Origin: Acidobacteriaceae bacterium
Lineage (GTDB): Bacteria; Acidobacteriota; Terriglobia; Terriglobales; Acidobacteriaceae
NCBI GenBank assembly: GCA_025462735.1
Contig: JAOAPC010000010.1
Span: forward strand, 1-64,000
Direction of reading: 5' to 3'
Length of the DNA stretch: 64,000 nucleotides
The notes below the pieces were generated by a model. The model made no database searches. It was given only the letters and a program-made list of their open reading frames with translations, and had not been told where the DNA came from. The position numbers and the translations under genes are program-made. The first letter of the stretch is position 1, and the number at the start of each line of letters is the position of its first letter. This document shows positions 1 through 64,000 of this stretch, in pieces.

Positions 1-162
1 CCAACTAGTGAACGGCTACACCCACATGACTCCCGAGGCTGGTCTGCTAATCTTTATGCCCGACTTGGATACGCTTCCGAAAACCAGCGGAAGCCGGAAC
101 ATTAGCATGGAGTGGCTAAAACACCGCGACCTTCCTCCCCCGCCGGATGTCATTTCCAAATA

Positions 163-201
163 GGGAGCATTTTGCCGTCGATAAACTACCCTCACCGATC
201 G
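163..201 (+). repeat. Dispersed repeat B, copy 1
   Basis: This stretch begins GGGAGCATTTTGCCGTCG and continues into an ACTACCC and a CACCGATC block. The same blocks appear inverted near 518-550 and direct near 1547-1586. No coding function is apparent; it is one of several interspersed short repeats confined to the left 1.6 kb. Confidence 0.65.
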
Positions 202-255
202 TTGCTGGCACAAACTTTTTTGTTTTTGGTTCCATTCGCGGAAGCGTTGGTGGTA

Positions 256-333
256 CCCACCCTTTCGCAAAAAGCGCGAAAGGATGGGGCACCCTCGGTT
301 ATACTGTGCCGCGAAAGGTGGGCCACCCGCCCA
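256..333. repeat. Hairpin repeat C, copy 1
   Basis: An inverted repeat CCCACCCTTTCGC / GCGAAAGGATGGGG around a short A-rich loop is followed about 25 bases later by GGTGGGCCACCCGCCC. The same two-part layout recurs at 596-676 and 713-784. Confidence 0.7.
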
Positions 334-517
334 CACACACATGACTCCCGAGGCTGGTCTGCTAATCTTTATGCCCGACTTGGATACGCTTCCGAAAACC
401 AGCGGAAGCCGGAACATTAGCATGGAGTGGCTAAAACACCGCGACCTTCCTCCCCCGCCAGACGTCATTTCCAAATAGGGAGCATTCGACAGACATCACC
501 CCCATCAATTCTTTGGC

Positions 518-550
518 GGGGTAGTATATAGCGACAGCAAAATGCTCCCT
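518..550 (-). repeat. Dispersed repeat B, copy 2 (inverted)
   Basis: Read on the minus strand this is AGGGAGCATTTTGCTGTCG followed by CTATATACTACCCC, matching repeat B copies 1 and 3. With 477-486 (AGGGAGCATT) its outer end at 541-550 (AATGCTCCCT) forms a perfect 10-base inverted pair. Confidence 0.65.
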
Positions 551-595
551 CCCTGGAGTAAGAGATTTGCATTTTTTATCTTCGAGGTTTGTGGT

Positions 596-676
596 CCCCA
601 TCCTTTCGCAAAAGACGCGAAAGGATGGGGCACCCTCAGTTTGTTTTACGAATGGAAGGGTAGGCCACCCGCCCGA
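596..676. repeat. Hairpin repeat C, copy 2 (perfect 14-bp stem)
   Basis: CCCCATCCTTTCGC at 596-609 pairs perfectly with GCGAAAGGATGGGG at 617-630 across a 7-base loop. It is followed by the second element, GGCCACCCGCCC, near 663-674. There is no T-run, so this is a repeat family rather than an obvious terminator. Confidence 0.75.
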
Positions 677-712
677 CATCGAGAAAGCTTTCGTGACGCT
701 GACTGTCGAGGT

Positions 713-784
713 GCCCACCCTTTGAAAACCGCAAAGGGTCGGGCAGCCTCAGTTAGGGAGTGCGAAGGGTGGGCCAGCCCGCCA
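713..784. repeat. Hairpin repeat C, copy 3
   Basis: GCCCACCCTTTG at 713-724 pairs imperfectly with CAAAGGGTCGGGC at 732-744, followed by GGGTGGGCCAGCCCGCC near 768-784. The repeat ends just where a toxin-like reading frame begins, so it may have replaced the rest of that gene. Confidence 0.65.
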
Positions 785-913
785 CAGGAAGCGCAGGATA
801 TCGCGAATCAATTAAATAGGTTTCTAAAGAACAATCCGGGCATTAGCTCCAATGATCAAGCAGCAGCAAAGGAGTTGATCCGGGATCTCGAAAACGCGGT
901 GGCGGGAAAATGA
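785..913 (+). pseudogene. Possible polymorphic-toxin C-terminal remnant
   Basis: About 42 residues ending at the TGA at 911-913 read as an amphipathic helical tail (QEAQDIANQLNRFLKNNPG at its start, ending ELIRDLENAVAGK). From memory such tails close Rhs/YD-repeat or nuclease-type polymorphic toxins; I could not verify this by search. Upstream the frame runs straight into hairpin repeat copy 3, with no ribosome site or domain, so only the 3' end of a larger gene seems to survive. Its stop overlaps the ATG of the next gene (ATGA at 910-913), the coupling expected of a toxin-immunity pair. It could instead be a chance open frame. Confidence 0.45.
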
Positions 914-1353
914 CCGAAAAGATAACCGAGAAGAACCTAATTGAGCAACTAAGGTTGGCCTTTCCAGAACTTGAGGATAGCCTTCAGGCGAGACTTGACG
1001 CGCATAAGGCCGAAGGCATCACCCCCAGCAACTACGAGATTGTCGGGTTCGTCTTCAAGCCAAAATTGAAAAAAGAGGAGCTGTCAAGGGGTGAACTGAC
1101 CGAATTTCTGCGGCGCGGAGCACTCTTTATCGAGCGCGTGTGCCATTCGGGTGATCCTGAGGCAATTAACGTTGTTTGGATCAAGCTTTTCGAATGGCTT
1201 CTCACTCGGCCGAAGGAGCTGGAATTAATTTGGCCGGCGCTGGGCCCCGCGACTAAAGAAAACATCAAAGACGCTGCGCAACGCTGGTCTGACGCTGGTC
1301 GGTATTTTGGGAACACCAAGAACTTGCCCACGAGCAACCTGCCGAAGGAATGA
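910..1353 (+). CDS. Small soluble protein, possible immunity protein
   Basis: A 147-residue protein without signal peptide or membrane segment, rich in charged residues and predicted helices. It starts with an FPELEDSL-type segment (about residues 16-23) and has a conserved-looking core FLRRGALFIERVCHSGDPEA around residues 64-83. Size, acidity, position and the ATGA overlap with an upstream toxin-like tail fit an immunity protein of a contact-dependent or Rhs toxin; it vaguely recalls the DUF7674 type, but I do not recognise the family with certainty. The surrounding repeats suggest an orphaned immunity gene left after loss of the toxin body. Alternative: an unrelated conserved hypothetical protein. 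Confidence 0.65.
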   Translation: MTEKITEKNLIEQLRLAFPELEDSLQARLDAHKAEGITPSNYEIVGFVFKPKLKKEELSRGELTEFLRRGALFIERVCHSGDPEAINVVWIKLFEWLLTRPKELELIWPALGPATKENIKDAAQRWSDAGRYFGNTKNLPTSNLPKE

Positions 1354-1691
1354 ACTCACCTGCGTGCAGGTACACCTTAATTGGTGTGGGATGGATGGGG
1401 TTGGCTGGCCCACGCTTTTCCGCCTTTTGCAGATTGGATCATCCCCAACGGAGCCTTGCCTGGCGGGTGGCCCACTTCCTTACCTCGAAAAACCCCTCTA
1501 AAGACTCACGCCGCAACGCCCATTTCCGGGGGTCCGCACAGCAGGAGGGAACCTTTGCGGTCGCTATATACTACCCCCACCGATCTTTGACACAGCCGGA
1601 CCCCACTGCTAACATCGACATTCTGGTAGCACTGCTCGTCCTGGACGGTCTTGCAGACAGTCTTTTGATCGTCTTGCCCGTAGTCACTCAG
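1354..1691. other. Intergenic region, no gene seen
   Basis: It holds a degenerate relative of hairpin repeat C (GGCTGGCCCACG near 1401, GGCGGGTGGCCCAC near 1464) and repeat B copy 3 at 1547-1586. I see no convincing coding region. Confidence 0.5.
1547..1586 (+). repeat. Dispersed repeat B, copy 3
   Basis: A diverged third copy with the shared core GTCGCTATATACTACCC and CACCGATC. It lies between the small gene at 910-1353 and tRNA-Glu. Confidence 0.55.
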
Positions 1692-1769
1692 GTCCCCGTC
1701 GTCTAGCCTGGCCTAGGACATCGCCCTTTCACGGCGGTAACACGGGTTCAAATCCCGTCGGGGACGCCA
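1692..1769 (+). tRNA. tRNA-Glu (anticodon TTC)
   Basis: A complete cloverleaf can be drawn: acceptor GTCCCCG (1692-1698) pairs with CGGGGAC (1759-1765), followed by discriminator G and an encoded CCA (1767-1769). The anticodon loop is CTTTCAC on a five-pair stem, giving anticodon TTC for glutamate. The T arm contains GGGTTCAAATCCC. It stands alone, between the repeat-rich left end and a CRTAC1 gene. Confidence 0.95.
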
Positions 1770-1963
1770 ACAATCTAAGGGAGTTATTGGAATCGGCCCA
1801 TTTCGCCGAGGGTTTGAGAGGGTTCGATAAGAGAAACTCACTCCTTGGAAGCATGTTCTCCCACCGCGTGTTTGCTCGGCAAACTCCCTGTGGATTCAAG
1901 GCCTTTGATTTGTATCGCGATGAAGCGAAATCCGCGCAAGCATCTGCCACACATCCCAACTAG

Positions 1964-2257
1964 GAGGCCGCGCATATCGCCGACACCGATTCGAAAAGAG
2001 TCGCCAGCAGCCTTCTCGCTGTTCAGCTGACCCTTTGCCTGCTGTGGAGCGTTCACATCCTGTCTGCCCAAGCCCCACCGGCCAAAGCGGTCCCAAGGCC
2101 GGCGGCGCGGGCACATCGAGCCCCTCTGGGCAAAAAATCCGCGAATACGGGGGCGACGTCCCCATCCACGATCCAATTCCAGAACCTCATCGAACAATCG
2201 AAGATCAAGTTCAGGCTCAAGAACAGCGTCAGTCCGCAGCGGTACACGTTTGAAACC
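1964..2257 (+). other. In-frame N-terminal extension of the CRTAC1 gene without a conventional start codon
   Basis: Between the in-frame TAG at 1961-1963 and the first ATG at 2258 the frame stays open and clearly encodes the missing N-terminus: a hydrophobic stretch with a cleavage-like site (VQLTLCLLWSVHILSAQ, 2021-2071), then the FQNL...IKF...ETM segment that normally leads into the first FG-GAP repeat. There is no ATG, GTG or TTG codon in frame. A perfect AGGAGG at 1962-1967 lies eight bases before an ATC codon at 1976, from which a textbook signal peptide would start. Either ATC is the start, or the start codon was lost by mutation or sequence error. Confidence 0.7.
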
Positions 2258-3763
2258 ATGACTGGAGGAGTAGCGCTCTTCGACTACAACAATGATGGTT
2301 TGCTGGACATCTTCTTTACTAATGGCGCGGCCATTCCTTCGCTTGAAAAGAGCGATCCGAGTTACTCAAACCGGCTTTTCCGCAACAACGGCGATGGCAC
2401 CTTCACCGATGTAACTGAGAAAGCCGGCCTGCAGGGCATCGGCTATTCGATGGGAGTGGCTTCCGGCGACTACGACAATGATGGATTTGTCGATCTTTAC
2501 GTTACCGGAGTCAATCGCAACCAGCTTTTTCATAACAATGGAGACGGCACCTTCACGGACGTGACTGAGAAGGCGGGAGTCGGCGGTATCGTCCCTAACC
2601 TCGGCAAGGCATGGTCCGTAGCCGCGGGATGGTTCGATTACAACAACGATGGGCTGCTCGATCTCTTTGTGGTGAACTACCTCAATTACAACATCAAGAC
2701 CGCAACTCATTGTGTTCAACAAGGACTTCCGTCCTATTGTTCGCCGGTTGATTTTCTGGGAATGCCGAACATCCTCTATCGCAACAATGGCGACGGCACT
2801 TTCACCGACGTTTCCGAACAGTCACACATTTCTCAGTACGTTGGCAAAGGGATGGGTGTAGCGTTTGCCGATTACGATAACGATGGATTTACCGATGTCT
2901 TCGTCTCCAACGATACCTTCGAAAATTATCTTCTGCACAACAACGGCGATGGAAGCTTTACCAACGTTGCGATGCGCGCTGGGGTTGCGTATAACGCATA
3001 CGGCAACGCCATAGCCGGCATGGGCGCGGATTTTCGGGATGTCGATAATGATGGGAAGGCGGATATTTTTGAAACGGCGATGTTCGGCGAAGGCTTTCCT
3101 CTTTATAAAAACCTAGGGGATGGTCAATTTCAGGATGCCAGTGGCGCGGCAGGACTGAGCGCACTGACCAGCCGCTCAACCGCTTGGGGAGTGGGGATTT
3201 TCGATTTCGACAACGACGGAAACAAGGACCTGTTCACCGCCAACGCTGACATTCTGGACAACTCCATGGAGTTGGCGCACAGGCCCTATGCGCTTCCCAA
3301 TCAAGTTTTTCGTAATAAGGGCAATCTGACCTTCGAGGATCTGAGCTCAAAGGCCGGAACATCCTTCTCCGTTCCGGCTGCGCATCGTGGCGCAGCCTTT
3401 GGCGATCTCAACAACGACGGCAAAATCGATGTCGTCGTGACGGTTCTGAACGGGCCGCCAGAGATATGGATGAATCGTTCCAGCAGCCGAAACCACTGGA
3501 TCATTCTGAAATTGGTCGGCGTCAAATCCAACCGCGACGGGCTGGGAACAAAAGTCAAGGTAACAACTTCTCAGGGCACCCAGTACAACTACGTGACAAC
3601 GGCAGTTAGCTACAACTCTTCGAGCGACAAGCGGGTACACTTCGGGCTGGGCTCGGCCGACATCGTAGAAACTATTGCACTCACGTGGCCAAGCGGAATC
3701 AAGCAGGTTCTGAAAAATATCAAAACAGATCAGATCCTCACAGTAACGGAGAGCGCGCCCTGA
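2258..3763 (+). CDS. CRTAC1-type FG-GAP/VCBS repeat protein with ASPIC/UnbV domain
   Basis: From the first ATG the protein has 501 residues, but homology to the other copies here shows that the true N-terminus lies about 94 codons upstream (see 1964-2257), giving a secreted protein near 595 residues. Repeated calcium-binding blades of the DYDNDGxxDLY type occur near residues 8, 72, 128, 210, 268, 320 and 393, predicting an integrin-alpha-like beta-propeller. An ASPIC/UnbV domain fills 412-501, beginning NHWIILKLVG and including HFGLGSAD and WPSG. Role unknown; binding of carbohydrate or protein at the cell surface is plausible. It stands apart from the TPR and receptor genes and converges with 3782-5443, 18 bases away. 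Confidence 0.9.
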   Translation: MTGGVALFDYNNDGLLDIFFTNGAAIPSLEKSDPSYSNRLFRNNGDGTFTDVTEKAGLQGIGYSMGVASGDYDNDGFVDLYVTGVNRNQLFHNNGDGTFTDVTEKAGVGGIVPNLGKAWSVAAGWFDYNNDGLLDLFVVNYLNYNIKTATHCVQQGLPSYCSPVDFLGMPNILYRNNGDGTFTDVSEQSHISQYVGKGMGVAFADYDNDGFTDVFVSNDTFENYLLHNNGDGSFTNVAMRAGVAYNAYGNAIAGMGADFRDVDNDGKADIFETAMFGEGFPLYKNLGDGQFQDASGAAGLSALTSRSTAWGVGIFDFDNDGNKDLFTANADILDNSMELAHRPYALPNQVFRNKGNLTFEDLSSKAGTSFSVPAAHRGAAFGDLNNDGKIDVVVTVLNGPPEIWMNRSSSRNHWIILKLVGVKSNRDGLGTKVKVTTSQGTQYNYVTTAVSYNSSSDKRVHFGLGSADIVETIALTWPSGIKQVLKNIKTDQILTVTESAP

Positions 3764-3785
3764 GCCGCGCTGATATTTCTCTTAT
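3752..3785 (+). terminator. Possible intrinsic terminator overlapping the CRTAC1 stop
   Basis: AGCGCG (3752-3757) pairs with CGCGCT (3766-3771) around an 8-base loop containing the stop codon, followed by a T-rich tail (GATATTTCTCTTATTTC). The stem is only six pairs, so this is tentative. Confidence 0.4.
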
Positions 3786-5443
3786 TTCTGCGCAAGATTG
3801 GCCGACAAACGCTGCGCCAGCTCCGTTTGCTGATTGCGGAGGAGAAGGTCGACAAGTTCTTTCATGAGTTCAGGCTTGTTTCGCCCATACGCCGCGATGG
3901 TTTCGGCAGTTAAATCCGCATCCGACACTCTCCCCAGACGGAAGTAAGAATCGCAAAGCATGTAAAGCAACTCCGGAGTCGTGGTCCTGGACTTTGCCAG
4001 TTGTTCGGCCGCATCCGACCATCGCCCCTGATGGTAGCGAATCTCTCCCATCTCAGCGATCGCAGTTTGATAATTTGGATCATTCGCCAGCTCTGCACTG
4101 AATTCGCTCTCAGCTTTGTTCAGGTCGTCATTTTTCAGCGCAAGGATGCCTGCGTATGTATGTGCACCGCGAACCTTCGGATCGACTTCCAACGCATGAT
4201 GAAGATTGCGCAGGCCATCTTCTGTATCTTCCATGAAAAGATATAGCTTTCCAACGAACACATATGCATCGGCGGGAGTCGCGGGAGTTCCCTTGAAGTG
4301 TTCCCGATACAGCCGCAACGCATCCGCTTCGCGATGTTCCTCCAGCAATTGACGGGCCTGAGCCTTGATGGGGCTTTCGCGTTCCTCGCTCGCCACGGAG
4401 CGGACGAACGTCATCTGTTCCATCATCAACTGATGCAGTGCTGCCTCGTGCTGCGCGTCCGCTGTCCTGCCCATCGCAGCAAACGCCCGTGACAGATAGA
4501 AATGCGCCAATAGCCGCGTGGGGTCCAGCCTTAATACCGATTGCAATTTATCTACGGCGGCCGGATATTCCTTCAGTTCGACTTCGCATTGGCCGAGCCC
4601 CAACAACGACTCCACATCGTCGCTCTTGAATGTCAGGATGCGTTCAAAAGCATTACCGGCCTCTTGCCATTTGCCGAGCTTCACATTCGCGGTAGCCAGC
4701 AGTCGCAAGGATGTCACATCGTTAGGCTGGGATTGAACCGCACGAGCCGCATATTGCGCCGTGCCGGCAATATCCATCAATTTGTAATCCGTCGCAGCGA
4801 TGTCATAATCAATGCGCGGCAGCTTAGCATCAGAGCGCTGTGCCTTTAGCAGCCACCGCAGCCCCGCATTGCAATCCCCGGTGCCGCACAGCAGTTCTCC
4901 GTACTTTTGCCACACCGATATATTGTCGGGCTCGGCCTTCAAACTCCCCTGGATGGCGCGCAAAGCCAGGTTGTCCTGCCCATTCAGATGATAGGCCTGG
5001 GCCAGATAATATTGTGCATCTCCATCGCCCGGAAGAATCCGGATGCAATGCTTCAGAAGCTTGATGGCTTCTTCCTTTTGGCCCGCGCTCAGTTTATAGA
5101 TACCTGTTTTCAGCAGGAGATCCCCGTCGTTGGGCGCGAGTTTCAGAGCGTCTTCATAGGCGGCCGCCGCCTCGGAGGTGCGTCCCGTCTCCTCCAGCAA
5201 CATGCCCTTCAGCTTGATCGCCGGTACAAAATCCGGATGCTGCTCAAGCAAGCGGAGGACAAGATTCATTGCCTCCTGCCTGTCGCCATGCTGGGCGAGG
5301 TTGAGCGCCTGGTGGAATTGGCGCGTCAGCGGGGATTCGTTGGGATGGTTCGCGTTCTGCGCCCATCCAGCGGCCCCTAGGGCAACCAACAGCGCCGCCA
5401 AAAGCAGGATTGCACGGGGACGATTTGCAGTGCGGATGGCCAT
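3782..5443 (-). CDS. Secreted TPR-repeat protein
   Basis: A 553-residue protein built of tandem tetratricopeptide repeats after a Sec signal peptide (MAIRTANRPRAILLLAALL to AGWAQ). Repeats run from about residue 40 to the end, recognisable by the alternating A/G/Y pattern (for example SEAAAAYEDALKLAPND). The start at 5443 is chosen because the signal peptide begins there and the stop of the upstream CRTAC1 gene is one base away (TAG T ATG); the longer open frame upstream overlaps that gene and reads as nonsense. TPR superhelices bind other proteins, so a partner role for the adjacent CRTAC1 protein or the receptor encoded upstream is likely. Last gene of the minus-strand module 1. Confidence 0.9.
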   Translation of the reverse strand: MAIRTANRPRAILLLAALLVALGAAGWAQNANHPNESPLTRQFHQALNLAQHGDRQEAMNLVLRLLEQHPDFVPAIKLKGMLLEETGRTSEAAAAYEDALKLAPNDGDLLLKTGIYKLSAGQKEEAIKLLKHCIRILPGDGDAQYYLAQAYHLNGQDNLALRAIQGSLKAEPDNISVWQKYGELLCGTGDCNAGLRWLLKAQRSDAKLPRIDYDIAATDYKLMDIAGTAQYAARAVQSQPNDVTSLRLLATANVKLGKWQEAGNAFERILTFKSDDVESLLGLGQCEVELKEYPAAVDKLQSVLRLDPTRLLAHFYLSRAFAAMGRTADAQHEAALHQLMMEQMTFVRSVASEERESPIKAQARQLLEEHREADALRLYREHFKGTPATPADAYVFVGKLYLFMEDTEDGLRNLHHALEVDPKVRGAHTYAGILALKNDDLNKAESEFSAELANDPNYQTAIAEMGEIRYHQGRWSDAAEQLAKSRTTTPELLYMLCDSYFRLGRVSDADLTAETIAAYGRNKPELMKELVDLLLRNQQTELAQRLSANLAQK

Positions 5444-5444
5444 A

Positions 5445-7250
5445 CTAAGGAAGCTTGACGCGACGCTCAGGCAGTTTATTGGAAACCACTCCCTGCCCTT
5501 CGCGCACCACATAAAACCGGTCGGCAGACAGATTGGTGAGCGTTTCCTTTTTCCCGTCCGGCCACAAGACTTCAGCCTGATCGAGACGGTCATGTTTGCC
5601 CAGCCCGAAGTGTATGCGCAGATCGTGCTGCGACAGGTAACTTCCGCCGCTAAGGACTTCGCCCATCTGTACCAGGTCTCCGGCTGTCGCTCGTACGCGC
5701 GCATTCAAGGCCAGACGATTGTGCTCGCCTTCCAGTTGAAAACTGATCCAATGGTTCTGCGGGCCTCCTTCCGGACGCAGAATCATGGGCTTGCCCACCA
5801 GGTTTTCAACCACCGCCTCCATCTTTCCATCGTTGAAAAGATCGCCCACAGCAAGCCCGCGGCTTACCTGGCCAATCTGAATTGCATCTCCGACCAGCCG
5901 ACTGGCGTTCTTGAAGGTCCCGTCTTTTTGATTGACAAATAGAAGCTTCGGCTCCAGGTATCTGGCGGCGGTGTGAGCGTGGTCTACCTGCGGATACACA
6001 TGTCCGTTGACCAGGAAGAAATCCTCCCAGCCATCGTTGTCGAAGTCGACAAAGGCGTCGCCCCAGCCCACATAGCCTTGCGTGCCCCGCGCAATGAAAG
6101 AAGCGATCGACGTATCGGTGAAGTTCATCGCTCCATTGTTTATCCCTGCATCGTTGCGATACAGGGCGGCATACTCATTGTCAAAATGCGAAAGCAGCAA
6201 AGACATGCGACCGGTGTGCAGATAGTCTCCGAGGGCAACTCCCATGTTGGCCTGTTCAAATCCGTCCTCGTTCGCCGCCACGCCGCATGTCAACGCGATA
6301 TCCACGAACTTTCCTGTGCCATCGCCTTGATAGAGATAGTTCGCTTGCCCATCGTTGGTAACGAAAAGATCGAGCTTTCCGTCATTGTCGAAATCCGACC
6401 AGATAGCGGTCAGGCCATAGCGGCGCTCAGGATCGTCGACTCCGGATTTCTTTGACACATCGGTAAACGTCCCATCCCCGTTGTTGTGGTAAAGATTGTC
6501 GGGTAATCCCTTCAACCCGCGCGGGCCGCACTGGACATCGAGTCCCAGGTACTTGCATGATTTGCCAGAGCCGAATGCGGGCAGATCGTCCAGGTGAAAA
6601 TCCACATAATGCGATATGAAAAGATCCACCCAGCCGTCGCGGTCGTAGTCTCCAAAGGCCGCTCCCGTGGCCCAGCCAGAATCGCCGCCAAGTCCGCTGG
6701 CTTTGGTCACATCGGTAAATGTTCCATCGCCGTTGTTGCGATAGAGCACCACCCCGCCCATACAGGTCACTAGCAGATCAGGCCAGCCGTCGTTGTTATA
6801 GTCGCCAACTACAGCGCCCATCGCCCAGCAGGGATAGCCTACGCCGGCTTTCTCGGTGACATCCGTAAACGTCCCGTCCTGGTTATTGTGGAACAAGGCG
6901 CTCCGGGCCTTGATGCCATGCAGGGCCATTTCCACGCTCTGCGCATTCGTGAAGTAAATGTCGGGCCAGCCATCGCGGTCGTAATCGATCAGCGCGACTC
7001 CTCCGCTCATCGACTCCGCAATAAATTTCGCCTCGGGACTCGAAAGGTGTTCGAAATGTATGCCGGTGGAATCCGTGATGTCGACCAGACGCGGATAGTT
7101 GGCAAGGAGGCCGGTTGCCTTACTCTCGGCCTCCGCCTTTTGGCGCTCTGCAGGCGGCAGGGGGGTTGGCGTTCCCATTTGTCCCATCGCCACCGTATTC
7201 AGGCAGAGGATGAAAAACGCCACGCGCCATCGGAGAAACGCAGCGGCCAT
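5445..7250 (-). CDS. CRTAC1-type FG-GAP/VCBS repeat protein with ASPIC/UnbV domain
   Basis: A 601-residue secreted protein. The chosen start (ATG at 7250) follows GGAG by about eight bases and opens a signal peptide (MAAAFLRWRVAFFILCLN to AMGQ); an ATG at 7295, overlapping the upstream TPR gene by 11 bases, is an alternative. Calcium-binding propeller blades (DYDRDGWPDIYFTN, DYNNDGWPDLLVTC, DYDRDGWVDLFISH and others) fill the middle, and an ASPIC/UnbV domain spans about 499-601 with HFGLGKHD and LWPDGK. It sits between two TPR genes with a one-base gap to the downstream one, so the three are almost certainly one transcript. Biochemical function is unknown; calcium-dependent binding at the envelope is the natural guess. 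Confidence 0.92.
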   Translation of the reverse strand: MAAAFLRWRVAFFILCLNTVAMGQMGTPTPLPPAERQKAEAESKATGLLANYPRLVDITDSTGIHFEHLSSPEAKFIAESMSGGVALIDYDRDGWPDIYFTNAQSVEMALHGIKARSALFHNNQDGTFTDVTEKAGVGYPCWAMGAVVGDYNNDGWPDLLVTCMGGVVLYRNNGDGTFTDVTKASGLGGDSGWATGAAFGDYDRDGWVDLFISHYVDFHLDDLPAFGSGKSCKYLGLDVQCGPRGLKGLPDNLYHNNGDGTFTDVSKKSGVDDPERRYGLTAIWSDFDNDGKLDLFVTNDGQANYLYQGDGTGKFVDIALTCGVAANEDGFEQANMGVALGDYLHTGRMSLLLSHFDNEYAALYRNDAGINNGAMNFTDTSIASFIARGTQGYVGWGDAFVDFDNDGWEDFFLVNGHVYPQVDHAHTAARYLEPKLLFVNQKDGTFKNASRLVGDAIQIGQVSRGLAVGDLFNDGKMEAVVENLVGKPMILRPEGGPQNHWISFQLEGEHNRLALNARVRATAGDLVQMGEVLSGGSYLSQHDLRIHFGLGKHDRLDQAEVLWPDGKKETLTNLSADRFYVVREGQGVVSNKLPERRVKLP

Positions 7251-7284
7251 GACGTTCACTCCAGCGACGCTTGGCGCTCCGATC

Positions 7285-8481
7285 CTATTGTGCATCCTGC
7301 TCGTCCGCGCGAATTTCCTTGGGCTGAACCTGCAATTCTTTGTACAGTGCGCGCAGCTTATCTTTCATATCTTTAAATTTTTTGTAGAGTTCGACCTCGC
7401 GGTTGGCGTCTTCCGTTCGCCCCATCTTGCGATACAGCGTTGCCAGGCGGTAGTGGGCGGTGGCGTTGGTGGGCTCCAGTTTCACGGTGTCTTCTAGCAG
7501 GGACAGCGCCTTGTCCGATTGATTCATCTGAATCAAAGTCTTGGCCAATCCGAGCTTTGCATCCGCATCGCCCGGCTGCAACTCGACGGCTTTCGTGTAT
7601 TCCTTGTAAGCCTGCTCCGTATTTCCCTTTTGCGCGTCAATCTCGGCGAGCCTGAAGATCGACTTCTCGTTCTGAGGATCTTCCAGCAGCGCGGCGTGGT
7701 ATTCCTGTTCCGCCTCTTTTTTCGCGGTCTCGTCCGATGAGGTATGGAGGAGTTCAGCCAATTCGAAATGCACGCCAGGAAGATGCGGGTCGATGGCAAT
7801 TGCCTTCCGATATTGTGCGATGGCGCCGTTGGTATTTCCCTGCCGCGTATCTTCATGAGCCAGCAACTGATGCATTTGTGCGGATTCGGGCGCTGCCAAT
7901 GAAAGGGCGAGCATCGACTCGCCCGCAAGATCGGAATAGGTGCGGTAGGCGGCGTAGAGCACCTCCGGGTTATCGGGAGCTGCCTGCCGCAACTGCGCTA
8001 TGACGCCCGCGGCCTTCTCGAGGTCGCCACTTTGCGTGTAGAGGCCTACGAGCTCCAGACCAAGCTGCGTCTGAAATCGCAGATCCTGAAGCGCGGGGAA
8101 GGCACCTTCCATATCTTTGCGCGCATTGGCGAAGTCCAAGGTACGGCTCTCCGCCATTCCCAACAAACCTTGAATCTTCGCCAGGCCGGGTTGGCCCTTA
8201 AGGGCAGCACGAAAGTGGGGAATGGAATCGGCTGGTTTTCCTTGAAAGAAGAGCAGAACGCCCAGGTTTGCCTGCGCATCCACATTGTCGGGGTCGATGG
8301 CGACTGCGGCCTGAAACTCCGGAATAGCCAAGGCGGGCTTCTTTTCACGGAGGTAGCCGTCTGCTTTTTGGATGTGCGCCGCAAACTCCTGCTGCTTGTC
8401 TTCTGTCGCCTGAGAGAAACCAGATGTTGCGCAAAACAGCAGGAGGAAGCCCGCAGAGGCAATTCGATACTTCGGAATCAT
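7285..8481 (-). CDS. Secreted TPR-repeat protein
   Basis: A 398-residue protein with signal peptide MIPKYRIASAGFLLLFCATS ending GFSQ, followed by about nine TPR units; the consensus is visible in AIAQYRKAIAIDPHLPG and EQAYKEYTKAVELQPGDADA. The C-terminal 50 residues are a charged helix (LYKKFKDMKDKLRALYKEL). It heads the TPR-CRTAC1-TPR unit of module 1. A TATAAT only 14 bases before the ATG and the absence of a ribosome-binding site suggest a very short leader or a leaderless message. It resembles the TPR protein at 60209-61195 in length and repeat style, also next to a receptor gene. Likely a periplasmic or surface scaffold; this is inference. Confidence 0.9.
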   Translation of the reverse strand: MIPKYRIASAGFLLLFCATSGFSQATEDKQQEFAAHIQKADGYLREKKPALAIPEFQAAVAIDPDNVDAQANLGVLLFFQGKPADSIPHFRAALKGQPGLAKIQGLLGMAESRTLDFANARKDMEGAFPALQDLRFQTQLGLELVGLYTQSGDLEKAAGVIAQLRQAAPDNPEVLYAAYRTYSDLAGESMLALSLAAPESAQMHQLLAHEDTRQGNTNGAIAQYRKAIAIDPHLPGVHFELAELLHTSSDETAKKEAEQEYHAALLEDPQNEKSIFRLAEIDAQKGNTEQAYKEYTKAVELQPGDADAKLGLAKTLIQMNQSDKALSLLEDTVKLEPTNATAHYRLATLYRKMGRTEDANREVELYKKFKDMKDKLRALYKELQVQPKEIRADEQDAQ

Positions 8482-8495
8482 TCTGAACCATCCAG

Positions 8496-8501
8496 ATTAT
8501 A
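8496..8501 (-). promoter_or_regulatory. Candidate -10 element for the TPR-CRTAC1-TPR unit
   Basis: On the minus strand the hexamer is a perfect TATAAT; transcription would begin about seven bases downstream, within roughly ten bases of the ATG at 8481. No good -35 is visible at 16-18 bases, so the promoter may be weak or activator-dependent. Confidence 0.45.
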
Positions 8502-8528
8502 TAGTCGGGTAAATCATAGAGTATGACG

Positions 8529-8563
8529 CAAAAAGAAAGAGACGGCGACGAATCGCCGTCTCT
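8529..8563 (-). terminator. Intrinsic terminator of the TonB receptor gene
   Basis: On the minus strand AGAGACGGCGA and TCGCCGTCTCT form a perfect 11-bp stem (8538-8563) closed by a TTCG tetraloop, followed by TTTCTTTTT. It lies 22 bases after the stop of the receptor gene at 8585 and separates it from the TPR unit downstream. Confidence 0.88.
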
Positions 8564-8584
8564 GATGGTCGAACTGGTGGTTAG

Positions 8585-11500
8585 CTAGAACGACACACGC
8601 AAACTGAGCTGCAGGTTGCGCGCACCAGTAGTGACCCTACTGATACTGTCACTGCTTGCGTATGGGTCGCCCGCTGTTAGAGGAGCGCAGTTTTTGCAAT
8701 TACCGAGGCTTAGGCCGTCGGGAATGGCCAAGCTCTTGTGATTGAATACGTTTTGCGCATCGGCGCGGAATTCAATACTCATCTGCTCCCAAGGAAGCCC
8801 GAACGATTTGCCGGCGGACATATTGAAGACATTCATGCCAGCGCCGTAAAGGCTGTTTCTTCTCACGTTACCCCAGGTCCCGTCTGCCGGTTTGGTAAAG
8901 GCCGCCGGATTGAACCACCCGTTGATACCTTTGTGAGGAAGGTAAAGACTGACGCCGGGGTTGCGGTTTGGAAACGTCGTGCCTGCCAGCGAGTAGTTGG
9001 CCTGATCTCCCCTGACGGTGAAGGGTTCTCCGGTTTGAAGGATCACAGTGGTGGCAACCTGCCATCCCCCCACCACTTCATCCAGGAGAGAATTATTGTT
9101 CAGGAATGTCCTGCCCCTTCCAAAGGGCAGTTGATAAACCGCGTAGCCTTTGAAAGCATGGCGCACATCGAAGTTGGAGTTACTGTAGTTAGCCGAAGGA
9201 TCGTAAGCGTTTTGATAGTTCTGCGCTCCAGAACGGCTTCCCCATCCCGAGGAGTCCATGTCGTCAAGAAAGTGGGAAAACGCATAATTGAAGCTGAGAC
9301 TCAGCCCACGGGCCATCCGCTTCGTGATAGAAGCCTGGAGCGAATTGTAGTTCGAGATTGCATTCATCGTGCCGGCGGCGCCAGGCCCAATGCTCTGGTA
9401 GATCGGAAAGGGACGGAACTGCTGCGAGTTTGACGGAGTCCAGTTTTCCGGATGAACTTGATTGATGTCCACCGGGAAGGCAAGGTTGTAGCCGTGACTT
9501 CCTACATAGGCCAGTTGAACCATATAGTCTGAGGCTAACTGATGCTCGACTCCGAAGTTCCACTGGTGGATCTTGGGAACCTTGGCGTGGTACAGCTGAT
9601 AGTCAATACCCGAGTTATTGAAGCGTGTCGGATCTGTGGAACCAGTCGTGTATAGCAGTGGGGTACCTGAATCTTGTGGCGGCCCATTGTAGAACGAACT
9701 GGCCAGGACGGCATCGCCATTTCCTCCCAGAATAGCGGCCGGATAAATGCCATTGGTCGGATCGGTGTAGTTGCCCGTGGAACCGAATGAACCGCCCATG
9801 CCATGACCGTAGGTATCGAGGCTCCAGTTATAGGCATAAAGCCCATAACCGCCACGGACCGTCGTGCTGGGCCGCACAGCCCAGGCAAATCCAACGCGCG
9901 GCAGGAAGGTGTTATATGAGTTCGCCTCCAGCGCGGTTCGTCCATTGGCATGTGTGCTGGCAAACCAGGAAGCTCCTAACGCGTTAGGGGGTGTGGCACC
10001 GGGGTTGGGAACTGTTGGGTCGAAGGACGTGATGTTCCCGTGAATTTCGTTCCAGCCATGATTGATCTGGTAGCGCAGGCCAAGATTGATAGTCAGGTTT
10101 GGGCGAATTTTGAAATCATCCTGAACAAACATCTGCGGACTCTTCAGGCGAGCGCCGTATTCGGGGCTCTCGTTCGCCTGCCAGTTATTGATGTATCCCA
10201 GGAGAAAATCAGCGTATTCGAAACCGGTATTGGGGACTGTGCACGCGGCGCCGTTTGCAGCTGCGCCGCAGACAGCCGGGTTGGTCGTCCACTGCTTGGT
10301 GTATTGCCCCGAATACTGCATATTGCCCGCAGTCTTGTTTCCCCAGGCGGTAGAATTATCCCGATAGGCTAACAATTCTCCGCCGAAATGAAGAATGTGC
10401 TTGCCGCGGATCATGGTCACAACATCGGAATAGTCGAAGACATGTTCCTTGTAGATCGAATTGGTACCCGGGGTGAGCCATGAGTAGGGATAGGATCCGG
10501 TGGTTTCGAACCCTGGGATGTCATCCAATTTGCCAAACTGCCAGCCCAGTTGAGCGGCGTATCCTTTGGACAGTGAGCTATCCGTGAAGTAGTTCATCTG
10601 GTTGGTGTAGCCGACTCTGAACTCATTTATGGTAGTGGTACTGATGTTCCATACGTCGGTAACCTGTGCGTTGTTGTTGTCCACATGGCCTTGCTGGCAA
10701 CCTACCGGGCAGTTCGTAATAGAACTAAGGCCTGGGTAGGTGTAATCACCCTGGGTGTCCGACATTGATATTCGATTGTTCGAGGTTACGTTCCAATCCA
10801 AGCGCCCGAAGAACCGTGCCGCGGGGCTGGACTGCAGCTGGTTGTAGAACCAGTTGTTGTGCGGCTCTCCCTCACCACCAATGAACTGTCCGCCGGGAAT
10901 CGCAGTCAGGAAGGAAGGATGCTTGGCCGTGGTCGGGAAGAACGCCGTTTGGAAGGCATTGGCGACGGGGTCGAACAAGTTGGTCGGGATCTTGTTTCCA
11001 TTTCCGTATTCGGACGCAAAACTCTGTCGCACCGGATAGGGATTTCCCAGCGCGTCAAATGCGATCGTCTGAGTAGTGGGATCGAAAAGGGTGTTCATGC
11101 CGGCGAAGTCACCCGTAATATTGGCATCAGTAGGGAGGGTATTAAATCCGTGGCTATTGCCATGGTTCACAATCTGGTCATAGTTGAAATAGAAAAACAT
11201 CTTGTTTTTGATAATCGGCCCGCTGATCGCGCCGCCGAAGTTGTTGTAGCGAAGAAATGGTATTTGCCCAGTAGTGAAGTAGGGGTGGGCAGTTAACGCG
11301 TCGTTCTGAAAGTAGTCATAAGCGGTGCCGTGGAAGTTATTTGTTCCGCTCTTGGTGACCTGGTTGAAGATAATTCCGCCTATGCCATATTGCGCCGAGA
11401 AGGACGACGTATTCACCTGCAGCTCGGACACGTTCTCGAAAGTAGATGGGTTGGCGTTCTGGCTGTGCGAGAGTGTGGTTGTCGCGCCATCTGCCAAGAT

Positions 11501-12091
11501 GTTGCTATAAGGCAAGTTGCCATTGATCGCAACGGTCTGACCGGGATTGGATGTTGACTGGGAGCAACTGCCGTCGTTCACATCGGCGCAGCCTGCAGCG
11601 CCGGGCAGCAGAATGGTAAAGTTCTCCCAGGACCTGGTGGAACCAGTTGCCTGCGGCAGTCTGGCCATGGACTGCGAGTCGAAGGTGCTGCTTTGTTCGC
11701 CGTTCTCGGTTTGCAAGAGGGCCGCGTCTGAGGTGACCGTTACCTCTTCTGTCGTGGCGCCAACCTTCAATTCGCCGTTTACAGCTGTGAAACCGACCTG
11801 CACCGTGACCGGGCCGCGGACCAATTTCTCAAATCCGCCCTTGGTAAAGGTTAGGGTGTACCGCCCAGTAACGATCGAATTCGTATCGTACAGACCTGCA
11901 TCGTTCGTGGTTAAAGTCTTGATGACGCCAGTGTCGACATTCGTCACCATTACCGTGACGCCTTGGACGAGAGCCCCGGAGGAGTCAGTCACGGTGCCGC
12001 GGATGTCGCCGGCGTTTGTGCTCTGCGCAAAGCAAGCCCCGCTTCCAAAAACCAGAAGAAGGGGAAGGACCCATCGCTTTAAGTTCATCAT
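8585..12091 (-). CDS. TonB-dependent receptor with carboxypeptidase-regulatory-like domain (Oar-like)
   Basis: A 1168-residue outer-membrane receptor. Signal peptide MMNLKRWVLPLLLVFGSGAC to FAQ; then a carboxypeptidase-regulatory-like beta-sandwich (about 28-110: DIRGTVTDSSGALVQGVTV, TNDAGLYDT), a plug-like region, and a large beta-barrel ending in the aromatic C-terminus typical of outer-membrane proteins (LQLSLRVSF). GGAGG seven bases before the ATG supports the start. Receptors of this class are expanded in Acidobacteria and usually import bulky nutrients using TonB/ExbBD energy; the substrate is not readable here. Neighbours suggest glycans: two GH30 genes are divergent from it, and TPR/CRTAC1 genes follow on the same strand behind a strong terminator. 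Confidence 0.93.
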   Translation of the reverse strand: MMNLKRWVLPLLLVFGSGACFAQSTNAGDIRGTVTDSSGALVQGVTVMVTNVDTGVIKTLTTNDAGLYDTNSIVTGRYTLTFTKGGFEKLVRGPVTVQVGFTAVNGELKVGATTEEVTVTSDAALLQTENGEQSSTFDSQSMARLPQATGSTRSWENFTILLPGAAGCADVNDGSCSQSTSNPGQTVAINGNLPYSNILADGATTTLSHSQNANPSTFENVSELQVNTSSFSAQYGIGGIIFNQVTKSGTNNFHGTAYDYFQNDALTAHPYFTTGQIPFLRYNNFGGAISGPIIKNKMFFYFNYDQIVNHGNSHGFNTLPTDANITGDFAGMNTLFDPTTQTIAFDALGNPYPVRQSFASEYGNGNKIPTNLFDPVANAFQTAFFPTTAKHPSFLTAIPGGQFIGGEGEPHNNWFYNQLQSSPAARFFGRLDWNVTSNNRISMSDTQGDYTYPGLSSITNCPVGCQQGHVDNNNAQVTDVWNISTTTINEFRVGYTNQMNYFTDSSLSKGYAAQLGWQFGKLDDIPGFETTGSYPYSWLTPGTNSIYKEHVFDYSDVVTMIRGKHILHFGGELLAYRDNSTAWGNKTAGNMQYSGQYTKQWTTNPAVCGAAANGAACTVPNTGFEYADFLLGYINNWQANESPEYGARLKSPQMFVQDDFKIRPNLTINLGLRYQINHGWNEIHGNITSFDPTVPNPGATPPNALGASWFASTHANGRTALEANSYNTFLPRVGFAWAVRPSTTVRGGYGLYAYNWSLDTYGHGMGGSFGSTGNYTDPTNGIYPAAILGGNGDAVLASSFYNGPPQDSGTPLLYTTGSTDPTRFNNSGIDYQLYHAKVPKIHQWNFGVEHQLASDYMVQLAYVGSHGYNLAFPVDINQVHPENWTPSNSQQFRPFPIYQSIGPGAAGTMNAISNYNSLQASITKRMARGLSLSFNYAFSHFLDDMDSSGWGSRSGAQNYQNAYDPSANYSNSNFDVRHAFKGYAVYQLPFGRGRTFLNNNSLLDEVVGGWQVATTVILQTGEPFTVRGDQANYSLAGTTFPNRNPGVSLYLPHKGINGWFNPAAFTKPADGTWGNVRRNSLYGAGMNVFNMSAGKSFGLPWEQMSIEFRADAQNVFNHKSLAIPDGLSLGNCKNCAPLTAGDPYASSDSISRVTTGARNLQLSLRVSF

Positions 12092-12454
12092 GGAACGGCC
12101 TCCGGAACTGATTACGGTCTCAAATCTTCGATTTTTTCAGCCGTAGAAGATCTATCTGAAGATCCACCGACGCAAAAGAAAAATCGGTTTTCTACACAAC
12201 TGCGGACGAATTCAACCCGCGCGGATTACATCACGCATGTACAATCGTTGTCAAGATTTTATTCGCACGCTATGAAGATTTGACATGCCTGAGTTCTTGT
12301 CGCCAATAGCTACTTCGGGGCCCGACCGGCAAGGAGATGCGGGCAATGTCGGAGCAAGACGTAAGAGTTTTCTGGGGGTTCCAAGTGGGGTTCGAGCCGA
12401 TGTTCGAACAGACGTGGAGGTCATCTGACCGCGATCGCTCGATTTTCCCAGGTA
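12092..12454. other. Divergent intergenic region between receptor and GH30 genes
   Basis: Contains the receptor promoter and a roughly 125-base leader on the minus strand. The part leading to the GH30 gene has a GGAGGT at 12416-12421 but no clear promoter hexamers. No small gene is seen. Confidence 0.5.
12225..12254 (-). promoter_or_regulatory. Sigma70-type promoter of the TonB receptor gene
   Basis: On the minus strand TTGACA (12249-12254) is followed after 18 bases by TGTAAT (12225-12230). The predicted leader to the ATG at 12091 is about 125 bases long. Confidence 0.6.
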
Positions 12455-13879
12455 TTGTTGGGATGCGCAGCCTGCCTTTTCATGAGTAGCTGCGGCCGGA
12501 CAGGGACTACACAAACTATCTCTGGCGGGCCCAGCGTACAGGTCGTTCAAACCACCGGGGACCGGGCGATGCTGTTGCAAGCGCAGCCGAGCGTCGCCTT
12601 TGTAAAGGGCGGAAGCTCCAGCGGTCCGGTCGTTACAGTAGACCCCACAACCCAGTATCAGCAGATGGACGGGTTCGGTGGTTCGCTGACCGATTCTTCC
12701 GCCTGGCTAATATGGAACAAGCTCAGCACTTCGCAGCAGGCTACGTTAATGCAACAACTCTTCAGTCCGAGCAGTGGCATCGGCATCAGTTTTCTGCGCC
12801 AGCCAATGGGCGCAACCGACTTCTCCGCGAGTGGCAACTATAGTTACGACGACATGCCTTCGGGCCAGACGGATCCCACTCTCACCAATTTTTCAGTAAC
12901 GCACGATACCGCTTACATCATCCCTTTGCTCAAGCAGGCTCTCTCAATTAATCCCAATATCAAGGTGGTCGCGCTGCCCTGGAGTCCACCCGCCTGGATG
13001 AAGTCCACGGGGACGATGAATGGCGGAAACATGAACACGGCCTACTTCCCGAGCCTGGCGCAGTATTTCGTCGACTTCGTGCAGGCTTACGGGCAGCAGG
13101 GCATCCCGATATATGCCGTGTCCGTTCAGAACGAGCCCCTCTACTCCACCACGGGATACCCGTCCGAATATCTTGCCGCGAGTGACGAATCAACGTTCAT
13201 CGCAAATAATCTCGGCCCTGCCCTTAGCACAGCGGGATTGGGGAATGTGAAGATCTTCGGCTACGATCACAATTGGGACAACCCTGCCTATCCGGAGTCG
13301 GTGCTCGGAAGTTCCGCCGCTCAGTATCTCGCCGGTAGCTCGTTTCATTGTTACGCCGGCGACCCTAGTGCCCAATCGACCGTGAAAGCGGCCTTCCCCG
13401 CCAAGGACATCTGGTTCACCGAGTGCTCAGGCATTACTTCAAGCACTTTTGCCGGCGACCTGGTTTGGAACGCCGAGCACTTACTGATAGGCGCCACGCG
13501 CAACTGGGCCCGGAGCGTGTCCCTTTGGAATCTAGCTCTCGATCAGAACTCCGGCCCGAGAAACGGCACCTGCGCCAACTGCCGGGGAGTAGTAACGATC
13601 GACGACAGTGTTTCGCCGGCGAGTGTCACTTTTAACGTGGAGTACTACATCCTGGGACATCTAGGGAAGTTTGTCTTACCGGGGGCGCACCGGATCGATT
13701 CGAACACTTTCGGCGCCGGCAGTATAGAAGATGTCGCTTTTCAAAATCCTGATGGATCGATTGTCCTACTGGTGCTGAACTCCGCCAGCGGCGCGGAAAC
13801 GTTCACCGTGAGTTTCAAAGGCCAGTCATTCAATTACACGCTGCCGATCGGGGCTCTGGCCACATTTAATTGGAAGTAG
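12455..13879 (+). CDS. Glycoside hydrolase family 30 (glucosylceramidase-like), probable lipoprotein
   Basis: A 474-residue retaining beta-glycosidase of GH30 type. Family signatures in order: DGFGGSLTDSSAWL (about 72-85), PWSPPAWMK (about 175-183), VSVQNEPL with acid/base Glu227, FTECSG with nucleophile Glu323, and NWARSVSLWNLALDQNSGP near the end. The N-terminus is hydrophobic with a lipobox-like MSSCG, suggesting an outer-membrane or periplasmic lipoprotein. The start is uncertain: TTG at 12455 is the only conventional option and leaves no positive charge before the hydrophobic core; a GGAGGT at 12416 points to an earlier non-ATG start near 12434. Substrate unknown (beta-glucosides, glucosylceramide or beta-1,6-glucan are possible). 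It forms a tandem pair with the paralogue at 14053. Confidence 0.9.
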   Translation: MLGCAACLFMSSCGRTGTTQTISGGPSVQVVQTTGDRAMLLQAQPSVAFVKGGSSSGPVVTVDPTTQYQQMDGFGGSLTDSSAWLIWNKLSTSQQATLMQQLFSPSSGIGISFLRQPMGATDFSASGNYSYDDMPSGQTDPTLTNFSVTHDTAYIIPLLKQALSINPNIKVVALPWSPPAWMKSTGTMNGGNMNTAYFPSLAQYFVDFVQAYGQQGIPIYAVSVQNEPLYSTTGYPSEYLAASDESTFIANNLGPALSTAGLGNVKIFGYDHNWDNPAYPESVLGSSAAQYLAGSSFHCYAGDPSAQSTVKAAFPAKDIWFTECSGITSSTFAGDLVWNAEHLLIGATRNWARSVSLWNLALDQNSGPRNGTCANCRGVVTIDDSVSPASVTFNVEYYILGHLGKFVLPGAHRIDSNTFGAGSIEDVAFQNPDGSIVLLVLNSASGAETFTVSFKGQSFNYTLPIGALATFNWK

Positions 13880-14052
13880 TCTGCATTCTGTCGGCGTTGC
13901 GAGAATCGTCTTCAGCCGTAGCCGGGGGTTGCTGACAGACACGGTTCTGCCCTGCTCTTATCGTTTCGCGAATTGTAGTACTGCTATGGTTTGTCGTTAA
14001 TCCAATCATTGTCTTTCGAAAAAGATCGCGCCCTTTGTAAGTCGGAGTTCTC

Positions 14053-15459
14053 ATGAAGCTGAGACTGGTACTATTTTCGTTTTGTGCCCTGCTGTTCTCT
14101 TCCCTACCCTCGAACGCGCAACAGGAGCGGGAGGCGCGGTTGTGGCTGACGACGCCCGACCGGGCTGCTGTAGTAGCGCCGCAGGCGGCCTCGCTACGCT
14201 TTTCTTCGGAAGCCGCGCAGCTGCCGGTGCTTACAGTGGACGACGCGCAGCACTTCCAGACAATGGACGGCTTTGGCTTTGCGCTGACGGGAGGAAGTGC
14301 GCAGCTGCTGATGCGCATGAGCGTGACGCAACGCACGGCTCTGCTGAGGGAGCTGTTTACGACGGGCGGCGACGGGATTGGAGTGAGCTACCTGCGGGTG
14401 AGCATCGGCGCCTCCGATATGAATGAGCGTGTGTTCTCGTACGACGACCTGCCGGCGGGCGAGGCCGATGCGGAGATGGCGAAGTTCAGCCTGGGGCCAG
14501 ACCGCGCGGATGTGATTCCAGTGCTGAAGGAGATTCTGGCGATTCGGCCGGGGATTAAGATCCTGGGATCACCGTGGTCTGCTCCGGCGTGGATGAAGAC
14601 GAACGATGATGTGAAGGGCGGCGAGCTCAATCCCGAGTACTACAGCGCATTCGCGAAGTATTTTGTGAAGTACGTCGAAGCGATGCGAGCAGAGGGGATC
14701 GCGATTGACGCGATCACGGTCGAGAATGAGCCACTGAACCCGAAGAACACACCGAGCATGGTGATGTTCGCGCAGCAACAAGACAAATTTATTGCTAAAG
14801 ACCTGGGGCCCGCGTTCGAGAAGGCGGGGATCCGGACGAAAGTTCTGCTCTACGACCACAACGCTGATGTGCCTTCGTATCCGCTGTCGATTCTGGGGGA
14901 CCCGGCGGCGAGCAAGTATGTGGATGGGACGGCCTTTCACCTGTACGGCGGCGAGGCGAGCGTGCTGACGCAGGTGCACGATGCGTATCCGAAGAAGAAC
15001 CTGTACCTGACGGAGCAGTCGGTGACGGAGTGGCGCGGCGGAGGGTCGCTTGGGATTGCCGGGCCAGTGACCCGGGTGATGATTGGCGCGACGCGGAACT
15101 GGAGCCGCAACGTACTGCTGTGGAATTTGGCGGCTGATCCGCAGAACGGGCCGCACACCAACAACGGCGGATGCAGCGGGTGTTCCGGAGCGATCACGCT
15201 GGATGGCGATTCTGTTACCAAGAATGTTGCTTATTATGTCGTCCAGCATTTCTCGCAATTCGTGCCACCAGGGTCGGTGCGGGTGGCATCGAGCGAGATG
15301 GAGCAACTGGCCAGCGTCGCCTTCCTGACTCCGCAGGGCAAGGTGGTGCTGGTGGTTTCAAACACGGCAAATTTTCCGAAACCCTTCGCGGTGAAGTACC
15401 ACGGGAAGGTCTTCCAGACGGCGCTGCCCTCGGAATCGGTGGGGACCTATGTCTGGTAG
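14053..15459 (+). CDS. Glycoside hydrolase family 30 (glucosylceramidase-like), secreted
   Basis: A 468-residue paralogue of the preceding gene with a Sec signal peptide (MKLRLVLFSFCALLFSSLPS to NAQQ). It has DGFGFALTGGSAQLL, SPWSAPAWMK, TVENEPLNPKN (acid/base Glu226), YLTEQSVTEW (nucleophile Glu321) and NWSRNVLLWNLAADPQNGP, so all GH30 catalytic elements are present. GGAG lies about six bases before the ATG. Codon use differs sharply from the first copy: CTG, GTG, ACG and GCG dominate, so the gene is more GC-rich at third positions than its neighbours. This suggests it was acquired from another, GC-richer relative rather than arising by recent duplication. It is probably exported to the periplasm or cell surface. 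Confidence 0.92.
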   Translation: MKLRLVLFSFCALLFSSLPSNAQQEREARLWLTTPDRAAVVAPQAASLRFSSEAAQLPVLTVDDAQHFQTMDGFGFALTGGSAQLLMRMSVTQRTALLRELFTTGGDGIGVSYLRVSIGASDMNERVFSYDDLPAGEADAEMAKFSLGPDRADVIPVLKEILAIRPGIKILGSPWSAPAWMKTNDDVKGGELNPEYYSAFAKYFVKYVEAMRAEGIAIDAITVENEPLNPKNTPSMVMFAQQQDKFIAKDLGPAFEKAGIRTKVLLYDHNADVPSYPLSILGDPAASKYVDGTAFHLYGGEASVLTQVHDAYPKKNLYLTEQSVTEWRGGGSLGIAGPVTRVMIGATRNWSRNVLLWNLAADPQNGPHTNNGGCSGCSGAITLDGDSVTKNVAYYVVQHFSQFVPPGSVRVASSEMEQLASVAFLTPQGKVVLVVSNTANFPKPFAVKYHGKVFQTALPSESVGTYVW

Positions 15460-16010
15460 GCGCGCGCTTTTGCTAGTGAGACGGTTCGTCGCTGGATGTC
15501 GGATTCGTTTGTAGACGGGACTGTCGAGAGCATGCGAACACCCAACGGACGACTTGGCGAACGCGAAACTATCATAAGCGCACAACTTTTGTCTGCCTTC
15601 CAAAACTGAGTGGCGCGGTTACTAATCTTGACGTAATCGGTTTATGTACGACCTCTAGGTGATTGTGCCGGACCCACCCAAGTGGCAGAGTCCAATCTCG
15701 GTCCTTCTCTCTCTGTTGCGCGCCGATTGGTATCAAACCCGTGCAACGCAGACCGGGCGGAAACGGGTGGAATCTCGGGGGAGGAGCTGCCCGTTTCCGC
15801 TTAAAACTACTGCCTCTCAGAACACTCTTGTAACGAATTGTGAACTTTGAAATCGGGCTTTTCGCCGAGAGTCGACCAACTTCTGAATCGTAATTTATGT
15901 TCCCGCCATTCGGCTTCAATCAAGTGACGAACTTGTGTCGCAACGATGGTCCCATCCACCCCTCTTTGCAGCACGAGTACTATTTGTTACGGCAATGAAA
16001 GGAGACTTCC
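15460..16010. other. Intergenic region, no gene seen
   Basis: About 550 bases between the GH30 pair and the efflux operon. Short open frames lack ribosome sites and domain features. The only clear element is the AAAGGAG ribosome-binding site just before the TTG start at 16011; I could not identify a convincing promoter or terminator. Confidence 0.5.
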
Positions 16011-17459
16011 TTGGGACTCAGTTACGGACGTCGCCGCATTATCCTTTTGGCTGGACTCCTGATTTGTAGAGCAGCACTATCTTTTGCGCAAACTGCAACA
16101 ACATCGAGTTCCAGCACCCCGGGCCAAGCAATACCCGGAACCGGCGGAGTGAGTTCGTTCGCGGGCAGCGTGCCGGCAAAACCGGTTCCGGGAGTGTTGC
16201 CGCTTTCTTTGCAGGACGCCATCGACCGCGGATTGAAGCAAAATCTCGGACTGCTACTTTCGCGTGCGGACATTCGCTCGGTCCGCGGACAGCGCTGGCA
16301 GCAATTGAGTGCACTGTTACCCCACGTGACGGCATCGCCTTACGTGGAGGCCTCAAAAATAAATCTCGCCGAACTCGGTCTTAGAACGTTTGGCGGAGTC
16401 AGCCTCCCGCCGTCGGTTGGCCCGTTTTCATATTTCGACGCGCGTGCCGCAGTCACGCAGTCGCTGTTTGATTGGAAGTCGATCAACGCTACTCGCGCGG
16501 TCAGCCAAAGTTTGAAATCTGCCGGCTATACGTTCAAGGACGCTCGTGATCTCGTCGTACTGGCCGTTGGGTATACCTATTTACAGGCCATCGCCGACGA
16601 AGCCCGCATTGAAACCGCAGAAGCGCAAGTCAGGACGGCACAAACGCTCTACGACCAGGCAACCGACCAGATCACTGCCGGCACTTCGCCGGACATCGAT
16701 GGTCTGCGCACCAAGGTCGAACTCCAGACCCGGCAACAACAGTTGATCCAAGCGAAAAACACTTTCGCCATTCAGAAGCTGACGGTGGCACGGGTCATAG
16801 GCCTGGCTCCCGGACAGGAATTTGAACTAACGGACAAGTCGCCGTACCAGTCGATCGAGGTCATTGCTGTTGATGAGGCGCTTAGACGTGCATACGCTTC
16901 GCGTTCGGATTACCAGGCGGCCCTGACCGACGTACGCGCAGCGGAATTCTCCCGAAAGGCAGCGATGGCCGGCTATTTGCCTTCCCTCTCACTTAATGGA
17001 GATTATGGCGCGGCAGGGGCGCATCCCTCCACCGCAACGCAAGTATTCGACGTCCGCGGGACCCTGTCGATTCCAATATTTCAGGGCGGGAGCGTTCATG
17101 GCGAAGTATTGCAGGCTGATTCAAGACTCGAGCAGAGCCGCGAGCGCCTAGACAATCTGCGAGCCCAGGTCGACTCGGACGTGCGCACGGCGCTGCTGAA
17201 CTTACAGTCCTCCGTCGATCAGGTGAACGTGGCGCGTAGCAACATTGACTTGGCAGAAAAAACGCTAAGTCAATCGAGCGATCGTTTCAGCGCGGGGATC
17301 ACGGATACGGTCGAAGTGGTGCAATCACAAGAGGCAGTGGCAAGCGCGCATGAACAGTACATATCGAGTCTCTACAGTTACAATTACGCAAAAATTTCCT
17401 TGGTTCGCGCTCTGGGCATCGCCGAGCAGGGCGTCAAGGAATATTTCAAAGGAAAATGA
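16011..17459 (+). CDS. TolC-family outer-membrane efflux protein
   Basis: A 482-residue outer-membrane factor, first gene of a tripartite efflux operon. Signal peptide YGRRRIILLAGLLICRAALS to FAQ; then two repeated outer-membrane-efflux-protein halves with long heptad-rich coiled coils (for example ADEARIETAEAQVRTAQTLY, and LAEKTLSQSSDRFSAGITD near the end). The TTG start is supported by AAAGGAG about six bases upstream. The stop overlaps the ATG of the next gene (ATGA), implying translational coupling to the EmrA-like adaptor. It should form the trimeric channel through which the pump expels its substrates. Confidence 0.92.
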   Translation: MGLSYGRRRIILLAGLLICRAALSFAQTATTSSSSTPGQAIPGTGGVSSFAGSVPAKPVPGVLPLSLQDAIDRGLKQNLGLLLSRADIRSVRGQRWQQLSALLPHVTASPYVEASKINLAELGLRTFGGVSLPPSVGPFSYFDARAAVTQSLFDWKSINATRAVSQSLKSAGYTFKDARDLVVLAVGYTYLQAIADEARIETAEAQVRTAQTLYDQATDQITAGTSPDIDGLRTKVELQTRQQQLIQAKNTFAIQKLTVARVIGLAPGQEFELTDKSPYQSIEVIAVDEALRRAYASRSDYQAALTDVRAAEFSRKAAMAGYLPSLSLNGDYGAAGAHPSTATQVFDVRGTLSIPIFQGGSVHGEVLQADSRLEQSRERLDNLRAQVDSDVRTALLNLQSSVDQVNVARSNIDLAEKTLSQSSDRFSAGITDTVEVVQSQEAVASAHEQYISSLYSYNYAKISLVRALGIAEQGVKEYFKGK

Positions 17460-18724
17460 ATATGGCGGAAGAAAACCCACCTCGTCCAGTGCCTGAGGCT
17501 GACAAACAAGCTCAGGTTGATTCAACGCCGGTGACAGACAAAAGCTACACGCCGCCCCGCCGCAGCCGCAAGCGCCGTAGAAATGTCGTGATACTGGCAG
17601 CAATCGTACTGGTGCTCGTGGTTGGGATCTTCTTGTGGCGTTACCTCAGCAGTTACGAATCCACTGACGACGCACAGGCCGATGTTCACCTCTATCCGGT
17701 CAGCGCGCGTGTTTCGGGCTATGTGATACGAGTTAACGTGAACGACAACCAGTGGGTTGAGAAAGGGGCGGTGCTGGTGGAAATCGATCCGACAGACTAT
17801 CAGGTTGCTGTGGCGCAAGCGCAAGCTAATCTCGCCAATGCCGAGCATACCGCGCAGTCACTGAATATCACGGTTCCGATTACTTCAGTTAATACTTCAA
17901 GCCAGCTAGCGTCCGCTTCGTCCGGCATCGAAGACGCCACCGCCGGAGTCAGAGCCGCGGAGAAACAGCTGACCGCCGCTCATGCTCAGCTCCAACAGGC
18001 CGAGGCGAATGATGTGAAAGCGCAAGACGATCTCCATCGCTATAAGCTACTTGTCGACAAGAGGGAGATAGCCCCGCAAATCTACGATCAAGCATTGGCT
18101 TCGGCCAGATCCAGCACGGCGACCGTAGTGGCCGCCGGCGCAAATGAATCCGCGGCGGAACAATTCATCCGACAGGCCCAGAGCCGCCTCACGCAAGCCG
18201 CTGCGAATCAGAAATCCGCGGAGACCGGGCCGCAGCAAGTATTGTCGACCCGAGCTCGCGTGCGGGCCGCGATCGCGGATGTTCAGCAAAAGCGCGCGCT
18301 GCTCGAACAGGCGGAACTAAATCTCCAATACACGAGAGTCCTTGCACCGGTCACCGGCGAAGTGAACAAAACCGTGGTCGTTGGTCTGAACGTTCAAGAC
18401 GGGCAGCAACTGCTCACCGTGGTGCCCCTCGATGAAGTGTGGGTGACCGCTAATTTTAAAGAAACCCAGCTTAAGAACATGCGAGTTGGACAAAGAGCGA
18501 ACATCCATGTGGATTCGACTGGCCAAACTTTAAAAGGCCACGTAGACAGCATCGCAGGAGCAACGGGTCCGCTATTCAGTTTGCTGCCGCCGGAGAATGC
18601 CACCGGAAATTACGTGAAAATTGTCCAGAGAATTCCGGTAAAGATCGTTCTCGATTCGGGGGAGAACCGGGATCGTCGGCTTCGACCAGGCATGAATGTA
18701 GTACCGGACGTGTACTTCCACTGA
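17456..18724 (+). CDS. HlyD/EmrA-family membrane fusion protein
   Basis: A 422-residue periplasmic adaptor. It has a Pro- and Lys/Arg-rich cytoplasmic N-terminus, one membrane segment (about 43-64, NVVILAAIVLVLVVGIFLW), a lipoyl-like half motif (STDDAQADVHLYPVSARVSG), a long Ala/Gln-rich coiled coil (about 120-290), and the second lipoyl half and barrel (LAPVTGEVNKTVVVGL, VTANFKETQLKNMRVGQ). This is the EmrA arrangement used with major-facilitator pumps. The ATG at 17456 overlaps the previous stop; an ATG two codons later is an alternative. It bridges the TolC-type channel and the EmrB-type pump encoded on either side. Confidence 0.93.
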   Translation: MNMAEENPPRPVPEADKQAQVDSTPVTDKSYTPPRRSRKRRRNVVILAAIVLVLVVGIFLWRYLSSYESTDDAQADVHLYPVSARVSGYVIRVNVNDNQWVEKGAVLVEIDPTDYQVAVAQAQANLANAEHTAQSLNITVPITSVNTSSQLASASSGIEDATAGVRAAEKQLTAAHAQLQQAEANDVKAQDDLHRYKLLVDKREIAPQIYDQALASARSSTATVVAAGANESAAEQFIRQAQSRLTQAAANQKSAETGPQQVLSTRARVRAAIADVQQKRALLEQAELNLQYTRVLAPVTGEVNKTVVVGLNVQDGQQLLTVVPLDEVWVTANFKETQLKNMRVGQRANIHVDSTGQTLKGHVDSIAGATGPLFSLLPPENATGNYVKIVQRIPVKIVLDSGENRDRRLRPGMNVVPDVYFH

Positions 18725-18749
18725 GTTTGGCTGAAACGAGTTCCGTTTA

Positions 18750-20345
18750 ATGAGTTCCGCTGCGGTCACTCTCGATCAGGATGTTTGGCGGCCCAAGTAC
18801 AATCCCTGGCTGATTGCAGTTGTCGTGGCCCTCGCGGCGTTCATGGAGGTCCTCGACACTAGCATTGCGAACGTCGCCCTGCCTTACATGGCGGGGAATT
18901 TGGGCGCGAGCAACGACCAAAGTACGTGGGTGTTGACTTCCTATTTGGTCTCGAATGCCATCATCCTGCCAATTAGCGGCTGGCTCGCGGGAGCTTTGGG
19001 GCGGAAGCGCTTTTTCATGGGGTGTCTCACTATTTTTACGGTGAGTTCTTTGCTTTGCGGCATCGCGCCGAGTCTCGGGTTTCTGCTTCTCTTTCGCGTG
19101 TTGCAGGGCGCTGGCGGAGGCGGTCTGCAGCCAATGGCGCAAGCAATTCTCGCCGACACTTTTCCCCCGCAACAGCGAGGCTTGGCGTTTGCGCTATACG
19201 GTATTACGGCCATCATGGCACCCACCATTGGGCCAACCCTGGGCGGCTGGATCACATTCAACTATTCATGGCGATGGATTTTTTTCATCAACCTCCCGGT
19301 TGGCGTGATCACATGGTTTCTAGTGCGGCGTTTTGTTGAGGATCCTCCTTATTTAAGCAAGATAAAGGCGGCTGGGGTGAAATTGGACTACATCGGCATC
19401 GCTCTGCTGGCGCTCGGTGTCGGGGCACTGCAGGTGCTGCTCGACAAGGGCCAGGAAGACGATTGGTTCGGGTCGCACTTCATTACGACTTTAGTTATCG
19501 TCTCGGCCGTGTGCCTGATCTCGCTCGTGATCTGGGAGTGGTTTCACAAGACGCCGATCATCGACGTTCGCATGTTTAAAAGTTTTAACTTCGCGAGTTC
19601 GAGCCTAATGATGTTCACCCTGGGAATTCTGTTGTTCAGTGCCCTAGTCCTGATGCCGCAGTTCCTCCAGACCTTAGTGGGATACACCTCCGAACTCGCT
19701 GGTCTTGCTCTTTCGGCCGGAGGTCTTGTCTTGCTCATTGAAATGCCAATCATGGGCCAACTGACAACGAAGATCCAGGCGCGATATTTGATTGCCTTCG
19801 GCTGGCTGGCCCTGTCGATCGCCATGTTCTATTCAACTAAGCGGATTGATTTGCAGATTAGCTTCAGCGCCGCCACGTGGTTGCGCATCACCCAGGTGAT
19901 TGGTTTGGGGTTCCTCTTCGTGCCGATTACGCTAGTGGCGTACATCGGAATCGCGCCTGAGAAAAACAACGCGGTTGCCGGCATCGTTAATTTTATGCGC
20001 AATATGGGAAGCAGCGTGGGGACGTCTTTGGTCACTACGCTGATCGCGCGACGCTCCCAATTCCATCAGGCAAGGCTGGTGGAGCACGTCAGAGTCGATA
20101 ATCCCAATTTTGCGAATGCGGCTAATGGCCTGGCCCAGCACTTCGCTACGGCAGGCGTGGGCAAGCACGAAGCGCAGATGGTCGCTTATGCCAGGATTTA
20201 CCAGTCACTGCAAGCGCAGGCGGCAAGCCTAGCATACGTCGACACGTTTATGGTTCTTTCCGTGGGGGCGGCGATTATGTTCTTTCTGGCTTTCGTTTTG
20301 AAGAAGAATGATCCAGGTGGCGGCGGGGTAAGGGTCGCTGAGTAA
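18750..20345 (+). CDS. DHA2-family (EmrB/QacA) major facilitator drug transporter
   Basis: A 531-residue inner-membrane transporter with about 14 predicted hydrophobic helices. The family motif is visible in the first helix (LDTSIANVALPYMAGNLGAS) and in the following loop (GALGRKRFF). A glycine-rich LQGAGGGGLQPMAQA segment matches the antiporter motif region. Third gene of the TolC-EmrA-EmrB operon, 25 bases after the adaptor. Together they should export hydrophobic toxic compounds across both membranes using the proton gradient. The C-terminal tail (ALKKNDPGGGGV-like) is short and cytoplasmic. Confidence 0.93.
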   Translation: MSSAAVTLDQDVWRPKYNPWLIAVVVALAAFMEVLDTSIANVALPYMAGNLGASNDQSTWVLTSYLVSNAIILPISGWLAGALGRKRFFMGCLTIFTVSSLLCGIAPSLGFLLLFRVLQGAGGGGLQPMAQAILADTFPPQQRGLAFALYGITAIMAPTIGPTLGGWITFNYSWRWIFFINLPVGVITWFLVRRFVEDPPYLSKIKAAGVKLDYIGIALLALGVGALQVLLDKGQEDDWFGSHFITTLVIVSAVCLISLVIWEWFHKTPIIDVRMFKSFNFASSSLMMFTLGILLFSALVLMPQFLQTLVGYTSELAGLALSAGGLVLLIEMPIMGQLTTKIQARYLIAFGWLALSIAMFYSTKRIDLQISFSAATWLRITQVIGLGFLFVPITLVAYIGIAPEKNNAVAGIVNFMRNMGSSVGTSLVTTLIARRSQFHQARLVEHVRVDNPNFANAANGLAQHFATAGVGKHEAQMVAYARIYQSLQAQAASLAYVDTFMVLSVGAAIMFFLAFVLKKNDPGGGGVRVAE

Positions 20346-20382
20346 TAATTAGCCTAGGGAAAGACAGAAGTCAGAAACGCAA

Positions 20383-21012
20383 ATGATAAATATCGTAACC
20401 ATTGAACGCGAATACGGAAGCGGTGGCGGCGAGATCGCTCAACTGCTTGCTAAGCAACTGAGCTGGAAGCTTTGGGATCAGTTGCTGACCGAGGAGATTG
20501 CGCGGCTCGCTGAATGTCCCAAGGCAGTAGTGGAACGTCGAGAGGAACGTACCGATCCCCTGTACTACCGCCTCTTCAAATCATTCTTGCGCGGGAGTTA
20601 TGAAGGAAGTATCAACGCGCACAAGCTCAAGGTAGTTGATAGCGAAAGCATTCTGAAGATTACTGAACGTGTGGTTCAACACGCAGCGAAGACCGGAAAC
20701 TCCGTCATTGTCGGACGAGGATCGCAGCAATTTCTCAGGAACCGCCCAGACACGTTTCGCGTTTTTCTTTATGCTCCCCGAGAGGACAAAGTCCGACGCC
20801 TGTTAGCACGCGGCAAGAGTGAAGAAGAAGCCGAACAGCTCGTGGATACCATTGACCGGGAACGTGCCGATTTCATCCAGAAGTATTTCCGGGTAGAGTG
20901 GCCTGACCGTGCCGTTTACCACACCATGATCAATACTACAATTGGCGATCCAGGCGTCGTTAACATGATTCTGGATTTCATGAAAACCGTCGACACGAGA
21001 TTGACCGCCTGA
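20383..21012 (+). CDS. Cytidylate-kinase-like family protein
   Basis: A 209-residue cytoplasmic P-loop protein of the cytidylate-kinase-like family. The N-terminus TIEREYGSGGGEIAQLLA (residues 6-23) is the family's modified nucleotide-binding loop (GSGGGEIA in place of GxxGxGKS/T). Later elements are SVIVGRGSQQFL and VFLYAPREDKVRRLL with an Arg-rich lid (ARGKSEEEAEQLVDTIDRER). The reaction is unproven; family members are predicted nucleoside-monophosphate or related small-molecule kinases. It lies 37 bases behind the EmrB-type gene on the same strand with no visible terminator between, so it is probably cotranscribed with the pump, an unexpected partner. Confidence 0.88.
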   Translation: MINIVTIEREYGSGGGEIAQLLAKQLSWKLWDQLLTEEIARLAECPKAVVERREERTDPLYYRLFKSFLRGSYEGSINAHKLKVVDSESILKITERVVQHAAKTGNSVIVGRGSQQFLRNRPDTFRVFLYAPREDKVRRLLARGKSEEEAEQLVDTIDRERADFIQKYFRVEWPDRAVYHTMINTTIGDPGVVNMILDFMKTVDTRLTA

Positions 21013-21168
21013 GCACTCGGGCAGAGAGGTGGCGCGACGTCCCGCACACTACCACGTGTGGGATGAGGTCCTGCGTCATCTGCGCTAACTTAATCAATTA
21101 GAATTACTCCGCGGGACGACACGAGTTTCTTCCGATCAACTACAAAGTATTCGTGCTATCGGTGATGT

Positions 21169-22194
21169 GTGGCTAACCATTTGCGCCTAATTATCAGTTG
21201 TGCACTGCTACTCAACTGGGCTGCGGTTTTGACGTGGTCACGCGTATCAGTCACAACATTTCTCAACGACGAAGTTGCCAGTTCGCCAAAGTCCTTCCAG
21301 CATGAAGGCAAGTCCCAGCAACGACCGCCTGCAGAAAATGTCCAAACAGTGCGCGCGTCCTTGCTGAATTGCCTGCAAGCCGGAAGGTTGGACGAAGCAA
21401 TCGAAGTTGGCCTTGACTCGGTGACTCGCTGGCCAAGGGACCCAGAAATTCGACATCTGCTGGGGCTCGCATACTTCAAGACGCGGCAGCCTTCGCTGGC
21501 GATAACTGAGCTGCAACAAGCCGAAGCGCTCGATGATTCAGATCCTGATATTCACTTCGATCTTGCGCTGGTGTACCTCGACCAGACCCAATATGCGCCG
21601 GCGGCGAATGAATTGGAGAAATCGATAAAACACGATTCAAGCAATGCTCTAGCGCATGTGCTCTTAGGACGCGCATATCAGAACACGAATCGCACTTTGC
21701 AGGGCATTGAGCAATTCAAGGAAGCTCTGAGAGTAAATCCCGCCGTGCAGCTCGGACATTACGATTTGGGCTTCGCGTACGCTAGTCTAGGACGTAATCA
21801 GGAAGCGCTCGCGGAATACAAGAAAGAGATCGCGCGCGAGCCCGAAAATCCAACTGTGCTCTATCAACTTGGCCACTTGCTGCTACAAACAGGGGATCTC
21901 AACTCCGCAAGTAAATACTTGAAGCGGGCCACTGAGATTGACCCGCAACATTCAGATGCGTTCTATGATCTGGGAAAGGCGCTGCTGCTCGCGGGAAATG
22001 CTGAATCGGCGCTGCCTCCGCTGGAACGGTCCGCGGCATTGAATCCCGCCGACCCAAGCACGCATTACCAGTTGGCCAGAGATTTTGACAAGCTCGGCAG
22101 GCGCGACGATGCACAGCGCGAATGGCAACAGTTTGCCGCGCTTAAGAAGGCGCAAGTGCAGACGGGAGGGATGGCCTCCGGCCAGTCCCAGTGA
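21169..22194 (+). CDS. Secreted TPR-repeat protein
   Basis: A 341-residue protein with a signal-peptide-like N-terminus (ANHLRLIISCALLLNWAAVL) and about seven TPRs (for example QPSLAITELQQAEALDDSDP and NQEALAEYKKEIAREPENP). The GTG start is chosen because it opens the signal segment; no strong ribosome site precedes it. Its TGA overlaps the GTG of the following CRTAC1 gene (GTGA at 22191-22194), so the two products are translationally coupled and probably made in similar amounts. This is the clearest sign here that TPR and CRTAC1 proteins function together. First gene of module 2. Confidence 0.9.
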   Translation: MANHLRLIISCALLLNWAAVLTWSRVSVTTFLNDEVASSPKSFQHEGKSQQRPPAENVQTVRASLLNCLQAGRLDEAIEVGLDSVTRWPRDPEIRHLLGLAYFKTRQPSLAITELQQAEALDDSDPDIHFDLALVYLDQTQYAPAANELEKSIKHDSSNALAHVLLGRAYQNTNRTLQGIEQFKEALRVNPAVQLGHYDLGFAYASLGRNQEALAEYKKEIAREPENPTVLYQLGHLLLQTGDLNSASKYLKRATEIDPQHSDAFYDLGKALLLAGNAESALPPLERSAALNPADPSTHYQLARDFDKLGRRDDAQREWQQFAALKKAQVQTGGMASGQSQ

Positions 22195-23981
22195 TTGCGC
22201 GTCCCTGGTCTCTGATATTTTTCCTTTTATCTGGCATCATCTTCGCGGCTGCCTTGACGCAGATGGCCGGATCTCCGCAGCAAAGCCAGAATCGCCGATC
22301 GGCTTCAGCACGCCCGCACCAAACTGCGCCCGCTAATTCGATCTCATTCGCTGACGTCACAAAATCCACGGGGATCGATTTCCATCTCACCTGCGGTAGT
22401 CTCGAGAAACGCTACATCATGGAAACAATGTGTGGCGGTGTCGCTGTGTTCGACTACGACAACGACGGCTGGATGGACATCTATCTCGTAAACGGCTCCA
22501 CGCTCGAGGATGTGCGCTCAGGTAAATGTCATACCGGAAAGCTTTATCGAAACAATCATGACGGAACGTTTACAGATGTCACGGCGAAATCCGGTCTCAC
22601 GCATTGTGGTTGGGGCTTTGGCGTGGCCGTCGGTGACTACGACAACGATGGATGGGACGATCTCTACATTACTTATCTTGAGGGCGGCGTGCTGTATCGC
22701 AACAATCGAGACGGCACGTTCAGCGATGTAACCGAGAAAGCCGGTGTGGGAAATCTTGGTCATTGGGGAACGAGTGCCGCCTTTGGTGACTACGACAATG
22801 ACGGCAATCTCGATTTGTACGTCGCGAATTATGTTGATCTCGACCTGAATCATCTGCCCGAATTCGGCAAAGGTCCGTTCTGCCAATATCGGGGAATTCC
22901 GGTCTCTTGCGGTCCGCGCGGGCTGAAAGGCGGTCGCGATCGTCTCTACCACAACAATGGCGACGGCACGTTCACAGATGTTACGGAAAAATTAAATATC
23001 GATTCCGGAAGCTACTACGGACTCGGCGTGCTTTGGCTCGATTACGACAAAGACGGCTGCCTTGATCTGTACGTCGCCAACGACTCCTCGCCGAGCCTGC
23101 TTTATCACAATAATTGTCATGGCGGATTTGACGAGGTCGGCGCACCGGCTGGCGCGGCATACAGTGCAGACGGGCGCGAACAGGCGGGCATGGGCATAGA
23201 TTCCGCGGACTACGACAATGACGGCTGGCCGGACATCGTAAAGACAAACTTTTCTGACGATAGCAATAACCTCTATCACAATGATCACAACGGACAGTTC
23301 ACCGATGGGGCGGGCCCTGCGGGGTTTGGTCCCATCAGCATTCCATTCTTAGGTTTTGGTATTAAGTTCGTCGACCTTGATAACGATGGCTGGCCAGATG
23401 TCTTTGTCGCGAATGGTCACGTCAATCCACAGGTGGATCAGCACTCATTCGGGGTCACGTACGCGGAACGCCCTTTCTTGTTTCACAATCTCAAGAACGG
23501 AAAGTTCGAAGAGGTCGGACTGCGCGCGGGAGCATCTCTGGCGCGGCGTTATGTCGGGCGCGGTCTCGCTTCTGCCGACTTTCAAAACCGCGGTGTCGAA
23601 GACATATTAATGACTGTGCTTGACGGTTCACCGCTATTGCTTCGAAACCGGGCAGCCGCCACTGGACACTGGCTCCTTATTAAGGCAGTGGGAACGGCAT
23701 CCAATCGCGACGGTTTCGGCGCTCAAGTTCAAGTAAAAGCGGGAAATCTGGTGCAGACTGGGGAAGTTCGCGCGAACTCGAGTTTTGAATCCGCTAGCGA
23801 CCCTCGGCTGCACTTCGGGTTAGGCGCAGCGGACCATATTGACGAGATTACGGTCCATTGGCCGTCAGGCAGGGTCGATAAGATCGGGACGGAAAATGCG
23901 AACCAAGAACTGATAATTAAAGAAGGAGCAGGGGTTACTGCGAGAATTCCGGCGAAAATTACTCGGCCCGCTTCAAGATGA
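22191..23981 (+). CDS. CRTAC1-type FG-GAP/VCBS repeat protein with ASPIC/UnbV domain
   Basis: A 596-residue exported protein. Signal segment MIARPWSLIFFLLSGIIFAA; then the conserved entry region (SFADVTKSTGIDFHLTCG, YIMETMCGGVAVFDYDND), repeated calcium-binding blades (DYDNDGWDDLYITY, DYDNDGNLDLYVANY, DYDKDGCLDLYVAND, DLDNDGWPDVFVANGH), and ASPIC/UnbV at about 492-596 (HFGLGAADH, HWPSGR). A pair of cysteines around residues 226-240 (FCQYRGIPVSCGPRG) is shared with the copy at 5445-7250 and may form a disulfide. It overlaps the TPR gene by four bases. Downstream, 365 bases away, begins the module 2 TonB receptor. Confidence 0.93.
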   Translation: MIARPWSLIFFLLSGIIFAAALTQMAGSPQQSQNRRSASARPHQTAPANSISFADVTKSTGIDFHLTCGSLEKRYIMETMCGGVAVFDYDNDGWMDIYLVNGSTLEDVRSGKCHTGKLYRNNHDGTFTDVTAKSGLTHCGWGFGVAVGDYDNDGWDDLYITYLEGGVLYRNNRDGTFSDVTEKAGVGNLGHWGTSAAFGDYDNDGNLDLYVANYVDLDLNHLPEFGKGPFCQYRGIPVSCGPRGLKGGRDRLYHNNGDGTFTDVTEKLNIDSGSYYGLGVLWLDYDKDGCLDLYVANDSSPSLLYHNNCHGGFDEVGAPAGAAYSADGREQAGMGIDSADYDNDGWPDIVKTNFSDDSNNLYHNDHNGQFTDGAGPAGFGPISIPFLGFGIKFVDLDNDGWPDVFVANGHVNPQVDQHSFGVTYAERPFLFHNLKNGKFEEVGLRAGASLARRYVGRGLASADFQNRGVEDILMTVLDGSPLLLRNRAAATGHWLLIKAVGTASNRDGFGAQVQVKAGNLVQTGEVRANSSFESASDPRLHFGLGAADHIDEITVHWPSGRVDKIGTENANQELIIKEGAGVTARIPAKITRPASR

Positions 23982-24346
23982 GACGAGCTGTATTTGGCAA
24001 TGGCCAACAACACCGATTGGCCGAACCCCTGAGTCTTGACATTTCCTTCGGAAATCATTCACCCCACGGCAAATAGCACTGGCCCTCGCCCACGTCCCTG
24101 GAATTCAGAAATAACGATTGTGCTCCCTTTGCTCTCGCAATCCAGATATTCTCCTGAAAAAACAACTCTTTACAAATTTATAAGTTGCTTGACAGTGACC
24201 ATTGAGTAGTAGCAGAATGTCCGCGATTAATTCGTAGGGGTTCTGATTCTGCAGTCACTTCGTGGGTGACGACTCAAATGCGTCAAGCCAGACATTCTCA
24301 CGCGCTTTCTCCCGCGCGAACGATTCTTCGGAAAGAGGGTAGGCAA
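23982..24346. other. Intergenic region with receptor promoter and leader
   Basis: No gene is seen. It holds the promoter at 24189-24218 and a leader of about 120 bases before the receptor ATG. Open frame upstream of 24347 lacks signal-peptide character and is treated as leader. Confidence 0.55.
24189..24218 (+). promoter_or_regulatory. Candidate sigma70-type promoter of the TonB receptor gene
   Basis: TTGACA (24189-24194), 18-base spacer, CAGAAT (24213-24218, four of six consensus bases). An AT-rich stretch (CTTTACAAATTTATAAG) precedes the -35, resembling an UP element. The layout mirrors the promoter of the receptor gene at 8585-12091. Confidence 0.5.
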
Positions 24347-27300
24347 ATGACAAAGCTGTGGCTTTGCTTGGTTTCGTGCTGCGTGCTGATGTTCGCATTA
24401 ACTGCGGTTAGCCAAGTGCAGAACGGACAGTTCACCGGAACGGTGACCGACCAGACCGGAGCCGCCATACCCAATGCAAAAGTCACGGTCACCAATCTTG
24501 GAACAAACCTGACCAGCAGCGTGACGACCAATCAGAGTGGCGGTTACATGGTCAGAGAGTTGCCGATCGGCACTTATAAAATTTCGGCCGAGGCGCCGGG
24601 GTTCCGAACGAAGGTTGACTCAAACGTGCCGGTGAATGCCGGTGTGGTATCGCACGTTGACTTCAAGATGGAAGTGGGACAGACGACGCAAGTCGTTGAA
24701 GTGACTGGCGAGGCGCCTACTATTCAAAGCGATGACTCGCGGCTTTCGACGACGATCGACGCGGCACAAATTTCCAACCTGCCCTTAAACGGCCGCAATG
24801 TCTATGATCTGATGCAACAGGCGGCGGGCGCGGTTGATGTTGAAGGCGTACTTACTGAGAATGGGCACAACACGGTGGTTAACGGGTTACGCGAGAACTT
24901 CAACGGGTTCCTGGTTAACGGCGCGTCGAATAAGGGATTGAGCGGCGGCCCGCAGAACACGCCGATTGAAGATACCGTCCAGGAATTCCAATTGCTGACC
25001 TTGAACCAGTCAGCGCAGTACGGCAATAGCGCCGGTTCGATCACGAATCTGGTGCAGAAGACAGGCACAAACGCGTTACATGGCAGCTTGTGGGAGTTTC
25101 TGCGCAACGACAAGCTCGACGCCAATACCTATTTCGCCAACCAGCAGGGTGATGCAAGGCCACCGTTGCATTTCAACCAATTTGGCGGCACCATTGGCGG
25201 CCCCATCGTCAAGGACAAGGTATTTTTCTTTGGCTCCTACCAGGGAGACCGATTTAAGACCTCCACGCTTCCCTCACCGACCGTTGCCGAAGGCCCTGAA
25301 TTCCGCCAGGCCATAATCAATGCGGCGGGGTTGGCCCCGGGAGGCCAAGAGTCAGTAGGGCAGCTGCTCTATAGTCAATTCGCCCCAAATGTTAAGGGAA
25401 CACCATTCCTTACGGTGAACGATTATCTATCGGGTTTCTACAGCGGCACCGGTTTTGGTACGGTCGCAGAGTACGAAGATCCAAGCACTAGTCCCACTGG
25501 TTTCGGACCGTATGGCGATCCAAACCTCGGCACCCGCATGACGAACCTATTCAACGCCCTGAACGCCACGCCTCTTGGGCTGGACACACCGATGCTTTAC
25601 AACACTATTAACATTCAAAAAACAAACAATCTGGGAAATCTATTCGACGGGAATGAGGCGTCGGGAAGAATTGACTGGAATGCCAGCAGCAAAGATCGCG
25701 TGTTTGCGCAATTCAACTGGTCACGCCAGAACACACTGACGCCGGCCGCCAATAGCCGCGGATTTACCAACCCAACACGTTTCATCGCGCCCAATGGCCA
25801 ATTAGATTGGACGCATACCTTTGGGCCTCACGTAATTAATGAGGCGCGCGCCGGTTATTCGGGTAGCTATTCCAGATACGTTCCGTCCGCCCCTGGTGTG
25901 CCCTCTATCTACATCGGGGACTATGCCGGAACTATGGGATTTGGCTCCTATAATGGCTACCCTCAGTTCTTTAAGGAGCACATTTACAACTATGCGGATA
26001 TGGTCTCGATCAACCATGGTTCGCACAACATCAAAATCGGCGGGGAGATACGGCGTAACATCGAGAATTCCGAGTTCAATGTAGCCCGTCCCTCTTATTA
26101 TTTCTACGATCCATTTTTCTTCGCAGTCGATGCTCCATACGGCATGTCTGCCGGGGTTGATCCTGGCTTTGTATCCAAGAAGTTGGCTCACCTGGCCACT
26201 AACAAGCGCCATTGGCGGAACATTGAGTTTGGCGCCTTCGTCCAGGATGACTGGAAGGCTACACGTAAGTTAACTCTGAACCTTGGCCTTCGCTACGATC
26301 TGTTTCAGCGGCATCACGAGGCGTCGGGCTTGGCCACCACATTTCTTCTCGGACCTGGCCAAAATCTGATTGACAACATTACCACCGGTGCCGGACAGAT
26401 TCATGATGCGAACGCACCAGTAGGCTCCCCCGCCTGTCCTTCCGGAGTGTTGGGCCCCGATGGGGTACACACCATCGACCAATTATCTGTACTAGCCGGC
26501 ATCTGTGGTTCAGGGGGATTCGCGCCGTCATCGAGTCTCGGGAAGGGAGATCATAATAACTTCGGACCGAAAATCGGCTTTGCCTATGATGTGTTTGGCA
26601 ACGGCAAGTCAGCCATCCGCGGCGGTTTCGGCGTTTCCTACGAGGGGACTTTGTATAACCCCCTGTCGAACTCGCGCTGGAATCCTCCGTATTATTCTTT
26701 CAACTCTGCTCAAGATCCCTCACTTGGTACAGGATGCGGGACAACAGCAGGTTGCATTGTCTATTACGGCCCGCAGCCTGCGCTCGGAACCGGCGGATAT
26801 TCGACTGCTGCGCCGAGCATCACTGGCGCTGGGTTTCCTAATAATTTCCAAGGAACGGATACGACTTACACGGCGGTTGGAAACGTGTCGGGCTGGAACC
26901 CTGCGAACCGAGACCAAGCCAATCTGACCGGCATCATCTTCCCGAAGGGAGTTCGAGATCCCTATGTCTATAACTACTATCTCGGCATTCAGCACGAAAT
27001 AGTCCCACGTGTCGCCTTAGAGGTGAACTATGTGGGAACGACGGCTCATAAACTGTTCCGGGCGCAACAGGTCAACCGGATTCCCGGCGGGGCCCTCTGC
27101 GTTGACGGATACGGGAGTTGCAGCTCAACTGATGCGGGCGTCAGCCTGGTGAACGGAGTGCCATGTATGAGGGACCGATTTGGGCGACTCCTATGCTCCC
27201 AAAAGGACGCTGCGGGTGTAACCAACACCACAGGACGCCTCAATCCGAATTATGGAAAACTGCGGGTCTGGGAAAACGTTAACAACTCCATCTACAACTC

Positions 27301-28087
27301 CCTGCAACTTTCATTGACCAAGCAGATGAGCCACGGAAACCAGTTCGCGTTCCACTACACGTGGGGGCATGCGATCGACAACGGCTCCACGTGGCACAGC
27401 GGCGCCACCAGTTCGAACCACGAAGGAGCAGGGGAAGGCTATAGCAGCGACCAGACGATGCCGCAGTTAGACCGCGGCAACTCCATCTTCGACATTCGTC
27501 ACACTATAAGCTTTAACTACGTTGTGGAACTGCCCTTCTTCCGAGAGCGGGGCGGGGTGGTACACGCGGTTCTGGGCGGCTGGCAGTTCAACGGTACCGT
27601 TTCTTATCACACGGGCGCACATTGGGAGCCCTTCTGCCATGGTTCGCGGACCAGCTGTGACTTCAACAAGGACTATGAAGCCAATGATCGTCCAAACTCT
27701 ACGATCTTTAACTTCAGCGGCGCGACCCATGACATGTGGGCGAACGGTTGGGGCGGGAACTTCTGTTACAACAAGAATCCGGTTGTCAGCAATAACTGTG
27801 TATTTGAGCGGCCAATGCCAGGAAACACTGGAACTCTAGGCCGTAACACATTTACCGGTCCGGGCTTCATGGCTTGGAACCCATCGTTGTTCAAGAACTT
27901 CAAGATCACAGAGGCAACCAAGCTTGAGTTCCGAGCCGAAAGCTTCAACGTCTTGAATCACACGAATTTCAAGCTGCCCGGGGCTGAAGGTCTGTTCCAC
28001 GACAGTATTCGGGATACGACTTTTGGACAGGCCGGCGGCACCTTCAATGCACGTAACCTGCAGTTTGGGGTGAAGCTGAGCTTCTAG
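24347..28087 (+). CDS. TonB-dependent receptor with carboxypeptidase-regulatory-like domain (Oar-like)
   Basis: A 1246-residue outer-membrane receptor from the ATG at 24347, chosen because the signal peptide starts there (MTKLWLCLVSCCVLMFALTA to VSQ) and a GAGGGTAGG-like purine run precedes it; the open frame from 24266 adds a non-signal-like leader. The N-terminal domain reads FTGTVTDQTGAAIPNAKVTV and GGYMVRELPIGTYKISAEAP; a plug-like region (LPLNGRNVYDLMQQAAGAVD, RENFNGFLVNGA) and barrel follow, ending NARNLQFGVKLSF. Transport substrate unknown. It is flanked by TPR/CRTAC1 upstream and TPR downstream, with a terminator between it and the latter. Confidence 0.93.
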   Translation: MTKLWLCLVSCCVLMFALTAVSQVQNGQFTGTVTDQTGAAIPNAKVTVTNLGTNLTSSVTTNQSGGYMVRELPIGTYKISAEAPGFRTKVDSNVPVNAGVVSHVDFKMEVGQTTQVVEVTGEAPTIQSDDSRLSTTIDAAQISNLPLNGRNVYDLMQQAAGAVDVEGVLTENGHNTVVNGLRENFNGFLVNGASNKGLSGGPQNTPIEDTVQEFQLLTLNQSAQYGNSAGSITNLVQKTGTNALHGSLWEFLRNDKLDANTYFANQQGDARPPLHFNQFGGTIGGPIVKDKVFFFGSYQGDRFKTSTLPSPTVAEGPEFRQAIINAAGLAPGGQESVGQLLYSQFAPNVKGTPFLTVNDYLSGFYSGTGFGTVAEYEDPSTSPTGFGPYGDPNLGTRMTNLFNALNATPLGLDTPMLYNTINIQKTNNLGNLFDGNEASGRIDWNASSKDRVFAQFNWSRQNTLTPAANSRGFTNPTRFIAPNGQLDWTHTFGPHVINEARAGYSGSYSRYVPSAPGVPSIYIGDYAGTMGFGSYNGYPQFFKEHIYNYADMVSINHGSHNIKIGGEIRRNIENSEFNVARPSYYFYDPFFFAVDAPYGMSAGVDPGFVSKKLAHLATNKRHWRNIEFGAFVQDDWKATRKLTLNLGLRYDLFQRHHEASGLATTFLLGPGQNLIDNITTGAGQIHDANAPVGSPACPSGVLGPDGVHTIDQLSVLAGICGSGGFAPSSSLGKGDHNNFGPKIGFAYDVFGNGKSAIRGGFGVSYEGTLYNPLSNSRWNPPYYSFNSAQDPSLGTGCGTTAGCIVYYGPQPALGTGGYSTAAPSITGAGFPNNFQGTDTTYTAVGNVSGWNPANRDQANLTGIIFPKGVRDPYVYNYYLGIQHEIVPRVALEVNYVGTTAHKLFRAQQVNRIPGGALCVDGYGSCSSTDAGVSLVNGVPCMRDRFGRLLCSQKDAAGVTNTTGRLNPNYGKLRVWENVNNSIYNSLQLSLTKQMSHGNQFAFHYTWGHAIDNGSTWHSGATSSNHEGAGEGYSSDQTMPQLDRGNSIFDIRHTISFNYVVELPFFRERGGVVHAVLGGWQFNGTVSYHTGAHWEPFCHGSRTSCDFNKDYEANDRPNSTIFNFSGATHDMWANGWGGNFCYNKNPVVSNNCVFERPMPGNTGTLGRNTFTGPGFMAWNPSLFKNFKITEATKLEFRAESFNVLNHTNFKLPGAEGLFHDSIRDTTFGQAGGTFNARNLQFGVKLSF

Positions 28088-28102
28088 CCGGAGGGAAGCT
28101 GC

Positions 28103-28147
28103 GCCGGGGCCGGTTTGCATCAGACCGGTCCCGGCTTTATTCTTTCT
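28103..28147 (+). terminator. Intrinsic terminator behind the TonB receptor
   Basis: GCCGGGGCCGGT (28103-28114) pairs with ACCGGTCCCGGC (28124-28135) with one G-T pair, 9-base loop, followed by TTTATTCTTTCT. The TPR gene begins 16 bases later, so its expression depends on readthrough or on a separate promoter. Confidence 0.8.
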
Positions 28148-28163
28148 GGGATGAGGTCCACTG

Positions 28164-29198
28164 ATGCGCGATCCCCTCTCCTCCTGCGCATCTCGCGCTC
28201 TTTCTAGTAGGTCACTGCTTCCATTGCTTTACCTGCTGCTGTGCACTGTGCTTCACGCGCAGCAGGCGAACATCACGACAACCCTCATCGGTCAGTTAAG
28301 GGTTACGCGATTTGGGGCCCCGCCCATGCGAGTGCTCGTAAAGCTTGAAAGAAGTGGTGCCCAGGTGGGGGAAGCCTATAGCGACGCGGAAGGAAAGTTT
28401 TCGTTTGATGACCTTCCTGCCAACCTGTATCACATCGTGGTGCGGCAGGAGGGTTATCTTCCTATCGAGATGGCAGTCCCCATAAATCCTTCCACTCAAC
28501 ACGTTGCTTATGTGCACCTTGAACTGATCCGCGAAGACAAACCGGCTGATCCCACGCAGTCTACGATTAAAGGCAGTAATCCATCCATGGTGGATGAGTC
28601 TGCGCTGGGAGACAAATATCCCAAGGAGGCAAAGAAGCAGTACGAAAAGGGGACCAAAGCGCAACGGGAGGGTAAGAATTCGGAGGCGATTGAGCACTAT
28701 GAAAAGGCATTGGCAGTGGCTCCCGGGATGTACTTCGCTCGCAATAATTTAGGATCGCTTTACTTGGAAAGCCAGAAGTTTAGCGAAGCAGAGAACGAAT
28801 TCAGAAAAGTTGTCGCGGAAAACCAGGCAGACGCGAATGCCTACTTCAACCTGGGCAATGTGTATCTGATGACGGGCCGTCTGAACGAGGCTTCGGATTC
28901 CATCCAGGAAGGCTTCAAGCGCCAGCCGCAATCAGGATTTGGACAATTCCTTATGGGGTCCGTGCTGATTAAGAAAGGTGACACCCGCGAAGCTGAACAA
29001 CGGTTTCGTGTCGCACTGAGGGACGATCCCGGTCTGGCCAATGCCCACCTGGCATTGGTGAACTTGTACATCCGCCAAAATCGACGCGAGGATGCGGTCG
29101 CAGAATTATCCCTTTTCCTGAAGCAATTTCCGGACAGCAATTTTGCGCCGCATGCGCGTGAATTGCTCGGAAAGCTGCAATCCAAACCCTCGCAATAG
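28164..29198 (+). CDS. Secreted protein with carboxypeptidase-regulatory-like domain and TPRs
   Basis: A 344-residue protein. A long signal segment (SLLPLLYLLLCTVLHAQQ) is followed by a carboxypeptidase-regulatory-like beta-sandwich (about 40-125: GQLRVTRFGAPPMRVLVKL, GEAYSDAEGKFSFDDLP), a charged linker and about five TPRs (SEAIEHYEKALAVAPGMYF, ANAYFNLGNVYLMTGRLNEA). GAGGT about six bases before the ATG supports the start. The beta-sandwich is the type found at the N-terminus of the receptors here, so this protein may dock onto a receptor or bind the same ligand; that is inference. It converges with the sulfatase-like gene, with only three bases between stops. Confidence 0.9.
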   Translation: MRDPLSSCASRALSSRSLLPLLYLLLCTVLHAQQANITTTLIGQLRVTRFGAPPMRVLVKLERSGAQVGEAYSDAEGKFSFDDLPANLYHIVVRQEGYLPIEMAVPINPSTQHVAYVHLELIREDKPADPTQSTIKGSNPSMVDESALGDKYPKEAKKQYEKGTKAQREGKNSEAIEHYEKALAVAPGMYFARNNLGSLYLESQKFSEAENEFRKVVAENQADANAYFNLGNVYLMTGRLNEASDSIQEGFKRQPQSGFGQFLMGSVLIKKGDTREAEQRFRVALRDDPGLANAHLALVNLYIRQNRREDAVAELSLFLKQFPDSNFAPHARELLGKLQSKPSQ

Positions 29199-29201
29199 CA
29201 A

Positions 29202-31304
29202 TCACTGAGCTTTGTCAGGCTCAAACTTGCATAAATCAGCCTGCAGCTTGCAGGCGGTCTCATATTGAGCGCGGGCGGCCTGCGGCCGATTCAGCTTTTC
29301 GTAGACGTAAGAGAGATTTAAATGCGCCTCGGCGAAGTTTGGTTCCTGATCCAAGGCTTTTGTATAGACCTTCACGGCATCGCTGTAGCGGCCAGTCCGG
29401 CTGTAGGCGATTCCCAGGAAATTGTAGAGACGCGGGTGAGCGAGCCCGAGCGTAGCAGCCTGTTCTAAATGAGTGGCCGCCTCACCGTAGCGGCCTTTCT
29501 GGAGGAGGATGATTCCCAAGTCGCGATGCGCCATGGCAAAACCTGGCTGAATTTCGAGGGTTTTCTGAAAATCGAGCATCGCGCCGTCGGGATCAGACGT
29601 GACACTTATCCAGCCTTTTTGATACCAGGCCCTGAGGTTCTTGGGATTCGCCTGTAGGGCCTTTTCAAGCCATTGGAGCGCCTCATCGTCCTTACCTTGC
29701 TGATGCAAGGCCCGCGCCAATGCAGTCATCGCCTGATCAAAATTGGGATTGAGTTTCAGGCTCCGCTCCAGCGACTCCTGCGCCGCTTTCCAATCGGAAG
29801 CTTTGAGAGCTGCTTCTCCAAGCAAGAACGGAACCAGATACATGCCAGGATTGTGTTCCTGAACCTGAGCCAAGAGCGCCCGCTCACGATCAAGGTCGCC
29901 GCGTTTGCCGGCGTCGACGCCGTCCAAGAGAGTATTGAAGTCCAAAATCTTGTCCTTAGGGTCGGGCAAACCAGCAGCTAACTCCGCAGCGGAGACGGGC
30001 GAGCGGTAGGCCATGTATCCCAAGGCCCGCAGCTTCTCGACGGCGCTCGCATCAAGTTGGGCGTCATCTGCTGGAGAATTGTGGGGTGCATAGCGGAGCA
30101 CCAAGTCCGTAAGTTGTTGATGCAAGACTGAGGCTACCGCGGGCTGGTCCGCAATCAGATTCTGCTTTTCTTCAGGATCGTTGCGAAGGTCATAGAGTTC
30201 GGGCTTAGGGGCTTCGATGAACTGATAGGAGCGATTATTGATCGTCCTCACGGGACTCCATCCGAATGAACTGAATGAATAGAAGCTCTCGCTGTAGACG
30301 CTGGCGGAGTCCGCAACATCAGGCGCAAACAAGCTCCTAGTTTCAAACTGCTGCTGAATAGGATCATGCAGCTTGAGGATTCCCAAGATGGTGGGAGCGA
30401 TGCCCATTATCGGCACCGGATCTGTGACGTGGTGAGCTTGAATCCCGCTGGAGAGTGGAGGTTTGACCACCAAGGGCACGTGCAGGGTCGAGTGATAGAC
30501 GAAAAAGCCATGCTCTTTCTCGCCATGTTCACCCAGCGATTCGCCATGATCGCTGGCCAGGACGATCAACATGCGATCGTACAGACCTCGTTCTTTTAAA
30601 TAAGCAATCACGCGTCCCAATTCGTGGTCGGCATAGGCAATCTCGCCGTCGTAGGGTGAATCCGCAAAGCGAGTCCGAAAAGGTTCTGGAGGGTCATAGC
30701 CGCTGTGTGGATCGTACAAATGCAGCCATAAGAAGAAAGGCTTGCTGCGACTCCTTCGCAGCCATTGGAGAGCTTCGTCGACGCTCGGCCCCGCCTTCCG
30801 CTCAACCAGTCCCGGGTCATTTTCCAAGAAGCTGCTGCCCTTGAAGACGTCGTAGTACAAGCCGAAGCCTCTATTGAGTCCCCAACTGCGGTCGAGAACA
30901 TAAGAACTCACGATCGCAGCGGTGTCGTATCCGTGCTCTTGCAGCGCTTGTGCAACGCTGCGAATCTCTGGCCTTAGAGGCTGGCCAGTGAAGTCTTGCA
31001 CCCCATTATGAAAAGGAAGCGTTCCAGTGAGCAGGCTGGTGTGGCTCGCCAAGGTGAGGGGCACTTGGGAATAAGCGTGCTCGAACAGCACGCCCTGACG
31101 TGCCAACCCGTCGATTGCAAGAGTTTCCACGTTCTTGGCACCATACGCACCGATGTGATCAGCACGAAGTGTGTCGATTGTGACCAACAAAACATTCGGT
31201 GCAGAGGGGGCCTTCCGCGGAGTTGATCTGGTGGGCCCGGTTTGCGCCGTTCCGGCCAAGGCAGAGCTGACAACCAAGATGGCTAATTTTCCGGCAAACT
31301 TCAC
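29202..31304 (-). CDS. Sulfatase-like hydrolase fused to TPRs
   Basis: A 700-residue exported protein. Signal peptide of about 20 residues; alkaline-phosphatase-superfamily domain about 36-430; TPRs from about 460 to the end. Metal-site elements are present: VTIDTLRADH (Asp44), WLHLYDPHSGY, LASDHGESLGEHGE. At the position of the sulfatase CxPSR nucleophile the sequence is TLASH with Thr84, so formylglycine cannot form; a Thr nucleophile is typical of phosphodiesterases and phosphotransferases of the superfamily. The family is usually named sulfatase, but phosphate- or phosphonate-ester chemistry is equally likely. GTG start at 31304 overlaps the stop of the upstream paralogue (GTGA), so the two are coupled. 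Confidence 0.9.
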   Translation of the reverse strand: MKFAGKLAILVVSSALAGTAQTGPTRSTPRKAPSAPNVLLVTIDTLRADHIGAYGAKNVETLAIDGLARQGVLFEHAYSQVPLTLASHTSLLTGTLPFHNGVQDFTGQPLRPEIRSVAQALQEHGYDTAAIVSSYVLDRSWGLNRGFGLYYDVFKGSSFLENDPGLVERKAGPSVDEALQWLRRSRSKPFFLWLHLYDPHSGYDPPEPFRTRFADSPYDGEIAYADHELGRVIAYLKERGLYDRMLIVLASDHGESLGEHGEKEHGFFVYHSTLHVPLVVKPPLSSGIQAHHVTDPVPIMGIAPTILGILKLHDPIQQQFETRSLFAPDVADSASVYSESFYSFSSFGWSPVRTINNRSYQFIEAPKPELYDLRNDPEEKQNLIADQPAVASVLHQQLTDLVLRYAPHNSPADDAQLDASAVEKLRALGYMAYRSPVSAAELAAGLPDPKDKILDFNTLLDGVDAGKRGDLDRERALLAQVQEHNPGMYLVPFLLGEAALKASDWKAAQESLERSLKLNPNFDQAMTALARALHQQGKDDEALQWLEKALQANPKNLRAWYQKGWISVTSDPDGAMLDFQKTLEIQPGFAMAHRDLGIILLQKGRYGEAATHLEQAATLGLAHPRLYNFLGIAYSRTGRYSDAVKVYTKALDQEPNFAEAHLNLSYVYEKLNRPQAARAQYETACKLQADLCKFEPDKAQ

Positions 31305-33292
31305 CGGGCCTGCTCCTGGGCCTGACGCATTTCCTCCGCAGCTTCCATGTGCAGGCCCTTGGCTTCTAAAGCCTTCGCCAGAGCTTCGTGATTGCGCGGA
31401 TCTCGGGGCTCTAATCGCACGGCTTTGCGCAGCTCCTTCAATCCCTCATCCACTTTGCCCTCATAGACCAGCATCTCCCCCAACGCCTTATATCCAGGTG
31501 CAAAATCGGGATTGATCGTTACCGATTGGCGGAAAGCTTCAGTACTAGCAGGGATCATGTTCTGATGGAGATAGGTCACGCCGAGGTCGAACGCCGCGCC
31601 GAAATTGGTAGGATCCAGCTCAAGAGTGCGTTTCAGGTATTTGCTGGCTTCAACATCATCGCCTAGAGCAGCATTGGCGAGTCCTAGATTAAACACGGCG
31701 AGCATGTAATTGGGACTAAGTTCGAGCGCTCGCTTGAATTCTGTAACAGAGTTAGCAAAGTCTTTGGTGCGGTAGTAATTGAGTCCGAGAAGATAGTGAA
31801 TCGGAACAGAGTCATGCTCGGTCACCAGAGTCGTTTTCAACTTTTCGATTGAGTCCTGGTATTTGCCGTGCTGACTATCGTCGATTGCTTCTGTAACCGT
31901 CTCATAAACCTGAATGCGATCCTTGGGATCGGGGAGCTGGCGGTCACTGACCGGGGAATCATCGCCAGCCGCAAAGGCAGTGTACCCAAGGGAGCGGAGG
32001 CGATCAGCAAGTTGGGGATCCAGCGTGGACTTCTGGGCCAGTTCGTGATCGGCAGTATAGTGCCGTACCGTGGCGGTTAGTTGACTGCGCATCTCTGAAC
32101 TGACTGCATTCTTGTCGACGTAGAGGTTATGCAATTCTCCGGGATCCGAAGAAATATCGTAAAGCTCCGGTTTGGGTGCGTCGATAAAGTGGTAGTTTTT
32201 CGCGCTCAAGCCTCGGAGTTCGCTCCAATTGAAATGGATGCGTGGCAGGTACGTTTCAGAATACAGCGGACTGGGTTCCATGTCGTCGCCGTGCAAGACC
32301 ATCTTGTCCAGATTCTTGCCCTGCACTTTTGGAGGAATCGGAATATTTAAGAGTCCGAGTACGGTGGGCATCAGGTCGACCAAGCTGACCCCGCTCTTAA
32401 CGAGACGATTGTTGAACTTGATGTTGACGGATGGCTTGATTATCAGCGGTACGTGTAGCGTTGAGTTGTAGGTAAAAAACCCATGGGTTTTCTCCCCGTG
32501 TTCACCTAGTCCCTCGCCGTGATCTCCACTGAGAACCACGACAGTATGGTCATAAGCGGAATGTTGCTTCAGATAGGCCAACAAGCGAGCTAATTGGGTA
32601 TCCGCAAATGCTATTTCTCCAGCATACAAATTTTCCTTGTACAGCTGATTAAAAGGTGGCGGTGGATTGTAAGGGTGGTGTGGATCATAGAGATGAACCC
32701 AAAGGAAGAAGGGTCCCTTCCGCGGTTTGGCCAGCCACTTTAGAGCCTGGTCGACGACTTCATTCGCCGGCCTCTCCATAAAATCCAAATTGCCTTCGGA
32801 AAGCCGACCGAAGTTGAAGTGATCGTAGTAGAAATCAAACCCTCGGTTCAGCCCAAAGCGCCGGTCCAGAACCGCCGCGGCAATCACCGCACCTGTGTCG
32901 TAGCCACGCGCCCGCAAAATGGTCGCCAAGGTGGCTTGTGCAGGATTCAGGTTATTGCCACTAAAGTCGTGCATACCACTCATCATCGGATATGTACCGG
33001 TGAGGATAACTGTGTGTGACGGCAAAGTGATTGGAACCGGCGTATAGGCCTGCTCGAAGCGGATACCCGCGGCGGCCAAGGAGTCTATGCTGGGAGTTTC
33101 TATTTGCGGATAGCCGTAACAGTGCAGATAGTCCGAACGTAATGTATCAATGGTTACTAGCAGAACATTAGGACGAGATGCCGGGCGTGAAGGTGGTTTT
33201 TGAGCCATCACTCCCGAAATCAGGACCATCGAGAGCAGCAAGGGGGCAGAAACAACCCAGGCAGCACGGAAAAAGGTATCGCTGAAACGCAT
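31301..33292 (-). CDS. Sulfatase-like hydrolase fused to TPRs
   Basis: A 663-residue paralogue of the preceding gene. Start at 33292 is preferred: the signal peptide begins there (MRFSDTFFRAAWVVSAPLLL) and the longer TTG option at 33325 lies almost on the -10 element. Metal-site elements: VTIDTLRSDY (Asp49), WVHLYDPHHPYNPP, LSGDHGEGLGEHGEKTHG. The nucleophile region is TLPSH with Thr89 where sulfatases carry Cys or Ser. TPRs occupy about 450-655 (SVTEFKRALELSPNYM, AGIRFEQAYTP belongs to the catalytic part). Translationally coupled to 29202-31304. Exported, probably periplasmic or surface bound; substrate unknown. Confidence 0.9.
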   Translation of the reverse strand: MRFSDTFFRAAWVVSAPLLLSMVLISGVMAQKPPSRPASRPNVLLVTIDTLRSDYLHCYGYPQIETPSIDSLAAAGIRFEQAYTPVPITLPSHTVILTGTYPMMSGMHDFSGNNLNPAQATLATILRARGYDTGAVIAAAVLDRRFGLNRGFDFYYDHFNFGRLSEGNLDFMERPANEVVDQALKWLAKPRKGPFFLWVHLYDPHHPYNPPPPFNQLYKENLYAGEIAFADTQLARLLAYLKQHSAYDHTVVVLSGDHGEGLGEHGEKTHGFFTYNSTLHVPLIIKPSVNIKFNNRLVKSGVSLVDLMPTVLGLLNIPIPPKVQGKNLDKMVLHGDDMEPSPLYSETYLPRIHFNWSELRGLSAKNYHFIDAPKPELYDISSDPGELHNLYVDKNAVSSEMRSQLTATVRHYTADHELAQKSTLDPQLADRLRSLGYTAFAAGDDSPVSDRQLPDPKDRIQVYETVTEAIDDSQHGKYQDSIEKLKTTLVTEHDSVPIHYLLGLNYYRTKDFANSVTEFKRALELSPNYMLAVFNLGLANAALGDDVEASKYLKRTLELDPTNFGAAFDLGVTYLHQNMIPASTEAFRQSVTINPDFAPGYKALGEMLVYEGKVDEGLKELRKAVRLEPRDPRNHEALAKALEAKGLHMEAAEEMRQAQEQAR

Positions 33293-33328
33293 ATGTGGCA
33301 GGCTTCGAGTGGTATGGAACGTCAAAAA

Positions 33329-33356
33329 ATTATAGACGGTATTGCTGATCCATCAA
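33329..33356 (-). promoter_or_regulatory. Promoter of the sulfatase-like/TPR pair
   Basis: On the minus strand TTGATG (33351-33356), 16-base spacer, then a perfect TATAAT (33329-33334). Transcription would start near 33322, giving a leader of about 30 bases to the ATG at 33292. Confidence 0.6.
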
Positions 33357-33428
33357 AACGGCCACCGCTTCCCTTCCGGACGCGGTCTAATGCTGAATTC
33401 GTCTCTATTCAGAATTGCCGCAGTGTGG

Positions 33429-33434
33429 CATAAT
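33429..33434 (+). promoter_or_regulatory. Weak candidate -10 for the VWFA-related gene
   Basis: CATAAT lies 21 bases before the ATG at 33456, a distance compatible with a short leader. No good -35 is present, so this is tentative. Confidence 0.3.
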
Positions 33435-33455
33435 GCGACCGATTTCGGAGTGACT

Positions 33456-35228
33456 ATGACATCGGTTCCAGTACGAATCGCGATTTCCCTATTCTTATAC
33501 TGCGCGTTGACAGCTACCGGGCTGGCACAGCAGCCAAGCGTTGAAGATTTGAACACGCCAGCAGTGCGCGTCACCACTCGCCTAGTCTTGGTGGATACGG
33601 TCGTTACTGATAAATCCGGCCAGCGAATCAGAGATCTCAAGAAGGGAGACTTTACGGTCCTCGAGAACGGGAAGGCCCAGAAGATTTCTGCATTTTCGTT
33701 CGAGTCGCCCCAAGTTGCGCCACGACAAGCGGTCGACCTACCGCCAAATGTGCATACGAATAGGCCCGAATACGACATGCCAAAGGGTCCCCTCACCATC
33801 ATGCTGCTGGACGGGCTGAATACTCCGGTAGCGGACCAGGGCTACGCCCGTTCTCAGATGCTGACGTACTTGGGTTCGCAGCTCCAACCGGGGCAGCCGG
33901 TGTCGGTGTATACCTTGGCCGGATCGCTGCGGCTGCTTCAGGACTTTACGGGCGACGTGGCACTGCTCAAAGCTGCGGTCGAACACTTCACTCCGCAGAA
34001 ATCGGTAGAGCTGCAAGTGCAGGACACAATCTCACTAATGCCTAACCTCCCAGTCACGGGCGGCATAGGCGTGGGTGGTCGTTCCGACAGCTTGCGGCTG
34101 GTGTTCACGCGCATGAGCGAGTTCATGAGCGAACAAACGAAATTTGCCATCGAGGGTCGGGTGCAACGCACGGCGGCGGCAATGCGGTTATTAGCGCGGC
34201 GAATGAGCGGATATCCAGGGCGAAAGAATTTGATTTGGGTTAGCGCCGGGTTCCCGATAGACATCACCAGTGAAGTGGTACAGTTGACCACCGACAACGA
34301 CGTGGTCGCGCAAGGAAATACCTCGACCGCTCCACAACTTCGTGTGGAAAAGTCTTATGAGGATCTCTTGCATCAATTGGCAGCAGAGCTTACGGATGCA
34401 CAGGTGTCCGTGTATAGCGTCGACGCGCGGGGCCTGATCGGTTCGACCCTAGCCGACGCAAGCAGCCAGGGAACCAACGAAGCTGGCTTGCTGCGAACTG
34501 GCGCCGAGTACGGCGCCCTGGTAGCGCGATCAAGCGCGGCAAGTCAATCGAGTCAGGATACGCTGCTGACCCTCGCGTCTGAGAGCGGCGGCCTTACCTT
34601 TAAAAATCGTAATGATGTGGCTGGCGCTCTCGCGTCCAGTGTCGGCGACGGCTCCGCCTACTACATGCTGGCATATGTGCCTGAGTCCAAGCAGTGGGAT
34701 GGTAAATTTCGAAAAATTCAAGTCAGGATAAACAAGCCCGGATATGAAGTTCGCCATCGCACCGGATACTACGCGAAGGATCCCATGCAGTGGAACAAGA
34801 CTAAAGATAAGACGGATCCGGAACTGAGCACGGCGATGGCGATGGGATCACCTTCCTCAACCATGGTAGTGTTCGATTCTCGCGTAGTTCCGCCAGCACC
34901 GGCCCCGCAGGTGAAGGTTCCGGTTGAGTTTCTGGTCAATCCGCGAACCATCGCCGGTGAAGAAATGAAGGATGGCGGCCGCCATTTCGGCCTTGAGTTT
35001 CATGTTGCCGCTTACACCCTGGATGGCAAGTTAGTCAGCCACAAGGACACAGGCATGGATGCGCCGGTGAAAGCTGATCGACTGCAGGCTTACCTCCAGC
35101 AGGGCATCCCGTTCCGGACCGAGTTGGAGATGATACCGGGCCAGTACCGCTTGCGATTGGCGGTACGCGATACGCACACGGGGTTCATCGGCTCTACGGA
35201 ATTTCCGCTCACCCTGTCCGGCAATTAG
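33456..35228 (+). CDS. VWFA-related protein, acidobacterial type
   Basis: A 590-residue secreted protein. The start at 33456 (GGAG about seven bases upstream) opens a signal peptide (VRIAISLFLYCALTATGLAQ). An N-terminal beta domain follows (TRLVLVDTVVTDKSGQRIRD, LKKGDFTVLENGKAQKISAF), then a von Willebrand factor A fold from about 112. The metal site is degenerate: LLDGLNT replaces the usual DxSxS. Proteins of this kind are numerous in Acidobacteria and are of unknown function, perhaps adhesive or structural. It is divergent from the sulfatase/TPR pair and is followed 76 bases later by another sulfatase/TPR gene, so all four may share a role. Confidence 0.9.
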   Translation: MTSVPVRIAISLFLYCALTATGLAQQPSVEDLNTPAVRVTTRLVLVDTVVTDKSGQRIRDLKKGDFTVLENGKAQKISAFSFESPQVAPRQAVDLPPNVHTNRPEYDMPKGPLTIMLLDGLNTPVADQGYARSQMLTYLGSQLQPGQPVSVYTLAGSLRLLQDFTGDVALLKAAVEHFTPQKSVELQVQDTISLMPNLPVTGGIGVGGRSDSLRLVFTRMSEFMSEQTKFAIEGRVQRTAAAMRLLARRMSGYPGRKNLIWVSAGFPIDITSEVVQLTTDNDVVAQGNTSTAPQLRVEKSYEDLLHQLAAELTDAQVSVYSVDARGLIGSTLADASSQGTNEAGLLRTGAEYGALVARSSAASQSSQDTLLTLASESGGLTFKNRNDVAGALASSVGDGSAYYMLAYVPESKQWDGKFRKIQVRINKPGYEVRHRTGYYAKDPMQWNKTKDKTDPELSTAMAMGSPSSTMVVFDSRVVPPAPAPQVKVPVEFLVNPRTIAGEEMKDGGRHFGLEFHVAAYTLDGKLVSHKDTGMDAPVKADRLQAYLQQGIPFRTELEMIPGQYRLRLAVRDTHTGFIGSTEFPLTLSGN

Positions 35229-35304
35229 AGTCGGATCGCTGGTGGGCTGTCGTGGCGTCATCCGCAACGGTAGTCTTTTTGGTATTGTGCTAGTCTGAGT
35301 CGCG

Positions 35305-37263
35305 ATGAAGGCGATTTGCGCCCTGACACTTTGCTTCGGTGCGACCCTCGTTGCCGGACAATCCGCATCGAAGAAGCAAACTCCTCCCGATGTCTACCTA
35401 GTCAGCATTGACACGCTGCGCGCCGACCACGTGCGTTGCTACGGCTACAAAGATATTCAAACTCCTGCGCTCGACAGCCTGGCAAAGGACGGAGTTCGCT
35501 TTGCGCAGGCGTTTACGCCCAGTCCCATCACTAATACGTCACACACGACGATTTTGACCGGCCTGCTGCCGAGTTCGCATGGAGTCACCGACTTCGCCGT
35601 TCCTCTGGCAGCGACCCACGCAACCTGGGCCGAGTTGCTTAAGGGCCGCGGCTATCACACGGCTGCTTTTATCGGCGCAGTGATCCTCGACAGTCATTCG
35701 CTCGCCCCCGGACTTGATCGGGGATTTGATTTTTACGATGACTTCCCTAATAACCTGCCGTCGCAAGTCCATTGGGGTCGGGTGGAACGGCGAGGGATGG
35801 ACGTGGTTGGGCGGGCGGAGAGGTGGCTAACCGCACACCCTGCCGGGCCTCGTTTTGTATGGGTCCACCTCTACGATCCGCACGATCCTTACGAGCCTCC
35901 CGCGCCTTATTCGCAAATCTACAAAGACCGTCTCTACGACGGAGAGATCGCCTATGCCGATTCAGCGCTGGGGAATTTCGTCGAATATATAAAGAAGCGT
36001 GGGTGGTATGAGAATGCAATCGTCATCGTCGTCGGAGACCACGGGGAGGGCCTGGGCGAGCACGGCGAGGACACACACGGAATCTTTCTTTACGACTCTA
36101 CGACACATGTACCGCTGATTCTGAAATTGCCTAGAAATATAGATTCCGGGAAAGTCATTGACACGCAAGTCCGCACCACAGACATTCTGCCCACTGGTCT
36201 GGATTTGCTCGCCATCCCAGCTTCGGCAAAATTCGACGGCGAATCGCTCAAGCCATTTCTTAGCGGCGCCAGACCAGGCGCGCGAATTGCGTTCGGCGAG
36301 ACTGACTACCCTTTGCGTTTCGGTTGGGCACCTTTACGCTCGGTGCGGGAGCAGGGCTTCAAGTTCATCGAGGCGCCGCGTCCGGAGCTTTACGACCTGC
36401 ATCAGGATCCCGGCGAAGTACACAACACCTACGTTCCATGGGACGAGAAAGTCCAGAAGTCACGATCCATGTTGGCGGAGATGAGAGCGAAGATGCCGCC
36501 TCCAGCGCCTTCCGCTGCGACTGTGCCCGCCGGTACTGTTGATGAGTTGAAGGCGTTAGGTTATTTGGGCCAGGCCGACGTTGGCAGCTCAACAGATGTT
36601 CCCGAACCGTCGCTCCTGCCTGATCCGAAGGACAAAATTCAGGAAGCGAATCTGCTGCACACTGCGATGATGGCGGAGGAAGACAATCGTCCATCTGACG
36701 CGCGCGCATCATTAGAAAAGGTTCTGCAGCTTGATCCGAAATCGCCGACTGCGCTACGGCAAATAGGCCAACTAGAACTGAAAGCGGGCGATTACGCCAA
36801 GGCCGCCGAGCACCTCCACACGGCGCGGGAGATTCGTCCTAATGATGCAGCTGCCGCTTTCGATGAAGGCCAGGCACGAGAAAAGTTGGGTGACTTTGCC
36901 GGCGCCCGCGAAGCTCTTGAAACCAGCCTGAAACTTAGTCCGGGGCAGTTAGCCGCCCGCGTGCTGCTGGGCCGGGTTTATTTGAAATTAAACGACCCGA
37001 AAGTTGCCGAGGACCAGTTCGAAGCTGCGACACTGCTGGATTCCAAGAGCCTGGACGCGCAACTCGGCGTGGCGCAGGCCGAAATCGCAGAAGGCAAGCA
37101 GTCCGCCGCTCTCGATCACCTCAAGTCGTTGTCTGCCTCACATCCGAAGGAGCCGCAGATTTTCGACCTTTTGGGCGAGGCCTACCGGGGACTTGGGAAT
37201 GAGAAAGAGGCGGGACAAGCGGAAGCTCGTGCCGAACTGCTCCGCCGCACTGAACGGCGATAG
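35305..37263 (+). CDS. Sulfatase-like hydrolase fused to TPRs
   Basis: A 652-residue exported protein, third of the family here. Signal peptide MKAICALTLCFGATLVAGQ; catalytic domain about 28-420; TPRs about 470-650 (AGDYAKAAEHLHTAREIRPN, DFAGAREALETSLKLSPGQ). Metal-site elements: VSIDTLRADH (Asp36), WVHLYDPHDPYEPP, VVGDHGEGLGEHGED. The nucleophile position is TNTSH with Thr76, again not Cys or Ser. More diverged from the minus-strand pair than those are from each other. It converges with the phosphodiesterase-like gene at 37298, 34 bases away. Substrate unknown; the TPR part suggests a docking partner. Confidence 0.9.
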   Translation: MKAICALTLCFGATLVAGQSASKKQTPPDVYLVSIDTLRADHVRCYGYKDIQTPALDSLAKDGVRFAQAFTPSPITNTSHTTILTGLLPSSHGVTDFAVPLAATHATWAELLKGRGYHTAAFIGAVILDSHSLAPGLDRGFDFYDDFPNNLPSQVHWGRVERRGMDVVGRAERWLTAHPAGPRFVWVHLYDPHDPYEPPAPYSQIYKDRLYDGEIAYADSALGNFVEYIKKRGWYENAIVIVVGDHGEGLGEHGEDTHGIFLYDSTTHVPLILKLPRNIDSGKVIDTQVRTTDILPTGLDLLAIPASAKFDGESLKPFLSGARPGARIAFGETDYPLRFGWAPLRSVREQGFKFIEAPRPELYDLHQDPGEVHNTYVPWDEKVQKSRSMLAEMRAKMPPPAPSAATVPAGTVDELKALGYLGQADVGSSTDVPEPSLLPDPKDKIQEANLLHTAMMAEEDNRPSDARASLEKVLQLDPKSPTALRQIGQLELKAGDYAKAAEHLHTAREIRPNDAAAAFDEGQAREKLGDFAGAREALETSLKLSPGQLAARVLLGRVYLKLNDPKVAEDQFEAATLLDSKSLDAQLGVAQAEIAEGKQSAALDHLKSLSASHPKEPQIFDLLGEAYRGLGNEKEAGQAEARAELLRRTERR

Positions 37264-37297
37264 CTCTGTTTCGGCACCCGCCTACAATGTCAGGCGT

Positions 37298-38524
37298 TTA
37301 CTTCTCTGCGACTTTGTTGTCGCCGCCCTCGAAAATCTGCGTGAGCACGTGCCCGCGCATCTGCTCCGGCTGAGCGATGCCGTAGATGTGAAGAATAGTC
37401 GGGGCAACATCGTAAACCGAAGCTTCGAATCCCATCAGGCGCAGGTCGTGCTTGATTCCCGGTCCCATGGCAAAAAATGATCCCGGGACGTCGTCGCCGT
37501 CGGCGAAGTCGTGCTTGGCAATTACAGGCGTGGTCTTCTCATGGTCCATGTGCGCGTGCGGATCAGTTTCTTCGAACTCGCGCAGCGGCTTGATTCCGTG
37601 GTCGGAGACGATGAACACATAAGTGTTTTCGTCGATGTTGCTGAGGATGGTGCCAAGCACCTTGTCAAAGCCAATGTATTGATTGGGAAAAGCATCCGGA
37701 CGGATGCTGTTGATTTTTGCGTTGTAACCGACGTTATACGGAGCGATCGGATAGAGCCAGTGTCCCGTGCGGTCTTCGCAGGATTGCACCATCCAGGTGA
37801 AGTCGGTCGGATGGTTTTTCAGAAGATAGTCGAACACCTTGGTCTGTTGCTCGCGGATGACGTCCACTCGTTTCAGCCATGCATCGATCACTTCCGCCTC
37901 GTGTCCTCTTAGTTGCTCGGCCGAGGGCATGCGCTCGCAATCGATGTAGAAGTCCCCAACATTTTTCAGCAGTTCCGCTTTCATGCTCTCCGGATAAACC
38001 GCCGCTCCGCCCTGGACTTCTGAAAGCTTAGGCGCGCACAGGATCCCGTCTTCGCAATTTTTCCCGCGCGTCAGCATCCCGCTGATCATGTACCCTTTGA
38101 CCGGCATAACGGGGAAAGTCGCCGGCACGTTCGCCATGCCGACAGTTACATCATGTTTTGAAAGCATTGACCAGATGGGCTCCTCTTTCAGCATGTTCGA
38201 ATTCGCGGTTATGCCACCTACGAGAAAGCCGGTCACGCCATGTTCTTCTGGTTTGGTGCTGGTAAATATGGTCGAATAAACTCGCGGGCAATTGGGTGCA
38301 CCCACCGTGCGCAGCTTGCCATAGGCGCCCTTCTTAATGACCTTCGCCAGGTTCGGCATGTCGCCTTTGAGTATCAGGGGCCGAATGACGTCAAGCTCCA
38401 TGCCATTGACTCCGACCACTACAACGCGCGGCTTGGGTTTGAGAGTGCTTTGAGTCTGACCGAAGAGCGATATGGCAAACAACGAGCAAATCACCGCGGC
38501 TAGAACATTACGACGTGCAACCAT
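37298..38524 (-). CDS. Alkaline-phosphatase-superfamily protein (phosphodiesterase-like) with altered active site
   Basis: A 408-residue exported protein (signal MVARRNVLAAVICSLFAISL). The fold is that of predicted type I phosphodiesterases: VVVVGVNGMELDVIRPL, MPNLAKVIKKGAYGKLR, STKPEEHGVTGF, VSDHGIKPL, YDVAPTILHIYGI. Two key positions differ from the family: the first metal-binding Asp of the usual GLDG motif is Asn40 (GVNG), and the nucleophilic Ser/Thr before the PxxW/Y segment is Cys79 (NCPRVYST). A usual His near the C-terminal metal site also appears replaced (GDDVPGSFF). It may be inactive, use different chemistry, or be a binding protein. GAGG about seven bases before the ATG supports the start. 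Confidence 0.85.
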   Translation of the reverse strand: MVARRNVLAAVICSLFAISLFGQTQSTLKPKPRVVVVGVNGMELDVIRPLILKGDMPNLAKVIKKGAYGKLRTVGAPNCPRVYSTIFTSTKPEEHGVTGFLVGGITANSNMLKEEPIWSMLSKHDVTVGMANVPATFPVMPVKGYMISGMLTRGKNCEDGILCAPKLSEVQGGAAVYPESMKAELLKNVGDFYIDCERMPSAEQLRGHEAEVIDAWLKRVDVIREQQTKVFDYLLKNHPTDFTWMVQSCEDRTGHWLYPIAPYNVGYNAKINSIRPDAFPNQYIGFDKVLGTILSNIDENTYVFIVSDHGIKPLREFEETDPHAHMDHEKTTPVIAKHDFADGDDVPGSFFAMGPGIKHDLRLMGFEASVYDVAPTILHIYGIAQPEQMRGHVLTQIFEGGDNKVAEK

Positions 38525-38673
38525 GGGAGACCTCGAATTGGGGCTGACCAGCTTTGGTTGAGGATTATACGCCAGTTCTGTCTGGGCATTGTCGAGGGAT
38601 CCACTTCGGTTGCCAAGGTGCTTAGGCGGTCAAAACCAATTACTCGTCAATCGGCAAGCCGACTGGAGCCTCC

Positions 38674-40299
38674 TCACTTATTGTTTCGTCCCTTGCAGGT
38701 ATTGAACTTGAACGATCCTATCCGTGTCGCCCAGTTGAAGCTTCCGGTAGTCGCGTAGTACTCGTCGGTATACCAGAACGTACAGTCGTCCGTGGGATCG
38801 ACCGACATTGAGCTATAGTCGCCCCACCGCTTGAAGGAATTGATTTGCACGCCGCTGCCATTTACCAGCACTAACGGCCCGAACATCGTGCCCGCTGGAT
38901 CGGTGGCGGCACGTCCGGCCACGTACACGCTCGGGAATACGGTATGGCTAGACGCACTGAATCCCAGCGCAATGTTGCCGGTCTTGTCCATGGCGATGCT
39001 GCCTAACCAGTAGTCCACGTCGGGATCAACGACGGTTGACTGCTGATACACGAACGGCGCCGCGGGATTGCGGATTTCATACCAACGCACACCTGCCAGC
39101 TCTCCACCCTTGACCGTGTGGTTGACGACTAGGGACTCGTGGTCGCCGAAGTTGCGATAGGCAAGCCGGAACATCACCCGGTCCGCCAGTCCGTCTAGTT
39201 TCTCGCCCGGTTGCGGCTCGGGTATGCAGGCCACAGTCGTCGCACGCGCGCAAATCTCGCTATAGGGTGCGACGGATACGAGTGTTGGGCCGGTGAAGGT
39301 TGAGTTCGAGGGAGTGCTGAAGTCCACGTGGAAACGGAAGAAGTTGAGATGTGTGGAATCAGCCAGGCCTACAAAATAATTCGGAGAGCCCGCCGGCGGC
39401 ATGGTGCCTCCATCGAGGTCGGCAGGCAGCAGGCTGGAAACTGTTGACGGCTGCTGGAAGCAAACCGCGCTTGCGGGAGCGCCCGCGAGCATGGCGTTTC
39501 GGTCGAATGCACACGCCTCGGCACCCGCAAAACCATGCGCCGGGAATACATTGATGCTGTTGTAATATGCGTCGGGCCAGATCCCGAACTTCGGATAATC
39601 AGGAAAGTTCGTGCCGAAGTCGAATTCGTATCGATTGTAGGAACCGGTAGCGTCGGAACTGGTGGAGACTGCTACACACTCTGCCGTATGGGTAAACGTG
39701 GTATCGTACTGCAATTGCGTGACGAGCCAACGCCCCGCCAAATGGTCATAGAGGACGATGGGATCACCGCCATCGGAAAATGTCGGCGTGCCTCCACCGA
39801 ATTCGCAAAGACCGCCAAATCCCGCCCAGAGGGAATGGATCGCGACCGGGCCAAACTGTAAGCCGCCGCTCGACTTGTCATAGACCGCAATGGTCACGTT
39901 CACCATCTGCACGAACTGGGTGGCGCCGACGGCGCCATTGGTGTCCGGGGGGACGAACGCGAAACCGAACACATTGCGATTGTCCTGCGCGCTCTGTCCA
40001 TCGAAGTTCAGAAAAGTTGTCACGCCGGTAAGCGGCCCGGCGAGCGGCGCTGCGACCGGGTCGGAATTAGGATTCGAGATCGCCGCGCCGGTTGCACGCG
40101 CTGAGAGCGTCTGGCTATCGCTCCCTCCACCCTTCGATGAGGCGCCGATTGCCATTTGTGAGAACGGTGGAGATACATCATGGTGAGAAGTTTTAATCAC
40201 GTCCGGATTACTTGCAAGAGCAAACGAAACCGAGCCTACGACTAAGATTAAATAGCAGAAGAAACACCGGATCGGGCGAAGATCATGGGCTGGACTCAT
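38674..40299 (-). CDS. Secreted protein of unknown function
   Basis: A 541-residue protein I do not recognise. The ATG at 40299 is chosen because GGAGG stands just upstream and the signal peptide starts there (about residues 10-30: CFFCYLILVVGSVSFALAS). The mature part has a Ser/Ala/Pro-rich leader and then a region rich in aromatic and Gly/Asp residues (FVPPDTNGAVGATQFVQMVN, DPIVLYDHLAGRWLVTQLQY, DNYW-like and YWLGSIAMDKTGNIALGFSA), with repeated strand-turn patterns suggesting a beta-propeller. Several Cys pairs fit an exported protein. It lies alone between the phosphodiesterase-like gene and a ferritin-like gene on the same strand. Confidence 0.8.
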   Translation of the reverse strand: MSPAHDLRPIRCFFCYLILVVGSVSFALASNPDVIKTSHHDVSPPFSQMAIGASSKGGGSDSQTLSARATGAAISNPNSDPVAAPLAGPLTGVTTFLNFDGQSAQDNRNVFGFAFVPPDTNGAVGATQFVQMVNVTIAVYDKSSGGLQFGPVAIHSLWAGFGGLCEFGGGTPTFSDGGDPIVLYDHLAGRWLVTQLQYDTTFTHTAECVAVSTSSDATGSYNRYEFDFGTNFPDYPKFGIWPDAYYNSINVFPAHGFAGAEACAFDRNAMLAGAPASAVCFQQPSTVSSLLPADLDGGTMPPAGSPNYFVGLADSTHLNFFRFHVDFSTPSNSTFTGPTLVSVAPYSEICARATTVACIPEPQPGEKLDGLADRVMFRLAYRNFGDHESLVVNHTVKGGELAGVRWYEIRNPAAPFVYQQSTVVDPDVDYWLGSIAMDKTGNIALGFSASSHTVFPSVYVAGRAATDPAGTMFGPLVLVNGSGVQINSFKRWGDYSSMSVDPTDDCTFWYTDEYYATTGSFNWATRIGSFKFNTCKGRNNK

Positions 40300-40465
40300 T
40301 GAACCTCCAGATCCTCCTAAATTCGGAGGAGGCAAAGATTGTACTCACAAGGCGAACACATTACAATCCGCTACCATCAAGGGATTTGACGGTACTGATG
40401 TGGGATTGCGTAACCGACTGATCGCCGCTTGCCCGTCTTTGCTTTTTACTTTTCTCGACACCAAG

Positions 40466-40963
40466 TCAGCGCCCGTCACGTCCTCGGGGGCCACCGCTAA
40501 GATCTGGAACTTTTTCGCCAAGGGCGGTCGCTAAATCGATTTGATGGTCTTGCTCCTGGACTAGGATTTGGCGAATCTGTTCGGCCATTGCGTACTCTCC
40601 CAGCGTCTCGCATTGCCGAATACGGTCGCGGTAATTGCGAATGGTTTCGTTTTCATTGTCGAGATCGAAACGGAGCATTTCCTTAGGATCTTTCGAGGTG
40701 CGTACCGGCTTGGGAGTGACCGCGGGCATTTTACCGAGATAGTCGATCTGCCGGGAGAGGGTCAGGGCATGATCGAGCTCCTGCTTGGCATGAATTTCAA
40801 GCTGGGCGGCGATGTCCATGTATTGTGCGCCGCTGAGCACCTGGGAATAAACTACGTAAGCAATGATTGCCTGATATTCACGTGAAAGGTCTTCATTCAG
40901 CAGCTCAGCGAGGCGATCGCGAGAAATTTCGGTTTGGTTTGCGGCGGATTTAGGATCAGACAT
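40466..40963 (-). CDS. Ferritin-like domain protein (bacterioferritin type)
   Basis: A 165-residue cytoplasmic four-helix protein. Likely di-iron ligands are spread as in bacterioferritins: Glu29 in LNEDLSREYQAIIAY, Glu62 and His65 in KQELDHA, and Glu137 and His140 in VQEQDHQ. The start at 40963 follows AGGAG by about eight bases; an upstream in-frame ATG at 40990 has no better site. It may store iron or protect DNA or proteins from oxidative damage. It sits just downstream of the HtrA-type protease on the same strand, a pairing that fits envelope or oxidative stress. Confidence 0.88.
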   Translation of the reverse strand: MSDPKSAANQTEISRDRLAELLNEDLSREYQAIIAYVVYSQVLSGAQYMDIAAQLEIHAKQELDHALTLSRQIDYLGKMPAVTPKPVRTSKDPKEMLRFDLDNENETIRNYRDRIRQCETLGEYAMAEQIRQILVQEQDHQIDLATALGEKVPDLSGGPRGRDGR

Positions 40964-41099
40964 CTTTGATTGCTCCTTGGAGTTGAACAACAGACTAAGG
41001 TCAATTTTCGCTATGCAGCGTTGTTTTTAGATGCCGCTGGCGAATCAGCGCGATATGCGGCTGCCCACGTGTGAGTGTCCAAATCGGCCGAAATGCCTA

Positions 41100-42566
41100 C
41101 TAGTCTCCCCACTCAAACGCAATGTACTGCAATTTGCCGGCGCGTTCGATCTGCAGCACTGCGGCTTGCCTGGGCTTGAGTTCGGTAAGCATCGACTTCA
41201 GCTGTTCGACGGATTCGAGTGGCATTTGGTTAATGCTATGGATAATGTCCCCTGCACGGAGGCTCGAAGTGTACGAACTCAGCCCCGGTGATTGGGCGGC
41301 CACGACGACGCCCGACACGTGGGAATCGGGGAGCGCAGCGCGAAGTTTGTCGTCGAAATTGATCACGAAAACACCTAAACGGCCGATAAAGTTCTTAGGA
41401 TCGACTAAAACAGCAAGATCATCTTCCTTGTCGTAATGCTGCAAGGCGGGAATGACGAGAGACACTCGCTTCGCCCCGCGCAGTACCTCCATGTTCAGCG
41501 TTTCATCTGGAGGGTGCAGATAAAGCGCCGCCGAAAAACCTGGAAGGCCCACAATCTGCCGGCCATCCACTGAATAGATAATGTCGTTCACTTTCAAACC
41601 CGCTCCCGCTCCGGGCCCGTCGGAGGTGACATCCGAAATAATCACTCCCCAGTCTTGGGAGAGCCCGAGGCCTTCTGCGAGAGTGGGGGTGATCTCCTGG
41701 GCGCCAGCCTCGATCTCCGTACGGTGAACGTGACCGTACTTGCGAAGATTGTCATAAACAAACCGCACGATGCGCGCAGGAATCGCAAAGCCAATACCTT
41801 CGCTTCCGCCACCTTCAGTCAAAATGTAGGTATTCAATCCCACCACATAGCCGTCGAGATCAATCAATGGTCCGCCGCTGTTTCCAGGATTAATAGGCGC
41901 ATCGGTTTGGATGTAGACCATTGGCTGAGCCGGGTCGGGCTGACGCCACACTGAACTGACCACACCCATGGTGACCGAACTCTGCAAAGCTTCAGGGCTC
42001 CCGATTGCAAGAACCAATTCGCCGGGATACACAGGACGAGTTGCGCCCAGAGGCAAAACTGGCAGGTTGTGTGCGTCCACTTTGATCACCGCCAGGTCGG
42101 TATCCTTGTGAGCGCCGACGAGCGTGGCCTCGAGAACTTTCCGCTTCCCGATGGGCGGTATGTCGAGGGGCGAAGTGCCTTCGGCTTGGGGCAGGGTCAC
42201 CCGAATCCGCAGGGCGCCTTCGACCACATGGGCATTGGTGACGATGTATCCGTCGGGATCGACAATCACGCCTGAGCCGATCGCACGCTGTCGCACAATC
42301 AGCGCGACATTATTATTGTTTTTGTCGTTTCCCGACGACGGCCCGTATCCGGTGACCATGATTTGAACCACCGCGGGAGAGACTCTTCTGGTGAGAGCGA
42401 CCAGCGAAGTATTGAATTGCCGGAGCGGCTCTAAAGCGCGAGGTTCAACTTGCAGTTTGTCGCTGACAGAGTCTTTCGCCGTCCGATTGGGATTGCTTCC
42501 CTGGGCGAGTACCCATGTAGAAAAAAATAGGAATGCAATTGCCGCAGACGTCAAGAAACGCTTCAT
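41100..42566 (-). CDS. HtrA/Deg-type serine protease (S1C) with PDZ domains
   Basis: A 488-residue periplasmic protease. Signal peptide MKRFLTSAAIAFLFFSTWVL to AQ. The trypsin-like domain carries the triad His113 (VTNAHVVEG), Asp157 (KDTDLAVIKVD) and Ser230 (NPGNSGGPL). Two PDZ-like segments follow (about 300-390, with SDGPGAGAGLKVNDIIYSVD, and 400-485, with SSLRAGDIIHSINQMPLES). The ATG at 42566 is preferred because AGGAG precedes it by about ten bases and the signal begins there; about 60 codons of upstream open frame are not protein-like. Expected to degrade or refold damaged envelope proteins. Confidence 0.93.
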   Translation of the reverse strand: MKRFLTSAAIAFLFFSTWVLAQGSNPNRTAKDSVSDKLQVEPRALEPLRQFNTSLVALTRRVSPAVVQIMVTGYGPSSGNDKNNNNVALIVRQRAIGSGVIVDPDGYIVTNAHVVEGALRIRVTLPQAEGTSPLDIPPIGKRKVLEATLVGAHKDTDLAVIKVDAHNLPVLPLGATRPVYPGELVLAIGSPEALQSSVTMGVVSSVWRQPDPAQPMVYIQTDAPINPGNSGGPLIDLDGYVVGLNTYILTEGGGSEGIGFAIPARIVRFVYDNLRKYGHVHRTEIEAGAQEITPTLAEGLGLSQDWGVIISDVTSDGPGAGAGLKVNDIIYSVDGRQIVGLPGFSAALYLHPPDETLNMEVLRGAKRVSLVIPALQHYDKEDDLAVLVDPKNFIGRLGVFVINFDDKLRAALPDSHVSGVVVAAQSPGLSSYTSSLRAGDIIHSINQMPLESVEQLKSMLTELKPRQAAVLQIERAGKLQYIAFEWGD

Positions 42567-43217
42567 TGCGAAAGTTGCTCCTTCCGGCGTTGGGTTGTCC
42601 GCATCATTAGCAGTATCCGCGTTTACAATGAGAATGAACGCCTCGAACTGAGACAAAAGAGTCGAGCACAAATCATTTGTCACACAGAGCAACGGAACTG
42701 CCAAACGAGAGCCTTGGATTTTTACATGCAATTGGTTAGATTCCAACTCTACTTATCGACTACAGACAATATGAAAGCGAGAGGTGCGCAAAGACCGTCA
42801 ATATCCTCGCATCAGATGCTAAGGCAACGACTGAATCAGTAACGGAGTTGTCTTTTTGAGTCCCGCCGCGGGCAGGGGTCATCAATGCTACGGTGCGGAA
42901 TTACCACCTCTGAAGAGGTGAGTAGCTTTAAATCGGATTAAGGAAAGTCGGCCAGATTCCCTGGCGGGCAGCACTCAGAATCGATTGCGTGATGTTTTGC
43001 GGTGTCAATATCTTGACACTCGCCGGTTTCAATGACGGGGTGCCGCCACTTAGCCATAAACTAGCAAAGATTTTCGCCGCCAAGTTGCTTTGTTACTGAA
43101 AGTTGCGTTCTCGCCAGGAGCCCGAGCCCTTGGCATCCCAGGTGCAAATGTCAGACATTGATTGAAGTGACTCGCCCCGAGTCTTGAGCGGCGTGCCGAA
43201 TTTGAGAGGAGTTCGGA
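42567..43217. other. Divergent intergenic region with two palindromes
   Basis: About 650 bases between the protease and RND genes with no convincing gene. It contains a small hairpin CACCTC-TGAA-GAGGTG at 42905-42920 without T-run, and an 18-base palindrome at 43002-43019. A GAGAGGAG ribosome site precedes the RND ATG. Confidence 0.5.
43002..43019. promoter_or_regulatory. Candidate operator palindrome upstream of the RND operon
   Basis: GTGTCAA-TATC-TTGACAC is a perfect 7-bp inverted repeat with a 4-base centre, about 200 bases before the RND start. Its right arm contains TTGACA, so a bound regulator could block a -35. No regulator gene is adjacent. Confidence 0.45.
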
Positions 43218-46200
43218 ATGTGGATTGTTCGATTAGCGTTACGACGGCCATACACCTTCGTGGTCATGTCTATCCTCATCCTGGTGATGGGCGCGATTGC
43301 AATTTTCCGTACTGCCACTGATATTTTCCCGAACATCAATATTCCGGTCGTCAGCGTCATTTGGAATTACAACGGCCTCATCCCGAAGGAGATGGCTGAC
43401 CGGATCGTCAGCGTCACCGAGCGAAACCTCACCACGGTCGTAGACAACATCGAGCACATCGAGTCACAGTCGCTGTATGGGGTCGCTGTCGTCAAGGTGT
43501 TCCTGCAACCAAACGCCAGCGTAGATCGCGCCATTGCACAGCTCGCAGCGAGCTCTCAAACGCAGCTAAGGCAACTCGCCCCGGGGACGACACCACCGCT
43601 CATCATTGCTTACAGCGCGTCCAGTGTGCCTGTCTTGCAGCTGGCACTCTCGGGACAGGGGCTTTCCGAGCAACAACTGAACGACTACGGCCTTAATTTC
43701 ATTCGTACTCAGATCATCACGGTTCCGGGAACGGCGGTGCCGTACCCGTATGGCGGCAAACAGCGACAGGTCCAAGTGGACTTGAATCCGTCCGCGTTAC
43801 AGTCCAAAGGTCTTTCTGCACTTGACGTCGTGAATGCGATCAGTCTGCAAAACTTGATCCTGCCGACTGGTACATCCAAGATTGGCGGCAAAGAGTATGA
43901 CGTCGACGTCCCCAATGCGGCGCCACAAACAATGGAGGAGCTAAACCGCATCCCGATCAAGACGATTGGGAGTACTACGATTTACATAAAAGACGTGGCC
44001 TGGGTACGCGATGGTTTCCCGCCGCAGACCAACATAGTGCGTGTTAACGGGCAGAGATCGGTTTTACTGACCATCCAGAAGGCAGGGAATGCTTCAACCC
44101 TGAACGTAATTTCGGGTGTTAAGGCTCTTCTGCCCCAAATCGCGACGACCGTCCCGCCTCAGCTGAAGATAGAGCCTCTTGCTGATCAGTCCATTTTTGT
44201 TCTGGGAGCAATCAGTGGCGTGGTTCGGGAAGCGGTTATCGCCGCGTGCCTGACTGCTCTCATGATCTTGATTTTTCTGGGCAGCTGGCGAAGCACGCTT
44301 ATCATCGCGACTTCCATTCCGCTCGCGATTCTCACCTCTCTGATTGCGCTGAGCGTGACCGGCGAGACCATTAACATCATGACGCTCGGCGGACTGGCTC
44401 TGGCAGTCGGCATCCTTGTGGACGATGCCACTGTGGAGGTAGAGAACATCAACCGAAACCGGGAAGCGGAGCCGGAAAAAGATCTGGACGGGGTCGTCCT
44501 GGACAGCGCGGCGCAAATCGCCACGCCTGCATTTGTATCGACGCTCTCGATCTGCATTGTGTTTGCTCCCATGTTCCTGCTGTCGGGAGTGGCGCGGTAT
44601 CTGTTCTTGCCGCTTGCAGAGGCTGTCGTGTTTGCCATGCTGGCTTCCTATTTTCTTTCAAGAACGATCGTTCCGACCATGGCGAAGTACTTATTGCGGT
44701 ACCAAAAAGTTGGTGAGCATGGCGGAAGGAGTCGTAATCCACTGGTTCGAATGCAGAAGCGTTTCGAGGCTGGGTTTGAGAATTTCAGGGAAAGCTATCA
44801 CCGGATGCTGGAACGAGTGCTTCACCACCGGCGCGCTTTTCTGCTGGGGTTTTTCGCGGCATGCTTAGGGTCGTTGGCGATTCTGATTCCCTGGTTAGGA
44901 CAGGACTTTTTCCCCAGCGTAGACGCTGGGAGTTTCAAACTCCATCTGCGTGGTCCAACAGGGCTGCGAATTGAAGATACGGCCTTTCTGTGTGACTTGG
45001 TTGAGAATTCGATTCGCCAGGAAATCCCCGCAGCCGAAATGCAGAACATTATTGACAACATTGGGCTGCCCTATAGCGGCATTAATCTTTCGTACAGCAA
45101 TTCGGCGCCGGTTGGCACGTCGGACGCAGACGTTTTGGTTACTCTGACGCCAAAGCACCATCCGACCGCGGATTATGTGAACCAACTTCGGTCAGTCCTG
45201 GCAAAGCAATTTCCCGGAGTGACGTTCGCGTTCCTGCCCTCCGACATGGTGACGCAGATTTTGAATTTTGGACTGCCTGCTCCAATCGACATTCAAGTGA
45301 TCGGCAACAATCTGGAAGGCAACCGTGCCTGGTCGAGCGCATTGTTGCAAAAACTCAGGTACGTGCCTGGTACCGCTGACTTGCGGATCCAACAGCCTTT
45401 CGATGAACCGTACATGCATCTTAGAGTCGAGCGCACAAAGGCCCAAGAGCTCGGCTACTCAGCTCACGACATCGCACAAAACCTGCTGGTGTCCCTTAGC
45501 GGCAGCTTCCAGACCACACCAACTTTTTGGCTCGACCCAAAAAACGGAGTCAGTTACAACATCGCAACCCAGACTCCGCAATACCGCGCGGATTCGTTGC
45601 AAGATCTTGTCAACACGCCTGTGACGGGAACAACCACGACGGCTTCCCCTTCCCTCTTGGCCAGTCTGGTCTCAATACAACGAGGAAACGGAATGGCAGT
45701 TGTATCTCACTATAACGTTGCGCCGGTGATTGATATTTTCGGCGCTGTGAGTGGTCGAGACTTGGGGGGAGTTGCTGGCGACATCAACAAGCTCATCGAT
45801 GCTGCCCGTCCGCAATTGCCTCGGGGATCGCGAGTAGTGGTTCGCGGCCAGGTACAGACGATGCGGGCCTCTTACGTCGGCCTCCTTACCGGCCTGGTGT
45901 TTGCAATCATGCTGGATTACTTACTGATCGTGGTCAATTTTCAGTCCTGGCTTGATCCGTTCATCATGATTTCTGCTTTGCCCGCGGCACTTGCAGGGAT
46001 TGCATGGTTCTTGTTCATCACTCATACGACTCTAAGCGTGCCCGCACTCATGGGAACGATCATGTGTATGGGCGTGGCGACGGCCAACAGCATCCTGGTA
46101 GTGAGCTTCGCCACCGAACAAATGGCGGAAGGGAAAGATCCCATCGCTGCAGCTTTAGAAGCGGGCTTCACCCGTTTTCGTCCCGTACTGATGACGGCGT

Positions 46201-46406
46201 TAGCGATGATCATTGGCATGGTTCCGATGGCTCTGGGAATAGGTGACGGCGGCGAGCAAAACGCTCCACTGGGGCGTGCGGTGATCGGCGGCCTGATGTT
46301 CGCGACGGTTTCTACATTGTTTTTCGTTCCAACTTTCTTCAGCGTGTTGCATGGCTGGCGGCAAAAAATGGCAGGCGGCGAAAAAGCAGAGCCCATAAAA
46401 CAGTAA
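43218..46406 (+). CDS. RND efflux pump permease (HAE1 type)
   Basis: A 1062-residue inner-membrane transporter of the AcrB/CzcA superfamily with two homologous halves and about 12 membrane helices. Helix 1 is preceded by MWIVRLALRRPYTFVVMSIL. TM4 carries the paired acidic residues of the proton relay (VGILVDDATVEVENINR), and the C-terminal GDGGEQNAPLGRAVIGGL motif is intact. The large periplasmic loops lie at about 35-330 and 570-870. GAGGAG about six bases upstream supports the ATG. First gene of a permease-adaptor-channel operon, an order different from the usual adaptor-first layout. Substrates cannot be inferred; drugs or solvents are typical. Confidence 0.94.
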   Translation: MWIVRLALRRPYTFVVMSILILVMGAIAIFRTATDIFPNINIPVVSVIWNYNGLIPKEMADRIVSVTERNLTTVVDNIEHIESQSLYGVAVVKVFLQPNASVDRAIAQLAASSQTQLRQLAPGTTPPLIIAYSASSVPVLQLALSGQGLSEQQLNDYGLNFIRTQIITVPGTAVPYPYGGKQRQVQVDLNPSALQSKGLSALDVVNAISLQNLILPTGTSKIGGKEYDVDVPNAAPQTMEELNRIPIKTIGSTTIYIKDVAWVRDGFPPQTNIVRVNGQRSVLLTIQKAGNASTLNVISGVKALLPQIATTVPPQLKIEPLADQSIFVLGAISGVVREAVIAACLTALMILIFLGSWRSTLIIATSIPLAILTSLIALSVTGETINIMTLGGLALAVGILVDDATVEVENINRNREAEPEKDLDGVVLDSAAQIATPAFVSTLSICIVFAPMFLLSGVARYLFLPLAEAVVFAMLASYFLSRTIVPTMAKYLLRYQKVGEHGGRSRNPLVRMQKRFEAGFENFRESYHRMLERVLHHRRAFLLGFFAACLGSLAILIPWLGQDFFPSVDAGSFKLHLRGPTGLRIEDTAFLCDLVENSIRQEIPAAEMQNIIDNIGLPYSGINLSYSNSAPVGTSDADVLVTLTPKHHPTADYVNQLRSVLAKQFPGVTFAFLPSDMVTQILNFGLPAPIDIQVIGNNLEGNRAWSSALLQKLRYVPGTADLRIQQPFDEPYMHLRVERTKAQELGYSAHDIAQNLLVSLSGSFQTTPTFWLDPKNGVSYNIATQTPQYRADSLQDLVNTPVTGTTTTASPSLLASLVSIQRGNGMAVVSHYNVAPVIDIFGAVSGRDLGGVAGDINKLIDAARPQLPRGSRVVVRGQVQTMRASYVGLLTGLVFAIMLDYLLIVVNFQSWLDPFIMISALPAALAGIAWFLFITHTTLSVPALMGTIMCMGVATANSILVVSFATEQMAEGKDPIAAALEAGFTRFRPVLMTALAMIIGMVPMALGIGDGGEQNAPLGRAVIGGLMFATVSTLFFVPTFFSVLHGWRQKMAGGEKAEPIKQ

Positions 46407-46433
46407 CCGTTGAGAGCAATATTGGTGACTAAC

Positions 46434-47657
46434 ATGGCGCAAATTGAAACGAAGCAGGAAATAGGCAAACCAGAGATGGGCCCAGAGGGCAGACCCGGAA
46501 TAGCAGGGGGGAAACTGAGACGCTGGCTAATTCCCTTGATAGTTCTTGTAATTGTTGCGGGCCTCTTGATTTTCGGAATCCGGTCCCGCGTCGATGCTGC
46601 GGCAGCTCTGCGTGCGGCCACCGTGCAGGCAGCGGTGCCGTCGGTTTCTGTTGTGCTGCCTAAGCGAACTGCTCCGACCCAAGAAATCAATCTTCCGGGC
46701 AACATACAACCATTCATCTCGTCGCCGATTTACGCGCGCACCGACGGCTATCTGAAGAAGTGGTATTTCGATATTGGTGCGCACGTGAAGACCGGAGACT
46801 TACTAGCGGTGATTCAGACTCCTGAAGTTGATCAACAATTGTCGCAGGCACGCAGCACTCTTGCCACGGCGCAAGCGAACTTGGAACTGGCACAGATCAC
46901 GAGAGATCGTTACGAAGGGTTGTTGAAGAAACGAGCTGTTTCTCAGCAAGACGTCGACAATGCCGTAGGCAGCTACAGAGCAAACGCGGCAGTCGTCGAA
47001 GCAGACAAGGCAAGCGTCGAACGGTATCAGGCGCTTGTTTCGTTTGAGAAGGTATACGCCCCGTTCGATGGCGTAATCATCGCCCGCAACACCGATATCG
47101 GGGATCTCATCAATTCAGGAAGCAGTACAGCACAGAAGACGGATCTCTTCGACATGGTTCAACCGGGAGTGTTGCGCGTCTATGTGAACGTTCCTGAAGA
47201 ATACTCGCGAGGTGTGAAGCCGGGCGAAGCCACCGCCGATGTTGTGCTGGCAGAGTTTCCCGGCGAACAATTCCCGGGAAAGTTAGTACGCACTGCCAAT
47301 GCTATCAATGGAACGACTCGCACCTTGTTAACAGAGGTTGATGTGCAGAACCCGAAGGGAACGCTGCTTAGCGGTTCTTATGCAGAGGTGCACCTGAAAA
47401 TTCCTGGGCAGGTTCCTACATACATGCTTCCAGTGAACACTCTGATTTTTCGGTCTAGCAAGTTGCAGGTTGGCGTCGTGAAAGATGGTAAAACCGAGCT
47501 TAAAAGTGTAACTCCGGGTCATGATTTTGGAGCAGAGATAGAAATTGTCGCTGGTTTGAATGCGGACGATCAGGTGGTCATAAATCCCCCTGATTCTCTG
47601 GTGTCCGGCCAGGAAGTTAAGATCGTTCAAGCGACGCTTCCTGGAGATTCGAAGTGA
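46434..47657 (+). CDS. RND efflux periplasmic adaptor
   Basis: A 407-residue membrane fusion protein. It has a membrane anchor at about 32-48 (WLIPLIVLVIVAGLLIFGI) and the lipoyl/hairpin/barrel order (GNIQPFISSPIYARTDGYLK, ARSTLATAQANLELAQITRD, YAPFDGVIIARNTDIGDLIN, VYVNVPEEYSRGVKPGEA). The ATG at 46434 is chosen over TTG at 46410; the ribosome site is weak, consistent with coupling to the permease 27 bases upstream. Its stop overlaps the next gene's start (GTGA). It links the permease to the outer-membrane channel encoded downstream. Confidence 0.9.
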   Translation: MAQIETKQEIGKPEMGPEGRPGIAGGKLRRWLIPLIVLVIVAGLLIFGIRSRVDAAAALRAATVQAAVPSVSVVLPKRTAPTQEINLPGNIQPFISSPIYARTDGYLKKWYFDIGAHVKTGDLLAVIQTPEVDQQLSQARSTLATAQANLELAQITRDRYEGLLKKRAVSQQDVDNAVGSYRANAAVVEADKASVERYQALVSFEKVYAPFDGVIIARNTDIGDLINSGSSTAQKTDLFDMVQPGVLRVYVNVPEEYSRGVKPGEATADVVLAEFPGEQFPGKLVRTANAINGTTRTLLTEVDVQNPKGTLLSGSYAEVHLKIPGQVPTYMLPVNTLIFRSSKLQVGVVKDGKTELKSVTPGHDFGAEIEIVAGLNADDQVVINPPDSLVSGQEVKIVQATLPGDSK

Positions 47658-49159
47658 CGCGGTCGCACCAAACAGCAGAGACCCTCGCTCGATGGCAAAC
47701 CAGGTGGTCGGCCCTTGTGGTTGCGGTAGGAGTGCTTCAATTCGCTGGTTGCGCTGTGGGGCCTAAGTACAAAACTCCTGTAGCCCCAGCTCCGCCCGCG
47801 TACAAGGAACTGGGAAATTGGAAAACGGCGCAGCCGAGCGATCAGAACCTAGGCGGAAACTGGTGGGAGATTTTTCAGGATCCTCAACTCAACGCTTTAG
47901 AGCAGCAAATCAATGTTTCCAACCAAAACCTGAAAGCCTCACTTGCTCAATACCAGCAATCGCGCGCGGCGCTGCGCTACGTTCGTGCTGATTACTATCC
48001 CACGTTGACGGCTGCGCCCTCGGCCACCCGCCAGAGAACTTCAAAGCATCGCCCCCCGCAGAACTCGATTTTCAACGGTCTCACCTTTAATGATTTCGTG
48101 CTGCCGATTGATTTGTCTTACCAGGTCAATGTGTGGGGGCGCGTGAGCAAGAACGTCGAATTTTATCGCGAGCAATCGCAAGCCAGCGCCGGCGATTTGG
48201 CGGTAGTCAACCTGAGTCTGCATGGGCTCCTGGCCGTTGATTATTTCGCGGCACGCAGCCTGGACGCCGAAGAAAAGCTGTTGCAGGACACGGTCGGCCA
48301 ATACCAGCAAGCCTTCCAGCTAAACGAAGACCGCTATCAGGGAGGGCTAGCTTCTGAGGTCGAAGTGGAACAGGCCAGGACGATACTCGAAACTACGCGG
48401 GCACAGATGGTCGATGTGGGAGTTGCTCGCTCGCAGTTTGAGCACGCGGTTGCGGTGTTGCTTGGGAAGCCCCCTGCCGAGTTCAATCTTCCACCGCTAC
48501 CACTTACCACTCCGCCGCCACCGATTCCTGTTGGCATACCTTCGGAGTTGCTGGAGAGACGGCCCGATATTGCCGCAGCCGAGCGCCGGGTGGCTTCTGC
48601 GAATGCCCAAATCGGCCTGGCGAGAACTGCTTACTATCCGACGCTGAATATCTTCGGTGTGGGCGGATTCGAGAGCGGAGCCATCACCACATTGCTACAG
48701 GGTCCGAGTGCTCTCTGGTCAGCCGGAGCTTCCTCTGTGTTTACGGTATTCGATGTCGGCCGGCGGCGTGCCCTGAACGATGAGGCGAGGGCGAGCTACG
48801 ATTCAACCGTTGCATCCTATCGCGAGACCGTCCTCGGCGCGTTTCAACAAGTTGAAGATAATTTGGCCGCATTGCGCATATTGGAGCAGGAAGCTACAGT
48901 CCAGGCGGTAGCTGTACAAGCGGCGCAACGGTCTCTTGAGCTCTCGAATACCCGGTATGAGGGCGGCGTCACGAGCTACCTTGAGGTAATTACAGCCCAG
49001 AATGCCGCGCTCACGGATGAGGTAACGGCGGTCAACATTCTTGGACGACGGTTGGCCAGCGCTGTGTTGTTGATCCAGGCTCTGGGTGGCGGTTGGGACA
49101 GGTCCAGCCTTCCCGCTCGCCCCGAATGTTGCGGCAAACTGATAAGCGGTTCCAACTGA
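47654..49159 (+). CDS. Outer-membrane efflux lipoprotein (NodT family)
   Basis: A 501-residue TolC-like channel with a lipoprotein signal; the lipobox LQFAGC puts the acylated residue at Cys33, followed by AVGPKYKTP, the classic start of mature NodT-type proteins. GNWWEIFQDPQLNALEQQ and ELLERRPDIAAAERRVASAN are hallmark segments of this family. GTG start overlapping the adaptor stop. Third gene of the RND operon; together the three form a complete tripartite pump. Confidence 0.94.
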   Translation: MTRSHQTAETLARWQTRWSALVVAVGVLQFAGCAVGPKYKTPVAPAPPAYKELGNWKTAQPSDQNLGGNWWEIFQDPQLNALEQQINVSNQNLKASLAQYQQSRAALRYVRADYYPTLTAAPSATRQRTSKHRPPQNSIFNGLTFNDFVLPIDLSYQVNVWGRVSKNVEFYREQSQASAGDLAVVNLSLHGLLAVDYFAARSLDAEEKLLQDTVGQYQQAFQLNEDRYQGGLASEVEVEQARTILETTRAQMVDVGVARSQFEHAVAVLLGKPPAEFNLPPLPLTTPPPPIPVGIPSELLERRPDIAAAERRVASANAQIGLARTAYYPTLNIFGVGGFESGAITTLLQGPSALWSAGASSVFTVFDVGRRRALNDEARASYDSTVASYRETVLGAFQQVEDNLAALRILEQEATVQAVAVQAAQRSLELSNTRYEGGVTSYLEVITAQNAALTDEVTAVNILGRRLASAVLLIQALGGGWDRSSLPARPECCGKLISGSN

Positions 49160-49442
49160 GTTTGCTTTCGCGCAACTGTACGGTGCCAATTACAGGAAAC
49201 AAGAACGTGATCACCGGGGTTCAAGCCTGCTCATGTGATTTTCCCTCTCTAAGGCAATCGGCTCAGGAGTAAGAATGCCGCTCATAATTCCCTCCTTCAT
49301 TCTCGATCAGTTGACGGCCCAGTTTTGTTTTTCGGCAAGCACAAGTCAAATCGCCTAATAATTTGCGGACTGCAGGCCTGCATTCTCTTGATACAGTGAT
49401 ACTCTTTCTCAACTTGTTTTTCGACACTCGGATATCAAATTC

Positions 49443-50804
49443 ATGACTACTCTTGCACGGCGGCTTCGACTTGTGGACTACTTCGCGCTGGCCTTTGGCG
49501 TAATGGTTGGCACAGCGTGGCTTGTGGTGATGGACGACATCCTGCATCGGGGAGGGCCATTGGGCGCGCTGCTCGGATTTACCGCGGGCGCACTGATGCT
49601 TTTGCCAGTAGCTTACGTTTATGGCCAGTTGGTGCCTGCAATTCCCGATGCTTCAGCAGAATCTGCCTACATCGCACAATTCTTTCCGCCGAGTGTGAGT
49701 TTTGCAACCGGGTGGATGGTATTTCTCACTTATTTTCTAACTTGTCCTTTTGAGGGTCTGGCCGCAGGAAGGATCGCCGGATATTTGTTCCCCTCGCTTA
49801 ACACTCACGAATTGTATCGGCTCGGAGGGTATCCGGTTTATCTTCCGCATCTTCTGCTCGGGCTGGGGCTCACGATTGCACTGACCTGGGTGAACTACAG
49901 CGGCATTCGTGCCGGTGCGCGACTGGGAAAGACGACCACGTTCACTTTTCTCACCCTGGTAGTAATCTTTGCGCTGGCAGGAGCGCGGCACGGAAGCCCG
50001 CAGAACTTTCATCCGTTGTTCAGCCACGCGCCTCTAATTTCCATTCTTCTTGTTTGGCAGATAGTTCCCTGGCTTTTTTCAGGCTTCGAATCGGTCGGAA
50101 AGTATTCTGAAGAGGCAAGTGCCGATTTCGGTGGTCGCGGATTTTTTGTAGCTATTGCCCTGACGCTTATGACTGGGATGGTATTTTTCTGGATTGTCAT
50201 TTCATCCGTGGCCTACGTGGCTCCCACGCAAAGCTTGAGCAGCAATCAGCAATTTCCAACCGCGGTTGCGTTCGAGCGTGCACTGCACGCACATTGGATC
50301 GTGGTCTTGATCATGACATCGGCCATGGTGGCACTGGTGCAAGCTTTCAATGCCAACATGATTGCTTCCTCCCGCGTCATGTTCGCAATGGCGCGGCGCA
50401 ACCTGATCGCACCCAGGCTCTCGTATGTACACCCGGTGACTCAAACACCTTCGGTTGCAATTGTAGTTATAGGCCTAGCGACGGTGCTCACGATGTTTCT
50501 TGGCGAGGCAGGGCTAGTTCCAATTCTCGAAGTCGGGGCAGTTTCTTCGGCTATTGGCTGGATGTCTGCCTGCGTTTCTTTCTATTGCATGAAGCCACAT
50601 TGGGCCGGACGTCTGGCCGCCTTGTTTGGAATCCTGGTCACCGGACTTATGGTTCTGGTAAAAGTACTGCCGTTCGTCCCCGGACACTTCACCGGCATTG
50701 AATGGCTCGCGCTAGGAATCTGGGCTGCACTGGGAATGCTGATTTCCGTTCCTTGGCAATCCCAGAAAAGGATTATCGAGGAGGCCGAGGCTTCACAGGT
50801 GTGA
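49443..50804 (+). CDS. APC-family amino-acid permease
   Basis: A 453-residue inner-membrane protein with about 12 hydrophobic helices. The first helix region (LRLVDYFALAFGVMVGTAWL) has the glycine-rich unwound segment of APC transporters; GFESVGKYSEEASADFGGRG in the middle matches the family's conserved loop after TM6. It probably imports an amino acid, polyamine or related compound. It starts 283 bases after the RND operon and is likely a separate unit. It converges with the VWFA-related gene, ten bases away. Confidence 0.9.
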   Translation: MTTLARRLRLVDYFALAFGVMVGTAWLVVMDDILHRGGPLGALLGFTAGALMLLPVAYVYGQLVPAIPDASAESAYIAQFFPPSVSFATGWMVFLTYFLTCPFEGLAAGRIAGYLFPSLNTHELYRLGGYPVYLPHLLLGLGLTIALTWVNYSGIRAGARLGKTTTFTFLTLVVIFALAGARHGSPQNFHPLFSHAPLISILLVWQIVPWLFSGFESVGKYSEEASADFGGRGFFVAIALTLMTGMVFFWIVISSVAYVAPTQSLSSNQQFPTAVAFERALHAHWIVVLIMTSAMVALVQAFNANMIASSRVMFAMARRNLIAPRLSYVHPVTQTPSVAIVVIGLATVLTMFLGEAGLVPILEVGAVSSAIGWMSACVSFYCMKPHWAGRLAALFGILVTGLMVLVKVLPFVPGHFTGIEWLALGIWAALGMLISVPWQSQKRIIEEAEASQV

Positions 50805-50814
50805 GCGAGGAGAT

Positions 50815-51888
50815 CTACTGCGTCTGAGTCGAACGATTGTCTGCTGCGGCACGCGTCGGTAGAGGACGATATCCATTGCGCGTCCGAATCCGATACTTCT
50901 TGTCTCCCACCAGTTTCACCGTGATGGAGCGCCAACCGCGATTGGGATTGGCGTGGGGGTAGTAGCTCAGCGAATAGAGATGGTTTAAATCGTCACGAAT
51001 GGACTCAAATGCTTGTTTCTGCTCGTGCCAATTCTTCGCAAAGTAGGCCTTGCCTCCGGTTGCTGCCGTCATGCGCTCAAACACGGCGGTGGATACCGGT
51101 TCCAGTTGTGCCTCCCGGGTACTGACCATGTAAATCACCACGCCCGTTGATTGGGCCAGTTCGGCGACGTCCTCCGGCGGAACCACGCTTGCATTGTCGG
51201 GTCCATTCGAGAAAACAACGATGACCTTTCTTCCCGTATATTGTGCCGCGTCCTTTACGGTCAGGAGCAGGCAATTGTAGAGTGCCGCATCGTCTCCGGC
51301 CACCGTAGTGCGAACGGCCTGCAGTACTTGAGAACGATCTGCGGTCAAAATGGCTGATCGCGACAAATCACGGCTGTAAGAGTAGAACGAGACTCGATTC
51401 ACGCTCTCAAGTGAGCGCACGAAATCAGCGATGGCGTCCTGCGCAAACACAAAGCCGCGATACATGTAATTGCTGGTGTCAAAGAGGACAAAAACGTTGG
51501 ACCCGGCCAGGGCCGCACTCAGGGAACTGACAGAACCGCTGCTGGGAAGATCCCGAGGTTCATCCTTTTTCCGCGAAGTGGCTGGCTGATCTGAGACGCC
51601 GCCACCATCCGATGACGAAACATCGAGGACTTTGCGCGCCGGGCTGTCGCCTTCTCCAAAGGTGGCGATCTTTTCGGGAAGTCCGTCTTCATGAATTTCG
51701 AAATCGTCGGGGCGAAGCCCTGTAATGTAATTTCCCTTATGGTCGGTGACGGCGACGTTCAACTGCACCATGTTCACGGTCACGCGAAACTCTGGCTGGT
51801 TATCCTGAGCCGAAGATGTTCCAGGTCGAACGCCGAGAATGAATCCGGAAAGCAGGCAAGCTGAAAGGAATAGTTTCTTTGACATCAT
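50815..51888 (-). CDS. VWFA-related protein, acidobacterial type
   Basis: A 357-residue secreted protein. Start at 51888 (MMSKKLFLSACLLSGFILGV; AGGGG just upstream; the second ATG at 51885 is equally possible). Beta domain at about 35-80 (VQLNVAVTDHKGNYITGLRP, DDFEIHEDGLPEKIATF), Ser/Asp-rich linker, then a VWA fold from about 130 with DTSNY at 137-141 where DxSxS would give a metal site, and VIVVFSNGPDNASVV. The domain layout matches the protein at 33456. Function unknown. Downstream of, and possibly cotranscribed with, the 1050-residue secreted protein. Confidence 0.9.
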   Translation of the reverse strand: MMSKKLFLSACLLSGFILGVRPGTSSAQDNQPEFRVTVNMVQLNVAVTDHKGNYITGLRPDDFEIHEDGLPEKIATFGEGDSPARKVLDVSSSDGGGVSDQPATSRKKDEPRDLPSSGSVSSLSAALAGSNVFVLFDTSNYMYRGFVFAQDAIADFVRSLESVNRVSFYSYSRDLSRSAILTADRSQVLQAVRTTVAGDDAALYNCLLLTVKDAAQYTGRKVIVVFSNGPDNASVVPPEDVAELAQSTGVVIYMVSTREAQLEPVSTAVFERMTAATGGKAYFAKNWHEQKQAFESIRDDLNHLYSLSYYPHANPNRGWRSITVKLVGDKKYRIRTRNGYRPLPTRAAADNRSTQTQ

Positions 51889-51945
51889 GAATCCCCTTGG
51901 CCACAAGCAGTACCTAGCCGCGACCAATTTTTTTATTTGCGTCCC

Positions 51946-54900
51946 CTACTGCTGGGCCTGAAATTGCCTCGCCGTGGTGGTCATCCCGGGAACCACGGCG
52001 AGCTTGCCCTGGCGAAATTCTTCACCGGCTTCGCGCATAGCCCGAAGCAAAGCCTGCCAATCTTCAAACTCCGTCGCGAAAATCTTCTCTACCATTCGCC
52101 GAGTCAATTCGGGAGCCACAAGGTTCAGCATCGCAGGCTCATATCCCATTTCGTCGGCCAGTCGCGCCCAGTACAGGTTGTTTGAATCCCATGACTCCGC
52201 CATCAACCTGCTGGAATATCCAGCGAAGGCCGGGAACGGCTTCAGATTCAGCAACTCCGGCGCATAAGTTTGCGCCAGCGTCCGGTGCGGCACGCCGAAG
52301 TCTCTTGATAGCCGTTGCCAGCTCACCTCAGAGGGATACTCGTGGCACAGGCGATCGAGTTCGCGTGCGGATGGTCCCCAGGCACTGGCGCCTTGGGGAA
52401 AGCGGCGGCGGAATTCAACCGTTAGATAGAAAGTATCTGCGGGAGTTATTTGAGAAAGCGCTTCGGCGGAGTGACCCTCCCTAAGAGCATGATCCAGCCA
52501 TGACGTTCTTTCAGGCGACATGCGCTCAGAAAAGATGTCGAGTACTTCGCCGTGCAGTTCCTCATTGGAGACCGAAGTTGTAACAAGTTCTTCGCCTGCA
52601 CGCTGATAAAGGGCGACCGCGTGCAGTTCATTCCGGCTCACATGCCACCATCGCGATAGAACTGCACTGCTTAGCAGGCCAGGCACCACCTCTTTCCAAA
52701 TCAGCGCCTGGACGTTCTCCGGGGAAATGAAGTCCTGCTCTGCGTCTGACAATACATAGGCCAGATCGGCGAGAGAGCCCACCAGGTGCGCGCCACCGCC
52801 TGCCGGCGAGCCTTGGCCAAACAATTCTGGAGCACGCCAGAGTCCCTCCATGCCTGAAACACTGTCTCCGGAAAAATCATGCGAGCGTACGAAAAGCGGA
52901 TTTATGCGGAGAAGCTGGGCGCCGGGGGGTTCGTAGTAGGCATAATTCAAACCCACCAATGTGTCTCTTAGAAATGGCGCAAGCTGGCCGCGGGCCTCTT
53001 CCAGCTTGGCGCGGGAAGGCGCAGACTTAAGAATCTTGGTGAGGTCGGTCTGCATTTGCAATTCAGTATGTCGATTGTTGTAGATTCCGGCCGCCCATTC
53101 GGTGCGCTCCGACGAAGTGAAGATAGGGCGCGGCATTTCGAATTCACGCAATTCGCCCGCCAGCGGAAGCAACGCACTTCCCTGCACTTCTCCTTTCGCA
53201 AATTGTTTCAAGCCGTCATCCAATTGCAGCAGAGTGTCGAGAGAAACCAGCCGCTGTCCATCCATCACAGAGCGAATCTTCTTCGCGATCTCCAAGTGAA
53301 CGTGCTCGGCTGCTCCGGGTCCCTCGGGGCCGGCGATCAAATGAATGACTTGATCCTGCGAGGCAGACGCGCTCGCGTTTGCGCCCTGCAATACTGCGCC
53401 CAGCGACTTGCGTCCGGCCTCGAAAAGTTGCGCGGACGTGCTGAATTTTTCGAAAGGTTTGATCGCCGCCTGCCACGACTCATTGAGCTTCGCGCGCGGG
53501 ATTTGACCCTGGCGGGCCAGAATCTGCCAAAGACCAATGTTGGCCTGGAAGGTTCCCATTGCGTTGCCACGCAGTGTGTGATTGCCAATTTCATTGATGG
53601 CGTCGGCAGAGCTGACAAAACCGGTGACGGAGGTATCATCCAATTCCGGAAATTCGCAGAAAATCAAATACTGCTCACTGTATTCGTTGAATCTTTTCGC
53701 CAGCTCGCGCACCGTTTCGGGCTTCAGTTGGCGTCCGGCCGGTCGAGTCGATTCCAATTGGGAGAACAGCAGATACATCTGCAGGGGACCAACATTTGTA
53801 TCCATGCGAGACAAGTTAAATAGTGCTGCCAGCAACTCCTCGGACCCCTTCCAGTGCGCGGACCGCTTTCCCAAATCGCGGACCAGCTTGTGATCGGATT
53901 TCTGATTGAGGATCTGTTTCCAAAGCTCTAGATTTCCGGGAACCAGAGGTTGGCCTTCATGGTCCCACTGCAAGCGAGTTAAAAGGAGCAGCAGTCCGGG
54001 CGCCAAGCGAAACGCTGGTCTTGCCGCGTCGGAGGCAGAATCGGCCCCCCGAAAGGCTGCATAGTAGGTTTTGAGGCGATGTCCTTCAGCGAATCGCTGC
54101 TGCCGCTCTGGGCTGATGCGGGCGAAAGAGTCGAAGTACAGGCTCAGCCAGCCGTTATCCTTAGCCAACAACTTGGGGACGAAATCACCTGGCGATTGCG
54201 GAGTCGCTCCTACTAAATCCTTCCAGTCTGACTCCGCCTTCGCACCGCCTGGTACCAATACACGGCCGGAGCGGATGCAAATCTGACTTCCATAAAAATC
54301 GAGGTCTGCAGACAAAGGCAGGAGTTTTTTCAAACCAACTGTCTGTTGCAACGCATCCCGGGTTTCAGGATCGATTCGAGACATGGCCCAGTAAAGACGT
54401 GCAAGTGCGGGATGGTAAAGGAATACTTCAACAAGGTCATACGGGCGCCGCTTGTTGGGCTTGACTGCGCTTCTCCACTGTTCTTCTTTGAACAGCAACG
54501 GAACCCGGGAGCTCGGATATGGATAACTGAATGCCTCGCCTTTCCGCAAGGCTTCTTCGAGTGCGGGTAAGGGGAAGCCGGAATCGACGGTGAGAAATGC
54601 TCTTTCTGCTTCAGCCGTGACCAGCGATGCGTTGCGCTGGCCGCATTCGGAGCGCAAACGATACCCAAGAATACGTAAGAGCGGAGCGGCTTCGGCGCAA
54701 CCGGAAACGTGAATGACCTGACTTGGCCCTGCAAGCGCGGCGAGTTCCTTAGCCTGGTTTACATAACGGCCTAAGAGAATCAGGAATTCGGTGGCGGTGC
54801 CATTGTCCTGCCATCCGACATAGCCTTGCACATAGACATTTCTGGAAAGCAGCGGTAAAACCTGTTCTGGGAGAACTTTCCGACTGATCCCAGCCATGCG

Positions 54901-55098
54901 CTCGAATGAAGACAGAGGACCCGGGATGGTCACTTCGGATGAGGCTGAAACATCCTTCGAGTCGCCGGCATGTTGGTTCTGACTGTAAGCAGAAATGCCG
55001 TTTGGTGTGGGGGTTTGCGCTGTCGCAGGCAGGCGAAAGAACGTCGGCAGCAGCAAGGCCAGTAGAAGAACGGCCCCAAAACGGTTAGAAGGCTGCAT
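51946..55098 (-). CDS. Very large secreted protein of unknown function
   Basis: A 1050-residue protein with a Sec signal peptide (MQPSNRFGAVLLLALLLPTF to ATAQ). I recognise no catalytic domain. The mature part is mostly helical with regular leucines and charged residues, no membrane segments, and a conserved-looking early block (VYVQGYVGWQDNGTATEFLI, GYRLRSECGQRNASLVTAEA). The length, helix content and absence of motifs suggest a scaffold or envelope-structure protein. It lies 57 bases upstream of a VWFA-related gene on the same strand, so the two may form a unit. Probably an acidobacterial lineage-specific family; this could not be checked. Confidence 0.85.
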   Translation of the reverse strand: MQPSNRFGAVLLLALLLPTFFRLPATAQTPTPNGISAYSQNQHAGDSKDVSASSEVTIPGPLSSFERMAGISRKVLPEQVLPLLSRNVYVQGYVGWQDNGTATEFLILLGRYVNQAKELAALAGPSQVIHVSGCAEAAPLLRILGYRLRSECGQRNASLVTAEAERAFLTVDSGFPLPALEEALRKGEAFSYPYPSSRVPLLFKEEQWRSAVKPNKRRPYDLVEVFLYHPALARLYWAMSRIDPETRDALQQTVGLKKLLPLSADLDFYGSQICIRSGRVLVPGGAKAESDWKDLVGATPQSPGDFVPKLLAKDNGWLSLYFDSFARISPERQQRFAEGHRLKTYYAAFRGADSASDAARPAFRLAPGLLLLLTRLQWDHEGQPLVPGNLELWKQILNQKSDHKLVRDLGKRSAHWKGSEELLAALFNLSRMDTNVGPLQMYLLFSQLESTRPAGRQLKPETVRELAKRFNEYSEQYLIFCEFPELDDTSVTGFVSSADAINEIGNHTLRGNAMGTFQANIGLWQILARQGQIPRAKLNESWQAAIKPFEKFSTSAQLFEAGRKSLGAVLQGANASASASQDQVIHLIAGPEGPGAAEHVHLEIAKKIRSVMDGQRLVSLDTLLQLDDGLKQFAKGEVQGSALLPLAGELREFEMPRPIFTSSERTEWAAGIYNNRHTELQMQTDLTKILKSAPSRAKLEEARGQLAPFLRDTLVGLNYAYYEPPGAQLLRINPLFVRSHDFSGDSVSGMEGLWRAPELFGQGSPAGGGAHLVGSLADLAYVLSDAEQDFISPENVQALIWKEVVPGLLSSAVLSRWWHVSRNELHAVALYQRAGEELVTTSVSNEELHGEVLDIFSERMSPERTSWLDHALREGHSAEALSQITPADTFYLTVEFRRRFPQGASAWGPSARELDRLCHEYPSEVSWQRLSRDFGVPHRTLAQTYAPELLNLKPFPAFAGYSSRLMAESWDSNNLYWARLADEMGYEPAMLNLVAPELTRRMVEKIFATEFEDWQALLRAMREAGEEFRQGKLAVVPGMTTTARQFQAQQ

Positions 55099-55485
55099 GG
55101 CTGGGTCTCCTCTTCCAAAATCTTCGAGACACGCTGAAAAACTGGGTCGGCAAGCCTATAAAGCGATTTTGTTAACACACCTTGTGTAGGGTGGATCTCA
55201 CATAGTTCCTGGTTTTCCGATCCTCAATCAAGAGCTCACGTATTTGATCTCCGATTCTCGGCTTCCGAATAGGACATGAATCATACCCCCAAGTCCTGTC
55301 ACGGTGGTGTAAATTTTCGAGAGATAGGATGCCACCTACCGAGGACATGCGTTGCTTGTGCAGCGGGCTTTGGCAGGGACTTGGACTTTGGTTGTAGCAG
55401 CGCACTGCAGACCGGGACTAGCCAAGACCGACGATACGCCGACCTCGGCTAGATCCGCTTAGATAATGTTGAGCGTTTAATGCGG
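55099..55485. other. Intergenic region, no gene seen
   Basis: Separates the 1050-residue protein gene from the GntR gene. It holds a CTAGCC...GGCTAG imperfect inverted repeat near 55419-55453 without a T-run. No convincing promoter or small gene. Confidence 0.45.
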
Positions 55486-56217
55486 CTATCGAAACCTGCG
55501 TATGAACAACGAGTGCCGTTCGGCCCGATAAAAGCCGACGACGTAAATCACGGGCTTCCCATTCGAGGAATAAATGACTTGGCGAATACGCATAACCGGA
55601 GCGCCGCGCGGCACTTGCAGGAACTGGGCGATCCTGAGATCGGCAGCGGTGGCATCCACTTCCTCGTCGGCATACGTAAGTTGCACACCATAGTCCTGTT
55701 CGAGGCGGGCGAACAGGGAACTTCTTCCCAGTGCCTCTCGCGCTAGACCGGGGAATCTCTCTGCGGGCAAATAGCAAGTCTCAAGCGCAAATGGTTCATC
55801 CGCGGTGTGTCGCAAACGTTCGATTTTCACCATCTTGCTTGCTGCGGGAAGCATGAGGCGGGCCGCGATTTCATCCTCCTGTTCGACGATCTTCGCGGCG
55901 ATGACTTTGGAGAACGCAGCCAGTCCTCGGCTAGCCATCTGCTCGGTATAGCTCATTAATTTATTGAAGTGAATGCGAGGAGGGGCGACGAAAGTACCAG
56001 CCCCTCGCCGGCGCTCGACTACTCCCTCACGCTCCAGACCGGCCAGGGCATGGCGGGCGGTCATCAGACTCACGCTATGCACGCGGGCAAGCTCGCGTTC
56101 CGAAGCTACTGCATCGCCGGGCTTTAGATCTCCAGCGTCGATGCGCTCACGGATCGAGCCTTGAATTTTCTGGTACGCGGGAACAGCCTTTTGCCCGTTT
56201 TGCCCGTTCACTGACAT
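55486..56217 (-). CDS. GntR-family regulator with UTRA ligand domain (HutC subfamily)
   Basis: A 243-residue DNA-binding regulator. The winged helix-turn-helix lies at about 15-80 (AYQKIQGSIRERIDAGDLKP, VASERELARVHSVSLMTARH, VERRRGAGTFVAPP). A UTRA-type effector domain follows (about 95-240: KMVKIERLRHTADEPFALET, PVMRIRQVIYSSNGKPVIYV). Such proteins release DNA on binding a small nutrient or metabolite. Start at 56217 follows AAGGA by about six bases. It is divergent from the module 3 TonB receptor; the same palindrome stands in front of both genes (56262-56272 and 56514-56524), so it likely represses itself and the receptor module. Confidence 0.93.
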   Translation of the reverse strand: MSVNGQNGQKAVPAYQKIQGSIRERIDAGDLKPGDAVASERELARVHSVSLMTARHALAGLEREGVVERRRGAGTFVAPPRIHFNKLMSYTEQMASRGLAAFSKVIAAKIVEQEDEIAARLMLPAASKMVKIERLRHTADEPFALETCYLPAERFPGLAREALGRSSLFARLEQDYGVQLTYADEEVDATAADLRIAQFLQVPRGAPVMRIRQVIYSSNGKPVIYVVGFYRAERHSLFIRRFR

Positions 56218-56261
56218 TTTTGTCCTTACGTCTGGCTCGAACAAAAAAATGGGGATTCTTC

Positions 56262-56272
56262 TGCTATATAGC
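56262..56272. promoter_or_regulatory. Candidate GntR operator, regulator side
   Basis: TGCTATATAGC with the perfect 10-bp palindrome GCTATATAGC, 45 bases upstream of the GntR ATG. It probably overlaps the regulator's own -10 (TATATA), fitting autoregulation. Confidence 0.65.
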
Positions 56273-56494
56273 TAAAAGAGGGGGAAAAGTAAAGGAGTAA
56301 CGGCGAGTTGGACAAGGTGTTTCGCGCCACAGAGCGGTGCGCGTCGTGCAAGATCGATTTCGCTGACCTGGTGACGGCCCACCTCCACCTATGCGTCCCC
56401 GCTGTGTTTTCCCATCTGTCCCGAGGCAGTTTTTACTGACGGACCTGGGCCGTGGCCGGTTTGGAAAGTTTTTACATGTTTTTAATTTTTTTGC

Positions 56495-56522
56495 TTGACC
56501 AAGGTCATTGACCTGCTATATA
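56495..56522 (+). promoter_or_regulatory. Promoter of the module 3 TonB receptor
   Basis: TTGACC (56495-56500), 16-base spacer, TATATA (56517-56522). A TGACC-AA-GGTCA inverted repeat overlaps the -35 and a T-rich tract precedes it. The leader to the ATG is about 50 bases. Confidence 0.6.
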
Positions 56523-56524
56523 GC
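56514..56524. promoter_or_regulatory. Candidate GntR operator, receptor side
   Basis: TGCTATATAGC, extended by a following A to the 12-bp palindrome TGCTATATAGCA. It covers the -10 of the receptor promoter, so a bound regulator would exclude RNA polymerase. Confidence 0.68.
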
Positions 56525-56576
56525 ATTGCGCATCCCTTTGTGGGCTGAAAAACAAGTTCTTCCCGGAGGTTCTGAG

Positions 56577-59500
56577 ATGAGCACACGCAGATTGCTCTCA
56601 CTGGCCGTTCTTTGTTCCGTATCACTCGCGTTGTTGATGGTAACCCAAACCGCATGGGCCCAAGAAGTCACGGCAACCATAGTCGGTACCATCACTGATC
56701 CTAGCGGCGCGCCAATTAAAGGCGCCACGGTCGCCGCTACGGATACCGACCGGGGCACAGTTTCTACCGCAACCACAAATGACTCGGGCAGCTACAACCT
56801 GGCCCGCCTACCGATCGGCACCTATTCCCTGAAGGTAACGGCTGCGGGGTTCGATACGGCCATTCATCCGCCGTTTACATTGGTACTCAACCAAACCGCC
56901 CGTGTCGATATTGGGATGCGAGTCGGGCAAGTGACGGAAACCGTCGAGGTTTCCGGGGCCGCTCCGGTGCTCCAGACAGATACCACGCAGATCAGTACGG
57001 TCATTGACTCGGTGACCAATGACCTGTTGCCTCTGGCCACGCGAAACTATGTTGAATTGACCTTGCTCGCGCCGGGATCGATTTCCCCCGATCCCGCTAA
57101 TTTCAACAATGGCGACAACACGGCTAGTGGAGCTCGGCCGTACATCAACGGCAACCGAGAACAGGCCAACAACTTCATTCTGGATGGAATGGACAACAAC
57201 CAAGTCTCAGATAACCTCCTGGGATACACACCTGCGCCGGATGCAATTCAGGAGTTCAACCTGATTACGAGCAACGCCTCGGCTGAATTCGGCAATTTCC
57301 AGGGCGGCATTGTCAGCACGAGCATTAAGTCGGGCACGAACGGCTTTCATGGCGATCTGTGGGAATACTTCCGGAATGACAAACTAAACTCGAACCAGTG
57401 GGAGAATGGGTTCAAAGGGATCAACTCAGACGGTAAACCGTTTCCCAAGCCTACGCTTCGCTGGAATATGTTCGGCGGGACAATTGGTGGGCCGATAGTC
57501 AAGAACAAGCTATTTTTCTTCTTTGACTACCAGGGACAACGTTTCGATCACCCTTCTTCAACACAATCGCTTAGCGTGTTCACTGCTGCGGAGCGAGCAG
57601 GCGACTTTGGCGGTATTTGCACGAGTGGATTTTCGGGAGGCATTTGCAACGACAGAGTTCCAGCAGCCAACTTCACCGGATCGTGCCTCCCGGGGGCGGC
57701 AGGTCCCAACTGTCTCGTCACAAACCAACTTTATGATCCTTTCCTTGGGAAAAATAATGCGCCGTATGCTAACAATGTGATCACGGAACCAATTGACCCC
57801 GTAGCGCAAGCATTGTTCAACTCTCCGCTTTACCCGAAGGCCACGGGTGCCGGCCTGCAGGATAACGCCAGCTATACCACAACATCGATGTTCGACAACA
57901 ACCAATACGACGTAAAGATCGATTTCAACGCCACGGCGAAGGACCATATTTTCGGGCGTTATTCGCATGCCAAGCAACACAACCCGACCATCAATTCCTT
58001 CGCGCTGATCGGTACCGGTTTCTCAGACGCACCCATCGACAACACGGTCATAGACTGGAGTCACACCTTTAGCACGACCCTGCTTAACGACCTTCGGTTG
58101 GGTTTTAACCACGTCAAGCTAAACAACGGAACTGACTTTGCGAAGTCCCTTGGAAATCTGGGAGATCAGCTGGGTATCGGAAATGGTAATCCTTCGGGTG
58201 TTGCTGGGTTGCTTTCGATTGGCTTCAACGGAATCCTGAGTGGTATTGGTAATTCCGGAGTCCAACAGAGGTTCCAGGATGCGGTGATTCAGGCCTCGGA
58301 CACGGTGATCGTCACGCATAATCGCCACGTATTCCATACCGGTTTCGAGTTCTGGCGCGATCGCGTCAACACCTTTTACACGGGAAATAATGGGTCGTTG
58401 GGAAGCATTAACTTCACGGGAACCTTCACGAATTGCAATCCCAGCGGTGGGAAGGTACCCCCGGCAAGCTGCTCCGCCCCACTCAGTGCTGGCGGGGGTT
58501 ACGGAGGAGCCGACTTCTATCTCGGATTGCCGACGAACTACGGGAGAGGAATCAGCGGCGGTGAATGGGGACAGCGTTCTAGTGTTTTCGGCGCCTATCT
58601 CCAGGATGATTGGCGTGCCACTAATAATTTGACCGTCAATCTGGGTGTACGTTATGAAGCTCACACGCCCTGGGTGGAAATAAATGACAGGCAAGTCAAC
58701 TTTGATCTCGCCACCGGCCAAGTGCTGGCTCCCAACTGCGCGATAGTAAACCTCGGAACTGCGCCTACGACGTGCAGAAAGAGTAGCCGCGGACTTTACG
58801 ATGGCACGTATGGTGGACGCGACTTCCAGCCGCGCATCGGTTTTGCATGGACGCCTGCGTCATTGGGTGGAAAGACGGTGGTACGCAGTGCGTTCAGCAT
58901 CTCCTCGTACCTGGAGGGAACCGGAACCAACCTCCGCCTTCCACAGAATCCGCCTTTTAGCGCGGCCGAGACCTTCGTAAATTACAACGGCGACTCGCGG
59001 CCGCCGACCACAACCGATCAAGGGCTTGTACCAGTGGGGGCTGCCACCGACCCATTTGCAGGCTCACTGGTTCGTGTGTGGGACCCCCATGTGCAACCTG
59101 CCTTAACACAGATGTGGAACTTGACCATTCAGCAGCAACTTGGAAATAGCGGAACGTTTCAGGTGGGGTATGTTGGGCAGCATGGAACTCATTTAATGGT
59201 TGCGACACCCTACCTGCAAAGGCAGTTTTTGAAAGGTACCACTTGCATGGTCGGAACGCCTCCAGTGGCACAAACTTGCACTGCGCCGAGTGTGTTCTTC
59301 TCCGGCAATCCAACGTTTCAGTCAGACATCTCTCAGATTTCTGGCACGGCTTCAATCGGAGAGATGAAGTACAACGCTCTTCAGGCTGTGTTCCAGAAGC
59401 GCTATACGGGCGGTCTGGAATATCAAGTTGCATACACTTATTCCAAGTGTATGACGGACAATAGTGGTTACTACGGAACTTGGGGGAGTTCCCAAGGTGT

Positions 59501-60149
59501 CCCTGCTAACGCATATTTCCAGAACCTCTACAATCCGAGAGCTGATTACGCTCCGTGCTACTTTGATTCCAAGCACATTCTCAGTAGCTACGCCGTGTAT
59601 GACATTCCGTTCGGTCGTGGCAAGAAGTTTGGCAACGACATGAACCGCGTGGTCGATGCGATCGCTGGAGGCTGGACCGTCGCACCGATTATCTCCCTTC
59701 ACACAGGTTTCCCACTCGGTCTTTACAACTTCACCAACGATCCGTCAAACACCGGATCTCGCAGTCCGCGTCCGGATTGTGGCGCGGGAGCGGGACGAGT
59801 CTTCGGAAGGAAACCTGCATTTTCTGGTACCCCTCCGCAATTCATCGGCTACCAGTGGTTCGATCCAACACCATATTCTCTACCAACAAACGCCGAGGGG
59901 TTTGGAAGCTGCCCGGCGCAAGGTCCAGTACGTGGTCCTGGGTATGCCGATGTGGATCTAGGCGTGCAAAAGAACTTCCAGATGACGGAGAGGACGAAGC
60001 TTCAGTTCCGGGCCGATTTCCTCAACGCCTTCAACCGCACGAACCTGAATACGGATTGCTGCACGACAGCTGTTGGCACAGGGATGGGAGTCCTCTCCAG
60101 TTCTCAGCCCGCACGAAACATTCAGTTCGCGCTCAAGCTCTACTTCTGA
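56577..60149 (+). CDS. TonB-dependent receptor with carboxypeptidase-regulatory-like domain (Oar-like)
   Basis: A 1190-residue outer-membrane receptor. The ATG at 56577 has GGAGG eight bases upstream and opens a signal peptide (MSTRRLLSLAVLCSVSLALL to AWAQ). The beta-sandwich domain reads ATIVGTITDPSGAPIKGATV and SGSYNLARLPIGTYSLKVTA; the plug-like region includes TRNYVELTLLAPG and NNFILDGMDNNQVSDN; the barrel ends ARNIQFALKLYF. Its promoter is overlapped by a GntR-type palindrome, so expression is probably induced by a specific compound. A strong terminator follows immediately, then TPR and two CRTAC1 genes. Substrate unknown. Confidence 0.94.
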   Translation: MSTRRLLSLAVLCSVSLALLMVTQTAWAQEVTATIVGTITDPSGAPIKGATVAATDTDRGTVSTATTNDSGSYNLARLPIGTYSLKVTAAGFDTAIHPPFTLVLNQTARVDIGMRVGQVTETVEVSGAAPVLQTDTTQISTVIDSVTNDLLPLATRNYVELTLLAPGSISPDPANFNNGDNTASGARPYINGNREQANNFILDGMDNNQVSDNLLGYTPAPDAIQEFNLITSNASAEFGNFQGGIVSTSIKSGTNGFHGDLWEYFRNDKLNSNQWENGFKGINSDGKPFPKPTLRWNMFGGTIGGPIVKNKLFFFFDYQGQRFDHPSSTQSLSVFTAAERAGDFGGICTSGFSGGICNDRVPAANFTGSCLPGAAGPNCLVTNQLYDPFLGKNNAPYANNVITEPIDPVAQALFNSPLYPKATGAGLQDNASYTTTSMFDNNQYDVKIDFNATAKDHIFGRYSHAKQHNPTINSFALIGTGFSDAPIDNTVIDWSHTFSTTLLNDLRLGFNHVKLNNGTDFAKSLGNLGDQLGIGNGNPSGVAGLLSIGFNGILSGIGNSGVQQRFQDAVIQASDTVIVTHNRHVFHTGFEFWRDRVNTFYTGNNGSLGSINFTGTFTNCNPSGGKVPPASCSAPLSAGGGYGGADFYLGLPTNYGRGISGGEWGQRSSVFGAYLQDDWRATNNLTVNLGVRYEAHTPWVEINDRQVNFDLATGQVLAPNCAIVNLGTAPTTCRKSSRGLYDGTYGGRDFQPRIGFAWTPASLGGKTVVRSAFSISSYLEGTGTNLRLPQNPPFSAAETFVNYNGDSRPPTTTDQGLVPVGAATDPFAGSLVRVWDPHVQPALTQMWNLTIQQQLGNSGTFQVGYVGQHGTHLMVATPYLQRQFLKGTTCMVGTPPVAQTCTAPSVFFSGNPTFQSDISQISGTASIGEMKYNALQAVFQKRYTGGLEYQVAYTYSKCMTDNSGYYGTWGSSQGVPANAYFQNLYNPRADYAPCYFDSKHILSSYAVYDIPFGRGKKFGNDMNRVVDAIAGGWTVAPIISLHTGFPLGLYNFTNDPSNTGSRSPRPDCGAGAGRVFGRKPAFSGTPPQFIGYQWFDPTPYSLPTNAEGFGSCPAQGPVRGPGYADVDLGVQKNFQMTERTKLQFRADFLNAFNRTNLNTDCCTTAVGTGMGVLSSSQPARNIQFALKLYF

Positions 60150-60176
60150 TCGCGTTCTGATCGCGGTATTATTGAG

Positions 60177-60208
60177 GGCAGGCGTTGACCACGCCTGCCT
60201 TTTCTTTT
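60177..60208 (+). terminator. Intrinsic terminator abutting the next gene's ATG
   Basis: GGCAGGCGT (60177-60185) pairs perfectly with ACGCCTGCC (60191-60199) over a 5-base loop, followed by TTTTCTTTT. The ATG of the TPR gene begins at the very next base, so the hairpin may act as an attenuator that lowers expression of the downstream genes. Confidence 0.85.
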
Positions 60209-61195
60209 ATGTCCAACAATCGGTGTTTCAGCCTGGGTTGTACCCTGCTAGTTCTAGTCTCATTCGCTTCCTTAGCACAGACTCCACAAACGAAGGCTTC
60301 CGGCGGCGTTAATCCCGGCGCATCAGCTCAACACGCTATGGATCTGGCGAAGGCAGGCCGTTGTGGCGAAGCGGTTCCGCTATTGAAGAAGGCGATCCCG
60401 CAATCCAGCGACAAAGATTTTCGCCGCAGCGCGGGCCTGGCCGGAGTGCGTTGCGCGATGGTCAAAAACCAATTCGACGCGGCGGACGACTTTCTACGCA
60501 TGTTGAATCGAGAATTTCCCAACGATCCTGAAGTACTCTACGCTTCTATCCATACCTATTCTGATTTGGCCACCCATGCGTCACAGCAACTCGCGACGCG
60601 GGCACCGAATTCAGCGCAGGCACACGAGCTGAATGCCGAGGCGCTCGAGGTGCAGGGAAAATGGGAGCAGGCCTCAAAGGAGTACCAGAAGGTCTTGCAG
60701 CAGAATCCGCAATTGCCGGGGATTCATTTCCGTGTAGGCAGACTGCTGCTCTCAGAACCGAATCCGCCGGCCGATGCCGCTGAGCAAGCAAAAAAGGAGT
60801 TTCAGCGGGAACTGGAGATTGATCCGAGCAATGCGGGAGCGGAGTACGTTCTGGGAGAACTGGCCCGCGAGGCGCAGCAGTGGGACGAGGCGGTGAAACA
60901 CTTTACCCGCGCAGCCAAGCTCGACTCGAGCTTCGGAGACGCATACCTCGGATTGGGCGTGGCGCTGGTGTCGACCAAGAAATTTTCCGAAGCGGTGCCG
61001 CCGCTCGAGATTGCGGTGAAGCTGGAGCCAGAAAATCCGGCTGCGCACTATAATCTCGCGATCGCTTACACACGCACCGGCCGCAAACAGGAAGGCGACC
61101 GAGAGTTCGCGATCCACCGGGAGATGGTCCAGAAAACCCCTCCGGCACAGGGAGAGGCGCAGCCGCAAGGGCAACCGGCAACCACCCCACAATAA
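60209..61195 (+). CDS. Secreted TPR-repeat protein
   Basis: A 328-residue protein with signal peptide [20 protein letters not shown] to SLAQ and about six TPRs ([59 protein letters not shown]). The tail is Gln/Pro-rich. The ATG at 60209 is preferred over TTG at 60185, which lies inside the terminator stem. No ribosome-binding site precedes it; the T-tract of the terminator touches the start codon. It resembles the protein at 7285-8481 in repeat style. Followed 25 bases later by a CRTAC1 gene, as in the other two modules. Confidence 0.88.
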
Positions 61196-61220
61196 CGCTG
61201 TCGCTCTTCGATACTTCATC

Positions 61221-62942
61221 GTGAAAACGCGTATTTCACCTAACAACATCCTCAGATTCACCCGTCGGCAATTTTTGTTCTCCCTGGCGGGCGGCGTTTC
61301 ATTAGCTGGCTTTCCACGGTTGTCTGGCGCCCTGCCTGGGCCTTTGTATCCATTCGAAATAGTTCCTCCTGAGGTTAGCGGAATTCGATGGGCCCATTCG
61401 AGCGGAAAATCTCCTGAACATTACCTGCCCGAAACCACCGGCGCGGGGTGCGCATTTCTCGATTACGACAACGATGGTTGGATGGATATTTACTTTGTGA
61501 ACAGCGGCAAGTGCGACTTCTTTGATCCCAGCCCACCGCTACGAAATGCGTTGTATCGCAACAATCGCGACGGAACCTTCACTGACGTCACCGAAAAAGC
61601 TGGCGTCGCGGGTGGTGGCTACGGACAGGGCGTCGCAGTCGGAGATTACGACGGAGACGGATTTCCGGATCTATATGTAACGCAATATGGGCGCAACATT
61701 CTTTATCACAACAATGGCGACGGCACTTTTACCGATGTGACTGACAAAGCCGGGGTGGGTGCGCCGGGTTGGTCTTCAAGCGCGGTGTGGTTTGATTACG
61801 ACAATGATGGCAAGCTGGATCTTTTCGTCTGCCAGTTCGTCGAGTTCTCTAAGGACAAAAACAAAGACTGCCGGGTCGGAGAAGATGCCAAGCGCGGCTA
61901 CTGCATTCCGCACGTCTATCGGCCAACAGCCAGTTGGCTGTTTCGAAACAACGGTGACGGCACCTTTACCGATGTGAGCAAGGCCTGTGGGATCGCCGCT
62001 CATCTTGGGAAAGCGTGGGGCGTAGTCGCCACCGACATTAATAATGATGGTCTGATGGACTTGTTTGTCGCTAATGACACCGTGGCAAATTTTCTGTTCG
62101 AGAATCGCGGAAGCGGCAAGTTCGAAGAAATCGGAGAGCCTGCGGGGGTGGCCTACAGCGCAGAGGGAAGGCCGCGGTCGGGCATGGGAGTGGATTCGGC
62201 TGATTACGATCAGGACGGATGGATGGATTTGTTCGTCGCTAACGTGGACCGTGAGATGTATTCGCTGTACCGTAACAATCATGACGACAGCTTTGAGGAT
62301 GCGGCCGGGGCAACAGGAATTGGAGGCGCAACCCGCCTGATGAGTGGATGGGGGTTGAAATTTTTCGACTTCGATAACGACGGTGACCTGGATTTATTTC
62401 TGGCGAACGGTAACCCTGACGATCTGATTGAGCAAATCCACTCCCAGGTCAAATATCAAGAGCCACCGCTTTTATTTCGTGGAAACGGTAAAACATTTCG
62501 GAACATAAGCGAGCAGAGTGGACCAATTTTCTCACAGCCGCTCTCGGCCCGCGGGATGGCGATCGGAGATTTTAATAACGACGGGGGCGTCGACGTTCTC
62601 ATTTCAGTGAACAATGGCGCGCCGATTCTGCTGCGAAATAATGTTGGGGCGCAAAACCACTGGCTCGGCATTAAGCTGTTTGGCCGGAAATCGAACCCGG
62701 ATGCGGTCGGCGCGCGCGTCACTTACCAAGCGCAAGACCTGAAACGAAGCCGGATGAAAGTTGGTGGGGGGAGTTATCTCTCCGACCACGATCCGCGGCT
62801 CGTGCTTGGGGTCGGCAAACGCACAAAGATCGATTGGTTGGAAGTAAAGTGGCCGCTACCAGGTGGAACAACTGAACGATTTACGGACTTGCCTCTTGAT
62901 CGCTACATCACAATCGTTGAAGGCCAGGGGAAATGGAAGTAA
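61221..62942 (+). CDS. CRTAC1-type FG-GAP/VCBS repeat protein with ASPIC/UnbV domain, Tat signal
   Basis: A 573-residue protein from a GTG start. Unlike the other copies it begins with a Tat-type signal ([20 protein letters not shown]), so it would be exported already folded. Propeller blades: [91 protein letters not shown]/UnbV at about 479-573 ([22 protein letters not shown]). Its stop overlaps the start of the next CRTAC1 gene by ten bases, so the two are translated together. Confidence 0.93.
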
Positions 62943-64000
62943 GCCGCCGGAATCTCACGACCGTATTGCTTTGCGGAAGCATGCTTCTGCTATGGCTAAA
63001 CAAAAACGCTGGGATCGCCCGAGTTCAGGCCCAGAATCCTCCGACACCGAACTCGATACAGTTCACAAACATCACTGACTCCAGTGGCATCAAGTTCGTT
63101 CATTTCAAGGGAAACAACGGCATTTCGATCAATCGGGAGGAGTTCGGCCCTGGGGTCTGCGTCGCCGATTTCGATGGCGACGGCTGGCAGGACATTTACT
63201 TCGTGAACGGCCGCGACCTCTACAATCGCGACATTTCCGTTCGCAACGCGCTTTACCACAACAACGGCGACGGCACGTTCACCGACGTCACCGAAAGGGC
63301 TGGGGTTCCCGGAACCGGATATGGCTTGGGATGCGTGTGGGGTGACTATGACAATGACGGATTCCCCGATCTTTTCGTGACGCAATACGGCCGCAACGTT
63401 CTCTACCACAACAATGGAAACGGCACATTCATCGATGTCACCGACAAGGCTGGGGTCGCGGGATTGGAGTCCGGGTCTTTCCACAGTGGCGCCACGTTCT
63501 TCGATTACGATCGCGACGGATTCCTGGACCTCTATGTCGGCAGTTACGTCGCTCTCGATCCGGACGGTCCGCGCTATTGCAATATAGGAACAGTGCGCAG
63601 CAGTTGTCCTCCGAGCGCGTACAAGGGGAGCTCAGATGCGCTTTATCACAACAATGGAGATGGGACTTTTACCAACGTCACTCGGGGCGCGAACATTTCC
63701 CAACCTCAAGGCAAGAATCTTTCCGTCGGAGCTGCGGACTACGACAACGATGGCCGGCCAGATTTGTTTGTCGCGAATGATGGCCTGGCAGCGTATCTCT
63801 ACCACAATGAGCACGGAAAGAGTTTCAAAGAGATCGCTGCACCAAGTGGAATGGCATATTCCGCGAGTGGCGGACTCATGGCCGCGATGTGCATTTCGCT
63901 CGGAGACTATGACAATGACGGCTGGCTCGATCTTTACATCTCTGATTTTCAGGGATCCTCCGATCACTTGTGGCACAACGACGCGAAAGGCAACTTCGAC
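62933..64000 (+). CDS. CRTAC1-type FG-GAP/VCBS repeat protein, 3' end outside the window
   Basis: The frame opens at ATG 62933, overlapping the previous stop, and stays open to the window edge (356 codons). The start [20 protein letters not shown], ending near RVQAQ, is a signal peptide with a twin-arginine pair. It continues with [18 protein letters not shown] and blades [63 protein letters not shown] and [15 protein letters not shown]. The ASPIC/UnbV domain is expected beyond the edge. It is a close tandem relative of the preceding gene (for example, both contain a TQYGRN segment followed by LYHNN), pointing to duplication inside module 3. Confidence 0.92.

Follow-up and report, generated by a model that had tools for sequence, protein, structure and literature searches.

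A recurrent receptor, TPR and CRTAC1 gene cluster in an Acidobacteriaceae genome, a possible SusD-free uptake module

We tentatively propose that three gene clusters of an Acidobacteriaceae bacterium (Acidobacteriota) encode an outer-membrane uptake module that works without SusD, the partner protein in uptake systems of gut bacteria, and in which TPR proteins and CRTAC1 proteins would be accessories of an Oar-type transporter. The clusters lie in positions 1–64,000 of contig JAOAPC010000010.1 (assembly GCA_025462735.1), the whole stretch of DNA analysed here and called the window below. A literature search of titles and abstract starts, largely outside subscription journals, returned no description of the receptor, TPR and CRTAC1 trio.

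Gene content of the three copies

Pfam assignments and an 11-pair stem agree with an earlier note, which had read 3782–12091 as an Oar-like receptor, a strong terminator and the order TPR-CRTAC1-TPR (Table 1). The note's gene set holds, but it overlooked a fifth gene, a convergent CRTAC1 identified by Pfam. This gene ends 18 bases from the last TPR gene, and signal-peptide-like coding sequence lies 5′ of its first ATG, in the same frame but without an ATG, GTG or TTG. The five-gene order, including the convergent CRTAC1, is also found in a relative (locus L091), where the gap between receptor and TPR gene holds a 13-pair stem. A scan of the whole region returned 14 sites resembling terminators, and shuffled sequence gave 11.7; only the strongest (8563–8538) is meant here. 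The single base that had been noted between CRTAC1 and the last TPR gene is there as described, with the stop codon TAG at 5447–5445 and the ATG at 5443. Pfam likewise bears out the TPR assignment of this last gene. The gene is probably 3782–5443; position 5704 marks just the most upstream possible start of its frame.

Table 1. Features of the three copies in the window
Feature	Position	Strand	Basis
Copy 1, Oar-type TonB-dependent receptor, 1168 aa	8585..12091	(-)	Pfam
Copy 1, intrinsic terminator between receptor stop and TPR start	8538..8563	(-)	11 pairs, 7 G-C, T-rich tail
Copy 1, exported TPR protein 1, 398 aa	7285..8481	(-)	Pfam; signal-peptide-like N terminus, lipobox pattern absent
Copy 1, CRTAC1 protein, FG-GAP propeller and UnbV_ASPIC, 616 aa	5445..7295	(-)	Pfam
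Copy 1, exported TPR protein 2, 553 aa	3782..5443	(-)	Pfam; signal-peptide-like start
Copy 1, second CRTAC1, convergent	2258..3763	(+)	Pfam; same arrangement in relative L091
Copy 2, TPR protein	21169..22194	(+)	Pfam
Copy 2, CRTAC1, frame overlapping TPR gene by 4 bases	22191..23981	(+)	Pfam, ORFs
Copy 2, Oar-type receptor	24266..28087	(+)	Pfam
Copy 2, TPR protein with N-terminal CarboxypepD_reg-like stretch (30.6 bits, below the Pfam cut-off of 32.3)	28164..29198	(+)	Pfam
Copy 3, Oar-type receptor	56508..60149	(+)	Pfam
Copy 3, TPR protein	60185..61195	(+)	Pfam
Copy 3, CRTAC1, Tat-like signal (TRRQF)	61221..62942	(+)	Pfam
Copy 3, second CRTAC1, continues beyond window end	62933..64000	(+)	FG-GAP in window part

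The same ingredients had been said to recur, and Pfam agrees for copies 2 (21169–29198) and 3 (56508–64000). The gene order of copy 2 is retained in locus L098. Beyond the window, the continuation of the last gene of copy 3 is a CRTAC1 by profile score (L022), with UnbV_ASPIC at C13:64406.

The receptor and its exported partners

The Oar-type receptor belongs to the TonB-dependent transporters. In copy 1 a signal peptide is followed by a CarboxypepD_reg domain (PF13620, residues 30–102, E = 3.7e-15), a TonB-box-like motif (EEVTVTS) near residue 115, a plug-like region and an OMP_b-brl_4 barrel (PF25183, E = 1.3e-194) that ends in a C-terminal F. The motif and the plug-like region are seen across 21 aligned receptors, with no Pfam match to PF07715 at 0.001, and a sequence search of the PDB with the receptor returned no match at E 0.01. 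The structure model (pLDDT 65, pTM 0.63) matches FusA, BtuB and FhuA by Foldseek and structural alignment. The 50 structure matches listed were all TonB-dependent transporters (Z = 28–32), nearly all of them aligned from about residue 118–127 to 1168, and BtuB1 of the BtuB-BtuG complex (PDB code 8blw) gave a Z-score of 29.1 with an r.m.s.d. of 3.9 over 563 aligned residues. TonB_C is present, with 19 matches in a profile search, none of them on the window's contig.

FG-GAP followed by UnbV_ASPIC was assigned by Pfam to the CRTAC1 genes beginning at 2258, 5445, 22191 and 61221. The single CRTAC1 protein that was modelled (5445–7295, pLDDT 90.5) has murine CRTAC1 (PDB code 9etn) as its best match (Z = 41.6, r.m.s.d. 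= 2.2, 459 aligned, 21% identity). The bacterial protein shares this fold with animal CRTAC1, or LOTUS; roles, however, differ as far as the excerpts consulted go, the bacterial context being one of TPR and receptor genes.

The tightest gene pair is TPR followed by CRTAC1, with 50 same-strand neighbours and a median gap of -4, a value that overstates overlaps as it was taken from the furthest upstream start per frame, with pairs more than 600 bases apart excluded. Natural TPR-CRTAC1 fusions also occur, and in the 10 checked to contain TPRs, these precede the propeller in 8 and follow it in 2. On the basis of the tight coupling and the fusions, we propose that the exported TPR protein and CRTAC1 form a pair. 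The receptor and TPR genes are spaced by a median gap of 74.5 (n = 20 pairs), and in copy 1 the terminator also lies between them.

By pattern search, the CRTAC1 proteins appear exported yet mostly unanchored. A simple lipobox pattern was found in 7/112 TPR and 12/173 CRTAC1 proteins, and among 10 window proteins a loose pattern occurs only in the TPR protein at 21169, where it lies at residue 11 and precedes the hydrophobic stretch. Because a lipobox-like motif is so rare, surface anchoring of either protein is doubtful. Tat-like signals are carried by 22/173 CRTAC1 proteins versus 1/112 TPR proteins. The NCBIfam names listed for the TPR proteins fall below cut-offs, except for a generic TPR domain on 7285–8481, and a SusD profile made from four sequences matches none of these proteins.

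Linkage and gene neighbourhood

In five genomes of the same family, a receptor lies within 8 kb of 25 of the 38 CRTAC1 clusters, where 6.5 are expected (p ~4e-11). In a separate survey 10 candidates per genome were scored for most genomes, and no receptor counts are drawn from it; two later rounds scored 61 per genome. The MacB control family, counted in two of these five genomes, is near a receptor in 5/31 cases (5.0 expected), as against 14/19 for CRTAC1 in the same two. Within the family, chance co-location is ruled out by the linkage counts, with the MacB control covering two of the five genomes. The linkage is not uniform: 4/12 CRTAC1 clusters of the own genome are more than 8 kb from any receptor, and genome G139 alone gives no significance (3/7, p = 0.11).

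Across the phylum, 16/40 CRTAC1 stretches have a receptor versus 5/20 controls, which is not significant (p = 0.20); this count takes in all 40 stretches, seven of which have no CRTAC1 above the profile threshold and were otherwise dropped (33 counted). The earlier note had proposed counting co-occurrence across Acidobacteriota, with a count no higher than expected as refutation; in the five same-family genomes the outcome does not refute its interpretation, and in the phylum sample the excess falls short of significance. A further 80 named loci, many on short contigs, were reduced to 77 by dropping 3 without CRTAC1 above the threshold. Here an Oar-type receptor lies within 5 kb in 27/65 Acidobacteriota loci and in 0/12 loci of other phyla; within 8 kb it is absent from 35/65 of the former, many of them on short contigs, and from 12/12 of the latter; in 7 of these 12 a TPR gene adjoins CRTAC1 on the same strand. 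A universal association of receptor and CRTAC1 is ruled out by the 0/12 and by the phylum sample.

On a tree of 67 receptors, the CRTAC1-linked label changes 11 times versus 21.4 in shuffles (0/500 as low), with the labels outside the own genome biased by loci mostly fetched for their CRTAC1; for the own genome only, clustering is weak (115/2000 shuffles as low). The window receptor falls in a group of 11 rows, all of them CRTAC1-linked (support 88, not starred), and receptor groups retain CRTAC1 despite reshuffled gene order. Direct co-evolution of the two sequences is not demonstrated by the correlation of their distances, which falls to r = 0.11 among divergent pairs (133/5000 permutations as high).

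The evidence that glycoside hydrolases lend to an uptake locus is mixed. Copy 1 adjoins two GH30 genes on the opposite strand. Annotated loci were examined in 7 of 104 matched records and one further record; one cultured locus has a receptor followed by CRTAC1 with GH30, GH28, GH88 and alginate lyase, and another has receptor, CRTAC1 and TPR in that order with GH172, LacI and fucP. Glycoside hydrolases make up at least 13/98 non-core neighbours versus at least 2/98 controls, counted among the first 25 families listed on each side (98 of 137 neighbours, by a random draw of 125 and then length and size limits; 98 of 219 control genes). A seeded count, with seeds from plasmid CRTAC1 loci, found carbohydrate-active enzymes in 6/43 receptor-near stretches versus 2/89 others. 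GH3 shows no excess near CRTAC1 at 8 kb (1/40, 1.1 expected), which leaves it unsupported as a marker of glycan context at that distance; at 12 kb the count is 4/40 (1.6 expected, p = 0.07).

Some CRTAC1 genes have multihaem cytochromes beside them instead. A same-strand neighbour with at least four CxxCH motifs accompanies 14/110 CRTAC1 loci versus 1/260 control genes. CRTAC1 also adjoins cytochrome c peroxidase and, according to PMC12758564, hydrazine-synthase-like genes. At locus L024 of the own genome, the receptor, a pentahaem-TPR protein, CRTAC1 and a TPR-CRTAC1 fusion run in one direction.

These enzyme neighbours, together with the Acidobacteriota and other-phyla loci that have no receptor within 8 kb, speak for TPR-CRTAC1 as an independent exported pair serving several enzymes, its nearness to receptors arising from shared abundance in catabolic islands of Acidobacteriaceae and joint inheritance. 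We consider this unlikely, though a serious contender: receptor linkage is far above that of MacB, receptor groups keep their CRTAC1 through reshuffling, and CRTAC1 accompanies SusC-SusD in three other phyla, at one locus apiece, with one of these loci (L165) among the 12. It is improbable that the pair instead assists c-type cytochromes and further exported enzymes in redox reactions or assembly, in the periplasm or at the surface, while the receptor brings in a metal or cofactor; locus L024 would suit it, and the Tat-like signals could mean cofactor loading in the cytoplasm, but no called ORF of the window has two or more CxxCH motifs and 96/110 CRTAC1 loci are without a same-strand multihaem neighbour.

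SusD and related systems

SusD (PF07980, PF14322) was found in 0/31 genomes with either model, these being the own genome and 30 relatives (18 at least 90% complete), which leaves SusD's post vacant. The SusD profile identified SusD in 1/80 named CRTAC1 loci. CRTAC1 comes next after SusC-SusD at one locus each in Bacteroidota (Hymenobacter), Gemmatimonadota (Gemmatirosa) and Marinimicrobia, and in Spirosoma it does not adjoin SusCD. A plain replacement of SusD by CRTAC1 is not supported as the simplest reading, given the presence of CRTAC1 beside SusC-SusD at one locus each in three phyla. The earlier note had given the SusD role to CRTAC1 and TPR proteins together; SusD was indeed not found in the 31 genomes, but CRTAC1 coexists with SusC-SusD and looks like a further accessory rather than a stand-in. 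The TPR protein is the better fit for SusD's place, since SusD, too, has a TPR-based architecture (PMC2954216, in part).

As in the SusC-SusD systems of Bacteroidota, a large TonB-dependent transporter that carries a CarboxypepD_reg-type domain adjoins an exported partner built of TPRs, with glycoside hydrolases and sugar regulators in the neighbourhood. However, the SusC barrel belongs to PF00593 and the one described here to PF25183, no SusD partner was found in the genomes searched, and SusD is lipid-anchored whereas few lipoboxes occur in the TPR and CRTAC1 proteins. A second likeness is to the Bacteroides B12 system, in which, by the excerpt of PMC10404256 used here, the β-propeller BtuG acts as a lid on the TonB-dependent transporter BtuB. 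Here too a propeller protein lies beside such a transporter, the two being likened as propellers and not by homology. BtuG, however, is a surface lipoprotein with a known ligand, and that excerpt names no TPR partner.

In the SusD-free module that we favour, the receptor would act as a TonB-dependent transporter, and the exported TPR and CRTAC1 proteins would catch or hand over its ligand. The TPR protein may occupy the docking position on the transporter that TPR-built SusD has on SusC, and CRTAC1 may serve as a propeller that binds the ligand or works like a lid, in the manner of BtuG on BtuB. Each copy may have its own ligands, perhaps plant or microbial glycan fragments. We infer physical contact, the direction of import, the ligand, calcium binding and surface location. 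A broader version, which we find doubtful but conceivable, would have CRTAC1 act generally, in at least four phyla, as an accessory propeller to large TonB-dependent transporters that bear CarboxypepD_reg, in the form SusC-SusD-CRTAC1 where SusD exists and Oar-TPR-CRTAC1 in SusD-less Acidobacteriota, with a plain TPR protein independently evolved for SusD's job.

We give little credence to a receptor that works outward and carries CRTAC1 or TPR proteins, or both, to the outside. In Myxococcus xanthus, secretion of the protease PopC depends on Oar, as experiments show, and Oar has the same CarboxypepD_reg extension, plug with TonB box, and barrel (PMC6434023, in part); moreover, the CRTAC1 proteins appear exported and mostly unanchored; yet TPR-CRTAC1 occurs in loci without an Oar-type receptor, and the catabolic enzymes and sugar regulators nearby fit import. 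The M. xanthus gene, tied to protein secretion, adjoins exbB/exbD (PMC11658791, in part); here the neighbours are TPR and CRTAC1 genes.

Many soils are rich in Acidobacteria, and the CRTAC1 family spans bacteria to mammals. The own genome and its relatives encode dozens of Oar-type receptors, and we found no record of their cargo. If the receptor-TPR-CRTAC1 unit is real, it would provide accessory machinery for some of these receptors and suggest how Acidobacteria cope without SusD, and the poorly understood CRTAC1 would gain a concrete bacterial setting in which the binding of its propeller can be tested.

Gene content and order of the three copies

The genome holding the window comprises 4.36 Mb in 24 contigs, the window being positions 1-64000 of contig 13. 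The trio of Oar-type TonB-dependent receptor, TPR protein and CRTAC1 protein is real, and is better supported than the earlier note could show. All four genes named there for copy 1 are borne out by Pfam, and both the strong terminator after the receptor and the one-base gap between CRTAC1 and the last TPR gene are real; the copy has in addition a fifth gene, a second CRTAC1.

Features of copy 1 in the window
Feature	Position	Assignment or setting
Receptor	8585-12091	CarboxypepD_reg + OMP_b-brl_4 (Pfam)
Terminator	8563-8538	Between receptor and TPR gene
TPR protein	7285-8481	Pfam
CRTAC1	5445-7295	Pfam
TPR protein	End at 3782	Pfam
CRTAC1, fifth gene	2258-3763	Convergent

Upstream of the fifth gene, signal-peptide-like coding continues in frame (1960-2258, +) but offers no ATG, GTG or TTG start, which may reflect either an unusual start codon or an error in the sequence. 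Divergent from the receptor, at 12455-15459, lie two GH30 glycoside hydrolase genes in tandem.

Among the matches returned, the nearest named one is L091 (L numbers denote the CRTAC1-bearing loci compared), from an Acidobacteriaceae metagenome genome with 68% identity in the best CRTAC1 segment. It has the gene order of copy 1, receptor>TPR>CRTAC1>TPR><CRTAC1 (>, same direction; ><, convergent), and also the strong stem between receptor and TPR gene. In copy 2 (21169-29198), two convergent genes come after TPR>CRTAC1>receptor>TPR, an arrangement kept in L098; in the window these two encode sulfatase-TPR proteins, and in L098 they were scored simply as TPR proteins. Three sulfatase-superfamily proteins, at 29202-33325 (-) and 35305-37263 (+), each carry a C-terminal TPR domain, which seems to be a common add-on of this superfamily in the genome.

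Linkage, history and pairing

Across five genomes of the same family, the window's own among them, a receptor barrel lies no more than 5 kb from 16 of 38 CRTAC1 clusters (4.7 expected); at 8 kb the count rises to 25 of 38 (6.5 expected). The control family MacB, counted in two of the five, gave 3/31 clusters at 5 kb (3.5 expected) and 5/31 at 8 kb (5.0 expected); in the same two genomes, 14 of 19 CRTAC1 clusters were near a receptor at 8 kb. The linkage is uneven, one same-family genome (G139) not being significant alone (3/7 at 8 kb, p 0.11). The window's own genome contains 16 UnbV_ASPIC rows, with a further CRTAC1 (L005) truncated at a contig edge; its 34 receptor rows merge into 28 genes. 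Of 65 named Acidobacteriota loci, 27 have an Oar-type receptor no more than 5 kb from CRTAC1, as against 0 of 12 loci of other phyla. UnbV_ASPIC is patchy across the phylum (64/149 genomes), and a phylum-wide sample had a receptor in 16/40 CRTAC1 stretches vs 5/20 shifted controls (p 0.20). Co-occurrence, which the earlier note proposed to count, thus exceeded expectation over the five genomes together, while the excess in the phylum-wide sample was not significant: on these counts the association is strong within the family, present in other Acidobacteriota and unseen for Oar-type receptors elsewhere.

On a tree of 67 receptors, most of them fetched for their CRTAC1 neighbours, the label “CRTAC1 within 5 kb” changes 11 times vs 21.4 in shuffles (0/500 as low); with only the 26 own-genome receptors, 115/2000 shuffles were as low. 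The copy 1 receptor, whose relatives are L091 and L051 (receptor>TPR>CRTAC1), belongs to an 11-row group that is entirely CRTAC1-linked (support 88). That of copy 2 is related to L098 and L062 (TPR>CRTAC1>receptor>TPR), and that of copy 3 (56508 to beyond the window end) groups with L153, which has a receptor, one CRTAC1 and a GntR-type gene, with no TPR gene by the score used. Receptor and CRTAC1 distances correlate over 38 pairs (r 0.38, 0/5000 permutations as high), mostly through close relatives, divergent pairs giving r 0.11 (133/5000).

The tightest pair in the module is TPR and CRTAC1. Measured from called starts, the median gap between same-strand neighbours is -4 for TPR>CRTAC1 (n=50, 39 at 20 bases or less), 8 for CRTAC1>TPR (n=22) and 74.5 for receptor>TPR (n=20). 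CRTAC1 has a same-strand TPR neighbour in 27/65 named Acidobacteriota, 7/12 other-phyla and 15/33 phylum-sample loci; 7/260 control genes are TPR genes. The two are also fused, in this genome (L024, 1292 aa) and elsewhere, and among ten long CRTAC1 proteins with TPRs, these precede the propeller in eight and follow it in two (L105, L135). In L105 (1811-5704), a stretch between propeller and C-terminal TPRs resembles a thioredoxin/AhpC-type domain.

A second recurrent neighbourhood joins CRTAC1 to a five-CxxCH c-type cytochrome, with a TPR-CRTAC1 fusion in several cases, at L024 (7301-15766, own genome), L062, L064 and L155, and partly at L047, L056 and L163. The one cytochrome scanned has a C554/MtrC-like domain and C-terminal TPRs, and the fusion ends in a tail of some hundred residues without a Pfam name. 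Overall, CRTAC1 has a same-strand neighbour with at least four haem motifs in 14/110 loci; 1/260 control genes is of this kind. On a Phaeobacter plasmid (L177, 5863-8784), CRTAC1 is convergent with a cytochrome c peroxidase; a xylose transporter, a ROK regulator and an aldose epimerase lie nearby. An excerpt of PMC12758564 places CRTAC1 alongside hydrazine-synthase-like genes.

Structures and export signals

The CRTAC1 protein encoded at 5445-7295 was well modelled (pLDDT 90.5) and matches murine CRTAC1 (Z = 41.6, r.m.s.d. = 2.2, 459 residues). Next after CRTAC1, Foldseek returned fungal GlcNAc-binding lectins at a low TM-score (about 0.35 of query), a hint, at most, that this protein might bind sugar, and a second structure aligner returned LGI1. 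Propeller residues Cys247 and Cys256, present in at least 90% of 53 aligned CRTAC1 proteins, may form either a disulfide or a metal site. Tat-like signals occur in 22/173 CRTAC1 proteins (including 61221-62942 in the window) vs 1/112 TPR proteins and 0/65 receptors, a pattern suggesting that the propeller may be exported folded, perhaps metal-loaded.

Although the receptor was modelled with middling quality (pLDDT 65, pTM 0.63), the model aligns from about residue 118 to its C terminus with TonB-dependent transporters, BtuB1 (of the BtuB1-BtuG1 complex) and the levan-utilisome transporter among them. The 21 aligned receptors have a TonB-box-like motif and a plug-like region, and the genome has TonB_C genes. 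BtuG sets a precedent for a propeller acting as the lid of such a transporter (PMC10404256, in part). By simple pattern, few TPR or CRTAC1 proteins have a lipobox, so a surface lid would need another anchor.

Comparison with SusD and possible glycan context

The earlier note's proposal that CRTAC1 and TPR proteins are receptor accessories in the role of SusD, the SusC partner in Bacteroidota glycan uptake, proved half right. No SusD turned up in any of the 31 genomes screened, for which Bacteroides served as the positive control. TPR proteins would occupy its position, but CRTAC1 coexists with SusD in loci of three other phyla. Hymenobacter volaticus has SusC>SusD>CRTAC1-type protein (annotated as a VCBS repeat protein), Gemmatirosa SusC>SusD>CRTAC1>CRTAC1>SusC>SusD, and one Marinimicrobia genome SusC>SusD>CRTAC1, the last being the only SusD locus by profile among 80 named CRTAC1 loci; a Spirosoma plasmid CRTAC1 had no adjoining SusCD. 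From these orders, CRTAC1 seems to supplement SusD, and it is the TPR protein that seems to stand where SusD does. As excerpted, three TPRs lie at the N terminus of a SusD-family structure and a fourth further on (PMC2954216), and SusCD carries accessory glycan-binding proteins (PMC11658791).

The annotated plasmid loci inspected in two cultured Acidobacteriaceae had a glycoside hydrolase in 4/4. G. tundricola pACIX902 reads receptor>CRTAC1>carboxylesterase>GH30>GH28, with GH88, alginate lyase, TPR and multihaem cytochrome genes; A. polymorpha pACPOL3 has receptor>CRTAC1>TPR with GH172, LacI and fucP, and pACPOL4 TPR>CRTAC1 with GH27. On pACIX901, a CRTAC1>TPR cluster beside GH88 and GntR genes faces receptor>TPR>CRTAC1>CRTAC1, the order of copy 3 but for a small hypothetical gene. 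Among the families listed, glycoside hydrolases made up at least 13/98 non-core neighbours of receptor and CRTAC1 loci vs at least 2/98 controls (p 0.003); pointing the other way, GH3 genes were not enriched near CRTAC1. We tentatively read the module, at a little under an even chance, as serving TonB-dependent uptake, its receptor partnered by TPR and CRTAC1 proteins in bacteria whose searched genomes yielded no SusD.
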